A stretch of 64,000 bases of DNA, taken from Cyanobacteriota bacterium. GTDB lineage: Bacteria; Cyanobacteriota; Cyanobacteriia; CACIAM-69d. Every line of letters starts with the position of its first letter. Positions within the stretch are counted from its first letter, which is position 1. The stretch covers positions 522,540-586,539 of the forward strand of contig JAKRSF010000006.1 in assembly GCA_022402445.1 (NCBI GenBank), given 5' to 3'. The notes under the pieces are model-generated. The model did not search any database and was not told where the DNA came from. It saw nothing but the letters and a program-made list of their open reading frames with translations. Shown here in pieces: positions 1 to 64,000 of the stretch. Position numbers and translations under genes: made by a program.

Positions 1-1613
1 ACCCGATCCAAATTCGCGTTCAGGGCCAGATCATTGATAGAAAACCCCGCCAGGGATTTGGGATCCGTCAGGGCCACCGTTGCGCCGCCCGTCCCCGCGA
101 TCGCGCCGCCCCCCACCGGCACCGCCCGCCACGCCGTCACCCGCGTCCGCAGGGGAAACCACTTCCGCAGGCGATCGGGCACATTTCCTAAGGTGAGGCG
201 ATCGCCCGCCCCCATGCCCGCACTATTGACCGCCACCGTCGCCGACACCCCCGCCAGGGCCACGCGATCGACCTGGATCGCCGCCACGCTGTCGATCTGG
301 GCCGTCACGCGCGGTTGTTGCAGCGGCCCCTGGACCCGCCCATCGATCGCCCAACGCCCCACCAACGGCACCGGCAATGGCACATTTAATGCCGCCAAGG
401 CCGTCGCCCCATCCAGATCCGGCGATCGCCAGCGCAGATCCAGCCCCGCCGCCAACGTACTGTCCAAAGGCGCATCCAGCCGCAGCTCACTGCCCGCCAA
501 ATCCACGGCCCCCGTCACCAGGCCCGCCACGGGACCGTAGGCCGTCTGCATTTGATCAATCTGAATCCGGCGATCGCGCAGGCGCAGGGTGCCATTGGCG
601 ATTTCCACCGGCTGGGGCAGCCCCTCCGTCACCCGCACGCCGGACAGTTGCACCGTCCCATTGAGGGTGGGCCATGCCGCCGCCGCCCCGTCGTAGGCCC
701 CATCAATCTGGAGGGCCGCCGTCCCCGCCGACGGAGCCAAAGGACCGGGCACAAATTGGGCCGTAATCGCCAAGGGCAGCCGTCGCCCCTGGAGCCGCGA
801 TCGCAACTGGCCCGTTTCAAAATCCCAGCGCCCCGCCCCGCGAAATTCGCCGCCCCCCGCGATCGCCGTCGCCACCTCAAAGCCAATGGCCTGGGGAGCC
901 CCCTCGCGCCAACTGTCTAGGGTCAGCCGCGCATCGGTTTCCCGCAATTGCAGGGGTTTAACGGCGGACTGATCCCGCGATCGCCCCGCAAACTGGGCCG
1001 ACGGGATCACCGTCACCCGCGCCCCCTCCACCGCCACACTGGCCACCTGGAGTGAAAAGGGCGGCGGTTCCCCCCCGGATTTGATGCGCGGATCCACAAA
1101 CGCGCCGGTCCCGTCCTGGAAAATTTCCGCCTCCGCCCCCACAAACCGCAGATGGATCGGAATGGCGCGATCGCCCAACAAATTCGAGGGCCGCAAAATC
1201 CCCCACGGGTCAAAGGACACTTCTACCGCCGCCGCCGTAGCGCGATCGCCATCCCCCGGCCGAGGCAGCAGCGCCGACGGCCCCAGCCGCAACCCAAAGG
1301 GGGAAATGCGCTCCAATGGCCCCACCTCAATGGGCCGCAGCAGCACATCCGACAGCGTGGCCGACAAAAACAACGGCAGCCGCTCATGGAGCCACCACCA
1401 GCCCACCCCCGCCGCGATCGCGATCGCCCCCGCCATCACCCAAATGCTCAGGAGCGCCCCCCGCCGCGCCAGCAGCAGCAGCCACAGGAACCGCGATCGC
1501 ACCGCCGCCCGACAGCCGCGCGGCCCACAGCCAGAGTTCTCCCCTGGGCCTAGCTCAGGATTCGGGTCTGGACCCAGGTCTGGACTCGGTTCTGGATTCG
1601 GGGAATGGGCCAT
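1..1613 (-). CDS. TamB-like translocation/assembly protein, N-terminal part (runs off the left edge)
   Basis: An open frame without stops runs from an ATG at 1613 to the window edge, about 537 codons. A stop codon lies eight codons upstream of the ATG. The N-terminus is a proline-rich cytosolic stretch of about 35 residues (PNPEPSPDLG), then a membrane anchor near residues 52-75. The part after the anchor (LSATLSDVLLRPIEVGPLER..., then a region rich in beta-strands with an ATVEAVEV-like AAAVEVSFDP stretch) resembles the start of cyanobacterial TamB/DUF490 proteins. Proteins of this family span the periplasm and help move lipids or outer-membrane proteins. The family's C-terminal DUF490 domain would lie outside the window, so the assignment rests on the N-terminal half alone. 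The gene diverges from the DUF3110 gene. Confidence 0.8.
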   Translation of the reverse strand, partial: MAHSPNPEPSPDLGPDPNPELGPGENSGCGPRGCRAAVRSRFLWLLLLARRGALLSIWVMAGAIAIAAGVGWWWLHERLPLFLSATLSDVLLRPIEVGPLERISPFGLRLGPSALLPRPGDGDRATAAAVEVSFDPWGILRPSNLLGDRAIPIHLRFVGAEAEIFQDGTGAFVDPRIKSGGEPPPFSLQVASVAVEGARVTVIPSAQFAGRSRDQSAVKPLQLRETDARLTLDSWREGAPQAIGFEVATAIAGGGEFRGAGRWDFETGQLRSRLQGRRLPLAITAQFVPGPLAPSAGTAALQIDGAYDGAAAAWPTLNGTVQLSGVRVTEGLPQPVEIANGTLRLRDRRIQIDQMQTAYGPVAGLVTGAVDLAGSELRLDAPLDSTLAAGLDLRWRSPDLDGATALAALNVPLPVPLVGRWAIDGRVQGPLQQPRVTAQIDSVAAIQVDRVALAGVSATVAVNSAGMGAGDRLTLGNVPDRLRKWFPLRTRVTAWRAVPVGGGAIAGTGGATVALTDPKSLAGFSINDLALNANLDR

Positions 1614-1749
1614 GGGAACGGCATCAACAACCGATCAACGGAATAGACAACAACCCCAGCCGCCAACGGCGATCGCCCCCGGCGCGGGCTGCTAGCGTTG
1701 TAGCATGGTTTCCACAAGCACCCACCCCGGGAGTCACCACCGAACCACC

Positions 1750-2187
1750 ATGCGCGTCTTCGTCCTGCTCTTCAATGCCCGCACTGAAAATGAAGGGATC
1801 CACTCCCTGCGCGTCCAGGATGAGGAGGGGGAAATGCACAATGTGGTGCTGATGTTTGAGAACGAGGATGATGCCACCCGCTTCGGTTTGATGCTCGAAG
1901 CCCAGGATTTTCCGCCCGTGACGGTGGAGGCCCTCGAAGAAGAGGAGGTGCGGGAATTTTGTGAAGGGGCGGGCTACGATTGCCAATTGCTCAAGGAGGG
2001 CATGTTGGCGGTGCCGCCGGAAAACAATGTGGATGAGGTGGAGCGGGATTGGAATCCGGATGGCACCTATGACGGGGGGCCGGGGGGCGGTGGTTCCCGC
2101 GATCGCGCCTCGGACGAGGGGGGCGACGGCGGTTTCAATAATGACGAACTGGAGCGCCTGCGCCAACGGCTCGAAAAGTTGCTCTAG
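1750..2187 (+). CDS. DUF3110 domain protein
   Basis: This 145-residue protein starts MRVFVLLFNARTENEGIHSL, the typical beginning of the DUF3110 family of cyanobacteria and plastid-bearing eukaryotes. In-frame codons upstream (from 1705) are low-complexity and lack the family's features, so I place the start at the ATG at 1750. The core (about residues 1-95) contains LMFENEDDATRFGLMLEAQDFP and a Cys pair region (EFCEGAGYDCQL). The tail is acidic and glycine-rich and ends in a short amphipathic helix (ELERLRQRLEKLL). The biochemical function of the family is not known to me. The gene converges on panC-cmk, with a palindromic repeat in the spacer. Confidence 0.85.
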   Translation: MRVFVLLFNARTENEGIHSLRVQDEEGEMHNVVLMFENEDDATRFGLMLEAQDFPPVTVEALEEEEVREFCEGAGYDCQLLKEGMLAVPPENNVDEVERDWNPDGTYDGGPGGGGSRDRASDEGGDGGFNNDELERLRQRLEKLL

Positions 2188-2240
2188 ATCCTCCACCGCC
2201 CGCCAATTCCGTCCCCCCGCGATCGCCCAGACGCACGCCA

Positions 2241-2263
2241 GACAAGGGTCTTAAGCCCCTTGC
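2241..2263. repeat. Palindromic intergenic repeat, copy 1 (degenerate)
   Basis: The sequence GACAAGGGTCTTAAGCCCCTTGC is a one-base variant of the perfect palindrome seen at 27416-27438. It sits between the convergent DUF3110 and panC-cmk genes. It can form a hairpin but has no T-run, so a terminator role is possible but unproven. Confidence 0.7.
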
Positions 2264-2316
2264 CCCACCGATTGCAGGGTGATTACGGGTTGCACTTGCG
2301 TCAGAACCCCAAGGGT

Positions 2317-3861
2317 CTAGGAAATTTGGGCGCGGCACCGTTCAACGATCGCGGCGACCACTTCCTCAATGGTCAGGCCATCGGTGATCAATTCCCAGGC
2401 GTCGGCGGCCTTCTGGAGGGGCGACACGGGGCGGGTGCTGTCGAGGCGATCGCGTTCCGCAATGGAGGCGGCCAACTCCGTCAGATCGGGCACCGGTTCG
2501 CCGCGATCGCGCAAATCCGCCGCCCGCCGCTGCGATCGCTCCTCCACCGTGGCCGTCAGGAAGATTTTCACATCCGCATCGGGAAAGACGCAGGTGCCAA
2601 TGTCGCGCCCCTCCGCCACCAGACCGCCGCGATCGCCCATGCGCCGCTGTTGGGCCACCAGGGCCGTGCGCACCTCGGGATGGGCCGCGATCGCGGAAAC
2701 CTGGGCCGTCACCGCTGCGCCGCGAATGGCCTGGGTGGCATCGCGATCGTCAATCCAGATCTGCCGTTCCCCCGTTTCCGGCACCACCGCCCCGAAGCGA
2801 ATCTCACAATCCGCCACCACCTCCGCCACCGCGAGGCGATCGCCCGGATCAAGGCCCAGCTCGATCACCCGCCAAGTGAGCGCCCGGTACATGGCCCCCG
2901 TATCCAAAAACAGCAGGCCCAGCTCCGCCGCCACCCGCCGGGTCACGGTGGATTTGCCCGCCCCCGCCGGCCCGTCGATCGCCACCACCAAACCGCGATC
3001 GCGCAGGAGCACATTATCAATCAGCCGCGCCGTGCCCACCGTCGCCGCGATCGCCAGCAGCCCATCCCCCGCCACGCGATCAAGGGGTTTTAGGGTAATC
3101 GGATCCACCAAATCTAAATAGTCCACCACCGCCGCCGGTTCCCGCTCCAGGACCGTCCGCGCCGTCGCCAGCAGGGGATCGCGATCGCGGCAGCCCCCCC
3201 GGAATTTCGCCACCGCCGCCGCCAGCGATCGGAACAGCACCGTGGCCCGCTGGCGATCGCCCCCCGTCAGGTAGCGGTTGCGGGAACTCAGGGCCAGCCC
3301 ATCAATCTCCCGCACAATCGGGCAGGCCACCACCTCCACGGGCCAATCGAGGCTCGCCACCATCTGCCGGATCAGGGCCAACTGCTGGGCGTCCTTCTGG
3401 CCGAAGTAGGCGCGATCGGGCTGCACCAGGTTCAGCAGCTTCGCCACGATCGTCGCCACCCCCGTGAAATGACCGGGCCGCGATCGCCCACACAGCGTCT
3501 CCGTCAGGGTTTCCGGCGGCACCACCACAAATTGATCGCCCCCCGCGCGATCGTCTCCCAACCCCAGGGCCGCCGCCGTCGGCACAAAGAGGGCATCGAC
3601 CCCCGCCGCCTCACAGGCCGCCACATCCCCCTCCCAGTCGCGGGGATAGCGGCCAAAATCCTCATCCGCCGCAAACTGGAGCGGATTGACGAAAATCGAC
3701 ACAATCACAAGGTCATTCTGCGATCGCGCCCGATCCATCAGGCTGCGGTGGCCCCCATGGAGCGCCCCCATCGTCGGCACCAGGCCAATGCCGCGCGGGG
3801 CGTGGGGACGGTTTAATTCCAGGTAGCAACGCAGGGCGGCAACGGACTTGAGCAGTTTCAT
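2317..3861 (-). CDS. panC/cmk: Bifunctional pantoate--beta-alanine ligase / cytidylate kinase
   Basis: This 514-residue fusion has PanC in residues 1 to about 285 and CMP kinase in about 291-514. The PanC half carries VPTMGALHGGH (residues 28-38, the HIGH-type ATP-binding site), FVNPLQF and YFGQKDAQQLALIRQM. The Cmk half carries the P-loop GPAGAGKS at 297-304, LFLDTGAMYRA, and the RDIGT motif (AEGRDIGTCVFPDA). PanC makes pantothenate, the coenzyme A precursor. Cmk phosphorylates CMP and dCMP. This fusion is typical of cyanobacteria. The start MKLLKSV at 3861 is chosen because 35 further in-frame codons upstream are low-complexity and precede the conserved domain. A pantothenate kinase gene for the same pathway lies at 30102-31040. 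Confidence 0.95.
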   Translation of the reverse strand: MKLLKSVAALRCYLELNRPHAPRGIGLVPTMGALHGGHRSLMDRARSQNDLVIVSIFVNPLQFAADEDFGRYPRDWEGDVAACEAAGVDALFVPTAAALGLGDDRAGGDQFVVVPPETLTETLCGRSRPGHFTGVATIVAKLLNLVQPDRAYFGQKDAQQLALIRQMVASLDWPVEVVACPIVREIDGLALSSRNRYLTGGDRQRATVLFRSLAAAVAKFRGGCRDRDPLLATARTVLEREPAAVVDYLDLVDPITLKPLDRVAGDGLLAIAATVGTARLIDNVLLRDRGLVVAIDGPAGAGKSTVTRRVAAELGLLFLDTGAMYRALTWRVIELGLDPGDRLAVAEVVADCEIRFGAVVPETGERQIWIDDRDATQAIRGAAVTAQVSAIAAHPEVRTALVAQQRRMGDRGGLVAEGRDIGTCVFPDADVKIFLTATVEERSQRRAADLRDRGEPVPDLTELAASIAERDRLDSTRPVSPLQKAADAWELITDGLTIEEVVAAIVERCRAQIS

Positions 3862-4136
3862 GGGGCAAGGAGGGCGCAATTTCAGATCAAGGTCAGGGTC
3901 AAGTCCGTCGCCGTAGGGGTTGGGTCTGCCAACCCGGCCCCCCGCGATCGCCCCAGACCCGTTCACAGGGATCGTGGATGCAGGTGGGGGCGGGCGGGAA
4001 AACCTCCCAGGGACGGTTAATCGGTTGAGAAAACAGAAGCCGGTTTGACCCAGACCGCAAAGGTAAAGGATCAGTTAACCACAGATGGCGATCGCCGTTG
4101 GCAACGGACTCGTTCGCTGAGGGATTTTGGGGCACC

Positions 4137-5363
4137 TTAGCCCAAGCCAGCTTCCAGGGCCGCCACCAGGCGATCGCAGTCCCCCTCGCTGGAGAAGTGG
4201 TGAACGCAGGCCCGCAGACAGGGGGGATGGGCGATGGTGCGCACAAAAATGCCCTGCTGTTCCAGGTGGGCGGACCAGCGCTGGTGGATTTGGGGCGTGC
4301 CGTCATCCACCCAGAAGGGGACAATGCCCGCGTCCGGTTCCTGGAGTTGCAATCGCGTCACCCGAGGCACCTCCCCGAGGCGCTGCCAGAGGTAGGCGGC
4401 GATGGTTTTGATGCGCTCGAAGCGATCGCGGGCGCTGCCCCAGCGGTTGTTGTCGGCGATCGCGCGGCTCAGGCCCGCATAGAGGGGATAGGCGGACGTG
4501 GCGACCTCGTGGCGGCGACCGTCATCCCGCAGGCCGTTGGTCCAGCCGATCGCATCCACCGTCACCCCGCGCCAGCCGATGAACGTGGGCCGCAAGTCAC
4601 TGCCGGGACGCACATAAAGACCGCCCGTCCCCTCCGGCCCGCAGAGCCACTTATGGCCCGTGAAGGCATAGAAATCTACCCCCAATTCCTCCAAATTCAG
4701 GGGAATCGAGCCGACGGACTGGGCCGCATCCAGGAGCAACTGCCGCGATCGCGCCGCCGGAATCGCCGCCATGGCGCGGGTCAACTCCGCCACCGGCAGC
4801 AGCACCCCCGTATTCCACAGCAGATGGCTCAGGACCACCAGGCGCGTATTCGGGCCGATCGCCTGGATCACCGCCGCCGCGATCGCCGCCCCATCCCGCA
4901 GGTGAGCCAACTCACACAGGTCCACCTTCACGGAAAAACGGCTGGCAATTTCCTGCACCGTCCCCACCACCCCCGGATGCTCACAGTCCGACAGCAGCAG
5001 GCGATCGCCCGGTTTCCAGTCCACCCCCCACAGGGCAATATTGCAGCCCATGGTCACATTTTCCGTCAGGGTAATGGTCCCCGGCGTCACGCCCAACTCC
5101 GTCGCCAGGGCTTGGCGCAACTGGGCGGTGGTGCGCTCGACCCAATCCCCCGCCCCACGCCCGAATGGCCCCAGGTGCTGCAATTCCTGGAAGGCGTCGG
5201 AAATCGTCGCGATCGCCCCGGCGGACAATGGCCCCTGGCCGCCGTAGTTGAAATAGGCTTTGTCCCGCAGGGCCGGATAGTCGGCGCGGCAGCGTTTGAG
5301 GTCAAAGGGGTGCGGGTGGGACGCTCCAGGGGAAGCGCTCGGGTGGGAGGCGGCTTGGGACAT
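4137..5363 (-). CDS. Class V aminotransferase-fold L-cysteine/cystine C-S lyase (C-DES type)
   Basis: The protein has 408 residues. It closely follows the Synechocystis C-DES enzyme as I recall it: KAYFNYGGQGPL near the N-terminus, ITLTENVTMGCNIALWG, LSDCEHPGVVGTVQ, LVVLSHLLWNTG, and the PLP-lysine motif YAFTGHKW with Lys238. C-DES splits cystine to cysteine persulfide, pyruvate and ammonia, and can supply sulfur for iron-sulfur clusters. The C-terminal half retains RRHEVATSAYPLYAGL and IFVRTIAHPPCLRACVHHF. The start is ATG 5363, just before a short disordered Ser/His/Pro segment. In-frame codons further upstream overlap the region after the neighbouring CHAT gene and look non-coding. SufS or NifS is less likely because the lyase-specific motifs fit better. 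Confidence 0.88.
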   Translation of the reverse strand: MSQAASHPSASPGASHPHPFDLKRCRADYPALRDKAYFNYGGQGPLSAGAIATISDAFQELQHLGPFGRGAGDWVERTTAQLRQALATELGVTPGTITLTENVTMGCNIALWGVDWKPGDRLLLSDCEHPGVVGTVQEIASRFSVKVDLCELAHLRDGAAIAAAVIQAIGPNTRLVVLSHLLWNTGVLLPVAELTRAMAAIPAARSRQLLLDAAQSVGSIPLNLEELGVDFYAFTGHKWLCGPEGTGGLYVRPGSDLRPTFIGWRGVTVDAIGWTNGLRDDGRRHEVATSAYPLYAGLSRAIADNNRWGSARDRFERIKTIAAYLWQRLGEVPRVTRLQLQEPDAGIVPFWVDDGTPQIHQRWSAHLEQQGIFVRTIAHPPCLRACVHHFSSEGDCDRLVAALEAGLG

Positions 5364-5524
5364 GGCTCGGGACCCGATCGGGACTGAAAGGGGTTCTACC
5401 TGCAACCTAGCGCTAAAGGTCGCCGCGATCGCCGGATCTTCCCAAATCTTTAGGCACTGTGGGGTGCATGGCCCCGTTCCGTTGCGCTGCGCAATCTGAA
5501 TTGCCCGAATCTGGCCCGCACGAC

Positions 5525-8500
5525 TTACCAGGGGCTCCCAATCATCGTAAAGGCCGCCCAATAGTAGGGATGGCTCAGGTCCGAGTTGGGCCACTGGGCC
5601 GCGATCGCGGGGGGCAGCGCCACCAGCCCCCGGGTGGTCCGCAGGGCATCGCCCTCCACCAGATCCGTCCCCCGCAGCATCGCCACCTGGGCCATTTGTA
5701 GCGCTGCCGCCTTCGTCGGAGCCCGGTGCAGGCCATCATAGAACTGGCTCATGAGGCCCAGGGTGCCCGCATCGCTCACATACCACAGGCTTGCCAGGGC
5801 AGATTTTGCCCCCACCCGCACCGCCAGCCCCCCAAAGCCCAGCTCCACGTCCTCATCCCCGAGGGCCGTGCGGCAGGCGCTCAGGACGAGCAATTCCACG
5901 GGCGGTTGGGTCCAGTTCAGTTGCCGCAGGTTATCGACGGGCACTGGCCCCTCATGGAATTGAATGAAGGAGTTTTTCGGATCGCCCGGTAAAAATTCCG
6001 CATGGGTAGCCAGGTGGACGAGGCGGTTGGCGTGGGTGGCGCGGCTGTGGCGCAGGTTCTCAAAGGTGAAGTCCCGGTTGAGCCAGATCTGACCGGGCCA
6101 GAGGCCGCCGAAGGGGGTGCTGGGGGAGTTGGCGATCGCGGTGGCTTCGTCACCACCGCCGCCGCGATCGCCCGAGGGGGCCACGATGGTTTTCAATTCC
6201 ACGGGCACGGCGGGCAGGGGGCTCAGGCCAGAAAATTCCGATGCCCCCATGGCCAGGACCGTGGAGCCGTCGAGGGGATCGTAGCGGGTGTCCGTAAGGT
6301 TGATGCTGGGGATGAGGGTGAGGGCGTAATTTTCCACCAGGAAGCCGCGATCGCCCAGCAGGGCCGCCAGGGGGAGCGATCGCAGGCCGCGATCGAGGCT
6401 AAAGACGAGGGTATCGGCCCCCAGGGCATCGAGATCCGCCAAAATGGGGCGAATTAACCAGTCATAGAGCTGCTGGGCCGGTTTTTTATAGGCATCGCTG
6501 TCCCGCTCTAGGGGATTGGTGACCGCTAGGCGCAGTTGGCGGCTTTGTTCGATGAGGTCCGCCTGGTTGGCCGATGGTACGGAGCGGTAGATGGGCCGTC
6601 CGGCGGATTTGGGCGGGATCAGGATTAGATCCAGTTGCTGCTCCCGCGCAAGGGCGTAGATGATGACGGGGCTGGTGCCGGTGCGATCGCCCACCGCCTC
6701 TAGGCGATTTTGGACTTCTGGGACACTGGGGAGGATCGGGCGCGGGGGCAGGTCTAGGTAAGTGAGGTAGTGGTTGCTATAGAGCTGATCGAGCAATTCG
6801 GCGGCGGGTTCCACCTGGGCCGTGTCTAGGAGCCGCACGATGGAGCGCCGCAGGACCGGTTCGAGGACGGGCTCGGCGAGGGGGCCGGGGGCGATAATGC
6901 TGAGCGATCGCGGGGGGCGGATGGGGTTGGGGTCGCTTGGGGGTGAAGCCTCGGGGACGCTTTCGGGGGGCGGCGGCGGCGGGACTAGGGGCGGTGGATC
7001 GGCGGGGGGGGCGATCGCGATCGGCCCCGACACTGGCGGCGGCGGCGGCGGCGAGGCGATCGGCTCGGGGACTGGGGGGGGCTGCGGCGAGGCGATCGGC
7101 TCCGGTGGAGGCTCCGGGGGCGTTGGCGGCGAGGCGATCGGCTCCGGTGGAGTCTCCGGGGGCGTTGGTGGCGAGGCGATCGGCTCCGGTGGGGTCTCCG
7201 GGGGCAGCTCAGGGCTCGGGGGCGCGATCGGCTCCGGCGTGGGCACCGGGGTCGGCGTGGGCAGCGGCTCCGGCACGGAAATCACAGAAACATTGCCAAA
7301 CGTCGTCGTATACAGGTACGAACCGGGCGTCGCCTGACTGTTGCCCGCAGAGATTGCCCCCACCGTGCCATTGGTGGGCACTCCCCCGGCGGCCACCTCA
7401 AACGGCACTAGGCCATTGCCCCCGTGGTTGATGGTGATGGCCCCAGCGGTGGTGCTGCCCGAGGTGTCAATACTGCAATTCCCCGCGGCGCACGGGAACG
7501 AGTTAGTGGCGACGAAGTTACTGCCCGTCACGACGGCCACATTGCCCCCTGGGCCGCTGGTACTGCTGGCGTCGATGAATTGCACCACCACATCCCCCGG
7601 TGGATCGAGGGTGACGTTCCCGGCGGGGCCGCCGGTGGCGCGGGTGAAGATGGTGCCGCCTAAAATGCTGACCCCCGATTCCACGAAGATGTTGCCGCCG
7701 CTGGTGCCGGCACTGTCGAGGTTGCCGAAGGTGACGGGGCCGCCGATGGATCGGAGGGTGACGCTGCCCCCCTGGCTGCCGATGGCGCTGCTGGTGATGT
7801 CGCCCACGGTGACGCCCTGGGGGCCGGTGAGGCTGACGGGGCCGCCCGGTTGATCATTGCCCTGGGTGGAAATGGTGCCCGCGTTGATGGTGGTGCCTGC
7901 GCTGAGGGTGACGGTGCCGCCCCGCTGGGGGGCTGTGCTGGTGATGGTGCCCACCGCGATCGCGCCGCCGCTGGCGGTTAGGTTAACGTTGCCTGCATTC
8001 TGAACTGTAGAAGTGGTCAGGGTTGTGAGGTTGCCGAGGCTGATACCCCCCGGAGCCGTGATGGTGATGCTCCCCCCCAGGGACGGTAGCTGGCCATTGC
8101 CCTGGAGGTTGATATCACCGCCGCTGAGGGTGGTGGCTGCGGTGATGTTCACATTGCCGCCCCCCAGGTCGCCGCCGAAACCGCTGATGCTGCCAAAGGC
8201 GATCGCGCCACCGCTGGAGGTGAGGCTGATGGAACCACCCTGGCCGTCATCTGACGAGACGGTATTGATATTGCCAATGGTGATGTCCTGGGGGGCCGTT
8301 ACGGTCACAAAGCCGCCGCCGCTTGGCCCCAAACTGCCCCCATTGCTTGTATCAATGGTGCCCACCTCGATGCCGCCGCTGGTGGCAGTCAATTGGAGGG
8401 AGGTGCTGTCGCCGACGTCTGGATTGGCGGTCGAAAAGGTGCTGCCCGCCGCCGCGATCGCCGTCGCCGTAATATCTAGCCCCCCGACGGACCTCACCAG

Positions 8501-11023
8501 CAATCCCGGTGCCACCGTCAAGTCTCCTGAGGTGGATATCTCCAAACCGCCCCCCCGAATTCCCAGACTGATCGGTGCCGTAATGGCGATCGACGACGGC
8601 TGCCGCACGTTCCCAATGAGTACCGTTTGCTCCTCCGTCACAATTTGGCTGAGCGTCAGGGGGCCAAACGTATTAATCTCCAAATTTGCGCCCAGGTAGG
8701 AGCGCACCGTCTCCAGCGTCACCGGTCCATTGGCCAAGATCGTAATCGGCCTATTGCTCGGCCCACCACCCGCATTGGTCACTAGGCCCGTGGTGGTGAT
8801 GGCACCGGCCGCCTCCAGACGAATCTCACCGCCGACGGAGGACGAGAGCCCCGCGTCAATGGAATTGATCGTCAGATCCCGAGCGCTGCGAAGGATGACA
8901 TCGCCCGCGTTGACGCCTGCGGTGGTGTTGAATTGGGCCGTGGAGGGGGCTGTGCAGCCTGCGCTGGGGCAAATATCTCCCACCAAGGTGGTTAGGAGGA
9001 TTGGCCCTGGGGGATTGGTTCCGGTTTCAGTGATGAGGTTGCCGTCTAGGGCGATCGCTGCCCCCTGGACCGTGATGCCATCCACGGCCCGCACATTGGC
9101 CGCAATGGTTACGGTTTCGGACGAGTCAATGGTCAGGCTACCCCCTGGAACGGCGGAGATGCCGTTGTTGACCTCGACGCTGCCGCCGCCGGTGGCAGTG
9201 AGGCTGATATTACCGGGGAAGGTGGAGATGGCGGAGTTGACGACTACGCTGCCGCCATTGGCCGTCAGGTTAATGGTGCTGATGTTCCCTGAGAGGTTGC
9301 TGTTGACGTTGATATCGCCGCCGACGGTGGTTAGGTTGATGTTTCCGTTGCTGCTGAAAATGCCGGTGCCGCCGATGTTGATGGTCTGGGGATGGGGGAC
9401 AACGGTTTCTAGGAAGCGGACGTTCATGTTGTCGTTGAAGTTGACGGTGCCGCCCCCGGCCTGGATCTGAAAGGTGCCGTTGGAACTGCTGATCGGGCTG
9501 TTGATGGTGATGTCACCGTCGGCCCGAAAAGTGAGGGTGTTGGGGGTTGTCCAAAAAATGGTTGCCCCTGGGTCAAGGGTGATGTTGCCAGCCCCGCCCG
9601 CAGGGGAGGCGGTGGAGACGATGACGTTGCTGCTATCTAGCTGGGTTGATAGGTCCGTGTTGTTCAGGTTGGAGCTGGCGGCGGTGCCGGTGTAGGTATC
9701 GGTGGCACCGTCGAAGGTGATGTCTACGCTGGTGGCGGCGGTGGAGATGGTGATGTCGGTGGGGTCGAGGAGAAGGGTGCCGCTGGGGCCGTTGGGAAAC
9801 CGCGATCGCAGGTCCGCTAGTCCGCTATAGTTGAGGGTTTCTTTACCGGATACTTCCGCAAAGCCGCCGCGATCGCCCCGTGCCGAAATGTTTCCGTAGA
9901 ACTGCGTAGCGCCATCGGCCCAGATGATCGCATTGCCACCGTCGCCACTGAAAATGCCGTCGGCCAAGAATCGGGAGTTGCGATCAACAAAGGCGCGCTG
10001 GGCATTGAACACATTCCCTTGCCCCTGGAGATCGCCGCCGAAGCGGATCGAGCCGCCCCCGATCGCGCTGGAAGCATCCACCGTTCCACCGATGGAAATG
10101 ACGCGATCGCCCAACACCGCGATCGCCCCCGGCTGATCCCCCAGGGTTGAAATGAGGCCAGTAACGAGGGATGTCCCTTCCGTCAGCAAAACGGTACCGT
10201 CCGGCTGGGCGATCGCCTGGGTGGCCCCATCAATCCCGTGGCCCGTCAGCAGCGTCGGCAAATCTAATGGCGCAATGGCGGGGGCGGTACCAAGACCTGT
10301 GGGCTGAAGTTCTAAACCCAGGACATTCCCCGCGATCGCCCAACGCACCGACGACTGACCGGGCACCGACGCCACAGTGACCCGCCCACCGGGAGCCATC
10401 AACGCACCGCCATTCCAGACCGTGCCCCCCAACAGCGTCAGGCCCGCCCCAGGACTCACCGCCAAAGCGCCAAAATTCGCAATAGAACCGGCAGAAGCCC
10501 CCGAAAACTCAAACCCCGTCGGCATACCCGCCAGATTCGACCACCCAGAAGCCGACACATCCAGCCCCGTCGTATCCCAACGCAGATCGCCAAAACCCAC
10601 CCCCGTCGCCGTCGAACCGACAAAATCCGCCGGAACATTGAGTTGGGCATTGGGACCAAAGATCAGTCCCGCCGGATTGAGCAGGTATAAATTGGCACCG
10701 CTGCCCGTCACCTGCAAACGACCATCAATCCAGGACGCCTCGCCCCCCACCACGCGGCCGAGGATGTTTTGGATCGTGGGCACCGTGACAAAATCCGCCA
10801 CCTGGCCCTGCTGCACGTGGAAGCGTTCAAAGCTGTGGAATAGATTGCCGCCGCCCGTCGAAGTCTGGCCGCCCGTGATTTCCAGGCGATCGCCCTGGAC
10901 CTGCACCTGAGTATGAAAACCATCCTGGGCGGGGACAATTTGCGCGATCGCGGGAGCCGCCCCCAGCCCCCAGCAAACCCATGCCACCACCGCCCCGGTC
11001 CGCCGCCACTGTCCCTCTACCAT
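5525..11023 (-). CDS. Secreted TPS/hemagglutinin-domain protein with C-terminal CHAT protease domain (paralogue 1)
   Basis: This 1832-residue protein begins with a signal peptide (hydrophobic AVVAWVCWGLG, cleavage near APAIAQ, residues 1-27). A two-partner-secretion domain follows, about residues 30-280: LEITGGQTSTGGGNLFHSF, LLNPAGLIFGPNAQL. About 950 residues of Gly/Thr/Ile-rich, probable beta-helix repeats come next. A proline-rich hinge covers about residues 1249-1350 with PEPIASPP repeats. The C-terminal third ends in a CHAT domain, a caspase-like cysteine protease fold. The candidate dyad is His1674 (LVHLATHAEF) and Cys1717 (VLSACRTALG). The protein is probably exported through a TpsB pore, but none is encoded in the window. 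It lies tail-to-head with its paralogue at 11278-16716. The substrate and partner are unknown. Confidence 0.88.
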   Translation of the reverse strand: MVEGQWRRTGAVVAWVCWGLGAAPAIAQIVPAQDGFHTQVQVQGDRLEITGGQTSTGGGNLFHSFERFHVQQGQVADFVTVPTIQNILGRVVGGEASWIDGRLQVTGSGANLYLLNPAGLIFGPNAQLNVPADFVGSTATGVGFGDLRWDTTGLDVSASGWSNLAGMPTGFEFSGASAGSIANFGALAVSPGAGLTLLGGTVWNGGALMAPGGRVTVASVPGQSSVRWAIAGNVLGLELQPTGLGTAPAIAPLDLPTLLTGHGIDGATQAIAQPDGTVLLTEGTSLVTGLISTLGDQPGAIAVLGDRVISIGGTVDASSAIGGGSIRFGGDLQGQGNVFNAQRAFVDRNSRFLADGIFSGDGGNAIIWADGATQFYGNISARGDRGGFAEVSGKETLNYSGLADLRSRFPNGPSGTLLLDPTDITISTAATSVDITFDGATDTYTGTAASSNLNNTDLSTQLDSSNVIVSTASPAGGAGNITLDPGATIFWTTPNTLTFRADGDITINSPISSSNGTFQIQAGGGTVNFNDNMNVRFLETVVPHPQTINIGGTGIFSSNGNINLTTVGGDINVNSNLSGNISTINLTANGGSVVVNSAISTFPGNISLTATGGGSVEVNNGISAVPGGSLTIDSSETVTIAANVRAVDGITVQGAAIALDGNLITETGTNPPGPILLTTLVGDICPSAGCTAPSTAQFNTTAGVNAGDVILRSARDLTINSIDAGLSSSVGGEIRLEAAGAITTTGLVTNAGGGPSNRPITILANGPVTLETVRSYLGANLEINTFGPLTLSQIVTEEQTVLIGNVRQPSSIAITAPISLGIRGGGLEISTSGDLTVAPGLLVRSVGGLDITATAIAAAGSTFSTANPDVGDSTSLQLTATSGGIEVGTIDTSNGGSLGPSGGGFVTVTAPQDITIGNINTVSSDDGQGGSISLTSSGGAIAFGSISGFGGDLGGGNVNITAATTLSGGDINLQGNGQLPSLGGSITITAPGGISLGNLTTLTTSTVQNAGNVNLTASGGAIAVGTITSTAPQRGGTVTLSAGTTINAGTISTQGNDQPGGPVSLTGPQGVTVGDITSSAIGSQGGSVTLRSIGGPVTFGNLDSAGTSGGNIFVESGVSILGGTIFTRATGGPAGNVTLDPPGDVVVQFIDASSTSGPGGNVAVVTGSNFVATNSFPCAAGNCSIDTSGSTTAGAITINHGGNGLVPFEVAAGGVPTNGTVGAISAGNSQATPGSYLYTTTFGNVSVISVPEPLPTPTPVPTPEPIAPPSPELPPETPPEPIASPPTPPETPPEPIASPPTPPEPPPEPIASPQPPPVPEPIASPPPPPPVSGPIAIAPPADPPPLVPPPPPPESVPEASPPSDPNPIRPPRSLSIIAPGPLAEPVLEPVLRRSIVRLLDTAQVEPAAELLDQLYSNHYLTYLDLPPRPILPSVPEVQNRLEAVGDRTGTSPVIIYALAREQQLDLILIPPKSAGRPIYRSVPSANQADLIEQSRQLRLAVTNPLERDSDAYKKPAQQLYDWLIRPILADLDALGADTLVFSLDRGLRSLPLAALLGDRGFLVENYALTLIPSINLTDTRYDPLDGSTVLAMGASEFSGLSPLPAVPVELKTIVAPSGDRGGGGDEATAIANSPSTPFGGLWPGQIWLNRDFTFENLRHSRATHANRLVHLATHAEFLPGDPKNSFIQFHEGPVPVDNLRQLNWTQPPVELLVLSACRTALGDEDVELGFGGLAVRVGAKSALASLWYVSDAGTLGLMSQFYDGLHRAPTKAAALQMAQVAMLRGTDLVEGDALRTTRGLVALPPAIAAQWPNSDLSHPYYWAAFTMIGSPW
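6975..7280 (-). repeat. Tandem repeats encoding the proline-rich hinge of CHAT paralogue 1
   Basis: Units of about 42 bp, each containing GGCGATCGGCTCC (plus-strand reading), encode PEPIASPPTPPETP-like peptides. At least three near-identical copies lie at about 7060-7200, flanked by more diverged ones. HIP1-like cores recur once per unit. The number of units could vary by slippage without breaking the frame because 42 is a multiple of three. Confidence 0.75.
10179..10958 (-). repeat. 780-bp direct duplicate, copy 1 (within CHAT paralogue 1)
   Basis: Comparing this stretch with 15878-16657 (offset 5699), I find no mismatch over 780 bp. It covers the end of the signal peptide and the whole TPS domain (about residues 23-282). 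On both sides the paralogues diverge abruptly: base 10178 differs, and from 10959 the sequences are unlike. This suggests recent gene conversion rather than selection on the protein. Confidence 0.9.
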
Positions 11024-11277
11024 CGTGCTTCATTCCCGAACTTAGGACGTTTTTACCCATCACCGATCAAGCCCTGCCCCCTGCGAGCCGTTTTGTGGAA
11101 AGGCAAAACCCCTGCCCCCAAAACCAGCTTTCATGACTCCCCATCAAAACGCCTGATCGTCCCGCTGAGATGAAGCTAACTTCCGATCTAGGCCCCCGCC
11201 ACTAGTTCTCTCTAGCTTGGTTTTTCTCTGGATCCATGGCGCATACGTGGTTTGTTCATGTTTCGTTACTGGGCGTC

Positions 11278-14200
11278 TTACCAGGGGCTGCCAATCATGG
11301 TGAAGGCCGCCCAATAGTAGGGATGGCTCAAATCTTCCCCCTCCCACTGGGCCGCGATCGCCTCTGGCACCGCGATCGCGCCTTGGCTAGTGAGCAATTG
11401 ATCGCCCTCTCGGAAATCTGCCCCGCGCAGCATCGCCACCTGGGCCGCCTGGAGGGCCGCTGCCTTGGTAGGGGCCTGGTGCAGATGGTCATAGAACTGG
11501 CTCATGAGCCCCAGGGTGCCCGCATCGCTCACATACCACAGGCTCGCCAGGGCGGATTTGGCCCCCACCCGGACCGCCAACCCCCCAAAGCCCAGTTCCA
11601 CCTCCTCATCCCCCACGGCGGTGCGGCAGGCGCTCAGCACCAGCAGTTCCACCGGCGGGCGGGTCCAGTTGAGTTGCCGCAGGTCGTCCACCGGCACGGG
11701 GCCGTCGTGGAATTGGATGAAGGAGTTTTGGGGCGCGCCCGGTGAAAATTCCGCGTGGGTGGCCAGGTGGATCAGGCGGTTGGCATATTGCCGACGGCTG
11801 CGGCGCAGGTTTTCGAAGGTGAAGCCCTGGTTGAGCCAGATTTGACCGGGCCAGAGACCCCCGGAGGTGGGATCGGGGTTTTGGGCTTTGGGGGCGCGAT
11901 CGCGGCTTGGGGCGGCGATGGTTTGCAGTTCGGTCGGCACGGCGGGCAGGGGATTGAGGCTATCAAATTCCGATGCCCCCATGGCTAGGAGCGTGGCCGC
12001 TTCGAGGGGTTCGTAGCGGGTGTCCGTGAGGTTGATGCTGGGGATGAGGCCGAGGGCATAGTCTTCCACCAAAAAGCCGCGATCGCCCATCATGGCCGCC
12101 ACGGGGAGCGATCGCAGGCCGCGATCGAGGCTGAAGATGAGGGTGTCGGCTTCGAGTTCCGTGAGATCGTTCAGGACGGGCCGCACGAGCCAATCGTAGA
12201 GCTGTTTGGCAGGGGCTTCGTAGCTGGTGCTGCGCCGTTCGATGGGGTTGGTGATGGCGGAGCGGAGGGCACTGACCTGGGCCAGCAGTTCCGGTTGGGT
12301 GGCCGATCGCACGGCCCGGTAGCGGGGTTTGCCCTGGTCCTTGGGGGGGATGACGATGAGGTCGAGTTGGCCGGGGCGCGAGAGGGCGTAGAGGATGACG
12401 GGTTTTGCGCCGGTGCGATCGGCGATGTCCTGCAGGAGGGTTTGGGTGACTTCGACGGTGCGCAGGTTGTCGAAGGTGGGCAGTTCCAGGTCCAGGTAGT
12501 TGCTATGGACGAGGGTATAGAGTTGGTCGATCAGGTCTACGGCGTCTTCGATTTGGCCCGAATCCAGCAGTTTTTCGATGTCGTTGCGGAGGGCGGCCTC
12601 TAGGACGGCTTGCGATCGCGTGTCCGCGCCGAAGGTTTCTGGGGTGCGGCGGCGGCTGAGTTCTTCGCCGATCGCGGGGATGGGGTCCGTTGCGGGGGGT
12701 GGGGCGGCGATTGGGGCAGGGATGGGGGTGGGGACCGGCGGCGCGCTCACGATGGGGGCAGGGGCGGGGACTGGGATGGGCGTCGCGATCGGCTCAGGAA
12801 TGGGAACTGGTGCGGGGATCGGCGTCGCGATCGGTTCTGGGACTGGAACGGGGGTGGGGATCGGCGTCGCGATCGGCGTGGGAATGGGAACGGGCGTTGC
12901 GATCGGCTCTGGGACTGGGACGGGGGTGGGAACGGGCGTCGCGATCGGCGTCGGCACCACGGTCGAGTCCGGCACGGGCACCGGAACTGGGGCCGGTTCG
13001 GGGGCAGGCACGGAAATGATGGCAATATTGCCGATGGTGAAGGTGAAGGGATAGGAACCGGCGGGCACCGTGTCGCTACCGGAATAGATCTGACCATCGG
13101 TGCCATTGATGCCCGACCCCCCCGGCACATCAAACGGCACGATGCCATTGCCCCCGTGACGAATGGTGATGGGGCCACTGTTAACGGGGCTGCTGCCGTT
13201 CGTCGCAATGCTGCACGCCCCCGAGGTCGCGGCGCAGGGGAACGTATCCGTGGCGCGGAAGCTGCTGCCCGTCACCACGTCCACCGTGCCGCCGGTGCCG
13301 CCAGTGCTGCGGGCATCGATGAATGACACCTCCACATCCCCCGGTGGATCGAGGGTGACGTTGCCGCCATTGCCGCTGCCGCCGCTGGTGATGATTTCGC
13401 CGCCGGTGATGCTCACGCCCGATTCCACAAAGAGGGCTCCTCCATTCCCGAAGCCACGGCTGTCCACATCCCCGAAGACCACGGGGCCGTTGATTGATCG
13501 CAGGGTGACGCTGCCCCCATTCCCCCCCGAGGCGCTGCTGTCGATGTTGCCGGTGGTGATGCCTGCGGGGGCGATGACGCTGATGGTGCCGGAATTATTG
13601 GTGGCGTTGTTGTTGCTATTGAGAATTCCGAGGACGGCGGTGCCGCTGTTGGCCGTTAGGGATAGGTTGCCGCTGGCGGTGGTGGCGGGCCTCACGGTGG
13701 AAAGGATACTGCCCGTGGCCTCGATCGCGCCTGCCGTCACCGTAAGTCCACCGGGGGCCGCGACCTCCCGGCCATTGGCGACGGAAAATTGCCCAGATGT
13801 GGTGGCCTGAAACTGCTGATTTCCATTGCCGGTCAGTGTCATATCCTGATTGACCGTGATCGCCGCCGGGACCGTGACGTTGCCGATGGTCAAATTCGCA
13901 CCATTGGTGGTGACGATGCCATCGAAGGTGACGGCTCCCGGCGCATTGACCGTGATCGCGCCGGTATTCGCATTGCCCGGTCCTGCATTGAGGGGGCCAC
14001 CGAGGGTGACTGCGCCGCCTCCGGTGATGGTGACTACGCTGCCCTGGGAGATGCCTTGGTTGTTGATCGGGCCGGTGACCGCGATCGCGCCAGCCGCCGT
14101 CAAGAGCACTGCCCCGCCACGGGTGCCCAGCGCCGTTGAGTTAGCCAGGAGCGTGCCCGCTGTCAGGGTTCCTGGAGTGGCCCGCAGATCGATCTTGCCG

Positions 14201-16716
14201 CCATCGCCGCCGGTGGAGTTGGTTTCAATGCGGTTGATGTTGACACTACCCGCAATGCTCTCTAGGGTCACGTCGCCACCGTTCCCGGCTCCCCCGTCCG
14301 TAAGGATTTGCCCGGTGCCCCCGTCGATGTTGCCATTGCGGGCGGTCATGGTGACGGTGCCCCCGCTCGCGGCTCCCGTATCGACCGTGTTGCTCAGGGC
14401 GATCGCGGCGGCATCCACCGTCAGGGGATTGCCATTGGTCAAGAGATTGGCGCTGATATCGACCGTCCCGGCGGCGGCGGTGGTGGTCAGGACCAGGGGA
14501 TATTGAATGGAATTGCTGTCAATGGGGGCATTGGCCGCGATCGTCCCCGTGAAGCCGGTTCCGGCGGTGGCATCGCCAATGATCACCTGGGTGTAGTCTG
14601 TGCCGATGCGCCCCAATTCATCGTTATTGAGAAAAATATTGCCCGTACCCCCCAGGGCGATCGTGCTGGTGTCGGTGAAGGGATACATCTGAAGCACGAG
14701 GGGATTGGCATCGTCTCCCGTGCCCGCGATGCTGCCTCCCATTGGAATCGCGATCGCGTCGCTGACAATCAACACGCGGCGATTATTGGCTGTGCCCGCA
14801 TTCAGGGTGCCCGCCACCTCAACCCCCGTGCCGATGGCGCTGTTGTTGAAGATGCTGATGTCGCCACCGCCGGAGTTGACCTCGGCCCCTGTTTCCACCA
14901 GGACCGCCCGCGCACTGCCTAAGCCCGAGAGGATTATGTCTCCCCCGTTGGAATTGAGAATCGCGCCGGGAGCAAGGGTGACGCCATCGCCTGCGCCGTT
15001 GTGCCCCCGGAGGCTGATGGGGCCGCCGTTGGTGGTTAGGGCCACGCCGCCATTGATCACGAGGGGACCATTGCCGCCCCCTGTGGGGAAGGGATCATCC
15101 GCCGTCAGGTTGATTTGAAAGGCCGTCAGGTCACCGCCCACCGTGATGCCCTGGGCCGCATTCATGAAAATGCCACCCCCGACATTGTTAGTAATATCGG
15201 CATTGATGGTGATGTTGTTTTCGGCCAGCAGGGTAAGGCGGGTGCTGGCGTTGTTCCAGACAATGGGGTTATTGACGGTGATGTTGCCAACCCCGCCCAC
15301 CGCAGGGGAGGTTGTGGAAACGACGACGTTGCTCGTGTTGAGTTGAGCCGCTAGATCGGCGTTGTTTAGGTCGGAGGCGTTGGCTGTACCGGTGTAGGTT
15401 TCGATGCCATCGAAAGTTATATCTGCGCTGGTGGCGGCGGTGGAGATGGTGATGTCGGTGGGGTCGAGGAGCAGAGTGCCGCTGGGGCCGTTGGGGAACC
15501 GCGATCGCAGGTCCGCCAGTCCGCCATAGTTCAGGGTTTCTTTACCGGATACTTCCGCAAAGCCGCCGCGATCGCCCCGCGCCGAGATATTTCCGTAGAA
15601 CTGCGTAGCCCCATCGGCCCAGATGATCGTATTGCCACCGTCGCCACTGAAAACCCCATCGGCCAGAAATCGAGAGTTGCGATCAACAAAGGCGCGCTGG
15701 GAATTAAATACATTGCCTTGCCCCTGAAGATCACCACCGAAACGGATCGAGCCGCCCCCGATCGCGCTGGAAGCATCCACCGTTCCACCGATAGAAATGA
15801 CGCGATCGCCCAACACCGCGATCGCCCCCGGTTGATCCCCCAGAGTCGAGATCAAACCAGTAATTAACGATGTCCCCTCCGTCAGCAAAACGGTACCGTC
15901 CGGCTGGGCGATCGCCTGGGTGGCCCCATCAATCCCGTGGCCCGTCAGCAGCGTCGGCAAATCTAATGGCGCAATGGCGGGGGCGGTACCAAGACCTGTG
16001 GGCTGAAGTTCTAAACCCAGGACATTCCCCGCGATCGCCCAACGCACCGACGACTGACCGGGCACCGACGCCACAGTGACCCGCCCACCGGGAGCCATCA
16101 ACGCACCGCCATTCCAGACCGTGCCCCCCAACAGCGTCAGGCCCGCCCCAGGACTCACCGCCAAAGCGCCAAAATTCGCAATAGAACCGGCAGAAGCCCC
16201 CGAAAACTCAAACCCCGTCGGCATACCCGCCAGATTCGACCACCCAGAAGCCGACACATCCAGCCCCGTCGTATCCCAACGCAGATCGCCAAAACCCACC
16301 CCCGTCGCCGTCGAACCGACAAAATCCGCCGGAACATTGAGTTGGGCATTGGGACCAAAGATCAGTCCCGCCGGATTGAGCAGGTATAAATTGGCACCGC
16401 TGCCCGTCACCTGCAAACGACCATCAATCCAGGACGCCTCGCCCCCCACCACGCGGCCGAGGATGTTTTGGATCGTGGGCACCGTGACAAAATCCGCCAC
16501 CTGGCCCTGCTGCACGTGGAAGCGTTCAAAGCTGTGGAATAGATTGCCGCCGCCCGTCGAAGTCTGGCCGCCCGTGATTTCCAGGCGATCGCCCTGGACC
16601 TGCACCTGAGTATGAAAACCATCCTGGGCGGGGACAATTTGCGCGATCGCGGGAGCCATCCCCAGCCCCCAGCCAATGCCGACCATCCCCAATCCGAGCC
16701 ATCGCCCCTGTCCCAT
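11278..16716 (-). CDS. Secreted TPS/hemagglutinin-domain protein with C-terminal CHAT protease domain (paralogue 2)
   Basis: The protein has 1812 residues and the same plan as its neighbour: signal peptide (MGQGRWLGLGMVGIGWGLG, cleavage after APAIAQ), TPS domain to about residue 280, long beta-helix-type repeats, proline-rich hinge (about 1234-1342, PVPxPIATP repeats) and a CHAT domain. The putative catalytic residues are His1654 (LIHLATHAEF) and Cys1697 (VLSACRTAVG). Both paralogues end in DLSHPYYWAAFTMIGSPW. ATG 16716 is preferred over the upstream ATG 16755 because GAGGA lies 8 nt before it. The passenger repeats (about residues 420-1080) differ strongly from paralogue 1, while the region before the hinge (NVTLDPPGDV, VESGVSI) is clearly homologous. 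The 254-bp gap to paralogue 1 is long enough for its own promoter. Confidence 0.88.
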   Translation of the reverse strand: MGQGRWLGLGMVGIGWGLGMAPAIAQIVPAQDGFHTQVQVQGDRLEITGGQTSTGGGNLFHSFERFHVQQGQVADFVTVPTIQNILGRVVGGEASWIDGRLQVTGSGANLYLLNPAGLIFGPNAQLNVPADFVGSTATGVGFGDLRWDTTGLDVSASGWSNLAGMPTGFEFSGASAGSIANFGALAVSPGAGLTLLGGTVWNGGALMAPGGRVTVASVPGQSSVRWAIAGNVLGLELQPTGLGTAPAIAPLDLPTLLTGHGIDGATQAIAQPDGTVLLTEGTSLITGLISTLGDQPGAIAVLGDRVISIGGTVDASSAIGGGSIRFGGDLQGQGNVFNSQRAFVDRNSRFLADGVFSGDGGNTIIWADGATQFYGNISARGDRGGFAEVSGKETLNYGGLADLRSRFPNGPSGTLLLDPTDITISTAATSADITFDGIETYTGTANASDLNNADLAAQLNTSNVVVSTTSPAVGGVGNITVNNPIVWNNASTRLTLLAENNITINADITNNVGGGIFMNAAQGITVGGDLTAFQINLTADDPFPTGGGNGPLVINGGVALTTNGGPISLRGHNGAGDGVTLAPGAILNSNGGDIILSGLGSARAVLVETGAEVNSGGGDISIFNNSAIGTGVEVAGTLNAGTANNRRVLIVSDAIAIPMGGSIAGTGDDANPLVLQMYPFTDTSTIALGGTGNIFLNNDELGRIGTDYTQVIIGDATAGTGFTGTIAANAPIDSNSIQYPLVLTTTAAAGTVDISANLLTNGNPLTVDAAAIALSNTVDTGAASGGTVTMTARNGNIDGGTGQILTDGGAGNGGDVTLESIAGSVNINRIETNSTGGDGGKIDLRATPGTLTAGTLLANSTALGTRGGAVLLTAAGAIAVTGPINNQGISQGSVVTITGGGAVTLGGPLNAGPGNANTGAITVNAPGAVTFDGIVTTNGANLTIGNVTVPAAITVNQDMTLTGNGNQQFQATTSGQFSVANGREVAAPGGLTVTAGAIEATGSILSTVRPATTASGNLSLTANSGTAVLGILNSNNNATNNSGTISVIAPAGITTGNIDSSASGGNGGSVTLRSINGPVVFGDVDSRGFGNGGALFVESGVSITGGEIITSGGSGNGGNVTLDPPGDVEVSFIDARSTGGTGGTVDVVTGSSFRATDTFPCAATSGACSIATNGSSPVNSGPITIRHGGNGIVPFDVPGGSGINGTDGQIYSGSDTVPAGSYPFTFTIGNIAIISVPAPEPAPVPVPVPDSTVVPTPIATPVPTPVPVPEPIATPVPIPTPIATPIPTPVPVPEPIATPIPAPVPIPEPIATPIPVPAPAPIVSAPPVPTPIPAPIAAPPPATDPIPAIGEELSRRRTPETFGADTRSQAVLEAALRNDIEKLLDSGQIEDAVDLIDQLYTLVHSNYLDLELPTFDNLRTVEVTQTLLQDIADRTGAKPVILYALSRPGQLDLIVIPPKDQGKPRYRAVRSATQPELLAQVSALRSAITNPIERRSTSYEAPAKQLYDWLVRPVLNDLTELEADTLIFSLDRGLRSLPVAAMMGDRGFLVEDYALGLIPSINLTDTRYEPLEAATLLAMGASEFDSLNPLPAVPTELQTIAAPSRDRAPKAQNPDPTSGGLWPGQIWLNQGFTFENLRRSRRQYANRLIHLATHAEFSPGAPQNSFIQFHDGPVPVDDLRQLNWTRPPVELLVLSACRTAVGDEEVELGFGGLAVRVGAKSALASLWYVSDAGTLGLMSQFYDHLHQAPTKAAALQAAQVAMLRGADFREGDQLLTSQGAIAVPEAIAAQWEGEDLSHPYYWAAFTMIGSPW
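12690..13015 (-). repeat. Tandem repeats encoding the proline-rich hinge of CHAT paralogue 2
   Basis: The plus strand shows short units containing GGCGTCGCGATCGGC alternating with GGAACGGG-type spacers. They encode PVPTPVPxPEPIATP peptides. The unit differs from that of paralogue 1 (PEPIASPPTPPETP), so the two hinges expanded separately. Confidence 0.7.
15878..16657 (-). repeat. 780-bp direct duplicate, copy 2 (within CHAT paralogue 2)
   Basis: This is the partner of 10179-10958, with no visible mismatch. Outside it the flank at 15520-15877 is similar to 9820-10178 but carries scattered substitutions, many of them silent. Confidence 0.9.
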
Positions 16717-17114
16717 GGTGTCGATCCTCGCCCCAGTATTCCGACTTAATCCCAAGTATCACCCTTTGCCCAGTGTGCCCCTTACCGCCCCCCAGGACAT
16801 CCCCCGCGCGCCCCAGGTTTAATGGGCCAAGGGTCTGCCTCCCCCAGACGCGCGATCGCCCCCAAAAGGTCCACCCCCATCCGATACCAAAGAAAATCTA
16901 GAGATTTTGCCCCCCCACCCCATCCCCAACCCCCAAGGCCGCCCCGGTTCCATAGGGGATGCTAGCCCGCACCATCCCCCGCGCCGTCTCGGTTTCAGGG
17001 GAGGTGCCCGCGAGGTTATCCCACCCTTAAGATGGTAGAACGACCGTCCCTCCCCCCCGAAGGACAGACCATCTCCCCCCGCCCTACCCCGCCGGAGCGC
17101 CCCCCAGGCCGCCC
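16717..17114. other. Divergent intergenic region, 398 bp
   Basis: The region lies between CHAT paralogue 2 and the hybrid kinase, which point away from each other, so it must hold both promoters. It is very rich in C-runs on the plus strand. I see no clear operator, repeat or RNA gene, apart from the GAGGA ribosome-binding site for paralogue 2 at about 16725-16729. Confidence 0.6.
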
Positions 17115-20100
17115 ATGCCATTCATGCCATCCCCCGAGAGCCATACCCATCGCTCACGGCTGACCGCCGGTTTAGAGTCCGCCCCCGACGACTCCCACGC
17201 CAGGGCCGCCGCATTGGATCCGGCCCTCAGTGGGGCAACCGCCGGTGCTGGGGACGTGCTGATCGTCGATGATCAGCCCAATAATCTGCGGCTGCTGTCG
17301 ATCATGCTCAAAAACCACGGCTATCGGGTGCGACAGGCCATCAGCGGCCGCATTGCCCTGACTTCCGCCCATTTGGCCGTGCCGGATGTGATTTTGCTCG
17401 ATATCTCCATGCCGGAGATGGATGGCTATGAGGTGTGTCGCCAACTGAAGGCGTCGCCGAAGACCCGCGATGTGCCGGTGGTGTTTATGAGCGCCCATAC
17501 GGATCTGCTCGATCGCGTGGAAGCGTTCAAAATTGGCGGCATTGACTATATTACGAAGCCGTTCCAGGCCCAGGAGGTGCTGCTGCGGATCGAGAATCAG
17601 CTCAAGATCTATCGCCTCCAGCAGCAGCTTCAGCGGGCGAATCAGGTGTTGCTCAAGCGCAATGCTCTGCTTCAGCGACAGGTGCAGCGTCGCCAGCGGA
17701 CGGAGGTGGAGATTCGGCTGCTGTTGGCGGCGGCCCAGGCGGTGGGGCGGGCTCCGTCGTTTGTGCGGGCGCTCCAGGCGGTGCTGGGTTTGACGGGGCA
17801 GGCGATTGATTGGGAGGTGGGGGAGGTGTGGGTGCCGGGGCGGCCGGGGGATCCGCCCACCTGTTCGGGGGGGTGGCGTAGCCGTTGCGGGGGGGGGCGG
17901 GGGGCGATCGCGTCTCCGGTTACGGCGGAGGAGGAGACGGTCCCGCCGACAACGATGACCGCGAGGCAGCGGCCGCCGTTTGATGAGGGGCGACGCTGGC
18001 TGTATGAGCATGTGATTACCCTGGGGGAGCCGCACTGGGAGGCGGATCTGGCCCAGACGATCGCGCCGCCGCTGCCGCTGACGGATCAGGGGGAGCCGCT
18101 CCACGGGGCCTTGGCGGTGCCGATTGTGAACCGGGAGACGGTGCTGGCGGTGCTGATGTTCTATCGTCGATCGCCGACGCCGATGCAGCCCCATCTGTTG
18201 GAGTTGGTGAGTGCGATCGCGGCCCAGGCGGCTTTTCCGATCCACCGCAAACAGTCGGAGCGGGTGCTCAAGGAGTGGGCGCAGCGGGAGCAGGCGGTGT
18301 CGCAGATTGTCCGCCACATGCGCCAGACCCTGGATCTGTCGGAAATTTTCCGCACGACGGTGCGCGATATGCACCAGGCCCTGGGGTGCGATCGCGTGTT
18401 GATCTTTCAACTGGAGGGGGACTGCGGCGGACGGTTCATGGCGGAGGCGCTCCAGCCCCCCTGGCAGTCGCTCCTGGAGCCACCGGCCCAGTTGGATGTC
18501 CATTGCCTGGGCGCTAACCATCTGTTGACCGAGCCGACGGTCCATGGGCAGGAGCGCTCGTGGCAGATTCTGTTTGCGTGCTATTTGCGATCGGCGCTCC
18601 AGATGCTCCAGGTGGACGGCCTCCAGGACGGCGGCGGCAGTGGCTACTATTACGCTTCGGATCTGAGTGTGGCGGAGCCCTGGCTGGGGGACTGTTCGAT
18701 CCTGCAATTCATCCATGCCCGGGCCTGCATGTTGGTGCCGATTTTCTGTGGCGATCGCCGCTGGGGCGTGTTGGCGGCGTATCACAACGGCGGCCCCCAC
18801 CTGTGGAAGGAATCGGAACTGGCGATCGCGGTCCAGGTGGGCGACCAGTTGGGGGTGGCGGTGCAGCAGGCGGAACTGGTGGCCCAACTGAAGGTGCAGT
18901 CGGAGGAGCTCCAGCAGGCCAAGGAAAGCGCCGATGCGGCCAACCAGGCAAAAAGCCAGTTTTTGGCGAACATGAGCCACGAGATCCGCACGCCCCTCAA
19001 TGCGGCGATCGGCACCACGGAATTGCTCCTGCGCACGCCCCTGAGCCGCGACCAGTCGGAATTGGTGAGTTTGCTCAAAACCAGTAGCGAAAATCTGCTG
19101 CTGCTGGTGAATGACATCCTGGATTTTTCTAAGCTCGAAGCGCGGGAAATGCGCCTCGAATCGATTCCCTTCAACCTCAACCACTGCGTTGAAACGGTGA
19201 ATATGCTGTTGCAGCCGGTGGCGAACCGGAAGGGGCTGCGGCTCACGGCGATCGTGGATAGCAATGTGCCCTGGGCGCTCATTGGGGATCCGAACCGTTT
19301 GCACCAGATTCTGATGAATTTGGTGGGCAATGCGGTGAAATTCACGGAGATGGGGTCGATCGTCGTGCAGGTGTCCCTGGATCTGGAGAACGATCGCGCG
19401 GCCCAGCTCCATTTCGAGGTGCGCGATACGGGCATTGGCATTCCCCCGGAGGCCCTCGATCGCCTGTTCAAATCCTTCAGCCAGGTGGATGATTCCACCA
19501 CCCGCCGCTATGGGGGCACGGGGCTGGGGCTGGCGATTTGTAAGCAACTGGTGGAACTGATGGGGGGCGACATTGGCTGCGCGCCCCACGCGGGCCAGGG
19601 CACCACCTTTTGGTTTAGCCTGCGGTTCCAGAAGCAACTGGTGGATGGCGATCGCTCGGTGGCGTCGGCCATTGGTCCCTTTTTGGTGGGCCACCGCATT
19701 TTGCTGGTGACCGAAGACGAGGTGCATCGGACGATCGCGCGATCGAACCTGAAGGCTTGGGGGGCGATCGTCACGGTCCTGGAGGCGGCCAATTTTGTGG
19801 AAGCGATCCGCACCGCCGGAGCCAGCGGCCAACCCTTTGATGCGGCGATCATCGACTTCAGCAGCGCCGCAATCCATGGGGAAATGCTGGTGCGGCTGAT
19901 CCAGTTTGATGCCCACCTGGCGCGGGTGCGCTGGCTGCCCCTGGTGACGGAAAAGCAGCTCCACCGCATTCAGCCATTGATCAATGCGGGGCTGGCGCGC
20001 AATCACCTGCTCAAGCCGCTCCAGGTGTCCCGGCTGCTGGACTGTTTGATGCTGCTGTTTGATCGCGCCTGGTTGCCGCCGGTGACTCCCTGGGAGTCGA

Positions 20101-21209
20101 GCCACCTGACCCGGTTTAGCACGGTGGACCTGAAGAGCCCCAGGTTTAATCCGTTGCTCCAGGCTTCCTGGGGCGATCGCCCTGGGCTGTCCATCACCGA
20201 TTCGAGCGATCCGGCCAATCGCCCTCGGGACTACAAAATCCTGATCGTGGAGGATACGCCGGTCAACCGCACGGTCATTGTCCAGCAGCTCAAAACTCTC
20301 AACTGCCCCCGCACGGTCTGCGCGGAAAATGGCCAGCAGGCGCTGGAGATCCTGGAGCGGGACACCTTTGACCTGGTGCTGATGGATTGCCTGATGCCGG
20401 TGCTCGATGGCTATGAAACCACCCGCCGCCTGCGCCGATGGGAACGGGACCAGGGCCGGGTGCCGCTGCCGGTGGTGGCCATGACGGCCAATGCCCTCAG
20501 TGATGCGCGGGATGCCTGTTTGGCGGCGGGCATGACGGACTATGTGAGCAAACCCCTGGCCATGGCGGCCCTGGCGGAGGTGATCGATCGCGCGATCGCC
20601 CTGGGGCGGTCCTGGTGTGTGGAGGCGGCTCCCCAAGCGCTGACCCCAACGACGGCAGCGGCGGTTTCCCCCGTGGAGCCCGAGGCATCCCCTGAGGCGG
20701 CCCCATCTGCGGCGGCGGACGCGATCGCCCCTGGGGCAGACAACTCCGGCCCCCCGCAACGGATCCGCCGGGAGGATATCCCCGTGGACTTTGCCTATCT
20801 ACAGCGGCTATCGGCGGGCGATGGGCAGTTGGAATGGCAGATTTTGCAGATGTTTGCCGACGGGGCCGTGCAATATACCGCCAACCTGGAGGCCGCGATC
20901 GCCCAGCGGGACGGCCAGGAGGTCCACCGCCACGCCCACCAGCTCAAGGGGGCCGCCGCCAGTGGGGGCCTCAAGCGGGTGCCGGATCTGGCCCGACGGA
21001 TTGAAGAACATAGCGCCCTGGGGGAATTTGAGCAGGCATCGGCAATTCTGGCGGAAATTCATCAAATCCTGGCCGATCTCCACCGCTACCTAGCCACCAA
21101 TCAGCCGGAGGGCTACAGCCGCTATCCCGTGGATCCGGAGATGGTCGAAAGCCTAGAGGAGGATGCCGCGTCCCCAGGTGCGGGGGAGGATCCGGCGGCG
21201 ATACAATAA
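17115..21209 (+). CDS. Hybrid sensor histidine kinase (REC-GAF-GAF-HisKA-HATPase-REC-REC-HPt)
   Basis: The 1364-residue protein holds a complete multistep phosphorelay. An N-terminal receiver (about 47-165) has Asp96 in VILLDISMP. Two GAF-like sensor regions follow (about 200-380 and 395-585). The kinase core has His622 in [11 protein letters not shown], the N-box ([16 protein letters not shown]), DTGIGIP and [12 protein letters not shown] degenerate receiver-like segment ([19 protein letters not shown]) precedes a canonical receiver with Asp1091 ([15 protein letters not shown]). The HPt domain has His1275 in [11 protein letters not shown]. The second GAF lacks a clear bilin-binding Cys-His, so it is probably not a cyanobacteriochrome. 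No transmembrane segment is seen, so the protein is likely cytosolic. The ligand and output are unknown; no DNA-binding regulator sits next to it. Confidence 0.92.
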
Positions 21210-21257
21210 AGCTCCCCAATGCCCAGGACACCGCCACCGCGATCGCCCCGACGACCC

Positions 21258-22769
21258 ATGCAAGACGATTATCTCGAACGGATCCTCACCGCCCGCGTCT
21301 ATGACGTGGCCCGCGAAACGCCCCTGGAGGTGGCCCCGAACCTCTCGGCGCGGCTGAAGAATACCCTGCTGCTGAAGCGGGAGGATATGCAGTCGGTCTT
21401 CTCGTTTAAGTTGCGGGGGGCCTATAACAAAATGGCTAACCTGTCACCGGAGGCGTTGCAGCGGGGGGCGATCGCGGCCTCGGCGGGGAACCATGCCCAG
21501 GGGGTGGCCCTAGCGGCGGCGCGGCTGGGGGCGGTGGCAACCATTGTGATGCCCGTCACGACGCCCCAGGTCAAGGTTGATGCGGTCAAGGCCAGGGGCG
21601 GTATTGTGGTGCTCCATGGGGATACCTATGACGATGCCTGCGCCTATGCCCGTCAGCTTGAGCGGGACAAGGGTCTAACCTTTGTGCATCCCTTTGACGA
21701 TCCGGATGTGATTGCGGGCCAGGGGACCATCGGCATGGAAATCCTGCGCCAGTGCCAGCATCCGATCCACGCGATTTTTGTCGCGATCGGCGGCGGGGGC
21801 CTCATGGCGGGGGTGGCGGCCTACGTAAAACGGCTGCACCCGGACATCAAACTCATTGGCGTTGAACCGGTGGATGCGGATGCCATGGCGCGATCGCTCG
21901 CCGCTGGCCATCGGGTGCGCCTCGATCAGGTGGGGCTGTTTGCCGATGGGGTGGCGGTGCGGGAGGTGGGGGAAGAGACCTTCCGCCTGTGCCAACGCTA
22001 TGTGGATGAAGTGATCCTGGTGGGCACCGACGACACCTGCGCCGCCATCAAGGATGTGTTTGAGGATACGCGCTCCATCCTCGAACCCGCCGGTGCCCTG
22101 GCCGTCGCCGGTGCTAAAGCCTATGTGGAACGGGAGGGCATCACGGACCAAACCCTGATCGCGATCGCGTGCGGGGCCAATATGAACTTTGATCGCCTGC
22201 AATTTGTGGCGGAGCGGGCGGAATTGGGGGAGAGGCGCGAGGCAATTTTTGCGGTCACCATTCCCGAGGAGCCCGGAAGCTTGCGGCGGTTCTGTGACTG
22301 CATTGGCAATCGCAATTTGACGGAATTCAACTATCGCATTGCCGATCGCGCGGAGGCCCATATTTTTGTGGGCTTACAGATCAGTAACCGCGCCGATGCG
22401 AAGGCGATGGCGGAAAAATTTGAGGCGAATGGCTTTCGCACCCTGGACCTAACGGACGATGAGTTGGCTAAAATGCACCTGCGCCATATGGTCGGGGGGC
22501 GATCGCCCTTGGCGGACCATGAATTGATCTATCGGTTTGAATTCCCCGAACGGCCCGGTGCCCTGACCCGCTTCGTCAATGCCATGAGCCCGGATTGGAA
22601 TATTAGTTTATTCCACTACCGCAACAATGGATCTGACTATGGGCGCATTGTGGCGGGTATTCAGGTGCCGCCCGACGAGATGAATGAATGGCAAGGGTTT
22701 TTAGAGGCGCTGAATTATCGCTACTGGGATGAAAATGATAATCCTGCCTATCATTTATTCCTAGGGTGA
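21258..22769 (+). CDS. ilvA: Threonine ammonia-lyase, biosynthetic (IlvA)
   Basis: The enzyme has 503 residues and deaminates threonine to 2-oxobutanoate, the first step towards isoleucine. The catalytic domain has the PLP lysine Lys51 in SFKLRGAYNKM, the SAGNHAQGVALAA loop and a glycine-rich phosphate site (AIGGGGLMAGVAAYVK). Two ACT-like regulatory modules follow: EEPGSLRRFCDCIGNRNLTEFNYR and FPERPGALTRFVNAM. This is the feedback-sensitive biosynthetic form rather than the short catabolic one. ATG 21258 (MQDDYLERILTARVYDVA) matches the family's usual start; 13 in-frame codons upstream are proline-rich filler. The gene begins 49 bp after the hybrid kinase. Confidence 0.96.
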   Translation: MQDDYLERILTARVYDVARETPLEVAPNLSARLKNTLLLKREDMQSVFSFKLRGAYNKMANLSPEALQRGAIAASAGNHAQGVALAAARLGAVATIVMPVTTPQVKVDAVKARGGIVVLHGDTYDDACAYARQLERDKGLTFVHPFDDPDVIAGQGTIGMEILRQCQHPIHAIFVAIGGGGLMAGVAAYVKRLHPDIKLIGVEPVDADAMARSLAAGHRVRLDQVGLFADGVAVREVGEETFRLCQRYVDEVILVGTDDTCAAIKDVFEDTRSILEPAGALAVAGAKAYVEREGITDQTLIAIACGANMNFDRLQFVAERAELGERREAIFAVTIPEEPGSLRRFCDCIGNRNLTEFNYRIADRAEAHIFVGLQISNRADAKAMAEKFEANGFRTLDLTDDELAKMHLRHMVGGRSPLADHELIYRFEFPERPGALTRFVNAMSPDWNISLFHYRNNGSDYGRIVAGIQVPPDEMNEWQGFLEALNYRYWDENDNPAYHLFLG

Positions 22770-22793
22770 TGGGGGTGATGTCTTGAGGGAGTA

Positions 22794-22813
22794 TCTGAAA
22801 CATGCTTTTCAGA
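22794..22813. terminator. Possible bidirectional hairpin after ilvA
   Basis: TCTGAAA and TTTCAGA form a 7-bp stem around a 6-nt loop (CATGCT), between the convergent ilvA and mini-XRE genes. There is no proper T-run, so the terminator role is weak. Confidence 0.3.
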
Positions 22814-22819
22814 ACCTAA

Positions 22820-23071
22820 TTAATCTGCCCTTGGACTTTGGGTGTCCACCTCTTCGCCAAGGTAGAGGTACACAAACGCCCGCGCCGCCTCAGGATTGAG
22901 ATCCCTCAGCGCCCGAGTGATGTCCAGAACCCGCTCTGCCGTCGGATCGCGCTCTTCGCGTACCCAACGGTAGACATTGCTGCGCTCGACCCCAAGCCGC
23001 TTTGCGAGGGCATATTGCGTGACGCCATGGGTTTCAATGGCAATTCGTAAGGCGTGACCGGCTTTTCCCAT
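22820..23071 (-). CDS. Small XRE-type helix-turn-helix protein (second of a tandem pair)
   Basis: The protein has 83 residues. THGVTQYALAKRLGVERSNVYRWVREERDP (about residues 14-43) is a clear HTH of the Cro/C1 (XRE) type. It is followed by RVLDITRALRDLNPEAARAFVYLYLGEE, probably a helical dimerisation tail. About half its residues match the protein encoded just upstream, and both begin MGKAG. The 15-bp gap implies a shared transcript and a local duplication. Such tiny regulators often control their own promoter or an adjacent accessory gene. No toxin-like partner is evident next to it. Confidence 0.8.
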   Translation of the reverse strand: MGKAGHALRIAIETHGVTQYALAKRLGVERSNVYRWVREERDPTAERVLDITRALRDLNPEAARAFVYLYLGEEVDTQSPRAD

Positions 23072-23086
23072 GGATCCCCCAGCGCC

Positions 23087-23320
23087 TCAAGGGTCCAGTT
23101 CATTGCCGAGATAGCCGTCAATAAACGCCCGCGCCGCCTCGGGATTGATCGCTTTGAGGGCACGCACCATCTCGACCACGCGATCGGCAGCCGGGTCACG
23201 AACGCTGTGAACCCACCGGTATAAACTATTGCGCTCGATGCCCATCTGTTTAGCCAGGGCATATTGCGTAATGCCATAGGCATCGAGAACGCTTTTGAGG
23301 GCATCGCCTGCTTTTCCCAT
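23087..23320 (-). CDS. Small XRE-type helix-turn-helix protein (first of a tandem pair)
   Basis: The protein has 77 residues: MGKAGDALKSVLDAYG, then the HTH TQYALAKQMGIERNSLYRWV (about 18-37), then VRDPAADRVVEMVRALKAINPEAARAFIDGYLG. It is a paralogue of the downstream gene. The family is XRE. A DNA target cannot be read from the sequence, although the 107 bp upstream (23321-23427) are AT-richer and could hold an autoregulated promoter. The predicted recognition helices (IERNSLYRWV against VERSNVYRWV) are similar but not the same, so the two may bind related sites or form heterodimers. Confidence 0.8.
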   Translation of the reverse strand: MGKAGDALKSVLDAYGITQYALAKQMGIERNSLYRWVHSVRDPAADRVVEMVRALKAINPEAARAFIDGYLGNELDP

Positions 23321-23427
23321 GACAACTATGGTGTCAGACCGCGATCGCGGGGTAAATGCAACAGGTTGGCTTTCAATCAGATGGCATGGCGTGAACTTGA
23401 ACTAGGCTTGCCTTGAGGCGTGATTGC

Positions 23428-23766
23428 TTACGTATCAGCAAGCTCGAATGCAGCTACGATATGAGCCACATTGACGGAAGATTCTGTTCTGGAAGTTGGG
23501 GCATAAAATAGCTTATGCCCATTGATTTCCTTCTCTGCATATTGCTGATCAAGTAGTGTTACATCTAGCCAGAGAGCGCCACTTGCATCCTGGGTAATTT
23601 TATTGATACTGCTGATAGCGATGATGTCGCCTGTGACCATCAATAGCCCAAAGGACCATACATCAATCACCATTCTCTCGGCGAACCAACCCGGAAGTAG
23701 CGCATATAATTCTGAAAGGTCATCATCGGAATCTTCAAAATCATCGTCCAACGGCTGGTTCTCCAT
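23428..23766 (-). CDS. Hypothetical acidic protein
   Basis: The protein has 112 residues and I do not recognise a family. The N-terminus is strongly acidic (DDDFEDSDDDLSELYALLP). The middle (VIDVWSFGLLMVTGDIIAISSINKITQDASGALWLDVTLL) looks like a beta-rich core, and the tail contains NVAHIVAAFELADT. No signal peptide or membrane segment is convincing. Base composition is distinctly more AT-rich than the rest of the window. With the mini-XRE genes and the repeat on either side, this suggests an acquired accessory patch. It is transcribed in the same direction as the XRE pair, 107 bp upstream of them. Confidence 0.6.
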   Translation of the reverse strand: MENQPLDDDFEDSDDDLSELYALLPGWFAERMVIDVWSFGLLMVTGDIIAISSINKITQDASGALWLDVTLLDQQYAEKEINGHKLFYAPTSRTESSVNVAHIVAAFELADT

Positions 23767-23807
23767 AGGGCATCCATGAATTCATTGGAAAACATACTAA
23801 TGAGATC

Positions 23808-23866
23808 GGTGCGTTCGGAGTAAGGGCATGATCGCGATGAGAAAAAGGTACCGAACGCACCCTACC
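23808..23866. repeat. GTGCGTTCGG-family repeat, solitary right-type unit
   Basis: The left arm GGTGCGTTCGG (23808-23818) and the longer right arm ACCGAACGCACCCTACC (23850-23866) form an inverted repeat around a 31-bp centre containing ATCGCGATGA. It matches the right halves of the composite elements at 35335-35560 and 60853-61048. Confidence 0.85.
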
Positions 23867-23927
23867 AGATGCTTCTTTTTAATCGTCTAATCGTCACAAA
23901 TTCGTATGACGGTTCCCAGAAAAAGCC

Positions 23928-25325
23928 CTACGCATCCCCCCCAACGACCACATTCCGAATCCGCAAACTCGGGCCACCACAGCCCACCGGCAGACCACTC
24001 TGGCCCCCCTTTCCGCAACCGCCCGACTCATCCCAGTAGAAATCGTCGCCGATCGCCTCGATATCCGCCAAGGTTTTGAACGCATTGCCCGAAAGGGTCA
24101 CATCCCGCACCGGTTCCGCCAACTGGCCATTGCGGATCACCCAGGCTTCCCCGGCGGTGAACGTAAACATTTCGCCATTGGTCATGCCGCCGAGCCAGTT
24201 GCGGGCATAGACCCCATCCGCGATGCCGTCGATCAACGTATCCACCGGGGTGGAGCCGCGATCGATCCAGGTGTTGGTCATGCGCACCAGGGGCGGATAG
24301 TGGTAGTTCAGGCAGCGGGCATTGCCGGTGGGGGTTTCGCCCAATTTGCCCGCCGTTTCGCGCGAATGGAGCCGCCCGGTGAGGACGCCGTTGGTGATGA
24401 GCTGCGTCGTGGTGGCGGGGGTGCCTTCGTCGTCGTAGCGGTAGCTGCCCCGGTGGCCGGGAGGGGCGGCCCCATCAAAAATCTGGAGGTCATCGGGGCC
24501 GAAGCGGCGACCGATGCTCATGGTTTCTAATAAATCTGGATTTTCGTAGGCCATGTCCGCTTCGGAGAGGTGGCCGAAGGCTTCGTGGACAAAGAGGCCC
24601 GTGAGGACGGGATCGATCACGACGGTGTAGGTACCGCCCTTGACCGGCGGCAGGGAGAGGGCTTCGACGGCGCGGCGGGCGGCGCTGCACACCTGGTCAT
24701 CGAGGTTGAGGAGGTCTTCGTAGCCGTTGCGGGAGCCGGTGGTTTCGCGGCCCGTTTGGACGGTGCTGCCGTTGCGGGCGGTGGCGGCGAAGCGCATTTC
24801 CATGTCCACCCAGGATTGTTCGAGGAGGGTGCCGTCGGAGGTGGCGAGCCAGATCCGTTGGGCGCTGTCGCCGTAGCGGACGAGGGTGCTGGTGACGCGA
24901 TCGTCGGTGGCGCGCAGGATGTCGGCGTAGTGATCGCAGAGGGCTTTTTTGTCGGTGAGGGGGATGTGGCGCGGGTCGGTGCCCTGGAGGGGGAGGCGGT
25001 AGCGATCGCGGACGGGGTCAATGGGGGCGAGGATGGTTTCGTCATCGCCGATGGTGCGGGCGGCGGCGATCGCTTCTTCGATGCGTTCGAGGAGGGTGTC
25101 AATGCGGTTGAAGCTGGCGAATCCCCAGCCGCCTTTGAAGCAGGCCCGCACCTGGCCGCCAATGGAGAGGTTTTCGCTGAGGCTTTCGAGGCGGCCCCCG
25201 CGCAGGAGGATGTCGGTGCCTTCGGATTCTTCGAGGCGGATGGCGAGGTAGTCCACGCGATCGCGGTAGCGGGCGATCACATCCTCTAGGAGGTTCGGGG
25301 CGTCGTCAAGGAGGGAAGCGGCCAT
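23928..25325 (-). CDS. tldD: TldD family metalloprotease
   Basis: The protein has 465 residues. The zinc-binding HExxxH motif is HEAFGH at residues 247-252 (LFVHEAFGHLSEAD). Typical TldD blocks follow: GSYRYDDEGTPATTTQLITNG, TGNARCLNYHYPPLVRMTNTW and a Cys/Gly-rich end (GGCGKGGQSGLPVGCGGP). TldD works with its partner TldE (PmbA) as a heterodimer that degrades unfolded peptides and trims some ribosomal peptides. No tldE or precursor peptide gene is visible here. The start is ATG 25325 (MAASLLDDAPNLLEDV). The gene diverges from the secreted protein at 25452. Confidence 0.93.
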   Translation of the reverse strand: MAASLLDDAPNLLEDVIARYRDRVDYLAIRLEESEGTDILLRGGRLESLSENLSIGGQVRACFKGGWGFASFNRIDTLLERIEEAIAAARTIGDDETILAPIDPVRDRYRLPLQGTDPRHIPLTDKKALCDHYADILRATDDRVTSTLVRYGDSAQRIWLATSDGTLLEQSWVDMEMRFAATARNGSTVQTGRETTGSRNGYEDLLNLDDQVCSAARRAVEALSLPPVKGGTYTVVIDPVLTGLFVHEAFGHLSEADMAYENPDLLETMSIGRRFGPDDLQIFDGAAPPGHRGSYRYDDEGTPATTTQLITNGVLTGRLHSRETAGKLGETPTGNARCLNYHYPPLVRMTNTWIDRGSTPVDTLIDGIADGVYARNWLGGMTNGEMFTFTAGEAWVIRNGQLAEPVRDVTLSGNAFKTLADIEAIGDDFYWDESGGCGKGGQSGLPVGCGGPSLRIRNVVVGGDA

Positions 25326-25451
25326 AGGTTTCGCACACCGTCAGCGGTCTGGGCAGTCGCCCCCATTATTGCCGATTGCGGCCCTGGCGAGATGGGCGAC
25401 GCGATCGCGTCCTGGGGGGAAAATGGAGCGGTGGGTTTGGGGAGGGGCTAA

Positions 25452-26162
25452 ATGGTGATGGATGTGGGGCGGCTGGGGGGGGCGATCGCGGCGATTGCCC
25501 TGGGGCTGTGGATGGGGACGGTAAACGTTGCCTCGGCCCAGGATTGTTTTATTGAGCTGGAGGATGGGACGCGGGTGGATCTCAACCGTCGCCTCTGTCG
25601 CCACAATCTGGAGCGTCGGGCGATCGCGCCGGAGGGGGCCACGGGGGTGTTGGCGTTTGAGGAGCTGGATCTGCGGCCCCAGGTGAGTGCGACGACGGCG
25701 GCGATCCAGGGGATTATCCGCAACCGCAGTAACAGCGTGGTGAATTTGGTTGCGTTTCGGGTGGATCTGATGCGCGATGGGGTGGCCCTGGGGCGGGTGA
25801 GGGTGCCGGCTCCGGTGGATGCGATCGCGCCGGGGCAGTCGGTGCGGTTTGCCCATGTGTTTGCCCATGGCCTCGCGCCGGATGTGGATTGGTCGCGGCT
25901 GCGGCCGGTGCTGGTGTCCATTGAGGAGGCGGTGGATCCGGCGATCGCCCCCAATGACCCCGCGACGGAGACCAACCGCGATCGCGAACCGGGGGGCTGG
26001 ATTGTGGATGAGGCCGCGCCACCGGGTGATGGGCCGCCAAGTAACGTCCCGCCGAGCAATGGGCCGCCCTCTGGCGTTCCGGCTAACGTTCCGTCGAATC
26101 TGCCGCCGAGTAACCTTCCGCCCAGCAACCTTCCGCCCAATACCTCTGAAATTCGCCCCTAA
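25452..26162 (+). CDS. Secreted hypothetical protein with proline/asparagine-rich tail
   Basis: The protein has 236 residues. A signal peptide (MVMDVGRLGGAIAAIALGLWMG, likely cleavage after VASAQ, about residue 30) directs export. The mature part starts with two Cys (QDCFIELEDG... LCRHNLE) that may form a disulfide. It continues as a beta-sandwich-like region (about 65-160: IQGIIRNRSNSVVNLVAFRVDLMRDG, typical of FxLYD-like extracellular domains). The end is a repetitive PPSNLPPSNLPP tail of about 55 residues. I do not recognise a specific family. It is probably a periplasmic or cell-surface accessory protein. It converges on the membrane protein gene at 26176, only 13 bp away. Confidence 0.7.
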   Translation: MVMDVGRLGGAIAAIALGLWMGTVNVASAQDCFIELEDGTRVDLNRRLCRHNLERRAIAPEGATGVLAFEELDLRPQVSATTAAIQGIIRNRSNSVVNLVAFRVDLMRDGVALGRVRVPAPVDAIAPGQSVRFAHVFAHGLAPDVDWSRLRPVLVSIEEAVDPAIAPNDPATETNRDREPGGWIVDEAAPPGDGPPSNVPPSNGPPSGVPANVPSNLPPSNLPPSNLPPNTSEIRP

Positions 26163-26175
26163 TCAACCCAATTTC

Positions 26176-26946
26176 CTAATCAAACCAGTTCTGGAACGCG
26201 AACCAGCCATTTCCTAAATCCGTCACGTCTTGGCTGCCCGCGTTGCTGCCCGGTCCTAGGCTTTGGCGTTTGGGGTTGAAGGTGGCGATCGCGTCCGGAG
26301 CCACCCACGCAAAGCCGTCATAGGCCCAAATGCCGCGCCTCGGGTGATTCACCAGGGCCACGATTCCCGGCGCGACTTGCCCCACCGCCGCCACCTGAAA
26401 CAGGCCCACGGTCTCATCCACCGTCGCAAAAATGACGCCATTCGGGTCAAAGGGCCGCGTCGTCTGGGTTTGTGCCAGTTGCATCAGCCCCTGCCGATGG
26501 ACAATTAAACTGACCCGCAGCGGCCCATGGCTCCACCACAGCAGCAGCAGCAGGCCGTACAGCGCCGGGACCACCAGCGATCGCCGCCGCACGGTCAGGG
26601 GTAAAAATGGCCGCCGATCGCGCGATCGCCACCGCCGCCAGAGCGATCGCAGCGCCCCCGCCAGCCAGCCCCACAGGGCCACCAGCCAACAGACCGTCGC
26701 CCCCACGAAACACAGCAGCGGCCACGGCAGTGTTTCGCCATTCGTTGCGATCGCCCCCAGCAACGCCAGCGGCCCCATCAAATGCAGAAATAGCAGGCCA
26801 TTGAGGGGCGACAGCAGCAACTCGATCCCCGTCCCCGTCGGCAGCGGCTGCAATCCGGGCGACAGGCAACACACCAGCGCCAGCCCAAACGCGATCGCGG
26901 CGGCCCCATTAATCCATAGCCACGGACGAAACCACCGCCCCATCAT
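26176..26946 (-). CDS. Integral membrane protein of unknown function
   Basis: The protein has 256 residues. Hydrophobic stretches at about residues 8-30 (LWINGAAAIAFGLALVCCLSPG), 43-66, 75-97 and 124-141 suggest four membrane spans. The Arg-rich loop between spans 3 and 4 (RSLWRRWRSRDRRP) should be cytosolic. After the last span comes a soluble domain of about 110 residues (VSLIVHRQGLMQLAQTQ... VIFATVDETVGLFQVAAVGQ), which looks beta-rich. No family is recognised. Two adjacent ATGs (26946 and 26943) could start it. Confidence 0.65.
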   Translation of the reverse strand: MMGRWFRPWLWINGAAAIAFGLALVCCLSPGLQPLPTGTGIELLLSPLNGLLFLHLMGPLALLGAIATNGETLPWPLLCFVGATVCWLVALWGWLAGALRSLWRRWRSRDRRPFLPLTVRRRSLVVPALYGLLLLLWWSHGPLRVSLIVHRQGLMQLAQTQTTRPFDPNGVIFATVDETVGLFQVAAVGQVAPGIVALVNHPRRGIWAYDGFAWVAPDAIATFNPKRQSLGPGSNAGSQDVTDLGNGWFAFQNWFD

Positions 26947-26991
26947 CTCTAGTTTGGCCCTGTTTGTTCTTGGTTTCAGTTACCCCAAACC

Positions 26992-27303
26992 CTAGCCCAC
27001 CGAACCAATCCGCCGCCAGGGGCCAAACCGCGCCACGTAATGATCCAGAATCGCGATCGCGCGATCGCCCTCACCCCCCGCCGCGATCGTCAGCCGCAGG
27101 CCCCCCACCTGACTTTGCAAATAATCAAACTCCCGCGAAGTCTGGGGCAATAGCTCCACCGTCACCCCCGACAACAGCCCCAGATGGGCCGCAATCTCCC
27201 GATACACCGCCAGCGGCATCCGTTCACAGGCCAGCTCCCACGCGATCGCCCCCCCCTCCGAACGCTCCAGCGCCCACCGCAGCGCCACCAACTCATCCGT
27301 CAT
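26992..27303 (-). CDS. Hypothetical cyanobacterial protein
   Basis: The protein has 103 residues from ATG 27303 (MTDELVALRWALERSEGGAIAWELACERMPLAVYREIAAHL), the more sensible start; nine further codons are available upstream. It looks like a compact alpha/beta protein without export signals. The second half (LLPQTSREFDYLQSQVGGLRLTIAAGGEGDRAIAILDHYVARFGPW) is well ordered and ends shortly after RFGPWRRIG. I do not recognise a domain. The membrane-protein gene follows in the same direction after 45 bp, so co-transcription is possible. Confidence 0.65.
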   Translation of the reverse strand: MTDELVALRWALERSEGGAIAWELACERMPLAVYREIAAHLGLLSGVTVELLPQTSREFDYLQSQVGGLRLTIAAGGEGDRAIAILDHYVARFGPWRRIGSVG

Positions 27304-27415
27304 TTGACCCCCCTGCTGGCCCAACCTCATCGCCCAACCCTCCCAACTTCAGCCCACTGAAAAACAACTAAAAAACACTCTAATTAAAGACACCTCTCCA
27401 ACCCAACCCCCTGAA

Positions 27416-27438
27416 GACAAGGGGCTTAAGCCCCTTGC
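27416..27438. repeat. Palindromic intergenic repeat, copy 2 (perfect)
   Basis: It contains the perfect 20-bp palindrome CAAGGGGCTTAAGCCCCTTG, preceded by GA and followed by CTACCGCCGGT. The downstream CCGCCGGT is shared with copy 3, so the repeat is longer than the palindrome. It lies between the pedR-like gene and 26992-27303. Confidence 0.85.
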
Positions 27439-27492
27439 TACCGCCGGTGCAACCCCAGATATTGCAAGGGTTTTAGGTCCATGAACACCCCC

Positions 27493-27807
27493 TCAAGCCT
27501 CCGGACGCGATCGCCCACCGGGCGGCGGCAACGTACAGCAATTCACCTCATCGAGGCACACCTTGCCCCACTGCAACGCCCAGCGCACCAGCGCCACCCG
27601 ATTCTCCGTCCCCGTCTTCGTCAAAATATTGCTGACATGGTTATCCACCGTCCGCTTACTAATCTCCAGCCGCACCGCAATCTCCTGATTCGTCAGGCCC
27701 GACGCCACCAACTCCACAATCTGAAGCTCCCGATCCGACAACGTGGCCGGCGCGATCGGCAACGTCCCCCCCTCAAACCCCTCATCCGTAGAACCCATAG
27801 ACCCCAT
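27493..27807 (-). CDS. pedR: LuxR-type redox-responsive regulator, PedR-like
   Basis: The protein has 104 residues and is a stand-alone LuxR/NarL-type HTH: LSDRELQIVELVASGLTNQEIAVRLEISKRTVDNHVSNILTKTGTENRVALVRWAL (about residues 23-79). It has no receiver domain. The segment after it, WGKVCLDEVNCCTLP, matches my recollection of PedR (Ssl0564 in Synechocystis), a small regulator that loses activity when thioredoxin reduces a Cys as photosynthetic electron flow rises. Three Cys are present here (one in VCLD, two in NCC). The divergent gene encodes a cation/proton antiporter, with a shared 223-bp promoter region. A regulatory link to it is possible but only inferred. Confidence 0.8.
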   Translation of the reverse strand: MGSMGSTDEGFEGGTLPIAPATLSDRELQIVELVASGLTNQEIAVRLEISKRTVDNHVSNILTKTGTENRVALVRWALQWGKVCLDEVNCCTLPPPGGRSRPEA

Positions 27808-28030
27808 AACACCATTACTTAAAACTTTTTAAATCCCGCGCCTCGGTCCACCGGCCCAAACCGCCACCACCTCAGCCCTATCCATACTTATACCAACCGG
27901 GTCCCTAGACCAACTGTCATCCCCATTCCCCCGCAGGACTTGAGGTATGGTCAATGGGGTTCACCCACCGCTAAGCGCCCACAACCGCCCCCATCTCGCC
28001 CCCGCCCACTCCCCTCCCTCCCGAACGCCC

Positions 28031-30118
28031 ATGGATGTCCTGCTCACGATCAAAAGTTCACCTCTCTTTACCTTCACCCTGCTGCTGGCGGTCAGCGTCC
28101 TGGTTCCCCCCCTCATCGAACGGCTGCGGCTGCCGGGACTGGTGGGCCTGCTGGCGGCGGGGGTGGTCCTGGGGCCGAACGGCCTGCAAATGCTCGACCA
28201 CAAGACCGAGACCATGCAACTGCTCTCGGAGATCGGCAAGATTTATCTGATGTTTGTGGCGGGCCTGGAGGTGGATCTCGAGCAATTCCACCGCACCCGC
28301 AATCGATCGCTGGGGTTTGGGTTTTTGACGTTTATTGTGCCCCTGGTGACGGGGCTGGCGGTGGGGCGGGCCTTTGGTTTTGGTTGGAATGCGTCGGTGC
28401 TGATTGGATCGCTGCTGGCGTCCCATACCCTGTTGGCCTATCCGATCGTGAGCCGGTTGGGGGTGGTGGCCAATGAGGCGGTGACGGTGACCATTGGCGC
28501 GACGATTGTGACGGATACGGCGGCGCTGCTGGTGCTGGCGATGTGTGCGGCGGTGAACCAGGGGGAGATGACGCCCCTGCGGCTGGTGGAGCTGCTGGGG
28601 GGGGTGGCGATCTATTCGGTGGTGGTGCTGTGGGGGTTTGAGCGGGCGGGCCATGAGTATTTCCGCCGCACGGGGGACGATCGCGGGAACCAGTTTTTGT
28701 TTGTGCTGCTGGCGGTGTTCCTGGCGTCCGTGGGGGCGCAGGTGGTGGGCATCGAGCGGATTGTGGGGGCGTTTTTGGCGGGGCTGGCGGTGAATCGGGT
28801 CCTCGGCGATGGCCCGGTGAAGGAGAAGGTGGAGTTTGTGGGCAGTGTGCTGTTTGTGCCCTTTTTCTTCATTGATATGGGTCTGCTGCTGGATTTGCCC
28901 GCGATCGCGTCTTCGGCGGCGTCGTTGGGCTTGGCGGCGGCGATCGTGGTGGCCCTGATCGGCAGTAAGTTCGTGGCGGCCTGGGGGGCGAAGCTGCTCT
29001 ACCGCTATAGCTGGACCGAGACGATGGCCATGTGGTCCCTGTCTCTTCCCCAGGTGGCGGCGACGTTGGCGGCGGCGATCGTGGGGGTGCAGTTGGGCAT
29101 TGTGGACAATCGGGTGTTTAATGCCGTGGTGGTCCTGATGCTGGTGACGTCGATCCTGGGGCCGGTGATTACCACCCGCGCGGCGTCGCGCCTGACGCTG
29201 CCGAAGGGCTCGCCGGTGGACGATGACGAGATTTTATGGGCACCGCCGAATCCGTTGGCCCTGCCGCCGGGGGACATGGAGGACGATCGCGGCCTGTGTC
29301 GGCTGCCCTTTTCGATTGTGGTGCCGTTGGCGAATCCCCTCACGGCGTCCTATTCGTTGCAGATGGCGGCGATTTTAGCGCGCTATGAGGAGGGGCAGAT
29401 TGTGCCGCTGGCGGTGGTGCGCTCTCCGGGCAGTGGCGATGAGCCGGAGGTGGATGCGGCGCTGCAACGGGCGCGGCAACTGTTGGGGCGGGCGACGGCC
29501 TATGTGGCGGATCTGGAGGTGCCGGTGAAGCCGGTGCTGCGGCTGGATGATGATATTGCCCGGGGGATTGCGCGGGTGGGGCGCGAACAAACGGCGTCGC
29601 TGGTGGTGATGGGCTGGGGGACGGAGAGTTTGCGATCGCGGCTATTCGGCAGCACGATCGATGAAACCCTGGCGGCGACGCGCTGTCCGGTGGCGGTGGT
29701 GCGGCTGGCGGACGATCCCAAAACGTTCCAGCGGGTGCTGGTGGCGGTCAAGGATCTCGAACCAAAGGCGCGGCGGGCGATGCGTTTCGCTCAAATTTTT
29801 GCGGCGGCCAACAGTGCCCATTTGATTGCCCTCCATGCCTGCGCGCCCCAAACGTCGCCGTCGCAGATGGTGGAGATGCAGGAGGGGATCGGTCGGGCGA
29901 TCGCGGAGATGGAACCGGCGGTGAGCTATGAGGTGCAGGTGATCCCGGCGGAGGATCCGGCGAGGGCGATCGCATCGGCGGCCAAGGGGGTGGATTTGGT
30001 GGTGCTGCGATCGGTGCGGCGGCGCACGGCGGCGGGCCTGGTGATTGGCGATGTGACCACGGCGGCCATCCCTCTGCTCACCTGTTCGTTGGTGATGTTC
30101 GGTGAACCCCATTCCTAA
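28031..30118 (+). CDS. CPA2-type cation/proton antiporter with C-terminal USP-like domains
   Basis: The protein has 695 residues. About residues 1-390 form a 12-13-span Na+/H+ exchanger (KefB/NhaS-like): LRLPGLVGLLAAGVVLGPNGL, FLAGLAVNRVL, FVPFFFIDMGLLLDL. After the linker DDDEILWAPPNPLALPPGD come two universal-stress-protein-like cytosolic domains (about 420-560 and 570-695). The first has the ending SLVVMGWGTESLRSRLFGSTIDE...CPVAVVR, typical of the nucleotide-binding USP fold. It probably exchanges Na+ or K+ for H+ across the plasma or thylakoid membrane. The start ATG 28031 (MDVLLTIKSSPLFTF) is chosen over a proline-rich upstream extension. Its end overlaps coaX by 17 nt. Confidence 0.88.
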   Translation: MDVLLTIKSSPLFTFTLLLAVSVLVPPLIERLRLPGLVGLLAAGVVLGPNGLQMLDHKTETMQLLSEIGKIYLMFVAGLEVDLEQFHRTRNRSLGFGFLTFIVPLVTGLAVGRAFGFGWNASVLIGSLLASHTLLAYPIVSRLGVVANEAVTVTIGATIVTDTAALLVLAMCAAVNQGEMTPLRLVELLGGVAIYSVVVLWGFERAGHEYFRRTGDDRGNQFLFVLLAVFLASVGAQVVGIERIVGAFLAGLAVNRVLGDGPVKEKVEFVGSVLFVPFFFIDMGLLLDLPAIASSAASLGLAAAIVVALIGSKFVAAWGAKLLYRYSWTETMAMWSLSLPQVAATLAAAIVGVQLGIVDNRVFNAVVVLMLVTSILGPVITTRAASRLTLPKGSPVDDDEILWAPPNPLALPPGDMEDDRGLCRLPFSIVVPLANPLTASYSLQMAAILARYEEGQIVPLAVVRSPGSGDEPEVDAALQRARQLLGRATAYVADLEVPVKPVLRLDDDIARGIARVGREQTASLVVMGWGTESLRSRLFGSTIDETLAATRCPVAVVRLADDPKTFQRVLVAVKDLEPKARRAMRFAQIFAAANSAHLIALHACAPQTSPSQMVEMQEGIGRAIAEMEPAVSYEVQVIPAEDPARAIASAAKGVDLVVLRSVRRRTAAGLVIGDVTTAAIPLLTCSLVMFGEPHS

Positions 30119-31040
30119 ACAATCGCCAAACTTTGCCCAGGAGCCCATCCCCTTGAATCCGTTCAATCTGGACCCCCTGCCCCCGCGATCGCCCGCTGCT
30201 GGGCCATCGAGCCCGGAGCCCCTAGAGCGGCGGGAACGCTTCGATCGCAGCGCCTTCCAGCGGGATTTTTGTCAGCGATCGGAGGCGGTGGCGGGCCGAT
30301 GGCGGGCGCTGCTGGTGGGGAATTCCCGCTGGCATTGGGCCACGTTTCGCCGCGATCGCCTCATCGATACCTGGGACGGGGAGCCCTGGCATGGGGAATT
30401 GGAGGCCACCAGCAGCAACGCCGGACCGATCGCGGCGGCGTCGGTGGTGCCAGCGGTGACGGGCCAGCTTCAGATCCTGGCCCAGGGGGGGGCGGCGATC
30501 TATCCCATTCCCCTGGCGGCGATTCCCCTGCTCAATCTCTACGACACCCTGGGCATTGATCGCGCGATCGCCCTGTGGGGGGCGGGCCGGGTCCATGGGT
30601 TTCCGGTGTTGGTGATTGATGCGGGCACGGCGCTCACCCTGTCGGCGGCGGATGGCGATCGCCACTTTCTCGGCGGGGCGATCCTGCCCGGATTTGGTCT
30701 CCAGTTGCGTGCCCTAGCGGAGGGGACGGCGGCCCTGCCCCCGCTGACCGTACCCCCGGACGGGTTTGATGACTTGCCCCCCCGGTTCGCCACGGATACG
30801 GCCACGGCGATCCTCAGCGGTGTGGGCTATGGGTTGGCGGCGGTCCTGCGCGATCGCGTGGCCGAGTGGCGATCGCGGTTCCCCACCGGGGCCGTGGTGT
30901 TGACCGGTGGCGATGGGGCGGCCCTGCGGCAATTTTTGCGGGCGGGGGAGGAGTTGCCGGGACCGGCGATCGCCCTGGATCCCCACCTCTGGCGCTGGGG
31001 CCTGCGGGAGTTGGTCTATCCTGAACCGCCCCGGCCCTAG
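30102..31040 (+). CDS. coaX: Type III pantothenate kinase (CoaX)
   Basis: The 312-residue reading starts at a GTG inside the end of the antiporter gene. The enzyme phosphorylates pantothenate in coenzyme A synthesis. Motifs are LLVGNSRWHWATF (ATP-binding strand), LLNLYDTLGIDRAIALWGA (pantothenate-binding GxDR), VLVIDAGTALTLSAAD and FLGGAILPGF. The first 62 residues are proline-rich and absent from the usual family length, so the true start may be a later in-frame GTG such as 30288 (VAGRWRALLVGNS). The first step towards its substrate is encoded by panC at 2317-3861. Its stop codon shares the tetramer CTAG with the stop of the convergent methyltransferase gene. Confidence 0.88.
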   Translation: MNPIPKQSPNFAQEPIPLNPFNLDPLPPRSPAAGPSSPEPLERRERFDRSAFQRDFCQRSEAVAGRWRALLVGNSRWHWATFRRDRLIDTWDGEPWHGELEATSSNAGPIAAASVVPAVTGQLQILAQGGAAIYPIPLAAIPLLNLYDTLGIDRAIALWGAGRVHGFPVLVIDAGTALTLSAADGDRHFLGGAILPGFGLQLRALAEGTAALPPLTVPPDGFDDLPPRFATDTATAILSGVGYGLAAVLRDRVAEWRSRFPTGAVVLTGGDGAALRQFLRAGEELPGPAIALDPHLWRWGLRELVYPEPPRP

Positions 31041-31684
31041 GGTTTGCGGACTGCCGTCACCCCATAGAACGGGTCGCCGCCCCCCATGCCCAAAAGCTGG
31101 AGCCACGGCGGCACGTCGGAGGTTTTGACGATGTATTGCGGTTTTTCAAACACCGGCACCGACTGGAAATAGCGACAGACGAGGGCGACGCGATCGCTTT
31201 CTGACCCGTCACGCCACGCCTGAATTGCCTTTTGATAAAACATGCGATTGGAGAAGCTAATAATCGCGACGCCACCGGGCCGCAGCACCCGGCCAATTTC
31301 AGTAAAAATCGCCTCAGGATATTGCAAATACTGGACCGAAACCGTATTCAAAACCGCGTCAAAACTGCCATCTTCGTAGGGCAATTGCAGGTTTTCATTG
31401 AGGTTTTGGACCACGTAATGGTTGAGCCGTCGATTGCGCGCCAATTCCGCTTCATTGAGCCCATGGCCCTCGACCCATTCAAATTCCATTTCGTCGGGCA
31501 AATGGGACACCCAACTGCTCATCAAATCCAAAATTCGCATCCCTGGCCGCAGGCGATCGCGGTAGAGATCCGTCAGGGTTTGAATAAAGCCCTCATCCAC
31601 ATGGGTTACGAAGCGGGGCTGATCATAAAAATCCGCGTCGTTACTGGCGTCTAGCTTTTCCCGTTGGCTCGCCGTCAAAATCAT
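31037..31684 (-). CDS. Class I SAM-dependent methyltransferase
   Basis: The protein has 215 residues. The region MRILDLMSSWVSHLP (about 49-63) is motif I, in a form where the usual Gly-rich loop is replaced by DLMSSW. DGSFDAVLNTVSVQYLQYPEAIFTEIGRVLRPGGVAIISFSNRMF (about 106-150) contains motifs II and III. It closely resembles uncharacterised cyanobacterial and plant methyltransferases related to UbiE. The substrate cannot be told. It converges on coaX with a 4-nt overlap. Confidence 0.82.
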   Translation of the reverse strand: MILTASQREKLDASNDADFYDQPRFVTHVDEGFIQTLTDLYRDRLRPGMRILDLMSSWVSHLPDEMEFEWVEGHGLNEAELARNRRLNHYVVQNLNENLQLPYEDGSFDAVLNTVSVQYLQYPEAIFTEIGRVLRPGGVAIISFSNRMFYQKAIQAWRDGSESDRVALVCRYFQSVPVFEKPQYIVKTSDVPPWLQLLGMGGGDPFYGVTAVRKP

Positions 31685-31747
31685 AGGAAGAATTCAAGGG
31701 ATTAGAAAAAAATGAGCATTGGGTAAAAATCAACCGAGATTCGGACC

Positions 31748-32242
31748 CTAAATAAATTCGGCGCGATCGCGGTCGAGGTTCGCCCAAAACTGCTGTGCCC
31801 GATCAATGACGCCCCGATTCGCATCGAAGGTAATGCGATCGCGCGCCGCTTCGTAGGGCAACCACACAAAATCGCGAATTTCCGCCACCTGCACCGTCAC
31901 CGTTTGGGTCAGGGCGATCGCCGGAAAATAGAGCACCGTCTTTTGGATTGGCCCCTTATTTTTGCGAATTTCGTAGACCTCCTCGAACTGCGCCCCCGCC
32001 ACCACCCGATATTCAATAATTCCCGTCTCCTCCTCAAACTCCCGCTTCGCCGACGCCAGGGGCGTTTCATCCGCCTCCGCGTGGCCCTTCGGAAAGGCCC
32101 AGTGGCCCGCCTGGTGCTGAATGAGCAGGTATTCGCCGCGATCGCCCGACACCCCTGCCCCAAAAAAGACCGGCACCAGCCCAAAGGCCGCATCCCGCCG
32201 CACCGACCCAGAGGAATCCCCCAAATTCGTCGCCATCGCCAT
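31748..32242 (-). CDS. NUDIX hydrolase
   Basis: The protein has 164 residues. The NUDIX box [23 protein letters not shown] (about residues 46-68) has the full G-x5-E-x7-REUxEExGU pattern needed for metal-dependent cleavage of nucleoside diphosphate-X compounds. The N-terminal [15 protein letters not shown]...[15 protein letters not shown] resembles diadenosine-tetraphosphate (Ap4A)-type enzymes, so Ap4A or an oxidised nucleotide is a reasonable substrate, but this is inference. ATG 32242 or 32236 starts it; upstream in-frame codons overlap the divergent maf promoter and look like non-coding filler. It is the first of three adjacent nucleotide-cleaning genes. Confidence 0.88.
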
Positions 32243-32338
32243 CCATCGCCCCCTCAAAATCCCGTCCGGGCCGCCAGCGCAGCCCCGGCGTGCTTTACCC
32301 TCGACTGTAGCGCCGAAGCTCGCCCTTGCCCTAGACCC

Positions 32339-32974
32339 ATGCCGAAATTTGTCCTCGCCTCCGCTTCCCCCGCCCGCCGCCGCCTCCTGGCCAATGGGGG
32401 CATTTCCGCCGCCGTCTGCCCGAGCGATTTTGACGAAGATCAGGTCCAAGCCTTTGATCCCATTGACCTGGTGCAACTGCTGGCGCGCCACAAGGCGGAA
32501 ACGGTCATCAGTCGTCTGCAACGGGAACCGGCCCTGCGTCGGGAGTTATTTGGCACGCCTGATCCTGGCCCGACGGTGGTTTTGGGCTGCGATTCTGTCC
32601 TGCTGGTCAATGGCGAAGTCTACGGCAAACCCGCCCACCCCGAAGAGGCGATCGCCCGGTGGCAAACCATGGCTGGCCAGGTGGGGGATTTATACACCGG
32701 CCACGCCCTCTTTGATCTGGGGTCCGCGCGATCGCGATGCCAAGCCCAGGTCACCCGCGTCCACTTCGCCCGCCCCAGCCTCGACGAAATCCAAGCCTAC
32801 GTCGCCACCGGTGAACCCCTCGCCTGCGCCGGCTGCTTTGCCCTCGAAGGACGCGGCGGCCTATTCGTGGAAAAAATCGAAGGCTGCCACACCAATGTCA
32901 TTGGCCTGAGTATGCCCCTGCTGCGGCACCTGCTGCGGGATTTGGGCTTTGCCGTCACCGACTTCTGGGACTAG
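32339..32974 (+). CDS. maf: Maf-like nucleoside triphosphate pyrophosphatase
   Basis: The protein has 211 residues. It begins with the Maf signature [17 protein letters not shown] and keeps [26 protein letters not shown] (the conserved D-x-V and GKP region) and [20 protein letters not shown]. Maf enzymes hydrolyse non-canonical or modified nucleoside triphosphates (dTTP/UTP and methylated forms) and were first linked to septum formation. The length is normal for the family. The start ATG 32339 is set by the signature. The divergent NUDIX gene and the downstream mazG have related 'house-cleaning' roles. Confidence 0.93.
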
Positions 32975-32996
32975 CCCCCCGCCCCAGATTCCCCCA

Positions 32997-33019
32997 GACA
33001 AGGGGCTGAAGCCCCTTGC
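32997..33019. repeat. Palindromic intergenic repeat, copy 3
   Basis: GACAAGGGGCTGAAGCCCCTTGC differs from the perfect copy at one central base. It is followed by CCCCGCCGGT, as copy 2 is followed by TACCGCCGGT. It occupies most of the 95-bp gap between maf and mazG. Confidence 0.85.
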
Positions 33020-33069
33020 CCCCGCCGGTTTCTTTCCCTCCATTTATCTCTTACCTCGCCCCTATCCCC

Positions 33070-33906
33070 ATGGCTGACTCCCTCGATTCCCTGCAACGGT
33101 TGATTGATGTGGTGGCCCGCCTGCGCGATCGCGATCGCGGCTGCCCGTGGGATCTCGCCCAAACCCCCGAAACCCTGATCCCCTACATCCTCGAAGAAGC
33201 CTACGAAACCGTCGATGCCATCCGCCAGGGCGACCCCACCGCGATCGCGGAAGAACTCGGCGATTTGCTCCTGCAAGTAGTCCTGCAAGCCCAGATCGCC
33301 AGTGAAACCGGAGCCTTTGACCTGGGCGCGATCGCCAACGGCATCACCGACAAACTGATCCGCCGCCATCCCCACGTCTTCAGCGACGGCACCGCCACCA
33401 CCCCCGAAGCGGTCAGCGAAACCTGGGAAGCCATCAAAGCCGCCGAAAAGGGCCACGATCCCAACGATCGCCACCGCCTCAGCCGCCAATGCGATCGCGA
33501 CGCCCGGTCCCTGCCCCCCCTCATGGCCACCGCCAAACTGTCCAAACGGGCCGCCGCCGTTGGCTTCGAGTGGGAAACCCTCGATGGCGTCTGGGAAAAA
33601 TTCCACGAAGAACTCGACGAACTGCGCGACGCGATCGCCACCGGCGACCCCGACCATCAAGAAGCCGAACTGGGGGACCTGCTCTTCTCCCTCGTCCAGA
33701 TCGCCCGCTGGCAGAACCTCGACCCCACCGCCGCCCTCCACAAAACCAACCGCAAATTCATCGCCCGCCTCGCCCTGATGGAATCCCTAGGCGATCGCCC
33801 TCTCCAGGACTACACCCTCGCCGAACTCGACGAACTCTGGACCCGCGCCAAGGCCACCATCCGCGCCGAAGTCGCCGCCCGCCAAGGCAACACCGCCGCC
33901 AGCTAG
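33070..33906 (+). CDS. mazG: Nucleoside triphosphate pyrophosphohydrolase MazG
   Basis: The protein has 278 residues with two MazG folds. The first has CPWDLAQTPETLIPYILEEAYETVDAI (E-x2-E metal ligands EEAYE) and EELGDLLLQVVLQAQIA. The second has the FEWETLDGVWEKFHEELDELRDAI stretch and EAELGDLLFSLVQIARW. MazG hydrolyses NTPs to NMPs and pyrophosphate, removing damaged nucleotides and moderating (p)ppGpp responses. ATG 33070 (MADSLDSLQRLIDVVARLRD) is the family start. It lies on the same strand as maf, 95 bp downstream. Confidence 0.93.
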   Translation: MADSLDSLQRLIDVVARLRDRDRGCPWDLAQTPETLIPYILEEAYETVDAIRQGDPTAIAEELGDLLLQVVLQAQIASETGAFDLGAIANGITDKLIRRHPHVFSDGTATTPEAVSETWEAIKAAEKGHDPNDRHRLSRQCDRDARSLPPLMATAKLSKRAAAVGFEWETLDGVWEKFHEELDELRDAIATGDPDHQEAELGDLLFSLVQIARWQNLDPTAALHKTNRKFIARLALMESLGDRPLQDYTLAELDELWTRAKATIRAEVAARQGNTAAS

Positions 33907-33963
33907 GACCACCCCATCCGCCCCCCGCGATCGCGGCCCCATCCCCATTGGCCTCAATACTTG

Positions 33964-33982
33964 AGAATTGATATCAATAATG
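33964..33982. promoter_or_regulatory. Candidate Fur box upstream of futA-like gene
   Basis: The 19 bp contain the perfect 12-bp palindrome ATTGATATCAAT (33967-33978) inside GAGAATTGATATCAATAAT. The AT-rich inverted form fits the iron-regulator Fur consensus (GATAATGATAATCATTATC) moderately well. It lies 52 bp before the start codon of an iron-binding protein gene, where Fur repression is expected. Confidence 0.6.
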
Positions 33983-34033
33983 CTATGGTCTTATGACCAA
34001 TCGGATCAGCCCGACAACCCCCTTTAAATACCA

Positions 34034-35098
34034 ATGATGACGAACAAAGTCAGTCGCCGCCTATTTTTGGCGGGCGGCTCCGCCATGGCTGCCCTGACCC
34101 TTGGCAACTGGCAGCGAGCCCGTGCCCAAGCCCCTGCAGGCGAACTCAACCTCTACTCCGGCCGCCACTACGACAGCGACCAGCAGATCTACGACGCCTT
34201 CACCCAGGCCACGGGCATCCGGGTCAACCTCATTGAAGGGGAAGCGGACACCCTGATCGAACGCATCCAGGCGGAAGGCCCCAACAGCCCCGCCGATGTC
34301 CTCATCACCGTCGATGCCGGACGCCTGTGGCGGGCCGATCGCGCGGGCCTGTTCACCCCCATCGCCCAGAGCGCCGCCCCCAACCTCTACAGCGCCGTCC
34401 CGGCCAACCTGCGGCACCCCAACGGCCATTGGTTCGGCCTTTCCAAACGGGCGCGGGTGATCATGTACAACAAAGACCTGATCAATCCCGCTGAACTGTC
34501 CACCTACGAAGCCTTGGCCGAACCGAAGTTTCGCGGCAAGATTCTCGTCCGCAGTTCCACCAACATCTATAACCAGTCCCTCGTGGGCGAAATGATCGAG
34601 GTGCTGGGGGAACCGGCCACGGAAGAGTGGGTGCGCGGCTTTGTGGCGAACTTTGCGCGGCCCCCGGAAGGGAATGATACGGCCCAGATCAAGGCTTGCG
34701 CCGCTGGCCAAGGGGCTCTCGCGATCGCGAACACCTATTACCTAGGGCGTTTGGCGAATTCCAGCACCCCAGAGGATCAGGCGGTGGCGGCAAAAATCGG
34801 CGTCTTTTTCCCCAACCAGCGCGATCGCGGCGCGCACGTCAACATCAGCGGTGCAGGGGTCGTCCGCACCGCCAAGAACCCGGAATCCGCCGTCCGGTTC
34901 ATTGAATTCCTGCTGTCCCCGCAGGCCCAGGAAATCTTTGCACGCGGGAATTTTGAATATCCCGTCCGGGAGGGGGTGCCCCTCCATCCGACCCTGGCCA
35001 GCTTTGGGAACTTCAAGGGTTCAGAGGTCAATGCCAATATCTTCGGGGGCAACAATGAGCGGGCGCTGCGGTTGACGGATCGCGCTGGCTGGAAGTAG
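34034..35098 (+). CDS. futA: Fe(III) ABC transporter substrate-binding protein (FutA/IdiA type)
   Basis: The protein has 354 residues. A twin-arginine signal ([18 protein letters not shown], residues 7-24; cleavage near ARAQA) sends the folded protein to the periplasm or lumen. The mature start [21 protein letters not shown] has the His45/Tyr46 iron-ligand positions. [10 protein letters not shown] supplies the paired Tyr typical of FutA. The family binds Fe3+ for FutABC import; FutA2/IdiA forms also protect photosystem II. No permease or ATPase gene is next to it. The candidate Fur box upstream and the hairpin terminator at 35154-35189 make it a single-gene unit. Confidence 0.92.
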
Positions 35099-35153
35099 CT
35101 TCCATCGCCAATTCTTGCGTTTCATCACTCTCCAAATCAACACACCTCATGCG

Positions 35154-35189
35154 GTGGAGCTAGGCATTTTTCATCTGGCTCCACTTTTT
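35154..35189 (+). terminator. Rho-independent terminator after futA-like gene
   Basis: GTGGAGCTA (35154-35162) pairs with TGGCTCCAC (35176-35184), with one G-U pair, and TTTTT (35185-35189) follows. It lies 55 bp after the stop codon. Confidence 0.7.
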
Positions 35190-35238
35190 CTATTCTTAGT
35201 TATATTTTCACGGTCAATTCAATCAATAATAAACCACC

Positions 35239-35298
35239 GGTAGGGTGTGTTCGGTTCCGTATAGCTCAACGCGATCGCGCATTTTTCCCGAACACACC
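35239..35298. repeat. GTGCGTTCGG-family repeat, solitary left-type unit
   Basis: The long left arm GGTAGGGTGTGTTCGG and short right arm CCGAACACACC (35288-35298) are changed together (C to T and G to A). The pairing is kept, a compensatory change. The centre contains CAACGCGATCGCGC. Confidence 0.85.
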
Positions 35299-35334
35299 GG
35301 ACCCGTTTAGATTATTCTCAAATCAAAAATTAAT

Positions 35335-35560
35335 GGTAGGGTGCGTTCGGTCCCCTTCCACCCAACGCGATCGCCCTGCTCTCCCGAACGCACCGCTCCT
35401 CTTCGGAGGTGACCAATCAGGATCGCCAACGGATGTCACGCCGCATAGACCAACGGCAACCTGGGCAGGTATGGGCGATCGCGTTGATTGGGGGTGGGTC
35501 GGTGCGTTCGGATAAAGGGGGCGATCGCGTTGAATTAGAAATTACCGAACGCACCCTACC
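35335..35560. repeat. Composite GTGCGTTCGG element (left unit + spacer + right unit)
   Basis: The 226-bp element is bounded by GGTAGGGTGCGTTCGG (35335-35350) and its exact complement CCGAACGCACCCTACC (35545-35560). Within it, the left unit (35335-35394) ends in CCGAACGCACC, and the right unit (35501-35560) begins GGTGCGTTCGG. The left unit carries CAACGCGATCGCC and the right unit GCGATCGCGTTGAA, so the halves mirror each other. The layout resembles a small non-autonomous element with terminal inverted repeats. It has no credible coding frame. Confidence 0.85.
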
Positions 35561-35656
35561 GGCGGTTGATTAATTATTGAATTTTCTATAGACTTTCCGC
35601 ACCACGGGGAAGCTTTTTATTTTTGGTGTCGTTGCTTGCCCTATTGTTCACCGTTA

Positions 35657-36736
35657 TTATTCGCCGTCGGTCGGCATTTGCCCGAGGGCCATTTGACGAA
35701 TTTCTTCAAGAGTCGAGAGGCGATCGCGCGAGCCCAGCATCACCGCTCCAACCTGTCCCGCGATCGGCGTAGAAATGACATAGTAATAGCCAATTTCCTC
35801 CTCCGAATCCGCGTGGCTCAGGATGAATTCGCGGGCCTGTTCCGTGCGATCGTAGAGGTCAGAGTTTTCCCGCACGATGACCTGGCCTCCCAGGGCATCC
35901 TGGATCCGCTGGGCCGTGATGCTGTGGACCCCAAAGTTATCGGGCAGGCCGTAGCAACTGGCCCCCGCGCCGCAGCCCCCTTCACTGACCGGCAGGCCCG
36001 GTAGGCTCGGCAATCCCTGGGGATCCGGTTTAGGTTCGGGCTCCGGGTCCGGCTCGGGGGATGGGGGCGGATTTTGGGTCAGATCAAGCCCCTGATCGAG
36101 GGGGTCGTTGGGGTCGGGTGTGGACCCTGGCGAGGGCGATGGCGATGGGGAAGGTGAGGGGGTGGCCGATGGGGTGGGCGACGGTGACGGATCTGGTTTT
36201 TGTGAATTTTCGGGGGGCGCTGGCTTGGGGGAAGGGCTGGCGGCGGGTCTCTGGGCGGCTCGGGACGGCGCTGCGGTGGATCGGCTGGGGGCGGCGGAGG
36301 GCCTTGCCTGGGGCGATCGCGTGGGGGCCGGTTCCGCCTTTCGTTGGGGGGACTTTTGCGGCGTTGGGGTAGGCGTCGGGAGGGCCGTCAGGGGGATGAC
36401 CGCCGCCTTGGGGGCCGGGGGGGGGAGCTGGATGGTTTCCTCGGGGGTGGCCATGGGCAGGGCCAAGATCACCCCATGGGCGGCGATCGCGGCGGCACCA
36501 CTCACCAACCAGAGCCGCCAGGGCTGTCGCGCTTTCCCCAATTCTTCTCCGGTGGGGGCGATTGCGAGGTCCAGGCCCAAAATATCAGCCCCTTCCGGCC
36601 CCTCCGCCGCCGCTGGATCCATATCCTGGGCTCGCTGCCCATCCGAAACCGTGACCCGATGCGGCCCTGGCTCCATATTCAGGGGCTCCTCAGGACGATC
36701 ATTGGGGGGCTTCTTTGATCTCGCCAAAATCCTCAC
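35657..36736 (-). CDS. TonB-like proline-rich single-span protein
   Basis: The protein has 359 residues. The cytosolic N-terminus (about 70 residues) is followed by one membrane span (WRLWLVSGAAAIAAHGVILAL, about 73-93). Next comes a Pro/Ser/Lys-rich periplasmic stretch of about 130 residues (SPSPSPSPSPG, PEPDPEPEPKPDP). A compact C-terminal domain has three nearby Cys (GGCGAGASCYGLPDN, two here) and VHSITAQRIQDALGGQVIVRENSDLYDRT. The plan resembles TonB-type energy transducers, but the C-terminal domain is not recognisable as TonB, so a role in iron or outer-membrane transport is only a guess. The GTG start at 36736 overlaps the stop of the upstream lipoprotein gene in GTGA, indicating translational coupling. 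Confidence 0.65.
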   Translation of the reverse strand: MRILARSKKPPNDRPEEPLNMEPGPHRVTVSDGQRAQDMDPAAAEGPEGADILGLDLAIAPTGEELGKARQPWRLWLVSGAAAIAAHGVILALPMATPEETIQLPPPAPKAAVIPLTALPTPTPTPQKSPQRKAEPAPTRSPQARPSAAPSRSTAAPSRAAQRPAASPSPKPAPPENSQKPDPSPSPTPSATPSPSPSPSPSPGSTPDPNDPLDQGLDLTQNPPPSPEPDPEPEPKPDPQGLPSLPGLPVSEGGCGAGASCYGLPDNFGVHSITAQRIQDALGGQVIVRENSDLYDRTEQAREFILSHADSEEEIGYYYVISTPIAGQVGAVMLGSRDRLSTLEEIRQMALGQMPTDGE

Positions 36737-37263
36737 TCACCTTGGCTCCCGTCCGGCAGAATTGCCCCCGTCGTCGTCGCATCGCCCAGGTTCAGGGCCG
36801 TCGGCGTGGCGTTGAGCAGATCCGCGTCCTTGAGATCTGCCCCCTGGAGCGTCGCCCCATCCAGGTTCGCCCCCCGCAGGTAGGCGCGGCCGAGCTTTGC
36901 CCCCGCTAGGTTGGCCCCCGTGAGGATCGCTTGCCCGAGCCCCGCCGCCTCCAGGTTGGCCCCTTGCAGATTGGCGTCCTTGAAATTAGCGCCATCGAGT
37001 TTGGCTTCGCTGAAATCGGCCCCTTCCAGGTTGGCACCGCTGAAATTGGCCCCGTTCAGGTTCAGGCCGCTCCAGACTTTGCCACTCAAATCCTGGCCGG
37101 CAAAGTCACAGCCGGGACAGTCCCCTTCCCCTTGGCTGGCCGTGGGGGGGGCTCCCGTGGGGCAGCCGGTCAGGGAGATCGCCGCGATCGCGATCGCGGC
37201 CAACGGGCCAACCCCCAGGGACCAGGGGCGATCGCGGGACGGCTGGGGGAAATTGAGAATCAT
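36733..37263 (-). CDS. Pentapeptide-repeat lipoprotein
   Basis: The protein has 176 residues. A signal peptide ends in the lipobox SLTGC (Cys34), so the mature protein should be lipid-anchored. From about residue 56 it carries some 20 consecutive A(D/N)LXX pentapeptides (LNLNGANFSGANLEGADFSEAKLDGANF...), which fold as a right-handed quadrilateral beta-helix. Before them a CPGCDF motif has two Cys. The family is common in cyanobacteria and mostly of unknown role. It is translationally coupled to the TonB-like gene downstream, so the two products probably act together at the envelope. Confidence 0.88.
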   Translation of the reverse strand: MILNFPQPSRDRPWSLGVGPLAAIAIAAISLTGCPTGAPPTASQGEGDCPGCDFAGQDLSGKVWSGLNLNGANFSGANLEGADFSEAKLDGANFKDANLQGANLEAAGLGQAILTGANLAGAKLGRAYLRGANLDGATLQGADLKDADLLNATPTALNLGDATTTGAILPDGSQGE

Positions 37264-37566
37264 GGCGATAGGAGAGTGGCGGGGCGGGGGCTGACGGACC
37301 TGGAGTCTTTGAGAATCTATTGCAGTAGTGCTGATGTTCTACCATACCACCTGGGTTGCCAACGCGATCGCGGTTGCCCTAGCGCCCCTCTGCGGCCCTT
37401 CAGTAGGATGAATCTGGGACCAATCCGTCAGCCCCGGTGGGCCGGATCCCCATGCCGCCGTCTGGGGTCTAGATCTCGGGGGGTGGCGATGGGGCCGCTG
37501 TCCAATCCCCTGGCCGGTTCGTCGCCCCTGGAGAGCTAAAGAGACGCGCAGAATTGCCGCTGACCT
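37264..37566. other. Divergent intergenic region, 303 bp
   Basis: It lies between the lipoprotein gene and the sulfotransferase gene, which point away from each other. It presumably holds both promoters. I see no repeat, hairpin or known operator. No Shine-Dalgarno sequence precedes the sulfotransferase ATG. Confidence 0.55.
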
Positions 37567-38310
37567 ATGAATTTTAAATCCGCGATCGTGGTGACCTATG
37601 GACGCAGTGGCTCAACCCTGCTGATGGGGGTGCTCAATTCCATTGAAGGGATGCTAATTCGCGGGGAGAATGATAATTTTTTCTACCATCTCTATTGCGC
37701 CCACCAAAGTTTAGTTAAGACGACGAGTTTTGCGCCGAAGGATTCGCCAACTCACCCTTGGTTTGGTTGCAGCGCCATTGATTCGGAGGTGATTCTGGGG
37801 CAAATGGCGGCCCTGGGGCGATCGCTGATTCTGGGCGATCGCGAGGGGGATGATCGGATTCAATGCTATGGCTTCAAGGAGATTCGCTACATTTCACTCC
37901 TGAAGGCCGATGCAATTGACGGCCAGAAGGCGTTTTGTGATTATCTCAATTTTCTGGGGCGCATTTTTCCGGACTGTTGTTTTATCTTCAATACCCGCGA
38001 TGAGGCGGAGGTGCTCAATAGTCTGTCGGTAAGTTTTTGGAATGGCAAAGATCACCTGAATCGTAAGGTGGATATTCACCGTCGCAAGGTGATTTTGCTG
38101 CAAAAGTTATTCCGCCATTTCCAGCGCAGCCATGGCGATCGCTGCTATCAAATTAGCTATGGGGATGTGACGGGCAAGACGGAGGTTTTGCGGGGGCTGT
38201 TTGAGTTTTTGGGGGCGTCCTACGATGGGGCGGCCATTGATGCGGTGCTGGGGGTGCAGTATAGCTATCGCCCGTTCCAGGAGGCGGTGCAGCGGTTGCC
38301 TAGGGGGTAG
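37567..38310 (+). CDS. Sulfotransferase-like P-loop protein
   Basis: The protein has 247 residues. TYGRSGSTLLMGVLNSI (residues 10-26) is the 5'-phosphosulfate-binding loop of sulfotransferases. CFIFNTRDEAEVLNSLSVSFW (about 138-158) supplies the 3'-phosphate-binding Arg/Ser region. The ending (VLRGLFEFLGASYDGAAIDAVLGVQYSYRPFQ) is usual for bacterial carbohydrate sulfotransferases. It would transfer sulfate from PAPS to a glycan, lipid or protein. Codon use is noticeably more AT-rich than that of its neighbours. It converges on a TPR protein 15 bp away; in other bacteria TPR and sulfotransferase domains can be fused, so a functional link is plausible but unproven. Confidence 0.78.
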   Translation: MNFKSAIVVTYGRSGSTLLMGVLNSIEGMLIRGENDNFFYHLYCAHQSLVKTTSFAPKDSPTHPWFGCSAIDSEVILGQMAALGRSLILGDREGDDRIQCYGFKEIRYISLLKADAIDGQKAFCDYLNFLGRIFPDCCFIFNTRDEAEVLNSLSVSFWNGKDHLNRKVDIHRRKVILLQKLFRHFQRSHGDRCYQISYGDVTGKTEVLRGLFEFLGASYDGAAIDAVLGVQYSYRPFQEAVQRLPRG

Positions 38311-38325
38311 GGGGTTTAGCTTTTT

Positions 38326-40692
38326 TTAGGGGTTGGGGGGTGGGTCGGGTTCTAGGGCGGCGAGGTGCTGCCGTAGGGCGATCGCGATCGCGGCGGGGTC
38401 GGCGTTGGGCAGGTGTTGGAGCAGGGTGTCGGCGGCGGTGGCGTGGTGGGGTTCGAGGGCGACGGCGTGCCAGAGGGCGGCGATCGCGGCGGGTTGATCC
38501 CCCTGGTGTAGGCGCAGATGGCCCAGTTGCGCCCAGAGGTAGCCGTTTTGGGGATTGCGCTGGAGGCTTTGGTGGAGGGCGGCGATCGCCCCGTCGAGGT
38601 CACCGGCCTTGGTGAGGGCTTGGGTCCAGTTTTGATAGACCCAGGGGGGGACGCGGGGGGTCCGGGCGATCGCCCGCTGGTAGGCTGCGGCGGCTTCGGC
38701 GGGCCGGTTGAGGTGATCGAGTGCCCGCCCCAGTTCCCAATCCAGGTGGGCTCCTTGGCGGCTTGGGGGCAGTTTGGCGAGGCCCTGGCGGTAGCAGGCG
38801 GCGGCGGCTTCCCAGTTCTGCTGCTGTTCGAGGGCTTTGCCCCAGTGGCGGTAGTGGATGAGGGGGAGCGGTTCGTCGAGGGTGGCGGCGGCCTGTTGAT
38901 AGAGCTCGGCGGCGCGATCGCTCTGGCCCTGGGTGAGGTGTAGTTCCGCGAGGGTGAGTTGCCAGGTGGCGGCGGTGCGGGGCTGTTGGGCGGCGTGGGC
39001 GTGGGCGATCGCCCGTTGGTAGGCCGCGATCGCTTCGGTGGGGCGCTGGAGTTGGGTGAGCAGTTGCCCCAGTTGGTGGGCCAAGGGGGGATCCTGGGGG
39101 TGCTGGAGGCTGGCCTGCCGCGCGATGACGATCGCCGCCGCCGGTTGCTGGATTTTGATGAGGGCCGCGATCGCCAGATTCCAGGTTTCCAGGGTCAGGG
39201 GGGTGGTGCCCGTGGCGTGGTGCCAGTAGAGGGGGGCCGCCTCGCGCCAACGGCCTGCGGTTGCCAGGAGGTTCGCGGCCCGGAGGTTGGCCACCGTGTC
39301 CTGGGGCAGGAGGGCGGCGGCTTCGGTGGCGGCGGCGATCGCGCCCGCCGTGTCCCCTTGCCGGGTGAGCCATTGGCTGAGGGTCAGGAGTAGGGTGCCT
39401 CGCTGGGCTTGATTTTGGGGTTCGGTTTTGGGGTTGTTCGCTGCGTCTTCGAGCTGCGCGATCGCCCGCTGGAGGGCCGCGATCGCCAGGTCCCACCGGT
39501 GCCGTTTCGCCCAGTTGTTGGCCCAGGTGCCATAAAAATCTGCGTTGGCCCAGGGTTCCTTGGCGGTGTCCGCCGCCGCGATCGCGGTTTCGTAGGCGCT
39601 CTGGGCTCCGTCCTCGTCCCCCGTGCGGATCAGCAGACGGGCCAGTTGTGCCCACAGCCACGGGCTGGGCCGATGGTCTAGGGCACGGCGATAGGCCACG
39701 ATCGCCCCGGTCGTGTCCCCCAGCCGTTCTAGGGCCTTGGCGAGGGGCTGCTCAAACCGGATCGCGGGCGGCAGGCGATCGTGGGCGGTGCGACACAACC
39801 AGGCCAGGGCGGGCCAATCTCCAAGGGTTTCCGCCGCCGCGATCGCCTCCTGGTAAATCCGCTGGGGGAGTTGCGGCCCCGCCTCCGATTCGATCGCCCG
39901 CCGATAGGCCCGCACCGCCTCCGGCCCCTGGGCCACCTTCGCGAGGGCCTGGGCCAGATTAATCCAGGTCCACGGCGATCGATGCCCCGCCGCCAGGGCC
40001 AACCGGGTCGCCGCGATCGCCCGGTGCCAGTTGCCCTGTTCCGCTTCGATGCGCCCCAGCCAGTAGTAGCCCTCGGCCCGCTGCCCCAGGGGTAACGATG
40101 ACCCCGCCAGGGCTAGGGCCGCCGCGATCGCCTCGGGCCAGTCCGCCGCCTCAAAGTGGGCCATAATCCTTGCCCGATGCCAGCCATAGACCCCCGGATC
40201 CCCCCGGAGGGCCAAGGTAAAGGCCGCCGCCGCCCGGTGCCACCGCCGCGCCGCCATCATCTGCTCCCCGATCCGGGCGATCGCCCCCCCCACCGGTTCC
40301 CCCAGGGCCAGGGCCGTCCCGTAGGCCGCCAACGCCGCCTCCCACCGTTCCTGCTGCACGAGGGCCAAAGCAAGCTGCACCGGGGCCGCCCCACAGGTGG
40401 GTTCCAGGGCGCACCAGCGGCGGCATTGCTCCACCATGGCGGGCCAATCGTGCCGCAGGCCGTGAAGTTCCGCCAACCGCCGATGGATATAGGCCGTCTG
40501 GGGCGATCGGCCAGGGCTGCTCACCAAACTGCGCTCGAACCGGGCGATCGCCAGATCCAGCCGCCCCTGGGCCTGGGCACGGTTGGCCAAGCGGAACCAC
40601 CAATGCTGCATCAGCCGACCCAGCGGACGCTGCCACCGGGAAAACCGACGGCCCAAACCTATAATGCTATGAGGACGATTGATACGATTCAT
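38326..40692 (-). CDS. Large TPR-repeat protein
   Basis: The protein has 788 residues and is made almost entirely of tetratricopeptide repeats of 34 residues. Examples are AIVAYRRALDHRPSPWLWAQLARLL, EAIAAYQRAIAHAHAA and AAAAYQRAIARTPRVPPWVYQNW. Roughly 18-20 repeats follow an N-terminal basic segment (RPLGRLMQHWWFRLANRAQAQ) that could associate with membranes. No catalytic domain is seen. It is most likely a scaffold for protein-protein contacts. Many repeats contain the Ala-Ile-Ala tripeptide encoded by GCGATCGCC, showing how the HIP1 motif has been built into the coding sequence. ATG 40692 is the likelier start; an ATG eight codons upstream is also possible. Confidence 0.88.
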   Translation of the reverse strand: MNRINRPHSIIGLGRRFSRWQRPLGRLMQHWWFRLANRAQAQGRLDLAIARFERSLVSSPGRSPQTAYIHRRLAELHGLRHDWPAMVEQCRRWCALEPTCGAAPVQLALALVQQERWEAALAAYGTALALGEPVGGAIARIGEQMMAARRWHRAAAAFTLALRGDPGVYGWHRARIMAHFEAADWPEAIAAALALAGSSLPLGQRAEGYYWLGRIEAEQGNWHRAIAATRLALAAGHRSPWTWINLAQALAKVAQGPEAVRAYRRAIESEAGPQLPQRIYQEAIAAAETLGDWPALAWLCRTAHDRLPPAIRFEQPLAKALERLGDTTGAIVAYRRALDHRPSPWLWAQLARLLIRTGDEDGAQSAYETAIAAADTAKEPWANADFYGTWANNWAKRHRWDLAIAALQRAIAQLEDAANNPKTEPQNQAQRGTLLLTLSQWLTRQGDTAGAIAAATEAAALLPQDTVANLRAANLLATAGRWREAAPLYWHHATGTTPLTLETWNLAIAALIKIQQPAAAIVIARQASLQHPQDPPLAHQLGQLLTQLQRPTEAIAAYQRAIAHAHAAQQPRTAATWQLTLAELHLTQGQSDRAAELYQQAAATLDEPLPLIHYRHWGKALEQQQNWEAAAACYRQGLAKLPPSRQGAHLDWELGRALDHLNRPAEAAAAYQRAIARTPRVPPWVYQNWTQALTKAGDLDGAIAALHQSLQRNPQNGYLWAQLGHLRLHQGDQPAAIAALWHAVALEPHHATAADTLLQHLPNADPAAIAIALRQHLAALEPDPPPNP

Positions 40693-41019
40693 GCGATCAC
40701 CGGAAGGTTGCCCCATGGAAATGCCTGCGCTAGCCGCCTTGAGCCTAGAGTCTCGCCCTCGGTGAAGAGACAGATTAGGGGGATGTGTGAATTACTGGAT
40801 TAACTGCTGGGAGGAAGTCTGGATAAGGTACATCATCAAATATCCCCTCAGCGGGCAGATCAGGAGGAATATTGGGGGCCGCTGGAGGTCCAGCACAACC
40901 GTCAACAACACCCTGAAGTGTCTAGAAATGATTCCCCTGAGTGGTCTTTAACCTTTGCCCTAGGGGTATCTTCCCAAATTTTTCGTCGACCTCGCTCTTT
41001 TTCAGGAGTCGTCTTGTTC
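40693..41019. other. Divergent intergenic region, about 327 bp
   Basis: It lies between the TPR gene and the glycosyltransferase-like gene. The sequence is less GC-rich than the surrounding genes. An AGGAG at 41003-41007 is the likely ribosome-binding site for the gene starting at 41020. I see no repeat, operator or RNA gene. Confidence 0.55.
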
Positions 41020-43626
41020 ATGAGTCACTCGGTTTCCCCCCGTGCTCCAGTTTCGGCAGGTCGATCAGCGCGATCACCGGTTTTTAGTGTGGTTGTGGGC
41101 ATGGCGGATCCGCTGGCCGCTGGCGAGGCGATCGCGGGGCTCCGGCAACAAACCCTAACGGCCTGGGAGGCGATCGCCTTTCGGGATCCCCAAGATTCGA
41201 GCGTTGGGGAGGATTGGGCGGATCGCGGGGGCGAAGGGCGGGTGCGGTGGCTGGAGCCGCTGGCCTCGGCGGGGGGGGCGGGGGGCATCAGTGCCTACGA
41301 TCTCAATCGGGCGATCGCGATCGCGCGCGGGTCTTGGGTGGTGGTGCTGGGGGTTGGTGATCGCCTCGCCACGGTGGACACCCTGGAGCGCATGGGGGAA
41401 AGCCTGGGGAATCCATCCTGGGACGGTTGCCTGACCCACTGGACCTGGCGATCGGGTGATCGCGTGGTTCGGCGGGACGATGGCCCCTGGGGGGCGACTC
41501 CGGGGATCGGCGTGCGGCCCGATCGCCCCTGGGGGACGGTGTGGCTAGCGCGATCGGCCCTGGTGCGGCTGGGGGGCTTTGATGAATCCCGAGGGGCCAG
41601 CGCCCTTGCCGATGGGGTGCAGCGGCTGGTGGCGGATGGGGGGCGGCTGGGGCAGTTGCGGCGATCGCCCCTGGTGGCGGATCCGATGGCGGTGCGGGCT
41701 CCCCTGGCGGATCCGGGGGTGGTGCTGGAATTTGAGTCGGTTTGGATGCGATCGCAACCCGGCCCCATCCCCCCCGCCAACCCCGAGGTCAACCCTGAGG
41801 CCAACCCTGGGGCCATGGCCCTGCCCTATCTGCACCTGGCCTGGGGACAAGCCCAGGGGGGCCACGCGATCGCAGCGGCCCAGACCCTCGCCCGAGCGCG
41901 CGATCGCCAATCCTGCCCATGTCCTCACCCCCCCGCGATTGCCCAGTGGGTCGAAATCTTTCAGCGGCTAGCCCAGGAGGACGGGATCAGGGACATCGAC
42001 GCCGCGATCGCCCTCTTTCCCTGGCCCTTGGCCCCATCGCCAAGTCAAGCCCCAACGGCCCACCACCGTCCCCTAGGATTTGTGCTCTATCGCATCCTGG
42101 GCAATGACCTACCCCCACGGCATCAGGTGGGTCAAACCTTGAATAATTTGCGCTTCATCCTCCGCCATGAACCGCCCCTAGAGGGCTGCGAAAAGCGCTG
42201 GGTGGTCAATCGCATCGTCGATCACGGCCTGGAGGCGGCCATCCTAGCGGAACTGGAGCGCCATGGGCAGCCCTATCTCCACTTGCCCTTTGATGAGGCA
42301 GTCTACGCCACGCTACCTTTTAGTTTCGATGGATTTGCCGAGCCTAATTTTTTTAGATCCCGCGCTTTTTCCACCCTCACCCCCTTCAGTCGAAATCTCG
42401 CGATTCACCATGCCTATCACTTCAAAAACCAGTACGTCATGCACAACAACGGGGGCCGCAATGGGGCGCTTCGGGAGGGGCGATCGCGGGGGCGGTGGAT
42501 CCTCCCCTGGGATGGCAACTGTTTTCTGACGACGGCGGCGTGGCGGGCGATCCGCGCGACGATCGCCCAGGTGGATACGGCGGATGGGGACGGCTGCCAG
42601 TACGCGATCGTGCCCATGGCGCGCCTTGCCAGTAATGATCAGTTGCTCGATCCGCACTTCATCCCCGCCCCGGTGGAGGAGCCCCAGATTGCCTTCCGCT
42701 ACGATGCGCAGGAAATTTTTGACCCGGAGCGGCGCTATGGCCGTATGCCCAAGGTGGAACTGCTGCGGCGGCTCCAAATCCCTGGCCCGTGGGATGGCTG
42801 GAGCTGGTACCCCTGGGAAAAACCGGCCCTGCCTCCGGTGCCGGCGGGTGATCGCGCGGTGGTGGGGGGCTGGGTGGTGCGGCTGGCGTCGGGCAATCCC
42901 CACTCGGAGGCAGATGCGGATCGGCGGTGGGTGGATCGGGGCCAGGGAATTTTGGGGCTGCTCGATCGCCTGGACGATCGCCTGACGGCCCGACGGTTTC
43001 AGCCGCGATCGCCCCTGCTGCCGGATCTGTGGGAGCGGTTGGGGGATGCTTTCGGCGCGCTGGCCATTCCCGATCGCCCGGAGCCGTGGCCCGCGTTTCC
43101 CCCCGGTCATGGGATTGCCTGGGTGCGGTTCCAGGATGGGGTGCTGTGCGATGGCGCAACTCCCGAGGCGATCGCGGCGATCGCGGATCTACCTAGACTT
43201 CTGCAACAGCTTCAGGGGGAGGAGGAGGCCCTAGCGGCGGCGGCGGATCTGGGGGCGGCGGGGAGCGCTTGGGTGGTGCAGGTGGCGGCGATCGCGCTCT
43301 ACCTGGGGGAGTTCAAAACGGCCCGCTGGACCCTGGCGACGGGGATCTTGACGCGCCCATTTCCCGCCGCACCGGTGGATGGGGCCGAGGGCGATCGCGT
43401 TGGGGAGATGAATTTTTGGGATGGGGTGGATCGGCTGGTGGCCGTGCGCCTGGGGCAGCGGATGGGCCTGGATCTGTGGACCGCGCAGGGGTGGGGGGGG
43501 CGGGCGATCGCGGCGGCGGCCATGGAATGGATCCAGGGGCTCCGGCGGCAGGCCCAGGGGTCACCGGCCCTCGGCGATCGCGTGGCCCTGGTGGAACACC
43601 TCATCACCCCCCTGCGGAATCCCTAG
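41020..43626 (+). CDS. Glycosyltransferase-like protein with an unrecognised second domain
   Basis: The protein has 868 residues. Residues about 17-215 look like a diverged GT-A (family 2) glycosyltransferase: FSVVVGMADPLAAGEAIAGLRQQTLTAWEAI, then GSWVVVLGVGDRL where the DXD site would be, then GTVWLARSALVRLGGFDES. Residues about 345-620 form a second domain that I cannot place: YRILGNDLPPRH, GCEKRWVVNRI, VMHNNGGRNGALREG, RWILPWDGNCFLT and QYAIVPMARL. The conserved acidic WDGN suggests a sugar- or metal-handling site. A C-terminal region of about 240 residues is helical. Start ATG 41020 has AGGAG 12 nt upstream; 34 further in-frame codons before it are not needed. The product is likely involved in polysaccharide synthesis, but the activity is unknown. 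Confidence 0.65.
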   Translation: MSHSVSPRAPVSAGRSARSPVFSVVVGMADPLAAGEAIAGLRQQTLTAWEAIAFRDPQDSSVGEDWADRGGEGRVRWLEPLASAGGAGGISAYDLNRAIAIARGSWVVVLGVGDRLATVDTLERMGESLGNPSWDGCLTHWTWRSGDRVVRRDDGPWGATPGIGVRPDRPWGTVWLARSALVRLGGFDESRGASALADGVQRLVADGGRLGQLRRSPLVADPMAVRAPLADPGVVLEFESVWMRSQPGPIPPANPEVNPEANPGAMALPYLHLAWGQAQGGHAIAAAQTLARARDRQSCPCPHPPAIAQWVEIFQRLAQEDGIRDIDAAIALFPWPLAPSPSQAPTAHHRPLGFVLYRILGNDLPPRHQVGQTLNNLRFILRHEPPLEGCEKRWVVNRIVDHGLEAAILAELERHGQPYLHLPFDEAVYATLPFSFDGFAEPNFFRSRAFSTLTPFSRNLAIHHAYHFKNQYVMHNNGGRNGALREGRSRGRWILPWDGNCFLTTAAWRAIRATIAQVDTADGDGCQYAIVPMARLASNDQLLDPHFIPAPVEEPQIAFRYDAQEIFDPERRYGRMPKVELLRRLQIPGPWDGWSWYPWEKPALPPVPAGDRAVVGGWVVRLASGNPHSEADADRRWVDRGQGILGLLDRLDDRLTARRFQPRSPLLPDLWERLGDAFGALAIPDRPEPWPAFPPGHGIAWVRFQDGVLCDGATPEAIAAIADLPRLLQQLQGEEEALAAAADLGAAGSAWVVQVAAIALYLGEFKTARWTLATGILTRPFPAAPVDGAEGDRVGEMNFWDGVDRLVAVRLGQRMGLDLWTAQGWGGRAIAAAAMEWIQGLRRQAQGSPALGDRVALVEHLITPLRNP

Positions 43627-45158
43627 GCCGTCAGCCGTTCGGTGAGGGCTGCGGCGGCCTGTTCGCGATCGTCAAAGTGGATCTTTTCGGTCCCTAGGAT
43701 CTGATAATCCTCGTGGCCCTTCCCGGCGATTAGCACGCAGTCACCGGCTTGCGCCTGGGCGATCGCCAGCCGGATCGCCGCCGCGCGATCGCCCTCCACC
43801 AGCACCCGCATTCCTTCGGGGATGCCCGCCACCACATCATCGAGGATCCGCTGGGGATCCTCCGTGCGGGGATTATCGGAGGTGACGATCGCCCAGTCCG
43901 CCAATTCCGCCCCGATTTTCCCCATGATTGGCCGTTTGGTGCGATCGCGATCGCCCCCGCAGCCGAACACACAGATCAACTCCCGCTCCACAAAGGGCCG
44001 CGCCGCCCGCAGGGCATTTTCTAAACTGTCCGGCGTGTGGGCATAGTCCACAATCACACTAATGTCCTGCGATCGCGCCCCGTCCGGCACCGTCACCCGC
44101 TGCATCCGCCCCGGCACCCCCGGAAACTGGGGCAGCGCCGCCACCATGGCCCCCAGGGGTACGCCCAAATGGAGGCCCGCCCCCACCGCCGCCAGCAGAT
44201 TTTGCAGATTAAATTGACCCACCAACGGCGACTGGAACGGCGCAGATCCCGCTGGCGTCACCAGTTCGCCGGACACCCCATCGAGGCCATAGGTCAACCC
44301 CCGCAGGTGCAGATCCGCCGACCCATCCGCCACGCTGTAGGTCCAGACGCGATCGCGCGGCAACTCCGCCACCAGCCGCTGCCCGTAGGGATCATCGACA
44401 TTCACGATCGCCCGCCCCGCCAGGTACGGATCCTTAAAAAGCTGAGCCTTGGCGGCAAAATACGCCTCCATCGTGCCGTGGTAGTCCAAATGATCTTGGG
44501 TGAGATTGGTGAACACCGCCACCTCGAAGGGGCAATTTTTCACCCGCCGCTGATCGAGGGCGTGGGAACTCACTTCCATCACGGCGCTGTCGGCCCCGGC
44601 GGCCAATGCTCCGGCCAACTGCCCCTGTAATTCCACGGCGAAGGGGGTGGTGTGGACCGCCGTTTCCTCGAATCCGGGCCAGCGCACCACCAAGGTTCCC
44701 AGCAGGGCCGGTTTGCGATCGCCCGCCGCCAGGAAAAATTCCACCAGTTGCGTGGTCGTGGTTTTGCCGTTGGTGCCCGTCACGCCCACCAGTTGCAGCC
44801 GCTGGGCCGGGTGCCCATGGAACGCCGCCGCCAGATCGCCGCAGGCGGCCACCACATCCGCCACGCCGATCACCAGCGGTTTGGGTTGATCCGTCGGCCA
44901 GGTGGCTAGGGTTTCCGCCGCCCGCTGCGCCGCCGCCTCCGACACCACCGCCGTGATCGCCCCCGCCGCGATCGCACTTTGCCAAAAATCGCCCCCATCC
45001 ACCCGCGTACCGGGCATCCCAATGAACACATCACCGGGCTGACAGGCTTGGGAATTGGTGGTCAACCCCTTGACGGGCACCGCCAAATCCAGCGTTTCGA
45101 TCCCATCCGGCAGCGTCACCGACGGCGTGAGGGCCGCGATCGCATCCCGTAGTTCCAT
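43623..45158 (-). CDS. murE: UDP-N-acetylmuramoyl-tripeptide synthetase (MurE)
   Basis: The enzyme has 511 residues and adds the third amino acid to UDP-MurNAc-L-Ala-D-Glu in peptidoglycan synthesis. Features: N-terminal substrate domain (GLTTNSQACQPGDVFIGMPG), Mur ligase P-loop GVTGTNGKTT (125-134), ATP-site EVSSHALDQ, FTNLTQDHLDYHG and VIVDYAHTPDSLENAL. The specificity motif DNPRTEDP (428-435) indicates meso-diaminopimelate rather than lysine. The protein begins at ATG 45158 (MELRDAIAAL); ATGs 4 and 11 codons upstream exist. Its stop overlaps the stop of the convergent gene in the tetramer CTAG. Confidence 0.95.
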   Translation of the reverse strand: MELRDAIAALTPSVTLPDGIETLDLAVPVKGLTTNSQACQPGDVFIGMPGTRVDGGDFWQSAIAAGAITAVVSEAAAQRAAETLATWPTDQPKPLVIGVADVVAACGDLAAAFHGHPAQRLQLVGVTGTNGKTTTTQLVEFFLAAGDRKPALLGTLVVRWPGFEETAVHTTPFAVELQGQLAGALAAGADSAVMEVSSHALDQRRVKNCPFEVAVFTNLTQDHLDYHGTMEAYFAAKAQLFKDPYLAGRAIVNVDDPYGQRLVAELPRDRVWTYSVADGSADLHLRGLTYGLDGVSGELVTPAGSAPFQSPLVGQFNLQNLLAAVGAGLHLGVPLGAMVAALPQFPGVPGRMQRVTVPDGARSQDISVIVDYAHTPDSLENALRAARPFVERELICVFGCGGDRDRTKRPIMGKIGAELADWAIVTSDNPRTEDPQRILDDVVAGIPEGMRVLVEGDRAAAIRLAIAQAQAGDCVLIAGKGHEDYQILGTEKIHFDDREQAAAALTERLTA

Positions 45159-45263
45159 GGTGCTGTCCATCCTTTCAACAGGGTTTGTCAATCAAGGGGG
45201 TCTGGAGCGTTTGTAGCATGGGTTTTGCCCGTCGTTGGGCCAGTGTCCCTTGCTCAATTTGCC

Positions 45264-45542
45264 CTAATTACGGCCCAGGGCGGGGCGGAGCATCTGTTCG
45301 ATCTGAACAGCGGCGGCGCGGGGGGCGGGGCGCGGCAGGGGGCGATCGCCGGTGCCATCGGTGGCCTTGACCATCAAAACGGGCACTTCAAATTGATAGG
45401 CTTCCATCCACGCTTCCCGTTCGGTAATGTCGCGAATTTCTAGGTCAAAGGGGAGGGAGTCCGCCGCGATCGCGCGCAATTTTGCTTCCAAATCTTCGCA
45501 GAGATGGCATCCGGGCCGGGAATATAAAATTAAGGTCGCCAT
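45264..45542 (-). CDS. Glutaredoxin family protein
   Basis: The protein has 92 residues. MATLILYSRPGCHLCEDLEAKL has the CxxC active site CHLC at residues 12-15. LEIRDITEREAWMEAYQFEVPVLMV follows, with the cis-proline VPVL of the thioredoxin fold. This is the DUF836 glutaredoxin-like subgroup, often involved in thiol-disulfide exchange. Its substrate is not evident. ATG 45542 is chosen because the upstream in-frame codons do not fit the fold. It lies 105 bp after the murE start on the same strand, reading away from the DUF445 gene. Confidence 0.88.
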   Translation of the reverse strand: MATLILYSRPGCHLCEDLEAKLRAIAADSLPFDLEIRDITEREAWMEAYQFEVPVLMVKATDGTGDRPLPRPAPRAAAVQIEQMLRPALGRN

Positions 45543-45650
45543 GGTATTTTTAGCTCGGTTAAGATCGCCCTTGATCCGAACGCTATCATCCCATGGACGC
45601 AATTAGCCCACAACGTCCATCGCTGCAAATCAATTTCACATCAACCGTAG

Positions 45651-45669
45651 GGGCGGGGTTTCCCCGCCC
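45651..45669. repeat. GC-rich palindrome in the glutaredoxin-DUF445 gap
   Basis: GGGCGGGGTTTCCCCGCCC is a perfect inverted repeat of GGGCGGGG and CCCCGCCC around TTT, preceded by GTAG. Similar hairpins are scattered in many cyanobacterial genomes. I see only one copy in this window and no T-run after it, so a terminator role is uncertain. Confidence 0.6.
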
Positions 45670-45720
45670 AGCCCCCACGATCCCCCATAGGATCGCGCAT
45701 GAACAGGGGACATCAAAGAA

Positions 45721-47025
45721 TCATCGAAAAAGTAACGTGACCGATTGAATCAAGCCGATCGCGAGGCCCAAAACGCCACCCAAATTGACGATCGCCTGCA
45801 ATTCACTTTTCACAATCCCTTCGATCGCCCGCTCTAGGTTTTCCGGACTCGTGGCCATCACCCGGCCCACAATGACGCGATCGAGGTCGAGGATGGGCAA
45901 CACCCGCGCCACAATTTTTTCTAAATCCCGCTCCAGGTAGCGGTCCAGCACCAGGGCCAACTCATAGCTCACGGAATCGAGGGAATTGCGCACCGCCACG
46001 GAACTTTGGATGCGCCCCAATAAATTAGTTGCCACCTGTTCCCAATCCACCGATGCGCTCACCTCCTGGAGTACCGAAGTGCCGCGCGTTTGGAGATAGG
46101 TCCGCAGGCTTTCCCGCAGGGCGCGCCGCAGGGTACGGACGGTGGAGGTGGGCAGCTTTTGTAGGGAAATATCCCGCAGCCAGTTGTAGAGGCGATCGCG
46201 GGCCTGCAACTGCTCTAATAACTCCGCAAACTGTTGATTGGCCGCCACCGGTTCATCCACACAAAAACTCCGCAGGCGCACGAGGGCATTGCGGACACCA
46301 AATAAATTTGCCACGACCCAATAGGTGCCGCTGGTGCGTTCCCGGAAACTGTCGTCAATGATGCGGATATTGTCGTCGGTCAAAAAGTCCACTAATCCCA
46401 GGCGCAGGCGATTCGGTGCAAAGATGCCATCGAGAAGCCATTGGGCAATTTGGCGGGCCTGCGATCGCGTCAGGCGATAGTCCAAAAGCACCCGATCAAA
46501 TAATCGATTCAGTTGATCTTTTAAAAAATCTTCGCTGCGCGCCCAAACTTTTAGTAAACGGGGCAAGGATTCCCCCACTAAATCGTGCAAAACCCCCGCG
46601 AGAATATGGGCGGTTTTCGATTGGCGATCGCCCTGCATTTGCTCTAAAGTCAGGGCCAACAGCCAGCGGATAGCTCCCTGGACGCGATCGAGATCCAGGA
46701 GCCGCCGCGCAATTTGCTCGAGCTCCGTGGGCGTCAGGAGGGATTCGGTGATCGTATTAGAAATGCGTTTGGCGAGGCGTTCCTGGTTGCGCGGAATCAA
46801 TCCCGGCGTGAAGGGCAGGCGGAACTGGCTCACGTGGATGGGGCGGTAGGGGCGAAACAGCATTTTGATGGCCAGATCATTGGTGAAATAGCCGATCGCG
46901 CCCCCGGCCAGGGGGGGCACCGCATAGATCCACCAGTCCGCCACCACAGCCACTACTCCCGCCACCACCGCATCGTCTATGGGCACAAAATCATCACCAG
47001 TCCCCGGCGATCGCGCGGGGTCCAC
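45721..47025 (-). CDS. DUF445 (UPF0754) family membrane protein
   Basis: The protein has 434 residues. The N-terminus (VVAGVVAVVADWWIYAVPPLAGGAIGYFTNDLAIKMLFRPYRP) holds a membrane span with the family signature GYFTNxLAIKMLFRP. FTPGLIPRNQERLAKRIS comes next. A long helical middle part is followed by a C-terminal span (LQAIVNLGGVLGLAIGLIQSVTLLF). The topology suggests both ends in the membrane and a large soluble helical loop. No biochemical function is established to my knowledge. The start is a GTG at 47025, as no ATG is available before the conserved region. Confidence 0.85.
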   Translation of the reverse strand: MDPARSPGTGDDFVPIDDAVVAGVVAVVADWWIYAVPPLAGGAIGYFTNDLAIKMLFRPYRPIHVSQFRLPFTPGLIPRNQERLAKRISNTITESLLTPTELEQIARRLLDLDRVQGAIRWLLALTLEQMQGDRQSKTAHILAGVLHDLVGESLPRLLKVWARSEDFLKDQLNRLFDRVLLDYRLTRSQARQIAQWLLDGIFAPNRLRLGLVDFLTDDNIRIIDDSFRERTSGTYWVVANLFGVRNALVRLRSFCVDEPVAANQQFAELLEQLQARDRLYNWLRDISLQKLPTSTVRTLRRALRESLRTYLQTRGTSVLQEVSASVDWEQVATNLLGRIQSSVAVRNSLDSVSYELALVLDRYLERDLEKIVARVLPILDLDRVIVGRVMATSPENLERAIEGIVKSELQAIVNLGGVLGLAIGLIQSVTLLFR

Positions 47026-47048
47026 GGACGGCTGAAACTACCGTACCA

Positions 47049-47783
47049 TCAGGGTTTTTCGCCCTCCACTGTCGCCACCAATAGTCCCATCATACCGCCC
47101 GCGATCGGGTAGTGAACGGCGCGCGCAAACCCCGCCGCCCGCGCGAGGGCCACCTGCTGCGGCCCGGTGGGAAACTGCTCTAGGCTCGGCCAAATGTAGG
47201 CATAGTCGTCCGTGAGGCCACAGTCCGCCGCCGCTGGCACGACGATCGCGTCGAGATACCACCGCTGGAACTGGCGCATCCATGGCCCCTCCGGGCGGTG
47301 CATATCCAAAATCGCCACGGAGCCACCGGGCCGCAGCACCCGCCGCACCTGGGCCAGGGCCTGGGGAATATCCACCACATTGCGCAGGCCGTAGCCCATG
47401 GTGGCGCAGTCAAAAGTTCCGTCGGCAAAGGGCAGATCCAGCACGTCCCCCTCGATCCAGGTGATGGCGTCCCCCCAGGGCGATCGCGCCGCCCGCCGCC
47501 GAGCCGCCGCCAGCAGATTGGCCGAAAAATCTAGCCCCGTCACCGAGCCCGCCCGATCGCCCGCCCGCGATCGCGCCACCGTCTGGGCCAGCAACAAACT
47601 CAAATCCCCACTGCCACAGCACAGATCCAACGTGCGATCGCCCCGCCGCGCCCCACAGCCATTGATCGCCATGCGCTTCCAGATGCGGTGCAGGCCAAAA
47701 CTCAGGCGATCATTAAACTCGTCATAGACCGGCGCAATGCGATCAAACAAAGACCGGACAGCTTCAGCGCGATCGGCAACCAT
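47049..47783 (-). CDS. menG: 2-phytyl-1,4-naphthoquinone methyltransferase (MenG/UbiE)
   Basis: The protein has 244 residues and belongs to the UbiE/COQ5 family. It contains VRSLFDRIAPVYDEFNDRLSFGLHRIWKR, motif I TLDLCCGSGDLSLLLA (about 50-65), VTGLDFSANLLAAAR, the family-specific TMGYGLRNVVDIPQALAQVRRVLRPGG and YAYIWPSLEQFP. In cyanobacteria this enzyme performs the final methylation of phylloquinone, the photosystem I quinone. The general family also acts on ubiquinone and menaquinone. The DUF445 gene follows in the same direction after 23 bp, suggesting co-transcription. Confidence 0.93.
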   Translation of the reverse strand: MVADRAEAVRSLFDRIAPVYDEFNDRLSFGLHRIWKRMAINGCGARRGDRTLDLCCGSGDLSLLLAQTVARSRAGDRAGSVTGLDFSANLLAAARRRAARSPWGDAITWIEGDVLDLPFADGTFDCATMGYGLRNVVDIPQALAQVRRVLRPGGSVAILDMHRPEGPWMRQFQRWYLDAIVVPAAADCGLTDDYAYIWPSLEQFPTGPQQVALARAAGFARAVHYPIAGGMMGLLVATVEGEKP

Positions 47784-48024
47784 AGGAGCCCCAGGCCCTC
47801 ATCCAACGACACGAACACCCAACCCAGACGGACCCCCATTATCAGCGGCGATCGCCCCCCGGTCTAGCCCGCCGCGATTGCCACCCCCCAGGACCCATTG
47901 CCTCGAAAACACATCGGACTAGAATTGTGGAGCATTGCCGCGATCGCCAGCCCAGCCCCCTTCAATCCCCCCTTTTAGACCCCCTTACCCCCCCAAAGCC
48001 CTTAGCATCTACCCGTCCTTAACC

Positions 48025-49281
48025 ATGCCAATCCTCAAAATCACCCAGCCCACCGTCCTCAAAACCCGTCCCGTCCAGTCCTACCTACTCAGCGGCACCG
48101 AACGGCTCTCCATGGCCCCCCAGGAACTCGCCGCCACCGAAGCCACCCTAGAGGGCAACCACTACCGCGTCGTTCTCCAGCAACCCCTCAAGGACCGGCG
48201 GGAATGGTTCGCCTTCCAGGAGCACGTCACCCTCGTGGCCTCCACCCCCGCCCCGGGCTACCCGGACCAGCCCGCCCCCGGCAGCCCCGCCCCCGCCCCC
48301 GCCGCCACCGCCACCCTCCTGGTCAAGGCCCAAACCATCTTCAAGGCGCGCCTCGCCCTGGCCTCAGAACTCAGCAGCGCCGAAAAAATTAACGCCAAAC
48401 TCGGTGAATTTGCCGTTGAATCCATCGAAGACGTGGGCGATAGCCACCTCAAAATCGTCCTGGTGGATCCCATTGACGATCGCAAGGAATGGTTCGTTTT
48501 CCGGGGCCACGTCAGCGTAGTCAACGTCCCCCCCTATCCCGCCCCCAAGGACGACGGCAAGCCCGAACCCCTGCCCCGCCTGAAGGTGAACGTCAGCACC
48601 GTCTTCAAAATCAAGCCCGTTGCCTCCGGGGATCTGGGGGACTCGGAAAAAATCTCCATCTCCCCCGGCGAATTTCCGATCGCGGCGGTGCGGACCGAAG
48701 GCAAGCACCACGACGTGACCTTCAAGCAAATGATTGACAACCGGTTGCAGTGGTTCGTCTTCAGTGAGCATGTGACCTTCCTGGATGCGGATGGGCTGCT
48801 CAGTGCTGCCTCGGCTCCGGCTCCGGCACCGGCCCCGACTCCGGCCCCCGAACCCCGTGGCCCCATGATCACGATCGCGGGCTACGGCAGCGTGGGGCTC
48901 AATGATCCGATTATTCCCAACGGCAACTTCACCTGGGCCGAGGCCACCAAGGGGGGCAGCCGCCTACCGGAAAGCGCCACCATTTCGCGCAATATCATCC
49001 GCATGGCGGAGCGGATGGAGGAGGTGCGCAACCGCCTGGGGAATCGGTCGATCCACATCACCAGTTGGTACCGCCCGCCTGCGGTCAATCGGGCCGTGGG
49101 GGGGGCGACCTTCTCCACCCATATCCAGGGCCATGGGGTAGATTTTGTGGCGAGTGGCCTGTCGCCCCGGGCGGTGCAGCAGATTCTGGATCCGTGGTGG
49201 CCCGGTGGGTTGGGCTATGGCAGTACGTTTACCCATTTGGACAATCGGGGTTACCGGGCCCGGTGGAATTATGGCAATTAG
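48025..49281 (+). CDS. M15-type peptidase with three N-terminal 65-residue repeats
   Basis: The protein has 418 residues. Three homologous modules of about 65 residues lead: each contains a TVFK-like strand, an E(K/R)(I/L) segment and an EWF(A/V)F..HV ending (about 4-70, 95-160, 185-250). They are separated by Pro/Ala linkers (APAPAPAP). They look like SH3-type binding domains. The C-terminal domain (about 285-418) is a peptidase M15A fold: ITSWYRPPAVNRAVGGA, the zinc motif STHIQGHGVDF and a final His in FTHLDNRG. Such enzymes cut D-Ala peptide bonds in peptidoglycan. No signal peptide is visible at ATG 48025 (MPILKITQPTVLK), which is odd for a wall enzyme. Confidence 0.82.
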   Translation: MPILKITQPTVLKTRPVQSYLLSGTERLSMAPQELAATEATLEGNHYRVVLQQPLKDRREWFAFQEHVTLVASTPAPGYPDQPAPGSPAPAPAATATLLVKAQTIFKARLALASELSSAEKINAKLGEFAVESIEDVGDSHLKIVLVDPIDDRKEWFVFRGHVSVVNVPPYPAPKDDGKPEPLPRLKVNVSTVFKIKPVASGDLGDSEKISISPGEFPIAAVRTEGKHHDVTFKQMIDNRLQWFVFSEHVTFLDADGLLSAASAPAPAPAPTPAPEPRGPMITIAGYGSVGLNDPIIPNGNFTWAEATKGGSRLPESATISRNIIRMAERMEEVRNRLGNRSIHITSWYRPPAVNRAVGGATFSTHIQGHGVDFVASGLSPRAVQQILDPWWPGGLGYGSTFTHLDNRGYRARWNYGN

Positions 49282-49366
49282 TGCTGGGGGGTGCGGCGCG
49301 GGGAGGCTGGCGATCGCGCCGGGGGCTATTGCCGTTTGGCGGGGGGCCTAGGGTTGTTCGGTGGCC

Positions 49367-52246
49367 ATGGTTGATTCTGCGGATCCTGCCGATCGCCCGT
49401 CCCCCTCGGACACCAATCTGAAGGCGGCGCTCCAAATTGCCCGAACGATCGCGCGATCGTCGGGTCAATTTGTGCCGATTTTTGCCCGCTGCAATTACGG
49501 CATTACGATCGAGCGGGCGCTGCAAACCCTCTCGGATCTGTGGCCCCAGGTGGCGGGCGATCGCGGGCCGTTGCGCTGGATTTCGGTGACCCTGGCGGGC
49601 GATCGCCCTTCCCTGTTCCATGGGCTACAACAGGCGATCGCGGCGGACCAGCACCCGGAGCCGCCCGCCTTTGCCGTGGTGTTTGGCCTGTCGTGCCTGG
49701 AGGATTTGGAAGGCACCCTCGTGGCGGCTAATGTGATGCGCAATGAGTTCCAGCGGGGCATTTCCATGCCGGTGGTGCTGTGGCTCAGCGATGGGGCCTT
49801 GGCGACGTTGGTGCGGATTGCGCCGGATTTTTATAGCTATGGCACCACGAAGCGCTTCGAGGCGGATCCTGAGGATTTGGCCGCTGCGGTGGCGACGCGG
49901 GTGGATCAGGCCATGGAGCGGGCTTTGGAGATTGGGGCGGGGCGGTTTTTGGCGACCGATGGGGCCGCCAGCCGCGAGGTGGCCGCCGCCCGTCAGGAAC
50001 TGCGCGATCGCCAGCGCCCCCTAGGACCAGCATTGGAGGCGGGGGTGGAATTTGTCCTGGCCCAGAACCCGGATCTGCCCCTGGAGACCTCCAAGATCCA
50101 CTATGAACGCAGTTTGGCCCTGTTCCGCTCGGCGGGCGATCGCGTGCGCGAGGGCTGCGTTTGGTTTTACCTAAACCTCTGGTGGCGGCGGGTGGCGGTG
50201 CGCCAGCGCGATCGCTACGACGAAGCCTATGGCCATGCCCGCTACTGCTGCGATCGCGCCCTGGCCTGTTTCAAGGCAGCCGATCGCGAAGACCTCACGG
50301 CCCGGTTTGTCAGCGGCCTGTGCGCCGTCCTCCAGCGCCAGAAAGCCTGGGAAGAACTGGAGCGGGTCGCCAGCCATGCCATGGCCCTGCACCGCCGGGA
50401 TCCGATCCGCCTCGCCTACGATTGCGGTTCCCTGGCGATGGTGGCCCTGGCGCGGGAGCATTGGGACGATGCCCTCACCTTGACCGATCGCGCCTTGGCC
50501 CTCTATGGCCGGGTGCGCCCCCCCCGCAGCGGCCACCCCAGCGGCTGGGAACGGTTCGAGCGGGAGTTGCAGCTCTATCACCAGGAATTTTATTTATACC
50601 TGCGCGGGCGGGCCTTGACGGGCCTTGGGCGCATTCCCGAGGCGATCGATGACCTGAACCGGGCGCGGGGGACGGGCCATCCGGAATATGAGCCGGAGCT
50701 CTATGTGCGCATTCTCGAAACCCTGCGGCGGCTGCTCTTTGCCATGGGGGACTACCGCCAAGCCTATGAGGTGAAGCAGGAGCGGCAGGCGATCGAGGCG
50801 GAATATGGGTTTCGGCCTTTTACGGGGGCGGTGCGGCTGCGGCCCCTCAAGCGTCCGATTAATCCAGCCTGGGATCTGGGGCCGCGCGATCGCGATGGGG
50901 CGATCGCCGCCGGTCGGGAGGAGGATGTGCGGGAGTTGGTGCGCCGGGTGGCCCAGCCGCGCTACAAGCTGATCGTGATCCACGGGGCCTCCGGCGTAGG
51001 AAAAAGTTCGCTCCTGTGGGCGGGGCTGGTGCCCGCGTTGGCGCGGCTGACGGTGGATGGCAAGACGGTGATTCCGGTGGCCCTGCGGCGCTACGGCAAC
51101 TGGGCGCGGGATCTCAGCCGCAAGCTGGCTCGGGAAACCCAGGCGCTGTTGCCGAATTTGGGCACCTGGGACATTGAACCGACCCCCGAGGCGATCGCGG
51201 CGGCCCTGCGGGTGAGCGGCCAGCGCAATTGTTTGACGGTGCTGATTTTTGATCAGTTGGAGGAATTTTTCTTCGAGGGGGAAACGGGGCGCGATCGCCG
51301 GGTGCGGCAGCCGTTCTACCAATTCATTGGCCGCTGCATGGCCCTGCCGGATGTGAAGGTGATCTTTGCCCTGCGGGAGGATTATCTCCACTGTCTATTG
51401 GAACTCGATCGCCTGACGGACCTCGGGGCGATTGATGAGGATATTTTGCGGCGGGATGTGCGCTATGCCCTGGGGGATTTCTGCCGCGATCGCGCCCGAC
51501 AGGTGTTGATTGATCTGACGGCGCGATCGCAGTTTTACCTAGAGCCGGACCTGATCGATGCCCTGGTGGAGGATCTGGCGGCGGAATTGGGGGAGGTGCG
51601 GCCCATCGAGTTGCAGGTGGTGGGGGCACAGCTCCAGAGCGATGGCATCACCACCCTGGCGGCCTATCGGCAACTGGGCCGCCACCCAAAACAAACCCTG
51701 GTGGCGCGATCGCTGGCGGCGGTCATTGCCGACTGTGGCCCGCCCCATGAACGGCTCGCGGCCATTTGCCTTTATCTGCTGACCAATGAGCAAAACCTGC
51801 GGCCCCTGCGCACCCGGCGGGAGTTGGAGAAGGAATTGCACCAGCTCGATCTGGAGCCGGAGCCCGCCACCTTGAGCTTGATTTTGGATATTTTTGTCGG
51901 GTCGGGGCTGGCGTTCCTGGTGCCGGAGGAGACGGAGCCCTACTATCAATTGGTCCATGACTATTTGGTGCCGTTCATCCGCGATCGCCAGGGGGCGGAG
52001 ATAGAACGGCTGCGGGCAACCCTAGAGAGCGATCGCCAATATCGACGGCTGGAGCGGCTGCGATCGCGCGATCGACCCCCTTGGCCGTATTGGCTGGCCC
52101 CCCGGTGGCTCCGGCAAAGCTGGCGACGGGTCCGCCGGGTTTCCGAACGACTCCTGGCCCAGGGGCAGCGGCCGGTGGCCCTGTTGCCGCCGCGCCTCCA
52201 GCGTCCCCCCCAGCGCCCCCCTGGGGATGCCCCGCCCGAGTCCTAG
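49367..52246 (+). CDS. STAND-family NTPase with N-terminal TPR-like region
   Basis: The protein has 959 residues. Residues about 1-180 form an N-terminal alpha/beta domain (LRWISVTLAGDRPSLFHGL, MPVVLWLSDGALATLVRIAPDFYSY) as in some NTPase-TPR regulators. Residues about 210-475 form a helical TPR-like region (KIHYERSLALFRSAGDR..., DALTLTDRALALYGR). The STAND ATPase (nSTAND1-like) follows: Walker A GASGVGKSSLLWAGLVPAL at about 541-559, Walker B LTVLIFDQLEEFF, a sensor-type FALREDYL, and a winged-helix part ending YYQLVHDYLVPFIRDRQ. Most cyanobacterial relatives then carry WD40 repeats. This one ends in a short basic, proline-rich tail. STAND proteins are signal-gated switches, including antiviral sensors. 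The role here is unknown. ATG 49367 is preferred over GTG 49361. Confidence 0.82.
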   Translation: MVDSADPADRPSPSDTNLKAALQIARTIARSSGQFVPIFARCNYGITIERALQTLSDLWPQVAGDRGPLRWISVTLAGDRPSLFHGLQQAIAADQHPEPPAFAVVFGLSCLEDLEGTLVAANVMRNEFQRGISMPVVLWLSDGALATLVRIAPDFYSYGTTKRFEADPEDLAAAVATRVDQAMERALEIGAGRFLATDGAASREVAAARQELRDRQRPLGPALEAGVEFVLAQNPDLPLETSKIHYERSLALFRSAGDRVREGCVWFYLNLWWRRVAVRQRDRYDEAYGHARYCCDRALACFKAADREDLTARFVSGLCAVLQRQKAWEELERVASHAMALHRRDPIRLAYDCGSLAMVALAREHWDDALTLTDRALALYGRVRPPRSGHPSGWERFERELQLYHQEFYLYLRGRALTGLGRIPEAIDDLNRARGTGHPEYEPELYVRILETLRRLLFAMGDYRQAYEVKQERQAIEAEYGFRPFTGAVRLRPLKRPINPAWDLGPRDRDGAIAAGREEDVRELVRRVAQPRYKLIVIHGASGVGKSSLLWAGLVPALARLTVDGKTVIPVALRRYGNWARDLSRKLARETQALLPNLGTWDIEPTPEAIAAALRVSGQRNCLTVLIFDQLEEFFFEGETGRDRRVRQPFYQFIGRCMALPDVKVIFALREDYLHCLLELDRLTDLGAIDEDILRRDVRYALGDFCRDRARQVLIDLTARSQFYLEPDLIDALVEDLAAELGEVRPIELQVVGAQLQSDGITTLAAYRQLGRHPKQTLVARSLAAVIADCGPPHERLAAICLYLLTNEQNLRPLRTRRELEKELHQLDLEPEPATLSLILDIFVGSGLAFLVPEETEPYYQLVHDYLVPFIRDRQGAEIERLRATLESDRQYRRLERLRSRDRPPWPYWLAPRWLRQSWRRVRRVSERLLAQGQRPVALLPPRLQRPPQRPPGDAPPES

Positions 52247-52275
52247 CCCCCCTTCATCCTGAGCTGCTGCCCTGA

Positions 52276-53103
52276 ATGGCTCGTCCCATTTCCCCTTCTG
52301 CCCCTGTGGTCCATGCCCACGCTCCGGCCCATGGCTATCCCTTGCCGGAACGGCCGATCGCGCGATCGCCCCTGCACCGCTGGCATCCGCGCCCGAAATT
52401 GGTGGGGCTGCTGGCGCTGATCTTTAGTTTTTCGACGGCCCAATCGATCGCGGCGATGGCGATCGCCCTGGCGGTGGCGGTGGGGCTGTATCGGGTCAGT
52501 GGGCTGCCCTGGGGGCTGTGGCGATCGCGGGTGGTGGCTCCGGGCTGGTTCATTGTGGCGTTGGTGGCGGCGCTGCCGTTGGTGGCCGGTCAGACGGCGA
52601 TCGCCGCGATCGGCCCCCTGACGATTTACCAAGAAGGGACCTTCACGGCCCTGCTGATCCTGGGGCGCTTCCTGAGTTTGGTGACCCTGGCGCTGGTGCT
52701 GGTGGAAACGACCCCTTGGATTGACCTGGTGCGGGCCTTGCGGCGGCTGGGCCTGTCGCCGGTGCTGACGGATTTGCTGCTGTTGTCCTATCGCTATTTG
52801 GCGGATGTGGCGGCGTGTTGGCAGCGGATGGTGGCGGCCAGTACCCTGCGGGGATTCCAGTGGCGGCGGCTCGATCGCCGACGGCTGACCCGGTTGGCGG
52901 CCCTGGTGGGGACGTTGCTGATCCGCAGTCACGATCGCGCCCAGCGGGTGTATCAGGCCATGCGGCTGCGGGGCTACGGCCAGCGGCGATCAGGCCAGCG
53001 GCGACCCTGTGACGATCGCCCGGTCGGTCCGTGGCACTGGCTGGTGATGGGGATGATGTCCGGATTCGCCCTGGCCTTCGCGATCGCGCAAATTCAAGCC
53101 TAG
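52276..53103 (+). CDS. Energy-coupling factor transporter transmembrane protein (EcfT/CbiQ-like)
   Basis: The protein has 275 residues. Membrane spans lie at about 43-75, 90-110, 120-145 and near the C-terminus (WLVMGMMSGFALAFAIAQI). The coupling helices carry two Ala-x-x-x-Arg-Gly motifs, AASTLRGF and AMRLRGY, which contact the ATPases of ECF vitamin or metal importers. The N-terminus has a His-rich run (VVHAHAPAHGYPL), suggestive of cobalt or nickel transport but not proof. No EcfA or S-component gene is present, so this is an orphan T-component. It follows the STAND gene after 29 bp on the same strand. Confidence 0.82.
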   Translation: MARPISPSAPVVHAHAPAHGYPLPERPIARSPLHRWHPRPKLVGLLALIFSFSTAQSIAAMAIALAVAVGLYRVSGLPWGLWRSRVVAPGWFIVALVAALPLVAGQTAIAAIGPLTIYQEGTFTALLILGRFLSLVTLALVLVETTPWIDLVRALRRLGLSPVLTDLLLLSYRYLADVAACWQRMVAASTLRGFQWRRLDRRRLTRLAALVGTLLIRSHDRAQRVYQAMRLRGYGQRRSGQRRPCDDRPVGPWHWLVMGMMSGFALAFAIAQIQA

Positions 53104-53309
53104 GGCCGCAAAAACCGGAAAAATCCCCCCCCACCCACCTGAGAAAGTGGAATAGGGCCGATGTGGCGATCGAGGGAGTGTAAACCGCTGTCCCATGGGC
53201 CTTTGGGCGGTCCCCCACAATGGCATCAACAGCAGAGGAGCCGTCCTAACCACACACCACCGGTTGACGCCCCGCCCCACGCACCACCGCCCATCGGGAG
53301 ACCAGAGCC

Positions 53310-54821
53310 ATGACCGCCACCCAGGATTTTTCCGCCAACCGCCGCCGCCCCGCCACCGCTGCGATCCGCCGCCTGTCCGCCCTGTTGGCCACTTGCCTGA
53401 TGGCTCCGGCGGGTCTGGGTCTCGGTGCCCTGGGGGCGTTGGCCCAAACCCAAACGACGGTGATCGCGGAGGAGGCTGGCCCCGCCACCAGTGAAGGCTA
53501 TGGCCCCCGCAATTTGATTTTGAACCAGACCAATCGCCCCAATCGTCCGGTGCAGGTGCGCGATCGCGACGGGAGCCCCGTTGATGCGGTGGTCCAGCCC
53601 GATGCCCGCACCCAGGAGCGCCGCCAGCGGGATTTGCAGGCGGAGCGCGATCGCCAGGAACGGGAACGGCAACGCCAAGCGGAGCGCCAGCAGCAGGAAC
53701 AGCAGCGGCAGGCGGAACGGCAACAGCGCCAAATTCAACAGGAACAACGGCAGGCGGAACGGCAGCAGCGCCAAACCCAACAGGAACAGCAGCGCCAAGC
53801 GGAACGCCAGCGCCAGGACCAACAGCGCCAAGCGGAACGGCAACGGCAAGAACAACAGCGCCAAGAGCAGCAGGCCCGCGATCGCGTCACCCCCGCCCCC
53901 GCCCCCCTGCCGAGCGATCGCGTGGTGGACAACACCCCCACGGCCCCGGCGATCGCCCGCATCCTCTATGTCAACGCCAGCACCGGTAGCGACGGCGCGA
54001 TCGGCACCAGTCAAACCGCCCCCTACCGCACCATCTCCCACGCCCTGCGTCAGGCCCGCCCGGGCGACACGGTGCAACTGGCGGCTGGCACCTACAACGC
54101 CAGCACGGGTGAACAGTTCCCCCTCGTCATCCCCAGCGGCGTCACCCTGCGCGGCGATGAGGCCAGCGAAGGTCAATCGGTCCAGATCGTTGGCGGCGGC
54201 AACTACCTCAGCCGGACGTTTGCGGGCCAGAATGTGGCGATCGCGATCGCTAACCCCAAGGCGATCGTGAGCGGCATCTCCGTCACCAACCCCAACACCC
54301 GAGGCACGGGCCTGTGGATCGAAGGGGCCGATCCCACCATCCGCTTCAGCGTGTTCCGGGGCAGCCACCGGGACGGCATCTTCGTCACCGGCAACAGCAA
54401 TCCCACCATCCACAACTGCCTCTTTGTGGACAACGGCGGCAACGGCATGGCGATTACCCGATCCTCCGGGGGCGAAATCCGCGATAGCTGGTTCCAATCC
54501 ACGGGCTTTGGCCTCGCGATCGGCGGTGCGGCCACCCCGCTGCTGCTGAATAATCACATCGTCAACAACAATGACGGCATTGTGATTTCCGATTCCGCGA
54601 GCCCTATCCTGCGGGGCAATATCATCGAAAACAACAGCCGCGATGGCATTGTGGCGATTCTGCGCGCCCAACCGGACCTGGGCACCGCCGCAAATCCCGG
54701 CAACAATCGCCTCAGCAATAATGGCCGGTTCCACCTGAACAATGCCACCAATGGGACGTTCACCGCGATCGGCAATAATCTGGTGGGGGGCCGCATTTCC
54801 GGGCAGGCTCAAACTCGATAG
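53310..54821 (+). CDS. Secreted DUF1565 beta-helix protein with Gln/Arg-rich coiled coil
   Basis: The protein has 503 residues. A signal peptide (IRRLSALLATCLMAPAGLGLGALGALAQ, about 19-46) is followed by a short linker. Next come about 95 residues composed almost only of Gln, Arg, Glu and Ala (QRQAERQQ repeats, about 100-195), predicted to form one long charged coiled coil. The C-terminal 300 residues start with RILYVNASTGSDGAIGTSQTAPYRTISHALRQARPGDTVQLAAGTY, the DUF1565 signature. They continue as a right-handed parallel beta-helix (NPTIHNCLFVDNGGNGMAITRSSGGEIRDSWF). It probably acts at the cell surface. A GGGAG ribosome-binding site precedes ATG 53310. A strong terminator follows the gene. 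Confidence 0.88.
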   Translation: MTATQDFSANRRRPATAAIRRLSALLATCLMAPAGLGLGALGALAQTQTTVIAEEAGPATSEGYGPRNLILNQTNRPNRPVQVRDRDGSPVDAVVQPDARTQERRQRDLQAERDRQERERQRQAERQQQEQQRQAERQQRQIQQEQRQAERQQRQTQQEQQRQAERQRQDQQRQAERQRQEQQRQEQQARDRVTPAPAPLPSDRVVDNTPTAPAIARILYVNASTGSDGAIGTSQTAPYRTISHALRQARPGDTVQLAAGTYNASTGEQFPLVIPSGVTLRGDEASEGQSVQIVGGGNYLSRTFAGQNVAIAIANPKAIVSGISVTNPNTRGTGLWIEGADPTIRFSVFRGSHRDGIFVTGNSNPTIHNCLFVDNGGNGMAITRSSGGEIRDSWFQSTGFGLAIGGAATPLLLNNHIVNNNDGIVISDSASPILRGNIIENNSRDGIVAILRAQPDLGTAANPGNNRLSNNGRFHLNNATNGTFTAIGNNLVGGRISGQAQTR

Positions 54822-54912
54822 GTCCGATCAATCTGGTGGGATCGGGGCGCGATCGCGCCCCCCACAACCCGCAACCCTGACCCTAAAAAACCCTGTTGAA
54901 AGACACCCCTTG

Positions 54913-54950
54913 AACGCACCGGCCCATCCTTCGGCTTCCGGTGCGTTTTT
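54913..54950 (+). terminator. Rho-independent terminator after the DUF1565 gene
   Basis: AACGCACCGG (54913-54922) pairs perfectly with CCGGTGCGTT (54938-54947) over 10 bp around a 15-nt loop. TTTTT runs through 54950. The arm sequence GGTGCGTT/AACGCACC also occurs, in the opposite order, in the GTGCGTTCGG repeat family. Confidence 0.85.
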
Positions 54951-54966
54951 GCCTTCTGGCCTGCCT

Positions 54967-55449
54967 TCAGCTCTCAGGAAGGGTAGGTAAACGGACAACG
55001 GTCAGCCAATACTGAAAATAGGTTTCTAGGGTCTGCCGCAGGCGATCTAATCTCATCGACTTGACCAGATAGCCGCTGGCCCCAAGCTGATAGCAATCAT
55101 CCACATCATTGGGATTCGATGAGGTGCTGAGGATCGTGATCGGAATGCGCCGCAGTTTGATGTCCTCCTTGAGGATGCGCAGCACTTCACGGCCATCGAG
55201 TCCCGGCAAATTGAGATCCAGCAACACCAGGGATGGCAAGGGGTTTTGATCGCGATCGCCATAGCCCCCGCGTCCATAGAGATAATCCAACGCCTCATCC
55301 CCATCCCACAGGTGCCGAAGATGATAGCTAAACCCCATAGGAGCCAGCAGCCGCATGAACGCAGAAAAATCCTCGTCGCTATCTTCAATAAATAGCACCG
55401 TGGGGGGGCGAATCGCCTCTGAACTATTGGGGATACTGGATTGGATCAT
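54967..55449 (-). CDS. rcp1: Response regulator, Rcp1-like
   Basis: The protein has 160 residues and is a single receiver domain without an output domain. It contains VLFIEDSDEDFSAFMRLL (acidic pocket), the phospho-acceptor Asp in LVLLDLNLPGLDGREVL, ITILSTSSNPNDVDDCYQLGASGYLVKS and an extended end (LETYFQYWLTVVRLP). These features match Rcp1, the partner of the phytochrome Cph1. The gene lies immediately downstream (42 bp) of a phytochrome kinase on the same strand, which supports the pairing. ATG 55449 (MIQSS) is preferred to a TTG three codons upstream. Confidence 0.9.
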   Translation of the reverse strand: MIQSSIPNSSEAIRPPTVLFIEDSDEDFSAFMRLLAPMGFSYHLRHLWDGDEALDYLYGRGGYGDRDQNPLPSLVLLDLNLPGLDGREVLRILKEDIKLRRIPITILSTSSNPNDVDDCYQLGASGYLVKSMRLDRLRQTLETYFQYWLTVVRLPTLPES

Positions 55450-55491
55450 GGACTCCAAAATTGCTAATGATCTCGTGATTGCGCCCAGTTC

Positions 55492-57867
55492 CTAGGGCGT
55501 GGGATGGGTCACGGGGGCCGTGGGCAAGGTCAGGAAAAAGGTGCTGCCTTCGCCATAGGTCGATTCAATCCAGATGTGGCCCCCGTGGCGTTCAATAATT
55601 TTTTTGACGATCGTCAAGCCTGCGCCGGTGCCGCCGCCGTAGCGGGTGGGGCCATGCAGCCGTTTGAAAATCCGAAAAACGGAATCGAGGTGCTGGGGCC
55701 GAATGCCGATGCCGTTATCTCGAACAAATAGGGTGATGGGTGCGGCCTGCTCTGATTCTAGATCTGGATTGATGGGGATGGCAGGGGCGATCGCCTGGGA
55801 CTGAACTTGGCCAATGGTGACGGTTTTGGGGGTGCTTTCGTTATATTTCAAGGCGTTGCCAATCAGGTTCGTAAAGACTTCCTCTAGGAGGATGCGATCG
55901 CCCCAGGCCGCCGGTAAATTCCCCTCGCACTGGATCGTGATGGCCTCCCCCTGGCGATGCAACTGACACACCTCCGTCGCGATCGCGATCGCCTGATTAA
56001 GATCCACGGGCACACAGTTTAATTCCTGACGGCCCAGGCGCGAAAACCGCAGCAGGGTTTCAATGAGACTATCCATCCGCTGGGTCAATCGCACCAGGGT
56101 TTGCAATTTATCCACCCCATCCGCATCCAGAACCGTTCCATAATCCTCCAATAGAAACGTGGAATAATTGTGGATGCCCCGCAGCGGCTCCCGCAGATCA
56201 TGGGAAGCAATGTAGGTAAAGGAATCCAGCTCGCTATTACTGCGCTGAAGCTCCAGGTTTAATTCACTCAACTCATCCGCCCGCTTCAGGGCAATGCTTA
56301 CGATCGCACTGCGCAGTTCAATCGCCCCATCCAACTCGCAAGCCTGCCACGGGGCCGACTGATAGCGCACAATTTCCTGCCATGCCGCAAAAGAATTCCG
56401 GGGCATCATCGTCACCGAACCATCGGCCTCGATCTGCTCCTGGGTCGCCTCCTGGGGATTGCCCGCCCAGGAAACGGCCATGAGTTTTTCCGGGCGAAAC
56501 CACAGGACAAAGTAGCGCTGAATGCGGGAAATGGCGAGGGCCAAAAGGCCACTGGCGCAATCCTTATGGGCCATGGCCGGTTCATAGAGCCTCGGGAGGG
56601 AATCGGTGGCAAAACGATTATTTTCAAAGCGATCCGTGAGCCATTCCAACAGGGGATCAATGAAGGATTCGGGCGGCACCTGGCCTGCGCTGGTGATGGC
56701 ATTGCCGTCTACTAAAATGACGCCGCCCGCCCCAACCAATTCGAGGAGGGCATTGGGATCCGTGGTGAGGGCGTTTGAGAAGAAGGAAGCTTCGGCAATG
56801 CGATCTACAAATTGCTTTTGGAGGGATTGGAGGCGATGGCGATAGGCCAATTGCTGCCGCTCCTCCTTGCTGCCCAATTCAATGGAGGCGACTTGACCGA
56901 GGAATTCGCACACGGTTCGCAGGGCATAGGGCACAAATCGCGGCGTGTAGTGGTGGCAGGCGATGAGGCCCCAAAGGTGACCATCCTTGAGGAGGGAAAT
57001 GGACATGGAGGCGGTGACGCCCATGTTTTGTAGATATTGCAAATGGCAGGGGGAAACGCTCCGCAACACACTGAAACTGAGGTCGATCGCGTCGCCACTG
57101 GGTTCTAGGGTTGGGGCGGTTGGCGTGTCGGAAGAATCGTCCTTGGAGACGGATTGCCGCAGGATGGGAACGGGCTCGTAGACGGCGTTGATGATGGTGC
57201 GGATGGGGTTGAGGCCATAGAGGCGGCGGGCGGTGTCGGGGACGTCGGCGGCGGGGTAGTGCAGGCCCAGGAAGCTTTCGAGGTCGGGGCGGCGGGTTTC
57301 GGCGATGACGAGGCCGGAGTCGTCCGTGTCGAACCGGTAGACCATGACGCGATCAAAGCCGGTGATGTGGTGGACCTGGTGGGCGAGTTCCTGGCAAAGA
57401 TCTTCGAGGTTTTGGGTGCGCTGGATGCGGCTGAGGGCGGGTTTGGAGAGGCGATAGAAGTCGCTGAAGTCTAGGTCGCGCCGGGTGGCGGGTTCGAGTT
57501 CGAGGAGGGTGAGGCCCTGGGGGGTGCGGTGGGCGATGCCGGTGAAGGGGATGGGGGCGGCGCTGGGTTCGGCGGGGTGCCAGTGCAGTTCGAGGGGGTT
57601 GATGGCTTCAAAGTCGCGCTCGATCGCTTGGCCCAGGAGTGCCCGGAAGGGGTCGCCGAGCCAGGGGATGAGGCTTTTGCCGAGGAGGTCTTGGGGGGGG
57701 ACTTGGACGATCGCGGTGGTGTTGGCGCTGACCTGCCGAATGATCGCGTCGGGGCTGTCGAGAACGAAGAGGAGGCCGTGGGGTTGGATGGAGCCGGGTC
57801 GATCAATGGGGTCGCGATCGTAGGGACAGGGGGTGTCTGGGCTGGTGGGGTTGGGGAGGGTGACCAT
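55492..57867 (-). CDS. Phytochrome histidine kinase (PAS-GAF-PHY-HisKA-HATPase)
   Basis: The protein has 791 residues. The PAS domain begins PIDRPGSIQPHGLLFVL. The GAF domain has DVPDTARRLY (Asp208, pyrrole-water site) and the bilin-binding Cys274-His275 in SPCHLQYLQNMGVTASMSISL. The PHY domain has the tongue motif PRNSF (about 489-493). The kinase part has His556 (FTYIASHDLREPL), an N-box (EEVFTNLIGNALKYNES), DNGIGIRPQH and GGGTGAGLTIVKKIIERHGG. An additional Cys14 lies just before the PAS domain, close to the attachment position of bacteriophytochromes. A 15-20-residue insertion precedes the GAF Cys. It should sense red/far-red light and signal to the adjacent Rcp1-like regulator. A GTG 17 codons upstream (57918) is an alternative start. 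Confidence 0.93.
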   Translation of the reverse strand: MVTLPNPTSPDTPCPYDRDPIDRPGSIQPHGLLFVLDSPDAIIRQVSANTTAIVQVPPQDLLGKSLIPWLGDPFRALLGQAIERDFEAINPLELHWHPAEPSAAPIPFTGIAHRTPQGLTLLELEPATRRDLDFSDFYRLSKPALSRIQRTQNLEDLCQELAHQVHHITGFDRVMVYRFDTDDSGLVIAETRRPDLESFLGLHYPAADVPDTARRLYGLNPIRTIINAVYEPVPILRQSVSKDDSSDTPTAPTLEPSGDAIDLSFSVLRSVSPCHLQYLQNMGVTASMSISLLKDGHLWGLIACHHYTPRFVPYALRTVCEFLGQVASIELGSKEERQQLAYRHRLQSLQKQFVDRIAEASFFSNALTTDPNALLELVGAGGVILVDGNAITSAGQVPPESFIDPLLEWLTDRFENNRFATDSLPRLYEPAMAHKDCASGLLALAISRIQRYFVLWFRPEKLMAVSWAGNPQEATQEQIEADGSVTMMPRNSFAAWQEIVRYQSAPWQACELDGAIELRSAIVSIALKRADELSELNLELQRSNSELDSFTYIASHDLREPLRGIHNYSTFLLEDYGTVLDADGVDKLQTLVRLTQRMDSLIETLLRFSRLGRQELNCVPVDLNQAIAIATEVCQLHRQGEAITIQCEGNLPAAWGDRILLEEVFTNLIGNALKYNESTPKTVTIGQVQSQAIAPAIPINPDLESEQAAPITLFVRDNGIGIRPQHLDSVFRIFKRLHGPTRYGGGTGAGLTIVKKIIERHGGHIWIESTYGEGSTFFLTLPTAPVTHPTP

Positions 57868-57953
57868 GGGGCAATTGGTGAAAGGAGCTCGACGGGGGGC
57901 GCGATCGCGGCGGCGCACGTCCCCATGCGGGGCTGGATAACGCCATTTTCGTC

Positions 57954-59516
57954 CTATTGCATCCGATCGATGGTGCGGTATTGGATCGCTTCGGCCACAT
58001 GGGGCAGTTGTAGCGTGTCTTCACCGGCTAGATCGGCGATGGTGCGGGCGACCTTGAGGATGCGATCGGTGCCCCGTGCCGACAGGCCCAACCGGCGGAT
58101 GGCGTTTTCCAGGAGCGATCGCGTGGCGTCGTCGAGGGTACACCACTGGGCGAGGTGGGCGCTTTGCAGATCGGCGTTGCACTGGGGGGGCTTAGTTTGT
58201 GGGGATTTGCTGGGGGCGTTGTCTAATCCACGGTTGAAACGGGCCTGGGCGCGATCGCGGGCCTGCTGCACCCGATCGCGCACCGCCGCCGAAGCCTCCC
58301 CCCCCGTCTGCCCCATGATCTCCTCGGGCTTGAGGCGATTGACGGCCACCTGTAAGTCAATGCGATCCATCAGGGGACCGGACAGTTTTGCCCAATAGTT
58401 CTCCCGCTGGCGCGGCGAGCAGGTGCAGGGCTGGACGAGATCGCCGTAGTAGCCACAAGGGCAAGGATTAGTGCTGGCTACTAAGGTGAACTGAGCCGGA
58501 AATTGGACCGTTTGTCTGGCTCTAGAAATGGTCACTTGACCCTCTTCTAAAGGTTGTCGCAAAAACTCTAAAACATCCCGCTTAAATTCCGTGAGTTCAT
58601 CCAAGAACAAAACTCCCCGATGGGCCAGGGAAATTTCACCGGGCCTCGGATAGCTGCCACCCCCCACCAACGCTGCGCCGGAGGCGGAATGGTGCGGACT
58701 GCGGAAGGGGCGAACGTGGACGAGGCTGCCGCGATCGCGCAGGAGGCCCGCGACGGAATGGACCTGGGTGACTTCGAGGGCCTCGGGGAACGACAGGGGC
58801 GGCAAAATACCGGGCAATCGCCGCGCCAGCATGGTTTTGCCGCTGCCCGGTGGCCCCACGAAAATCAGGTTATGGCCCCCCGCCGCCGCAATTTCTAGGG
58901 CACGGCGGGCGTGCAGTTGCCCCTTCACGTCCCGTAGATCGAGCCCTGGGCTGGCGTCCTGGTCCTGGGGATTGGCCTGGGCCGCCGCGATCGGGGTCGC
59001 CGTGGCCGGGTCATTGAGGAACGCCACCACCTCCGCCAAGGTCTCAAAGCCATAGACCGCCAGCCCTTCCACCACCGACGCTTCGCGCCCATTGGCCGCC
59101 GGGACGATCAGCCCGCGTATGCCGAACCGCTGGGCCGCCACCGCCACGGGCAGCACCCCTGCCACGGGCCGCAGGGCTCCATCGAAGGACAGCTCCCCCA
59201 AGAACAAAAAATCCCCCAGCAGGTCGGCGCTCACCTGCTCCGAGGCGGCCAGGATCCCGATCGCGATCGGCAGGTCAAAACTCGGTCCTTCCTTCCTGAG
59301 GTCCGCTGGGGTGAGATTAATGGCGATTTTCCGCATGGGGAAGGCAAAACCGGCATTTTTCAGGGCCACCTTCACCCGTTCCTTTGATTCCTGCACCGCC
59401 GCGTCCGGCAGACCCACGATCGCGATGCCGGGTAACCCCCCCGCCACGTCCACCTCGGTTCCCACTTGGATGGGGTTGATCCCCACAAGGGCGGCGCTCC
59501 AAACACGGGCTAGCAT
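57954..59516 (-). CDS. comM: YifB/ComM-type Mg-chelatase-like AAA+ ATPase
   Basis: The protein has 520 residues. The N-terminal ChlI-like domain starts MLARVWSAALVGINPIQVGTEVDVAGGLPGIAIVGLPD. The AAA+ module follows with Walker A GPPGSGKTMLARRLPGILPPL, Walker B GVLFLDELTEF, and sensor FTLVASTNPCPCGYYGD with a Cys-rich zinc-like insert (CPCGYYGDLVQPCTCSP). The Mg_chelatase_C domain has RILKVARTIADLAG. ComM helicases promote branch migration when donor DNA is integrated during natural transformation. The start ATG 59516 is set by the conserved N-terminus. It diverges from the LD-carboxypeptidase gene, whose start is within about 20 bp. Confidence 0.93.
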   Translation of the reverse strand: MLARVWSAALVGINPIQVGTEVDVAGGLPGIAIVGLPDAAVQESKERVKVALKNAGFAFPMRKIAINLTPADLRKEGPSFDLPIAIGILAASEQVSADLLGDFLFLGELSFDGALRPVAGVLPVAVAAQRFGIRGLIVPAANGREASVVEGLAVYGFETLAEVVAFLNDPATATPIAAAQANPQDQDASPGLDLRDVKGQLHARRALEIAAAGGHNLIFVGPPGSGKTMLARRLPGILPPLSFPEALEVTQVHSVAGLLRDRGSLVHVRPFRSPHHSASGAALVGGGSYPRPGEISLAHRGVLFLDELTEFKRDVLEFLRQPLEEGQVTISRARQTVQFPAQFTLVASTNPCPCGYYGDLVQPCTCSPRQRENYWAKLSGPLMDRIDLQVAVNRLKPEEIMGQTGGEASAAVRDRVQQARDRAQARFNRGLDNAPSKSPQTKPPQCNADLQSAHLAQWCTLDDATRSLLENAIRRLGLSARGTDRILKVARTIADLAGEDTLQLPHVAEAIQYRTIDRMQ

Positions 59517-59532
59517 GGGCAAAATCCTGGAA

Positions 59533-60648
59533 ATGGGACGGTTTTGGACGATTGTGAGAAATTTTAATCCATTGGGGACGCGGCGGCGGTTGCTCCAGGG
59601 GGCGCTGGGGGGACTGGGGGCCGGTCTGGGGGCGGGATTTGGTGCAAAGTTCGGAAGGCGCGCCGCGATCGCCCAAACCCCAGAACCGTTATCCCCTCGG
59701 CCTTTACTCAAATTCAAACGCTTACGACCGGGGGATACGATTTTGCTCGTGAGTCCGGCGGGGCGGGTGGCGGCGTCGGCGTTGGCGGGGGCGATCGCGC
59801 AGCTCAAAACCTGGGGATTTCGGGTGCGTTTGGCCCCCCATGCCCTCGATACCTACGGCTATTTGGCGGGCCGCGATCACGATCGCGCCGAGGATCTCAC
59901 CCGCGCCTTCACGGATCCGACGGTGCAAGGGATTTTATGTACCCGTGGCGGCTGGGGCTGCAACCGCATTTTGCCCCTGCTGGACTACGACGCGATCGCC
60001 GCCAACCCCAAGCCCCTCATTGGTTACAGCGACATCACCGCCCTCCTGCTGGCCCTGCACCAGCGCACCGGCCTGGTGGGCATCCACGGCCCCGTCGCCA
60101 CCTCCAGTTGGACCGATTTTTCTAACCAATCCTTTCGGGCGGTGCTCATGGAGGGCCGCGCCGCCCGGTTTGAAAATCCGCCAAATTTGCCGTTACAGGT
60201 CCTGCGGGGGGGCCGTGCCCAGGGGCCGCTCCTGGGGGGCAACCTCTCGACGCTGGTGTCCCTGATCGGCTCGGATTACCTGCCCGCCTGGGATGGGGCG
60301 ATTTTGTTCCTCGAAGAGGTGGGGGAGGATTGGTATCGGGTTGATCGCCTCCTGTCACAACTGGCTTTGGCGGGTATTTTAGGGCGCTTAGGGGGGGTGA
60401 TTTTTGCCCAATGCACCCGCTGCGGTCCAGCAAAAGCCTGTGAAGGTGAGGCGGCCACAGATCCGGAGCCCTCGCTCACGCTGAATGATCTGCTAGAGAC
60501 CTATTTTTTGCCCCTTAATATCCCCATTTGGTTTGGCAGCGCTATTGGTCACATTGCCGACAAGTTCTCACTTCCTTTAGGGGTGCCGGTGGAGATGGAC
60601 GGCGATCGCGGGACGCTCCAACTCCTGGAACCGGCCACCGTCGATTAA
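59533..60648 (+). CDS. LD-carboxypeptidase (S66 family)
   Basis: The protein has about 371 residues. The N-terminus GTRRRLLQGALGGLGAGLGAGFGAKFG resembles a twin-arginine or hydrophobic export signal, with the mature part after AAIAQ. The S66 catalytic elements are the Ser nucleophile in GYSDITALLLAL, Glu in ILFLEEVGEDWYRVDRLL and His in GHIADKFSLPLGVPVEMD. TRGGWGCNRILPLLDYDAI is also conserved. These enzymes remove the terminal D-Ala from murein tetrapeptides during recycling. Three starts are possible (ATG 59515, ATG 59533, GTG 59554); none has a strong ribosome-binding site. ATG 59515 would overlap the divergent comM start codon. Confidence 0.88.
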   Translation: MGRFWTIVRNFNPLGTRRRLLQGALGGLGAGLGAGFGAKFGRRAAIAQTPEPLSPRPLLKFKRLRPGDTILLVSPAGRVAASALAGAIAQLKTWGFRVRLAPHALDTYGYLAGRDHDRAEDLTRAFTDPTVQGILCTRGGWGCNRILPLLDYDAIAANPKPLIGYSDITALLLALHQRTGLVGIHGPVATSSWTDFSNQSFRAVLMEGRAARFENPPNLPLQVLRGGRAQGPLLGGNLSTLVSLIGSDYLPAWDGAILFLEEVGEDWYRVDRLLSQLALAGILGRLGGVIFAQCTRCGPAKACEGEAATDPEPSLTLNDLLETYFLPLNIPIWFGSAIGHIADKFSLPLGVPVEMDGDRGTLQLLEPATVD

Positions 60649-60684
60649 GGTCAAACTTTCTGGATTGTCAACTCTTTATATTTT

Positions 60685-60717
60685 CAAAGTTCTGACTTGT
60701 TGAGCTTTGGAGTTTTT
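60685..60717 (+). terminator. Possible terminator after LD-carboxypeptidase
   Basis: CAAAGTTC (60685-60692) can pair with GAGCTTTG (60702-60709), with one G-U pair, and TTTTT follows at 60713-60717. It lies in an AT-rich stretch 37 bp after the stop. The stem is weak. Confidence 0.4.
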
Positions 60718-60852
60718 GAATTGTTGAATTTATGAAAAACCAACAAGTCAAGTATCGTCACCTCAAATTGTTGAGTTTTTATATTTTTGACTTTTCTTTA
60801 ATTGATTCAGTAATTTATAGGGCGATTTTTTGCGAAGTATTGCCATCCCGAT

Positions 60853-61048
60853 GGGGTGCGTTCGGCAACCTTCGCGTTACGGGATCATGCCTGTATTCCG
60901 AACGCATCGGCCCCTGTCAGCATTGTCGATATGTTCCTGATGGGGGATGATCGCGGGATTTTGATCGCGTTGATTTGGGTGTTGTCGGCGCGTTCGGAAT
61001 CAGTGGGCGATCGCGTTGACCTAAGCCGTACCGAACGCACCCTACCGG
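60853..61048. repeat. Composite GTGCGTTCGG element, second copy
   Basis: The 196-bp element has a left unit 60853-60910 (GGGGTGCGTTCGG ... CCGAACGCATCGG) and a right unit 60986-61048 (GGCGCGTTCGG ... ACCGAACGCACCCTACC). Spacer sequence GATCGCGTTGATTTGGGTG parallels GATCGCGTTGATTGGGGGTG in the element at 35335-35560, so the whole composite is homologous and not just its arms. The remaining bases of the 427-bp gap 60649-61075 are AT-rich and non-coding. Confidence 0.85.
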
Positions 61049-61075
61049 ACATTGATTGTTTGGTTAATTATTTAA

Positions 61076-61585
61076 CTAAGCTTGTCCCTTGATGCGCTTC
61101 ACGTAGACGCGATCGCAGCGGGCCGTTTCCAGTTCCGCCTCCGTCGCCAGGACATAGCCACAGCGTTCGTAGAGGTGCTGAGCCGCTGTCATGGATTCCG
61201 CCGTTTCGATCCAAATTTCCCCGAAGCCGCCCTGGGCGATCGCCCCTTCGAGCCGCGTCAGCAGCCACCGCCCGAGCCCCTGACCGCGCACCGTCGGCAG
61301 AAAGTACATCTTGCGGATTTCCACCGCCCTGGGGCCGCGCGCCACGGGATAGTAGCCCCCCGTCCCCACCAGTTCCCGATCGCCCTCGCCGCGATCGCGC
61401 TCCACCACCCAGAACTCTCCCCCGCGATCGCAGTAGCACTCCTCCACCGCCAGCACATCGCGATCGGCCCCCTCCGGCTCCCAGGGCAGGCCAAACTCCG
61501 CCAGCACCGACCCAATCAGCGCCGCCACGCGATCGCGATCGCCCGGTTCCCACGGCCGCACCCAAAACCCATTCCAGCGCTCCAC
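61076..61585 (-). CDS. GNAT family N-acetyltransferase
   Basis: The protein has 169 residues. It contains VRPWEPGDRDRVAALIGSVLAEFGL (N-terminal strand-helix), the acetyl-CoA motif A IRKMYFLPTVRGQGLGRWLLTRLEGAI (R/Q-x-x-G-x-G) and MTAAQHLYERCGYVLATEAEL. The acceptor substrate is unknown. The start is probably GTG 61585 (VERWNGFWVRPW), which has GGGGAGG 6 nt upstream. A TTG at 61633 would add 16 residues. It lies on the opposite strand to its neighbours. Confidence 0.85.
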   Translation of the reverse strand: MERWNGFWVRPWEPGDRDRVAALIGSVLAEFGLPWEPEGADRDVLAVEECYCDRGGEFWVVERDRGEGDRELVGTGGYYPVARGPRAVEIRKMYFLPTVRGQGLGRWLLTRLEGAIAQGGFGEIWIETAESMTAAQHLYERCGYVLATEAELETARCDRVYVKRIKGQA

Positions 61586-61741
61586 GGCCACCCTCCCCAA
61601 TCCCCATCCCAACGGGCCTGAAACCAACGACAACGGTCCCTTGCGATAGGGTTTTAAAGGGGCATCGCCGGGATCGCCCGTCGCCCCCTAGCCCTGTCAA
61701 CAAACGACGTAAACGACCCAAAAGGAACCGGTAAAGAATTG

Positions 61742-62854
61742 ATGACCATTATGACGTGGATCAGCTTGGCCATTGGCCTGGTGCTGCTGGTGGCCGGTGC
61801 AGAGTTCCTGGTGCGGGGAGCCGCCCGCCTCGCCGCCAGTGTTGGGGTTCCAACCCTTGTGGTGGGGCTTACCGTGGTGGCCTTTGGCACCAGCGCCCCG
61901 GAGCTGGCCGTGAGTGCAGGAGCGAGCCTAGCGGGTCAGGCGGATATTGCCGTGGGCAATGTCGTCGGCAGCAATATCTTCAATGTGCTGATGATTTTGG
62001 GCCTTTCCGCCGTGATTGCGCCCCTGACCGTCGCGCGGCAGATTATTCGCCTTGACGTGCCCTTGACCATTGGCGTGTCCTTTCTGCTGCTGCTGTTTGC
62101 CCTCGATGGGCGGCTCCAGCGGACCGATGGCCTGGTGCTGCTGGCGGGCATCATTGCCTATACGGTGTTTGCCGTGGTGCAGGGCATGAAAAGCGGCCGC
62201 GACGGCGAAGATGATGAACTGGCGGAGGAATATCACCTAGAGCGTACGGGCTGGCAGGCGCGGCTTCCGGCCCCGTGGCTGGTGGATTGGGCGTTGATTG
62301 CCCTGGGTTTGGGCCTGCTGGTGGTGGGGTCGCAACTGCTGGTGGACAGTGCGGTGACGATCGCCCGGGCGATGGGGGTCAGTGAATTAATTGTGGGCTT
62401 GACGATCGTGTCGGCGGGCACGTCGTTGCCGGAGCTGGCCACGTCGGTGACGGCGAGTTTGCGCGGCCAGCGGGATATTGCCGTGGGCAATGTGATCGGC
62501 AGCAATATTTTTAATATTCTCTGCGTGCTGGGCCTGTCGGCGACCATTTCCCCCGGCGGTTTGATGGTGTCTAGTGCGGTGCTGCGGTTTGATCTGCCGG
62601 TGGCGATCGCCACGGCGGTGGCCTGTTTACCGGTCTTTTTCAGTGGCAATGAAATCAGCCGCTGGGAAGGGTTTTTGTTCATCGCCTATTACGGAGCCTA
62701 TGCGTCCTATTTGATTTTGAATGCGACGGGCCATGATATGTTGCCCGCGTTCAACTCGGCGATGCTGTGGTTTGTGCTGCCCCTGACGGCGATTACGTTC
62801 GCGATCGTGACCCTTCAGACCATGCACCGCCGCCGCCGCCGGTCCCAGTCCTAG
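61742..62854 (+). CDS. Calcium/sodium antiporter (YrbG-type, CaCA superfamily)
   Basis: The protein has 370 residues with about ten membrane spans. The two inverted alpha-repeats carry the cation-binding signatures: FGTSAPELAVSAGASLAGQADIAVGNVVGSNIFNVLMILGL and SAGTSLPELATSVTASLRGQRDIAVGNVIGSNIFNILCVLGL. They are separated by an acidic cytosolic loop (GRDGEDDELAEEYHLE). Exchangers of this family extrude Ca2+ (or another cation) using Na+ or H+ gradients. ATG 61742 is taken as start, with ATG 61751 as an alternative; a TTG precedes it. The tail is a run of Arg (HRRRRRS). Confidence 0.92.
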   Translation: MTIMTWISLAIGLVLLVAGAEFLVRGAARLAASVGVPTLVVGLTVVAFGTSAPELAVSAGASLAGQADIAVGNVVGSNIFNVLMILGLSAVIAPLTVARQIIRLDVPLTIGVSFLLLLFALDGRLQRTDGLVLLAGIIAYTVFAVVQGMKSGRDGEDDELAEEYHLERTGWQARLPAPWLVDWALIALGLGLLVVGSQLLVDSAVTIARAMGVSELIVGLTIVSAGTSLPELATSVTASLRGQRDIAVGNVIGSNIFNILCVLGLSATISPGGLMVSSAVLRFDLPVAIATAVACLPVFFSGNEISRWEGFLFIAYYGAYASYLILNATGHDMLPAFNSAMLWFVLPLTAITFAIVTLQTMHRRRRRSQS

Positions 62855-63113
62855 GGCCGCCCCAAAGGGCAAGGGGATGTGTCAGGGAGCCCTCGCAAAA
62901 ATCCAGCCGAACCGCCCCCGGAAAACGGCTTTGGTGGTAGGGTAGATCCAATCGATTGCCCTGCCTCCGGGTCGGGTTCATCGGCCCCATGCGTATCCTC
63001 CTCAAGCGCATTTTTTAGATTTTTGGCCGGTCGGGTCGGTTTTCCTAGGGCTGACCAGGCCCACGGCCAACCCCTAAACCTAACGAACCTTACGATCCAG
63101 AGGGAGTTTGAGC

Positions 63114-63401
63114 GTGTCTGTTGAAACGATCGAACGCCGCGAAACGGTCAGCGTGCGTAAACCTGCGCCCCGCTATCGGGTGTTGCTGCACAATGATGAT
63201 TTCAATTCGATGGAGCATGTGGTGCAGACGCTGCTGCAAACGGTGGCGAGTCTGACCCAGCCCCAGGCGGTGGACATCATGATGGAGGCCCACATGAATG
63301 GGCTGGCGCTGGTGATTGTGTGTGTGCAGGAACATGCGGAGTTCTACTGCGAAACCCTGAAAAACCATGGCCTGACGAGTACGATCGAGCCGGATGAATA
63401 G
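63114..63401 (+). CDS. clpS: ATP-dependent Clp protease adaptor ClpS
   Basis: The protein has 95 residues. The core PRYRVLLHNDDFNSMEHVVQTLLQTV holds the NDD motif that docks the adaptor and the pocket for N-degron substrates. EAHMNGLALVIVCVQEHAEFYCETLKNHGL completes the ClpS fold. ClpS delivers N-end-rule proteins to ClpAP/ClpCP. The start is most likely GTG 63114, because GGGAG at 63102-63106 sits 7 nt before it; the in-frame TTG at 63108 is too close to that site. Confidence 0.92.
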   Translation: MSVETIERRETVSVRKPAPRYRVLLHNDDFNSMEHVVQTLLQTVASLTQPQAVDIMMEAHMNGLALVIVCVQEHAEFYCETLKNHGLTSTIEPDE

Positions 63402-63479
63402 GCTGCCCCTGGGGTCCGTCCCTGGGGCGGATTTTGGTGGGGTGGGGTGGATCTGTTGTTGTTGTCTTGCGATTGATTT

Positions 63480-64000
63480 ATGGGTCAGCCTTGGGTGACG
63501 GCTACGATCGCGCGGATGCCGCACCTGGCGACCCGCCCGATCCCGTGGCGGATCGGTTTTTTTTTGTTGGGGGCGTTGGCCCTGTGGCTGCCGGTGGCGA
63601 TCGTGGCGGTGGTGCCGTTGGGGGTGACCTTTGGCTGGGATGCGGTGGCGACGAATGTGACGGCGATCGCGAGCCTGTATACGGCGATCCTGACGGCGAT
63701 TTGGATCTGGGGGCGGGGGGTGCGGCGGCTGGCGATGCCCCTGCGGTCCTATGGCTGGCAGTGGGGACCGGCGCTGGTGGTGGAAATTGCCTTGGGGGTG
63801 GCGATCGCGATCGCGAGCATGGGGGCGCTGTTTGGCCTAGAGGCGCTCCTGGGGTGGCTGACCTTTGACGTTAAACCCGGCCCCTGGGCGTTCTATTGGT
63901 TCAATGGCCTGGTGGTGGGGGCGGGGGTCGCCTTCCTGGAGGAAATTTTCTTTCGGGGCTGGTGTCTGGCGGAATTCCAGATGAGCTTTTCGCGGCGGCG
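63480..64000 (+). CDS. CPBP-family intramembrane metalloprotease, N-terminal part (runs off the right edge)
   Basis: The frame opens at ATG 63480 (MGQPWVTATIARMPHL) and is still open after 173 codons at the window end. Hydrophobic segments occur at about residues 25-55 (FFLLGALALWLPVAIVAVVPLGV), 65-80 and 97-122. The diagnostic motif EEIFFRGW (E-E-x-x-x-R) of CPBP/Abi (CAAX-type) proteases lies near residues 157-164 after FYWFNGLVVGAGVAFL. Family members process prenylated proteins, bacteriocins or membrane proteins. The second conserved motif would lie outside the window. The target is unknown. Confidence 0.85.
   Translation, partial: MGQPWVTATIARMPHLATRPIPWRIGFFLLGALALWLPVAIVAVVPLGVTFGWDAVATNVTAIASLYTAILTAIWIWGRGVRRLAMPLRSYGWQWGPALVVEIALGVAIAIASMGALFGLEALLGWLTFDVKPGPWAFYWFNGLVVGAGVAFLEEIFFRGWCLAEFQMSFSRR

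Follow-up and report, generated by a model that had tools for sequence, protein, structure and literature searches.

The window analyzed here, a 64-kb stretch of DNA, carries two large genes arranged in tandem on the minus strand. Each encodes a signal peptide, a two-partner secretion (TPS) domain, a passenger that is long and diverse, and a CHAT domain at the C-terminus. Gene 1 (5525..11023) specifies a protein of 1832 amino acids, defined by its open reading frame, its translation, and matches to Pfam TPS (residues 27-227), Pfam CHAT (1514-1830), and the adhes_NPXG family TIGR01901. Gene 2 (11278..16716) specifies a protein of the same architecture and about 1812 residues, based on its reading frame, translation, Pfam matches and, for the start codon, alignments. 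Its mechanically called reading frame begins at a TTG at 16755. Translation more probably starts at the ATG at 16716, given that the signal peptides of the two genes can be aligned from there onward. The hallmarks of a TpsA exoprotein are present: a signal peptide, a TPS domain (PF05860, 4.6e-37; TIGR01901, 2e-21), and an NPAG motif, and sequence relatives with solved structures include EtpA (8cpk) and an adhesin (2odl). CHAT (PF12770) was detected in both proteins with E-values of 2e-61 and 5e-60, and both copies retain the His (ATHAEF) and Cys (SACRTA) motifs, suggesting that they are protease-like. Elsewhere in the window, a single open reading frame (2317-3966, minus strand) has matches to pantoate-beta-alanine ligase as well as to cytidylate kinase and so encodes a fused two-domain protein.

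The two genes share a 780-bp block. Base-by-base comparison at an offset of 5699 revealed that 780 of 780 bases are identical between 10179..10958 in gene 1 and 15878..16657 in gene 2, both on the minus strand. In gene 1 the block spans codons 22-281, which encode the end of the signal peptide, the TPS domain, and the first part of the helix that follows. Because the genes lie on the minus strand, the block forms the 5′ end of each, which corrects the initial annotation. In an exhaustive 30-mer scan of the 64 kb it was the sole exact direct repeat longer than 50 bp, and the remaining exact direct repeats, of 30-50 bp, all fell within the same gene pair. Mismatches bound the block at 10178/15877 on one side and at 10959-10960/16658-16659 on the other. 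The identity along its whole length and the difference at 10178, both previously noted by eye, were therefore borne out. The claim that the sequences are unlike beyond 10958 was overstated: 14 bases (10961-10974) match past the mismatches, the rest of the signal-peptide region can be aligned, and similarity is lost only further upstream. The edges, described as abrupt, are sharp for silent sites at 10178, but homology continues through 9718-10178, which is about 92-95% identical to its partner in nucleotide sequence.

Silent sites set the block apart from the rest of the pair. Synonymous divergence (dS) within it was 0 over 209.5 synonymous sites. The next 154 codons (amino acids 282-435; 9718..10178 in gene 1, minus strand, partner 15417-15877) form the distal conserved TPS-adjacent region, and the contrast with this region defines the edge of the tract. 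Here the proteins are 96% identical and dS is 0.34, in agreement with the initial annotation, which had described adjoining sequence that is equally conserved in protein and yet carries many silent changes. The CHAT domains (5528..6484 in gene 1, minus strand, partner about 11281-12213) are also related, a further correction to the earlier description, with 78.5% amino acid identity and a dS of 0.56. The passengers (6950..9700 in gene 1, minus strand, partner about 12690-15400) have about 40% amino acid identity and are near saturation at silent sites, with dS above 1. We next counted silent differences among degenerate codons that specify the same amino acid in both genes. None of 252 such codons differed in the block, compared to 36 of 151 in the distal TPS region (Fisher, 2.4e-17) and 68 of 233 in CHAT (Fisher, 5.8e-25). 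When conserved codons alone were permuted, under a null that takes codons as exchangeable, a tract like the focal one was reached in 0 of 5000 permutations. The distal TPS region and CHAT, compared for a hint of older conversion, did not differ significantly in divergence (Fisher, 0.29). Silent-site divergence rises from 0 within the block to 0.34 or more in the conserved flanks, and uniformly low dS along the whole pair is excluded by the values of 0.34 and 0.56 and by the near-saturated passengers. The pair therefore has exact silent-site identity in a bounded tract with old, divergent sequence on both sides. By the rule of three, the upper bound on dS in the block is 0.014; judged from the ratio of this bound to the flanks, the event that homogenized the block would be younger than the divergence around it by a factor of about twenty or more.

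One way to hold a block identical is constraint on the DNA itself, imposed by an antisense gene or an RNA element, and each copy of the block does contain a 177-amino-acid antisense reading frame. However, this reading frame has no Pfam match and the block region no Rfam match. Furthermore, relative to a third paralog in the same genome (C9:253409, 49% amino acid identity), the block region of both genes has a pS of 0.65 and is saturated at silent sites, as it is elsewhere. DNA-level constraint consequently does not explain the block, and we give this idea almost no credence. The tandem arrangement in the same orientation would also fit a second copy made recently by unequal crossing-over in a formerly larger array. 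The product of such a crossover would have its partner's upstream region, but in the alignment the upstream regions of the two genes diverge and the tract has a boundary at either end. The upstream divergence and the old sequence on either side of the tract make a simple duplication or a crossover product unlikely, and we consider recent unequal crossing-over very improbable.

Similar tracts were found in other cyanobacteria. We compared, codon by codon, tandem TPS genes from a class-wide search, 18 pairs in 14 genomes with the focal pair included, and scored a tract as significant when it was reached by at most 1 of 5000 permutations of conserved codons. The sample consists of the best matches to the focal TPS domain and is non-random, and the many pairs in genome G069 are not independent of one another. 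Significant tracts were present in 7 of the 18 tandem pairs, five at the TPS end and two at the C-terminal end. At the TPS end, codons with silent differences numbered 0 of 255 in the focal pair as scored in this survey, 1 of 102 in the G011 pair, 3 of 67 in the G069 pair, 1 of 51 in the G074 pair, and 7 of 215 in the G176 C1 pair, which has 82 of 191 outside the tract and is the nearest analogue of the focal pair. The C-terminal tracts lie in CHAT in the G058 pair (3 of 93) and at the C-terminus of the G176 C4 pair (6 of 130). Tracts were borderline in the tandem pairs G007, G185 C56, and G185 C7; on conserved codons, no significant tract was found in those of G001 (two pairs), G017, G188, G210 (two pairs), G167, and G111. 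The G011 pair shows another stretch of low divergence, this one within CHAT (amino acids 1142-1201 of gene p1539), with a pS of 0.10 compared to about 0.55 around it. The 3.3-Mb genome G069 has at least 14 TPS genes, one ShlB, and dispersed copies with long silent-identical tracts at the TPS or C-terminal end. Two of its dispersed genes (C1:518k and C2:229k) differ at 0 of 322 silent codons, and further pairs have a C-terminal tract (4 of 290) and a TPS tract (0 of 114).

These independent assemblies bear on the possibility that the block is an artifact, in which slightly different TPS regions were written as one consensus in both places. The focal genome is a 4.08-Mb draft in 13 contigs and the 780-bp repeat is longer than short reads, as a collapse would call for. 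However, the gene pair sits well inside a 659-kb contig, and the adjoining 92-95% identical sequence was kept distinct, indicating that ordinary bubble-popping did not occur. Tracts of the same type, usually with a few residual differences, are present in the assemblies of G176, G069, G011, and G058, which a collapse does not predict. We regard an assembly collapse, the main risk to this finding, as improbable. In light of these results, the 780-bp block very probably arose by recent ectopic gene conversion between tandem paralogs that are themselves old and encode TPS-exported CHAT proteins. The initial annotation had proposed recent gene conversion, and this is well supported by the absence of synonymous divergence next to flanks at 0.34 or more, by the saturated third paralog, and by the tracts in independent tandem pairs.

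In the mechanism that we envision, strand invasion would have occurred where the copies retained near-identical DNA, at the TPS end. At least 780 bp would have been copied between the genes, with either as donor and with the sister gene or incoming DNA as template, and the intermediate would have been resolved without crossover by homologous recombination. Such a resolution would have preserved the order of the two genes, along with upstream regions and passengers that differ between them. The tract's location at the TPS end probably reflects the fact that TPS and CHAT alone remain similar enough to recombine. Over time, repeated events of this kind would lead to concerted evolution of the gene ends as the passengers drift apart. 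A foreign origin of the block is unsupported: its GC content of 0.63 is like that of its neighbors, and its GC3 is 0.685 compared to 0.65-0.72 in the distal TPS region. A scan of genome contigs for close relatives returned only a weak Streptomyces match. We also considered the HIP1 octamer (GCGATCGC) as a feature of the edges, since one copy sits 8 bp within the tract from one edge and another 30 bp within it from the other. GCGATCGC occurs 263 times in the window compared to 3.7 expected, about once per 243 bp, as is typical of many cyanobacteria, and at this density its proximity to the edges is uninformative. Together with the gene content, the density suggests that the DNA is cyanobacterial.

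Genomes G007 and G058, which belong to the same genus, each carry an orthologous tandem pair, providing a view of the process across species. Site patterns in this quartet were counted as ortholog : within-genome : third pattern. The passengers group by ortholog (for example, 50:1:0 and 44:0:0), and an excess of within-genome patterns was never seen in them. By contrast, in parts of TPS (0:3:2 and 0:6:2) and of CHAT (1:7:1 and 2:9:1) the ortholog signal is lost and most sites show the within-genome pattern; across amino acids 1263-1382 of CHAT, within-genome sites outnumber ortholog sites 16 to 3. Loss of the ortholog signal in parts of both domains argues that conversion acts at both ends of these genes.

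The initial annotation had confined conversion to the export module. As a rule, this is not supported: two of the seven significant tracts are C-terminal, the G011 pair has its second stretch in CHAT, and the CHAT domains of the G007 and G058 pairs have lost ortholog signal. A related claim was that a shared export module is maintained while passengers diversify. This would follow if the two proteins had to fit a common TpsB and selection favored conversion on that account, with TPS ends staying identical and passengers free to diversify. Consistent with this idea, a single ShlB/TpsB-type protein (PF03865; G000:C6:175439-176392) was found for the four TPS proteins of the focal genome; it is unlinked to all four genes and would be the exporter of the focal proteins. 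Similarly, in G069 a single ShlB accompanies at least 14 TPS genes with strongly homogenized TPS ends, and the TPS end holds five of the seven significant tandem tracts. However, the other two TPS domains in the focal genome are only 45-49% identical to those of the pair, and no second ShlB was found there. Provided that the one pore serves all four proteins, export apparently does not depend on identical TPS domains, and maintenance of a shared module is unsupported as a rule. Tracts are present in CHAT and C-terminal regions too, and they also occur in genomes with many TpsB proteins: nine in G176, eight in G074, and five in G011. We therefore consider selection for a common fit to TpsB rather unlikely as the driver. 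The simplest reading is that neutral recombination limited by similarity accounts for the pattern without selection, the passengers being too diverged to convert, unlike the ends. Some selection to keep the export module in common may contribute as well.

In bacterial multigene families such as rRNA operons, ectopic homologous recombination homogenizes paralogs within a genome, a process known as concerted evolution. In the present case, by comparison, the process is restricted to the ends of mosaic proteins, where conservation is retained. There is a published precedent among TPS genes. The hmw1A and hmw2A adhesin genes of H. influenzae are, like the focal genes, a TPS pair with an identical 5′ stretch, covering their first 1,259 bp, and gene conversion that swaps binding domains is reported between the loci (PMC8262952). 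Each hmw gene belongs to an operon of its own, complete with B and C genes, whereas the focal genes are in tandem, encode a CHAT domain, and have their only detected TpsB unlinked. In Neisseria meningitidis (tpsA/tpsC), part of the exoprotein gene is substituted through homologous recombination between TPS gene copies (PMC3848433). The segment traded with silent cassettes in that case is the 3′ toxin end, whereas in the focal pair the 5′ export end is homogenized between full-length genes. In the literature searched, a scope that left most subscription journals outside, we found no report of gene conversion in cyanobacterial TPS-CHAT genes. Taken by itself, the focal case is gene conversion of an ordinary sort, for which Haemophilus offers a known parallel.

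Whether the pattern is general is a more tentative matter. It is possible, although we lean slightly against it, that in cyanobacterial TPS families, which often carry CHAT, ongoing conversion homogenizes the export and C-terminal or CHAT ends even between dispersed copies and leaves the passengers free, with many exoproteins sharing one TpsB. The locus provides a clean, datable gene-conversion tract. Together with the wider survey it points to a simple rule, testable in culture, in which recombination homogenizes the conserved ends of exoproteins and spares their passengers. It also cautions against reading orthology from TPS or CHAT trees, which can be misleading.

Follow-up and report, generated by a model that had tools for sequence, protein, structure and literature searches.

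The bilin of a phytochrome is usually deduced from the cysteine that the protein carries. Cyanobacterial phytochromes are described in PMC4422448 as split into two groups, CphA, with a cysteine in the GAF domain and phycocyanobilin as chromophore, and CphB, with a cysteine on the PAS side and biliverdin. For AM1_5894, a cyanobacterial bacteriophytochrome with the PAS cysteine, PMC4901347 describes binding of both bilins and the abolition of the covalent bond when Cys11 is changed. A protein carrying both cysteines is represented by PDB entry 9jry, whose title gives the crystal structure of FiDCB, a dual-cysteine cyanobacterial phytochrome from Fischerella sp. PCC 9605.

Here we analyzed a phytochrome gene in a stretch of cyanobacterial DNA of 64 kb (hereafter the window). 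Site and lineage are uncoupled in this protein, in which a body and a regulator of the CphB kind are combined with the attachment site of CphA. It is probable that the protein represents a red/far-red kinase of the CphB/RcpB lineage, the covalent attachment site of which has moved from the PAS side to the GAF domain.

The phytochrome gene, its regulator and the bilin genes

The minus strand holds a single open reading frame for the phytochrome, with no inner stop and with an ATG at 57867 (Table 1). The PAS_2, GAF, PHY, HisKA and HATPase domains stand in the order of phytochrome kinases, and among full-length matches from other genomes the top five share 50-54% identity with the protein. The tongue motif of the PHY domain, PRxSF, is present (PRNSF at 489), the kinase histidine is His556, and Asp208, Arg223, His275 and Tyr278 occupy invariant columns of a 51-row alignment. 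The predicted structure of the photosensory module reached a pLDDT of 91.1 and matched 6bao with a Z of 43.9 over 498 residues (rmsd 2.6) and Cph1 (2vea) with a Z of 39.9; the phytochrome fold was thus borne out by superposition of the predicted model. Upstream, the frame continues without a stop past a GTG at 57918, the use of which as a start would only lengthen the protein. The initial annotation had considered a later start that would leave Cys14 outside the protein. Scanning of codons 1-40 found no ATG, GTG or TTG after codon 1, so that every ordinary start leaves Cys14 within the protein.

Table 1. Positions of the phytochrome, its key residues and its partner regulator in the window
Feature	Position	Strand	Remarks
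Phytochrome histidine kinase, PAS-GAF-PHY-HisKA-HATPase_c	55492..57867	-	791 aa; Pfam domains
Pfam domains of the phytochrome (residues)	PAS_2 17-127; GAF 153-327; PHY 347-529; HisKA 548-612; HATPase_c 656-784		All above Pfam cut-offs
Cys14 codon TGT	57826..57828	-	Lies two residues before the canonical register of the biliverdin Cys
Tyr16 codon TAC	57820..57822	-	At -11 from IQPHG, the canonical place of the PAS biliverdin Cys
Cys274 codon TGC	57046..57048	-	GAF attachment site; conserved His275 next
Extended GAF knot loop	57094..57150	-	About residues 240-258; 42 residues against a median of 28
Response regulator, RcpB type	54967..55458	-	33 bases downstream of the phytochrome; listed with a TTG start, ATG at 55449 being an alternative

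The partner regulator gave scores of 1.7e-43 with RcpB, 2.5e-25 with Rcp1 and 2.5e-23 with RcpA. Among the loci that had a regulator within the fetched stretch and above the score floor, RcpB-type regulators also accompanied seven further phytochromes with the GAF cysteine that lie outside the Cph1 clade (L209, L212, L214, L119, L152, L171 and L184) and the cyanobacterial phytochromes with the PAS cysteine, Cph1-clade proteins were accompanied by Rcp1 or RcpA types, and the regulators of two Bacteroidota (L033 and L036) gave near ties between types. The source genome (4.08 Mb, 13 contigs) contains two heme oxygenases and one bilin reductase above the PcyA cut-off (322 against 206 bits). The only other PHY-domain match in this genome lies at 981-3815 of the minus strand of locus L206. 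It belongs to a phytochrome-like protein of 944 aa, whose GAF motif, VDPCHAAYL, is of the bilin type and which ends in a GGDEF-EAL output.

Elsewhere in the window, two neighboring giant proteins of 1832 and 1825 aa are encoded on the minus strand (5525-11023 and 11278-16755). Each combines a TPS secretion domain with a CHAT domain at the C-terminus, and their C-terminal halves are 54% identical over an alignment of 958 columns. The plus strand encodes, at 49361-52246, a protein of 961 aa that matches nSTAND1 NTPase and, weakly, TPR.

Two cysteines and the biliverdin register

Both cysteines to which the initial annotation had drawn attention, Cys14 (TSPDTPCPYDRDPIDRPGSIQPHG) and Cys274 (SPCHLQYL), are contained in the translation. 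Its reading of the GAF site as Cph1-like agrees with our results, as Cys274 is followed by His at the attachment position of Cph1 and the plant phytochromes, and the N-terminus is that of a bacteriophytochrome, as it had also proposed (DRDPI..PGSIQPHG). It had further placed Cys14 about two residues away from the biliverdin cysteine, and the measured positions relative to IQPHG are indeed -13 for Cys14 and -11 for the canonical residue.

To compare registers, the residue distance from IQPHG was used, because gaps in the N-terminus made the MAFFT columns of these two residues (14 and 16) unusable. When 388 genomes of the class were searched with the photosensory module, 182 gave matches with an E of at most 1e-60. 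Loci were fetched mostly from the top of the matches listed, together with those of a 59-genome search and titled contigs, so that the sample is weighted towards window-like proteins. These loci gave 426 long frames and 189 matches, of which 186 were long enough and 166 were kept as distinct phytochromes; the register was scored in 154 of the 166, and the 12 dropped rows were inspected separately.

The PAS-type biliverdin cysteine lies at -11. It was found in all 99 scored phytochromes lacking a GAF cysteine and in only one (L164) of the 55 possessing it, the other 54 including the window protein. Since the GAF column holds cysteine in 55 of the 154 scored phytochromes, the window protein among them, Cys274 is no chance match. 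At the GAF site, Ile, Leu, Met or Val is found in most phytochromes with the PAS cysteine. The dropped rows comprised nine without a GAF cysteine, eight of them with cysteine at -11, and three with it, of which two had no PAS cysteine and one was cut off. Altogether, 107 of the 108 collected phytochromes without a GAF cysteine kept the canonical register. The exception, L165 (G160 C126), has its only PAS cysteine at -12 and tyrosine at -11. This natural shift by one residue indicates that the register is not wholly rigid and that shifts may be tolerated.

In the window phytochrome, position -11 is taken by Tyr16, a residue found there in five of the 55 GAF-Cys rows, this protein included. Cysteine at -13 occurred in three of the 154 scored rows, namely the window protein, L198 and L029, and the latter two are remote GAF-Cys phytochromes of the same family with 33-34% identity to it. 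Stray N-terminal cysteines of GAF-Cys rows numbered eight in 1313 positions, Cys14 being one of the eight; this rate predicts an off-place cysteine no more than four residues from the canonical site in about 5% of proteins. Cys14 was rejected as a conserved second site, being out of register and at a position where cysteine is rare.

The structural comparison, which rests on a predicted model with a low-confidence N-terminus, favors Tyr16 as the old position of the PAS cysteine. Tyr16 occupied the biliverdin-Cys position in the 51-row alignment, and in most rows of the structural superposition it was Tyr16, not Cys14, that fell there. The first aligned pairs (window to structure) were 12 to 20 in 2o9c, 15 to 19 in 5i5l and 16 to 17 in 9jry, and extrapolation from them equates Tyr16 with residue 24 of DrBphP, residue 20 of Agp1 and residue 17 of FiDCB. 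The first two we take to be the biliverdin attachment cysteines of their proteins, and Cys17 of FiDCB is seen in a separate alignment. One of the five Agp1 rows (5hsq, 12 to 17) starts at an offset of five, not four. In models built without chromophore, pLDDT was below 50 at residues 1-15 of the window protein, Cys14 included, and at residues 1-8 of the control protein L208. A profile of 66 PAS-Cys rows left the residues before Asp17 unaligned. When six columns were forced, Tyr16 in the cysteine column scored -8.8 bits and Cys14 with a two-residue insertion -8.2 bits; the best partial scores of the two register readings were -1.4 versus -1.6 bits, and replacing Cys14 lowered the profile score by 0.4 bit. 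Because both readings score alike, sequence cannot decide whether Cys14 is homologous to the PAS cysteine. Cys14 is thus either the old PAS cysteine, displaced by an insertion of two residues, or a residue that arose anew; on either view it is most likely not an attachment site.

These data bear on true dual attachment, in which biliverdin would be bound at Cys14 and phycocyanobilin at Cys274, giving two colour ranges. Dual-cysteine cyanobacterial phytochromes exist (9jry), L164 has both cysteines in register, the window protein also has two, a PAS cysteine alone is described as sufficient for binding both bilins (PMC4901347), and the position of the cysteine is shifted in L165. Nevertheless, we consider such attachment unlikely, as Cys14 stands off a register kept by nearly all phytochromes without a GAF cysteine, tyrosine fills the site, the surrounding residues were predicted with low confidence, and the in-register cysteine is missing from 54 of the 55 GAF-Cys rows. 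The earlier suggestion that the protein could bind either bilin or both is therefore supported in one part, a supply of both being expected from the two heme oxygenases and PcyA, and unsupported in the other, Cys14 as a working biliverdin site, given its register, the tyrosine superposed there and the low pLDDT. The window phytochrome may bind both bilins in the test tube.

Less probable still is a second, reversible thiol bond from Cys14 to the bilin, as in some cyanobacteriochromes, which would shift one state to the blue or violet. Cyanobacterial phytochromes that respond to violet light are mentioned in PMC12420706, which cites papers on tandem-cysteine and dual-Cys proteins among its references, and the GAF loop that is meant to embrace the N-terminal segment is unusually long here (at least 42 residues in four of 164 measured rows, the window protein included). 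However, cysteine at -13 forms no conserved pattern, its two other carriers belong to a remote lineage, and residues 1-15 have low predicted confidence. Attachment at Cys274 alone remains our preferred reading.

Lineage and exchanges of the attachment site

Three lines of evidence place the window phytochrome among the CphB-type cyanobacterial bacteriophytochromes. First, a photosensory tree was built from 74 rows, hand-picked from 155 to cover the clades, after removal of the protein start up to IQPHG and masking of the GAF cysteine column. The window protein fell within a 44-row clade (support 100/99) of 31 PAS-Cys and 13 GAF-Cys rows, and within a 15-row set (95/86), 12 of which were PAS-Cys. 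A quick tree of all 155 rows agreed, with the window protein in a 25-row set containing 22 PAS-Cys rows; its branch is long (0.84 in the 74-row tree), and the quick tree warns of long branches meeting there. A single clade of the window protein and 12 Cph1-clade rows, a group defined once the quick tree had been seen, was rejected at a cost of 52 log-likelihood units (p 1.9e-6). Second, a kinase-region tree of 54 rows, from which 14 had been dropped as long, mis-cut or near-copies, put the protein in an 18-row set (100/96) with 17 PAS-Cys rows. With the whole Cph1 group constrained, kinship with Cph1 was rejected less strongly by this region (9 units, p 0.019). The photosensory and kinase trees are concordant, so no domain swap is needed, and kinship with Cph1 by way of such a swap was discarded. 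Third, the partner regulator is of RcpB type. The protein is thus a member of the CphB lineage, but lies outside the biliverdin-site class, the cysteine at -11 being replaced by Tyr16.

Mapping of the cysteines on the trees gave repeated changes. On the 74-row tree, the GAF-Cys-only label changed 12 times, at least 9 of them forced by supported branches (bootstrap range 10-12), and the PAS-Cys-only label 14 times, at least 10 of them forced. The quick tree gave 12 changes (8 forced) and 13 changes (9 forced), respectively, and the kinase region, which is shorter and has fewer rows, 8 (3 forced) and 9 (4 forced). Independent pairs separated by supported branches were drawn at random 200 times. 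In most of these pairings, loss of one cysteine accompanied gain of the other in all nine pairs; in the remainder this held for eight of nine, with one unchanged (median p 0.004, at most 0.008). A single origin of the GAF-Cys rows was rejected as well: holding these 32 of the 74 rows, a group named with the trait in view, as one clade gave a p of 2e-34. Counts of changes do not reveal the direction of a swap. When the tree was rooted on two PAS-Cys-only Bacteroidota rows, the simplest direction was from PAS to GAF, with a weak root (86/39).

FiDCB and L164, the two dual-cysteine rows in register, grouped with two PAS-Cys-only rows in both trees; as the sister of this small clade, the quick tree gave the Cph1 clade (88) and the 74-row tree the 44-row clade (97/94). 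In the sister pair L025 and L030 (100/97), L025 has the PAS cysteine and tyrosine at the GAF site, and L030 has glutamate on the PAS side and the GAF cysteine.

The window protein appears to represent one switch of the anchor between PAS and GAF, one of several in cyanobacteria. We would give even odds to a wider account, in which the anchor hopped many times and reciprocally within the CphB/RcpB lineage, leaving almost no dual-cysteine intermediates and bringing Cph1-type chemistry repeatedly under an unchanged CphB kinase and regulator. The window protein would be one such event, and Cys14 may be a displaced relic of the former anchor.

Chromophore choice and comparison with known systems

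With Cys274 at the attachment site of Cph1 and the plant phytochromes and PcyA encoded in the genome, phycocyanobilin at Cys274 is the best reading. A covalent bilin and red/far-red photochromism are predicted for the window phytochrome, and for the bilin bound, its attachment at Cys274, the spectra and the phosphotransfer we infer the following course. The apoprotein would most likely take up phycocyanobilin made by the PcyA of the cell, and Cys274 would bond ring A as a thioether. Isomerization between 15Z and 15E would then refold the PHY tongue and switch the kinase (His556), which would phosphorylate the RcpB-type regulator encoded directly downstream. The steps that follow the choice of chromophore belong to established phytochrome knowledge.

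The chromophore could instead be biliverdin, as engineered bacteriophytochromes with a GAF cysteine are described as binding it. Biliverdin as the native chromophore, at Cys274 or held non-covalently, would be a leftover of CphB ancestry, in keeping with the PAS-Cys, biliverdin-type proteins that are its nearest rows and with the two heme oxygenases. We regard this as improbable, because in nature the gain of the GAF cysteine is paired with loss of the PAS cysteine in nine of nine or eight of nine pairs, which fits a change of bilin, and because PcyA is present.

The two cysteines of the window protein are in themselves no novelty; the points of interest are the uncoupling of site from lineage and the number of reciprocal swaps, and we make no claim that the repeated swap between PAS and GAF is unpublished. 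If the reciprocal swaps hold up, nature ran the same exchange of chromophore site several times. Close pairs, such as L025 and L030 or the window protein and L208, could then reveal the additional changes required to exchange biliverdin for phycocyanobilin, which is of practical interest for near-infrared tools.

Dual-cysteine bacteriophytochromes have reportedly been treated by Yang et al. 2025 (FEBS J), and tandem-cysteine cyanobacterial phytochromes are said to be the subject of Song et al. 2020 (JBC). Compared with CphB/cBphP (Calothrix CphB), the window protein shares lineage, domain order, kinase and RcpB-type partner, together with the bacteriophytochrome-like N-terminus and the SVSP flank before the GAF site, but it has Tyr16 instead of cysteine at -11 and a cysteine in the GAF site. 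With Cph1/CphA it has in common the GAF attachment cysteine followed by histidine and, presumably, phycocyanobilin, whereas it differs from Cph1/CphA with Rcp1/RcpA in lineage, regulator type and N-terminus. Tandem-cysteine phytochromes, assigned by their Cys-Cys motif, are found among the GAF-Cys members of its own 44-row clade (L170, L184, L201 and L202, and L171 in the quick tree); unlike these, the window protein keeps Cys-His. FiDCB resembles it in having a GAF cysteine in a CphB-like protein, but belongs to another clade and has its PAS cysteine in register (CDKEPIHIPG), from which Cys14 of the window protein is two residues off.
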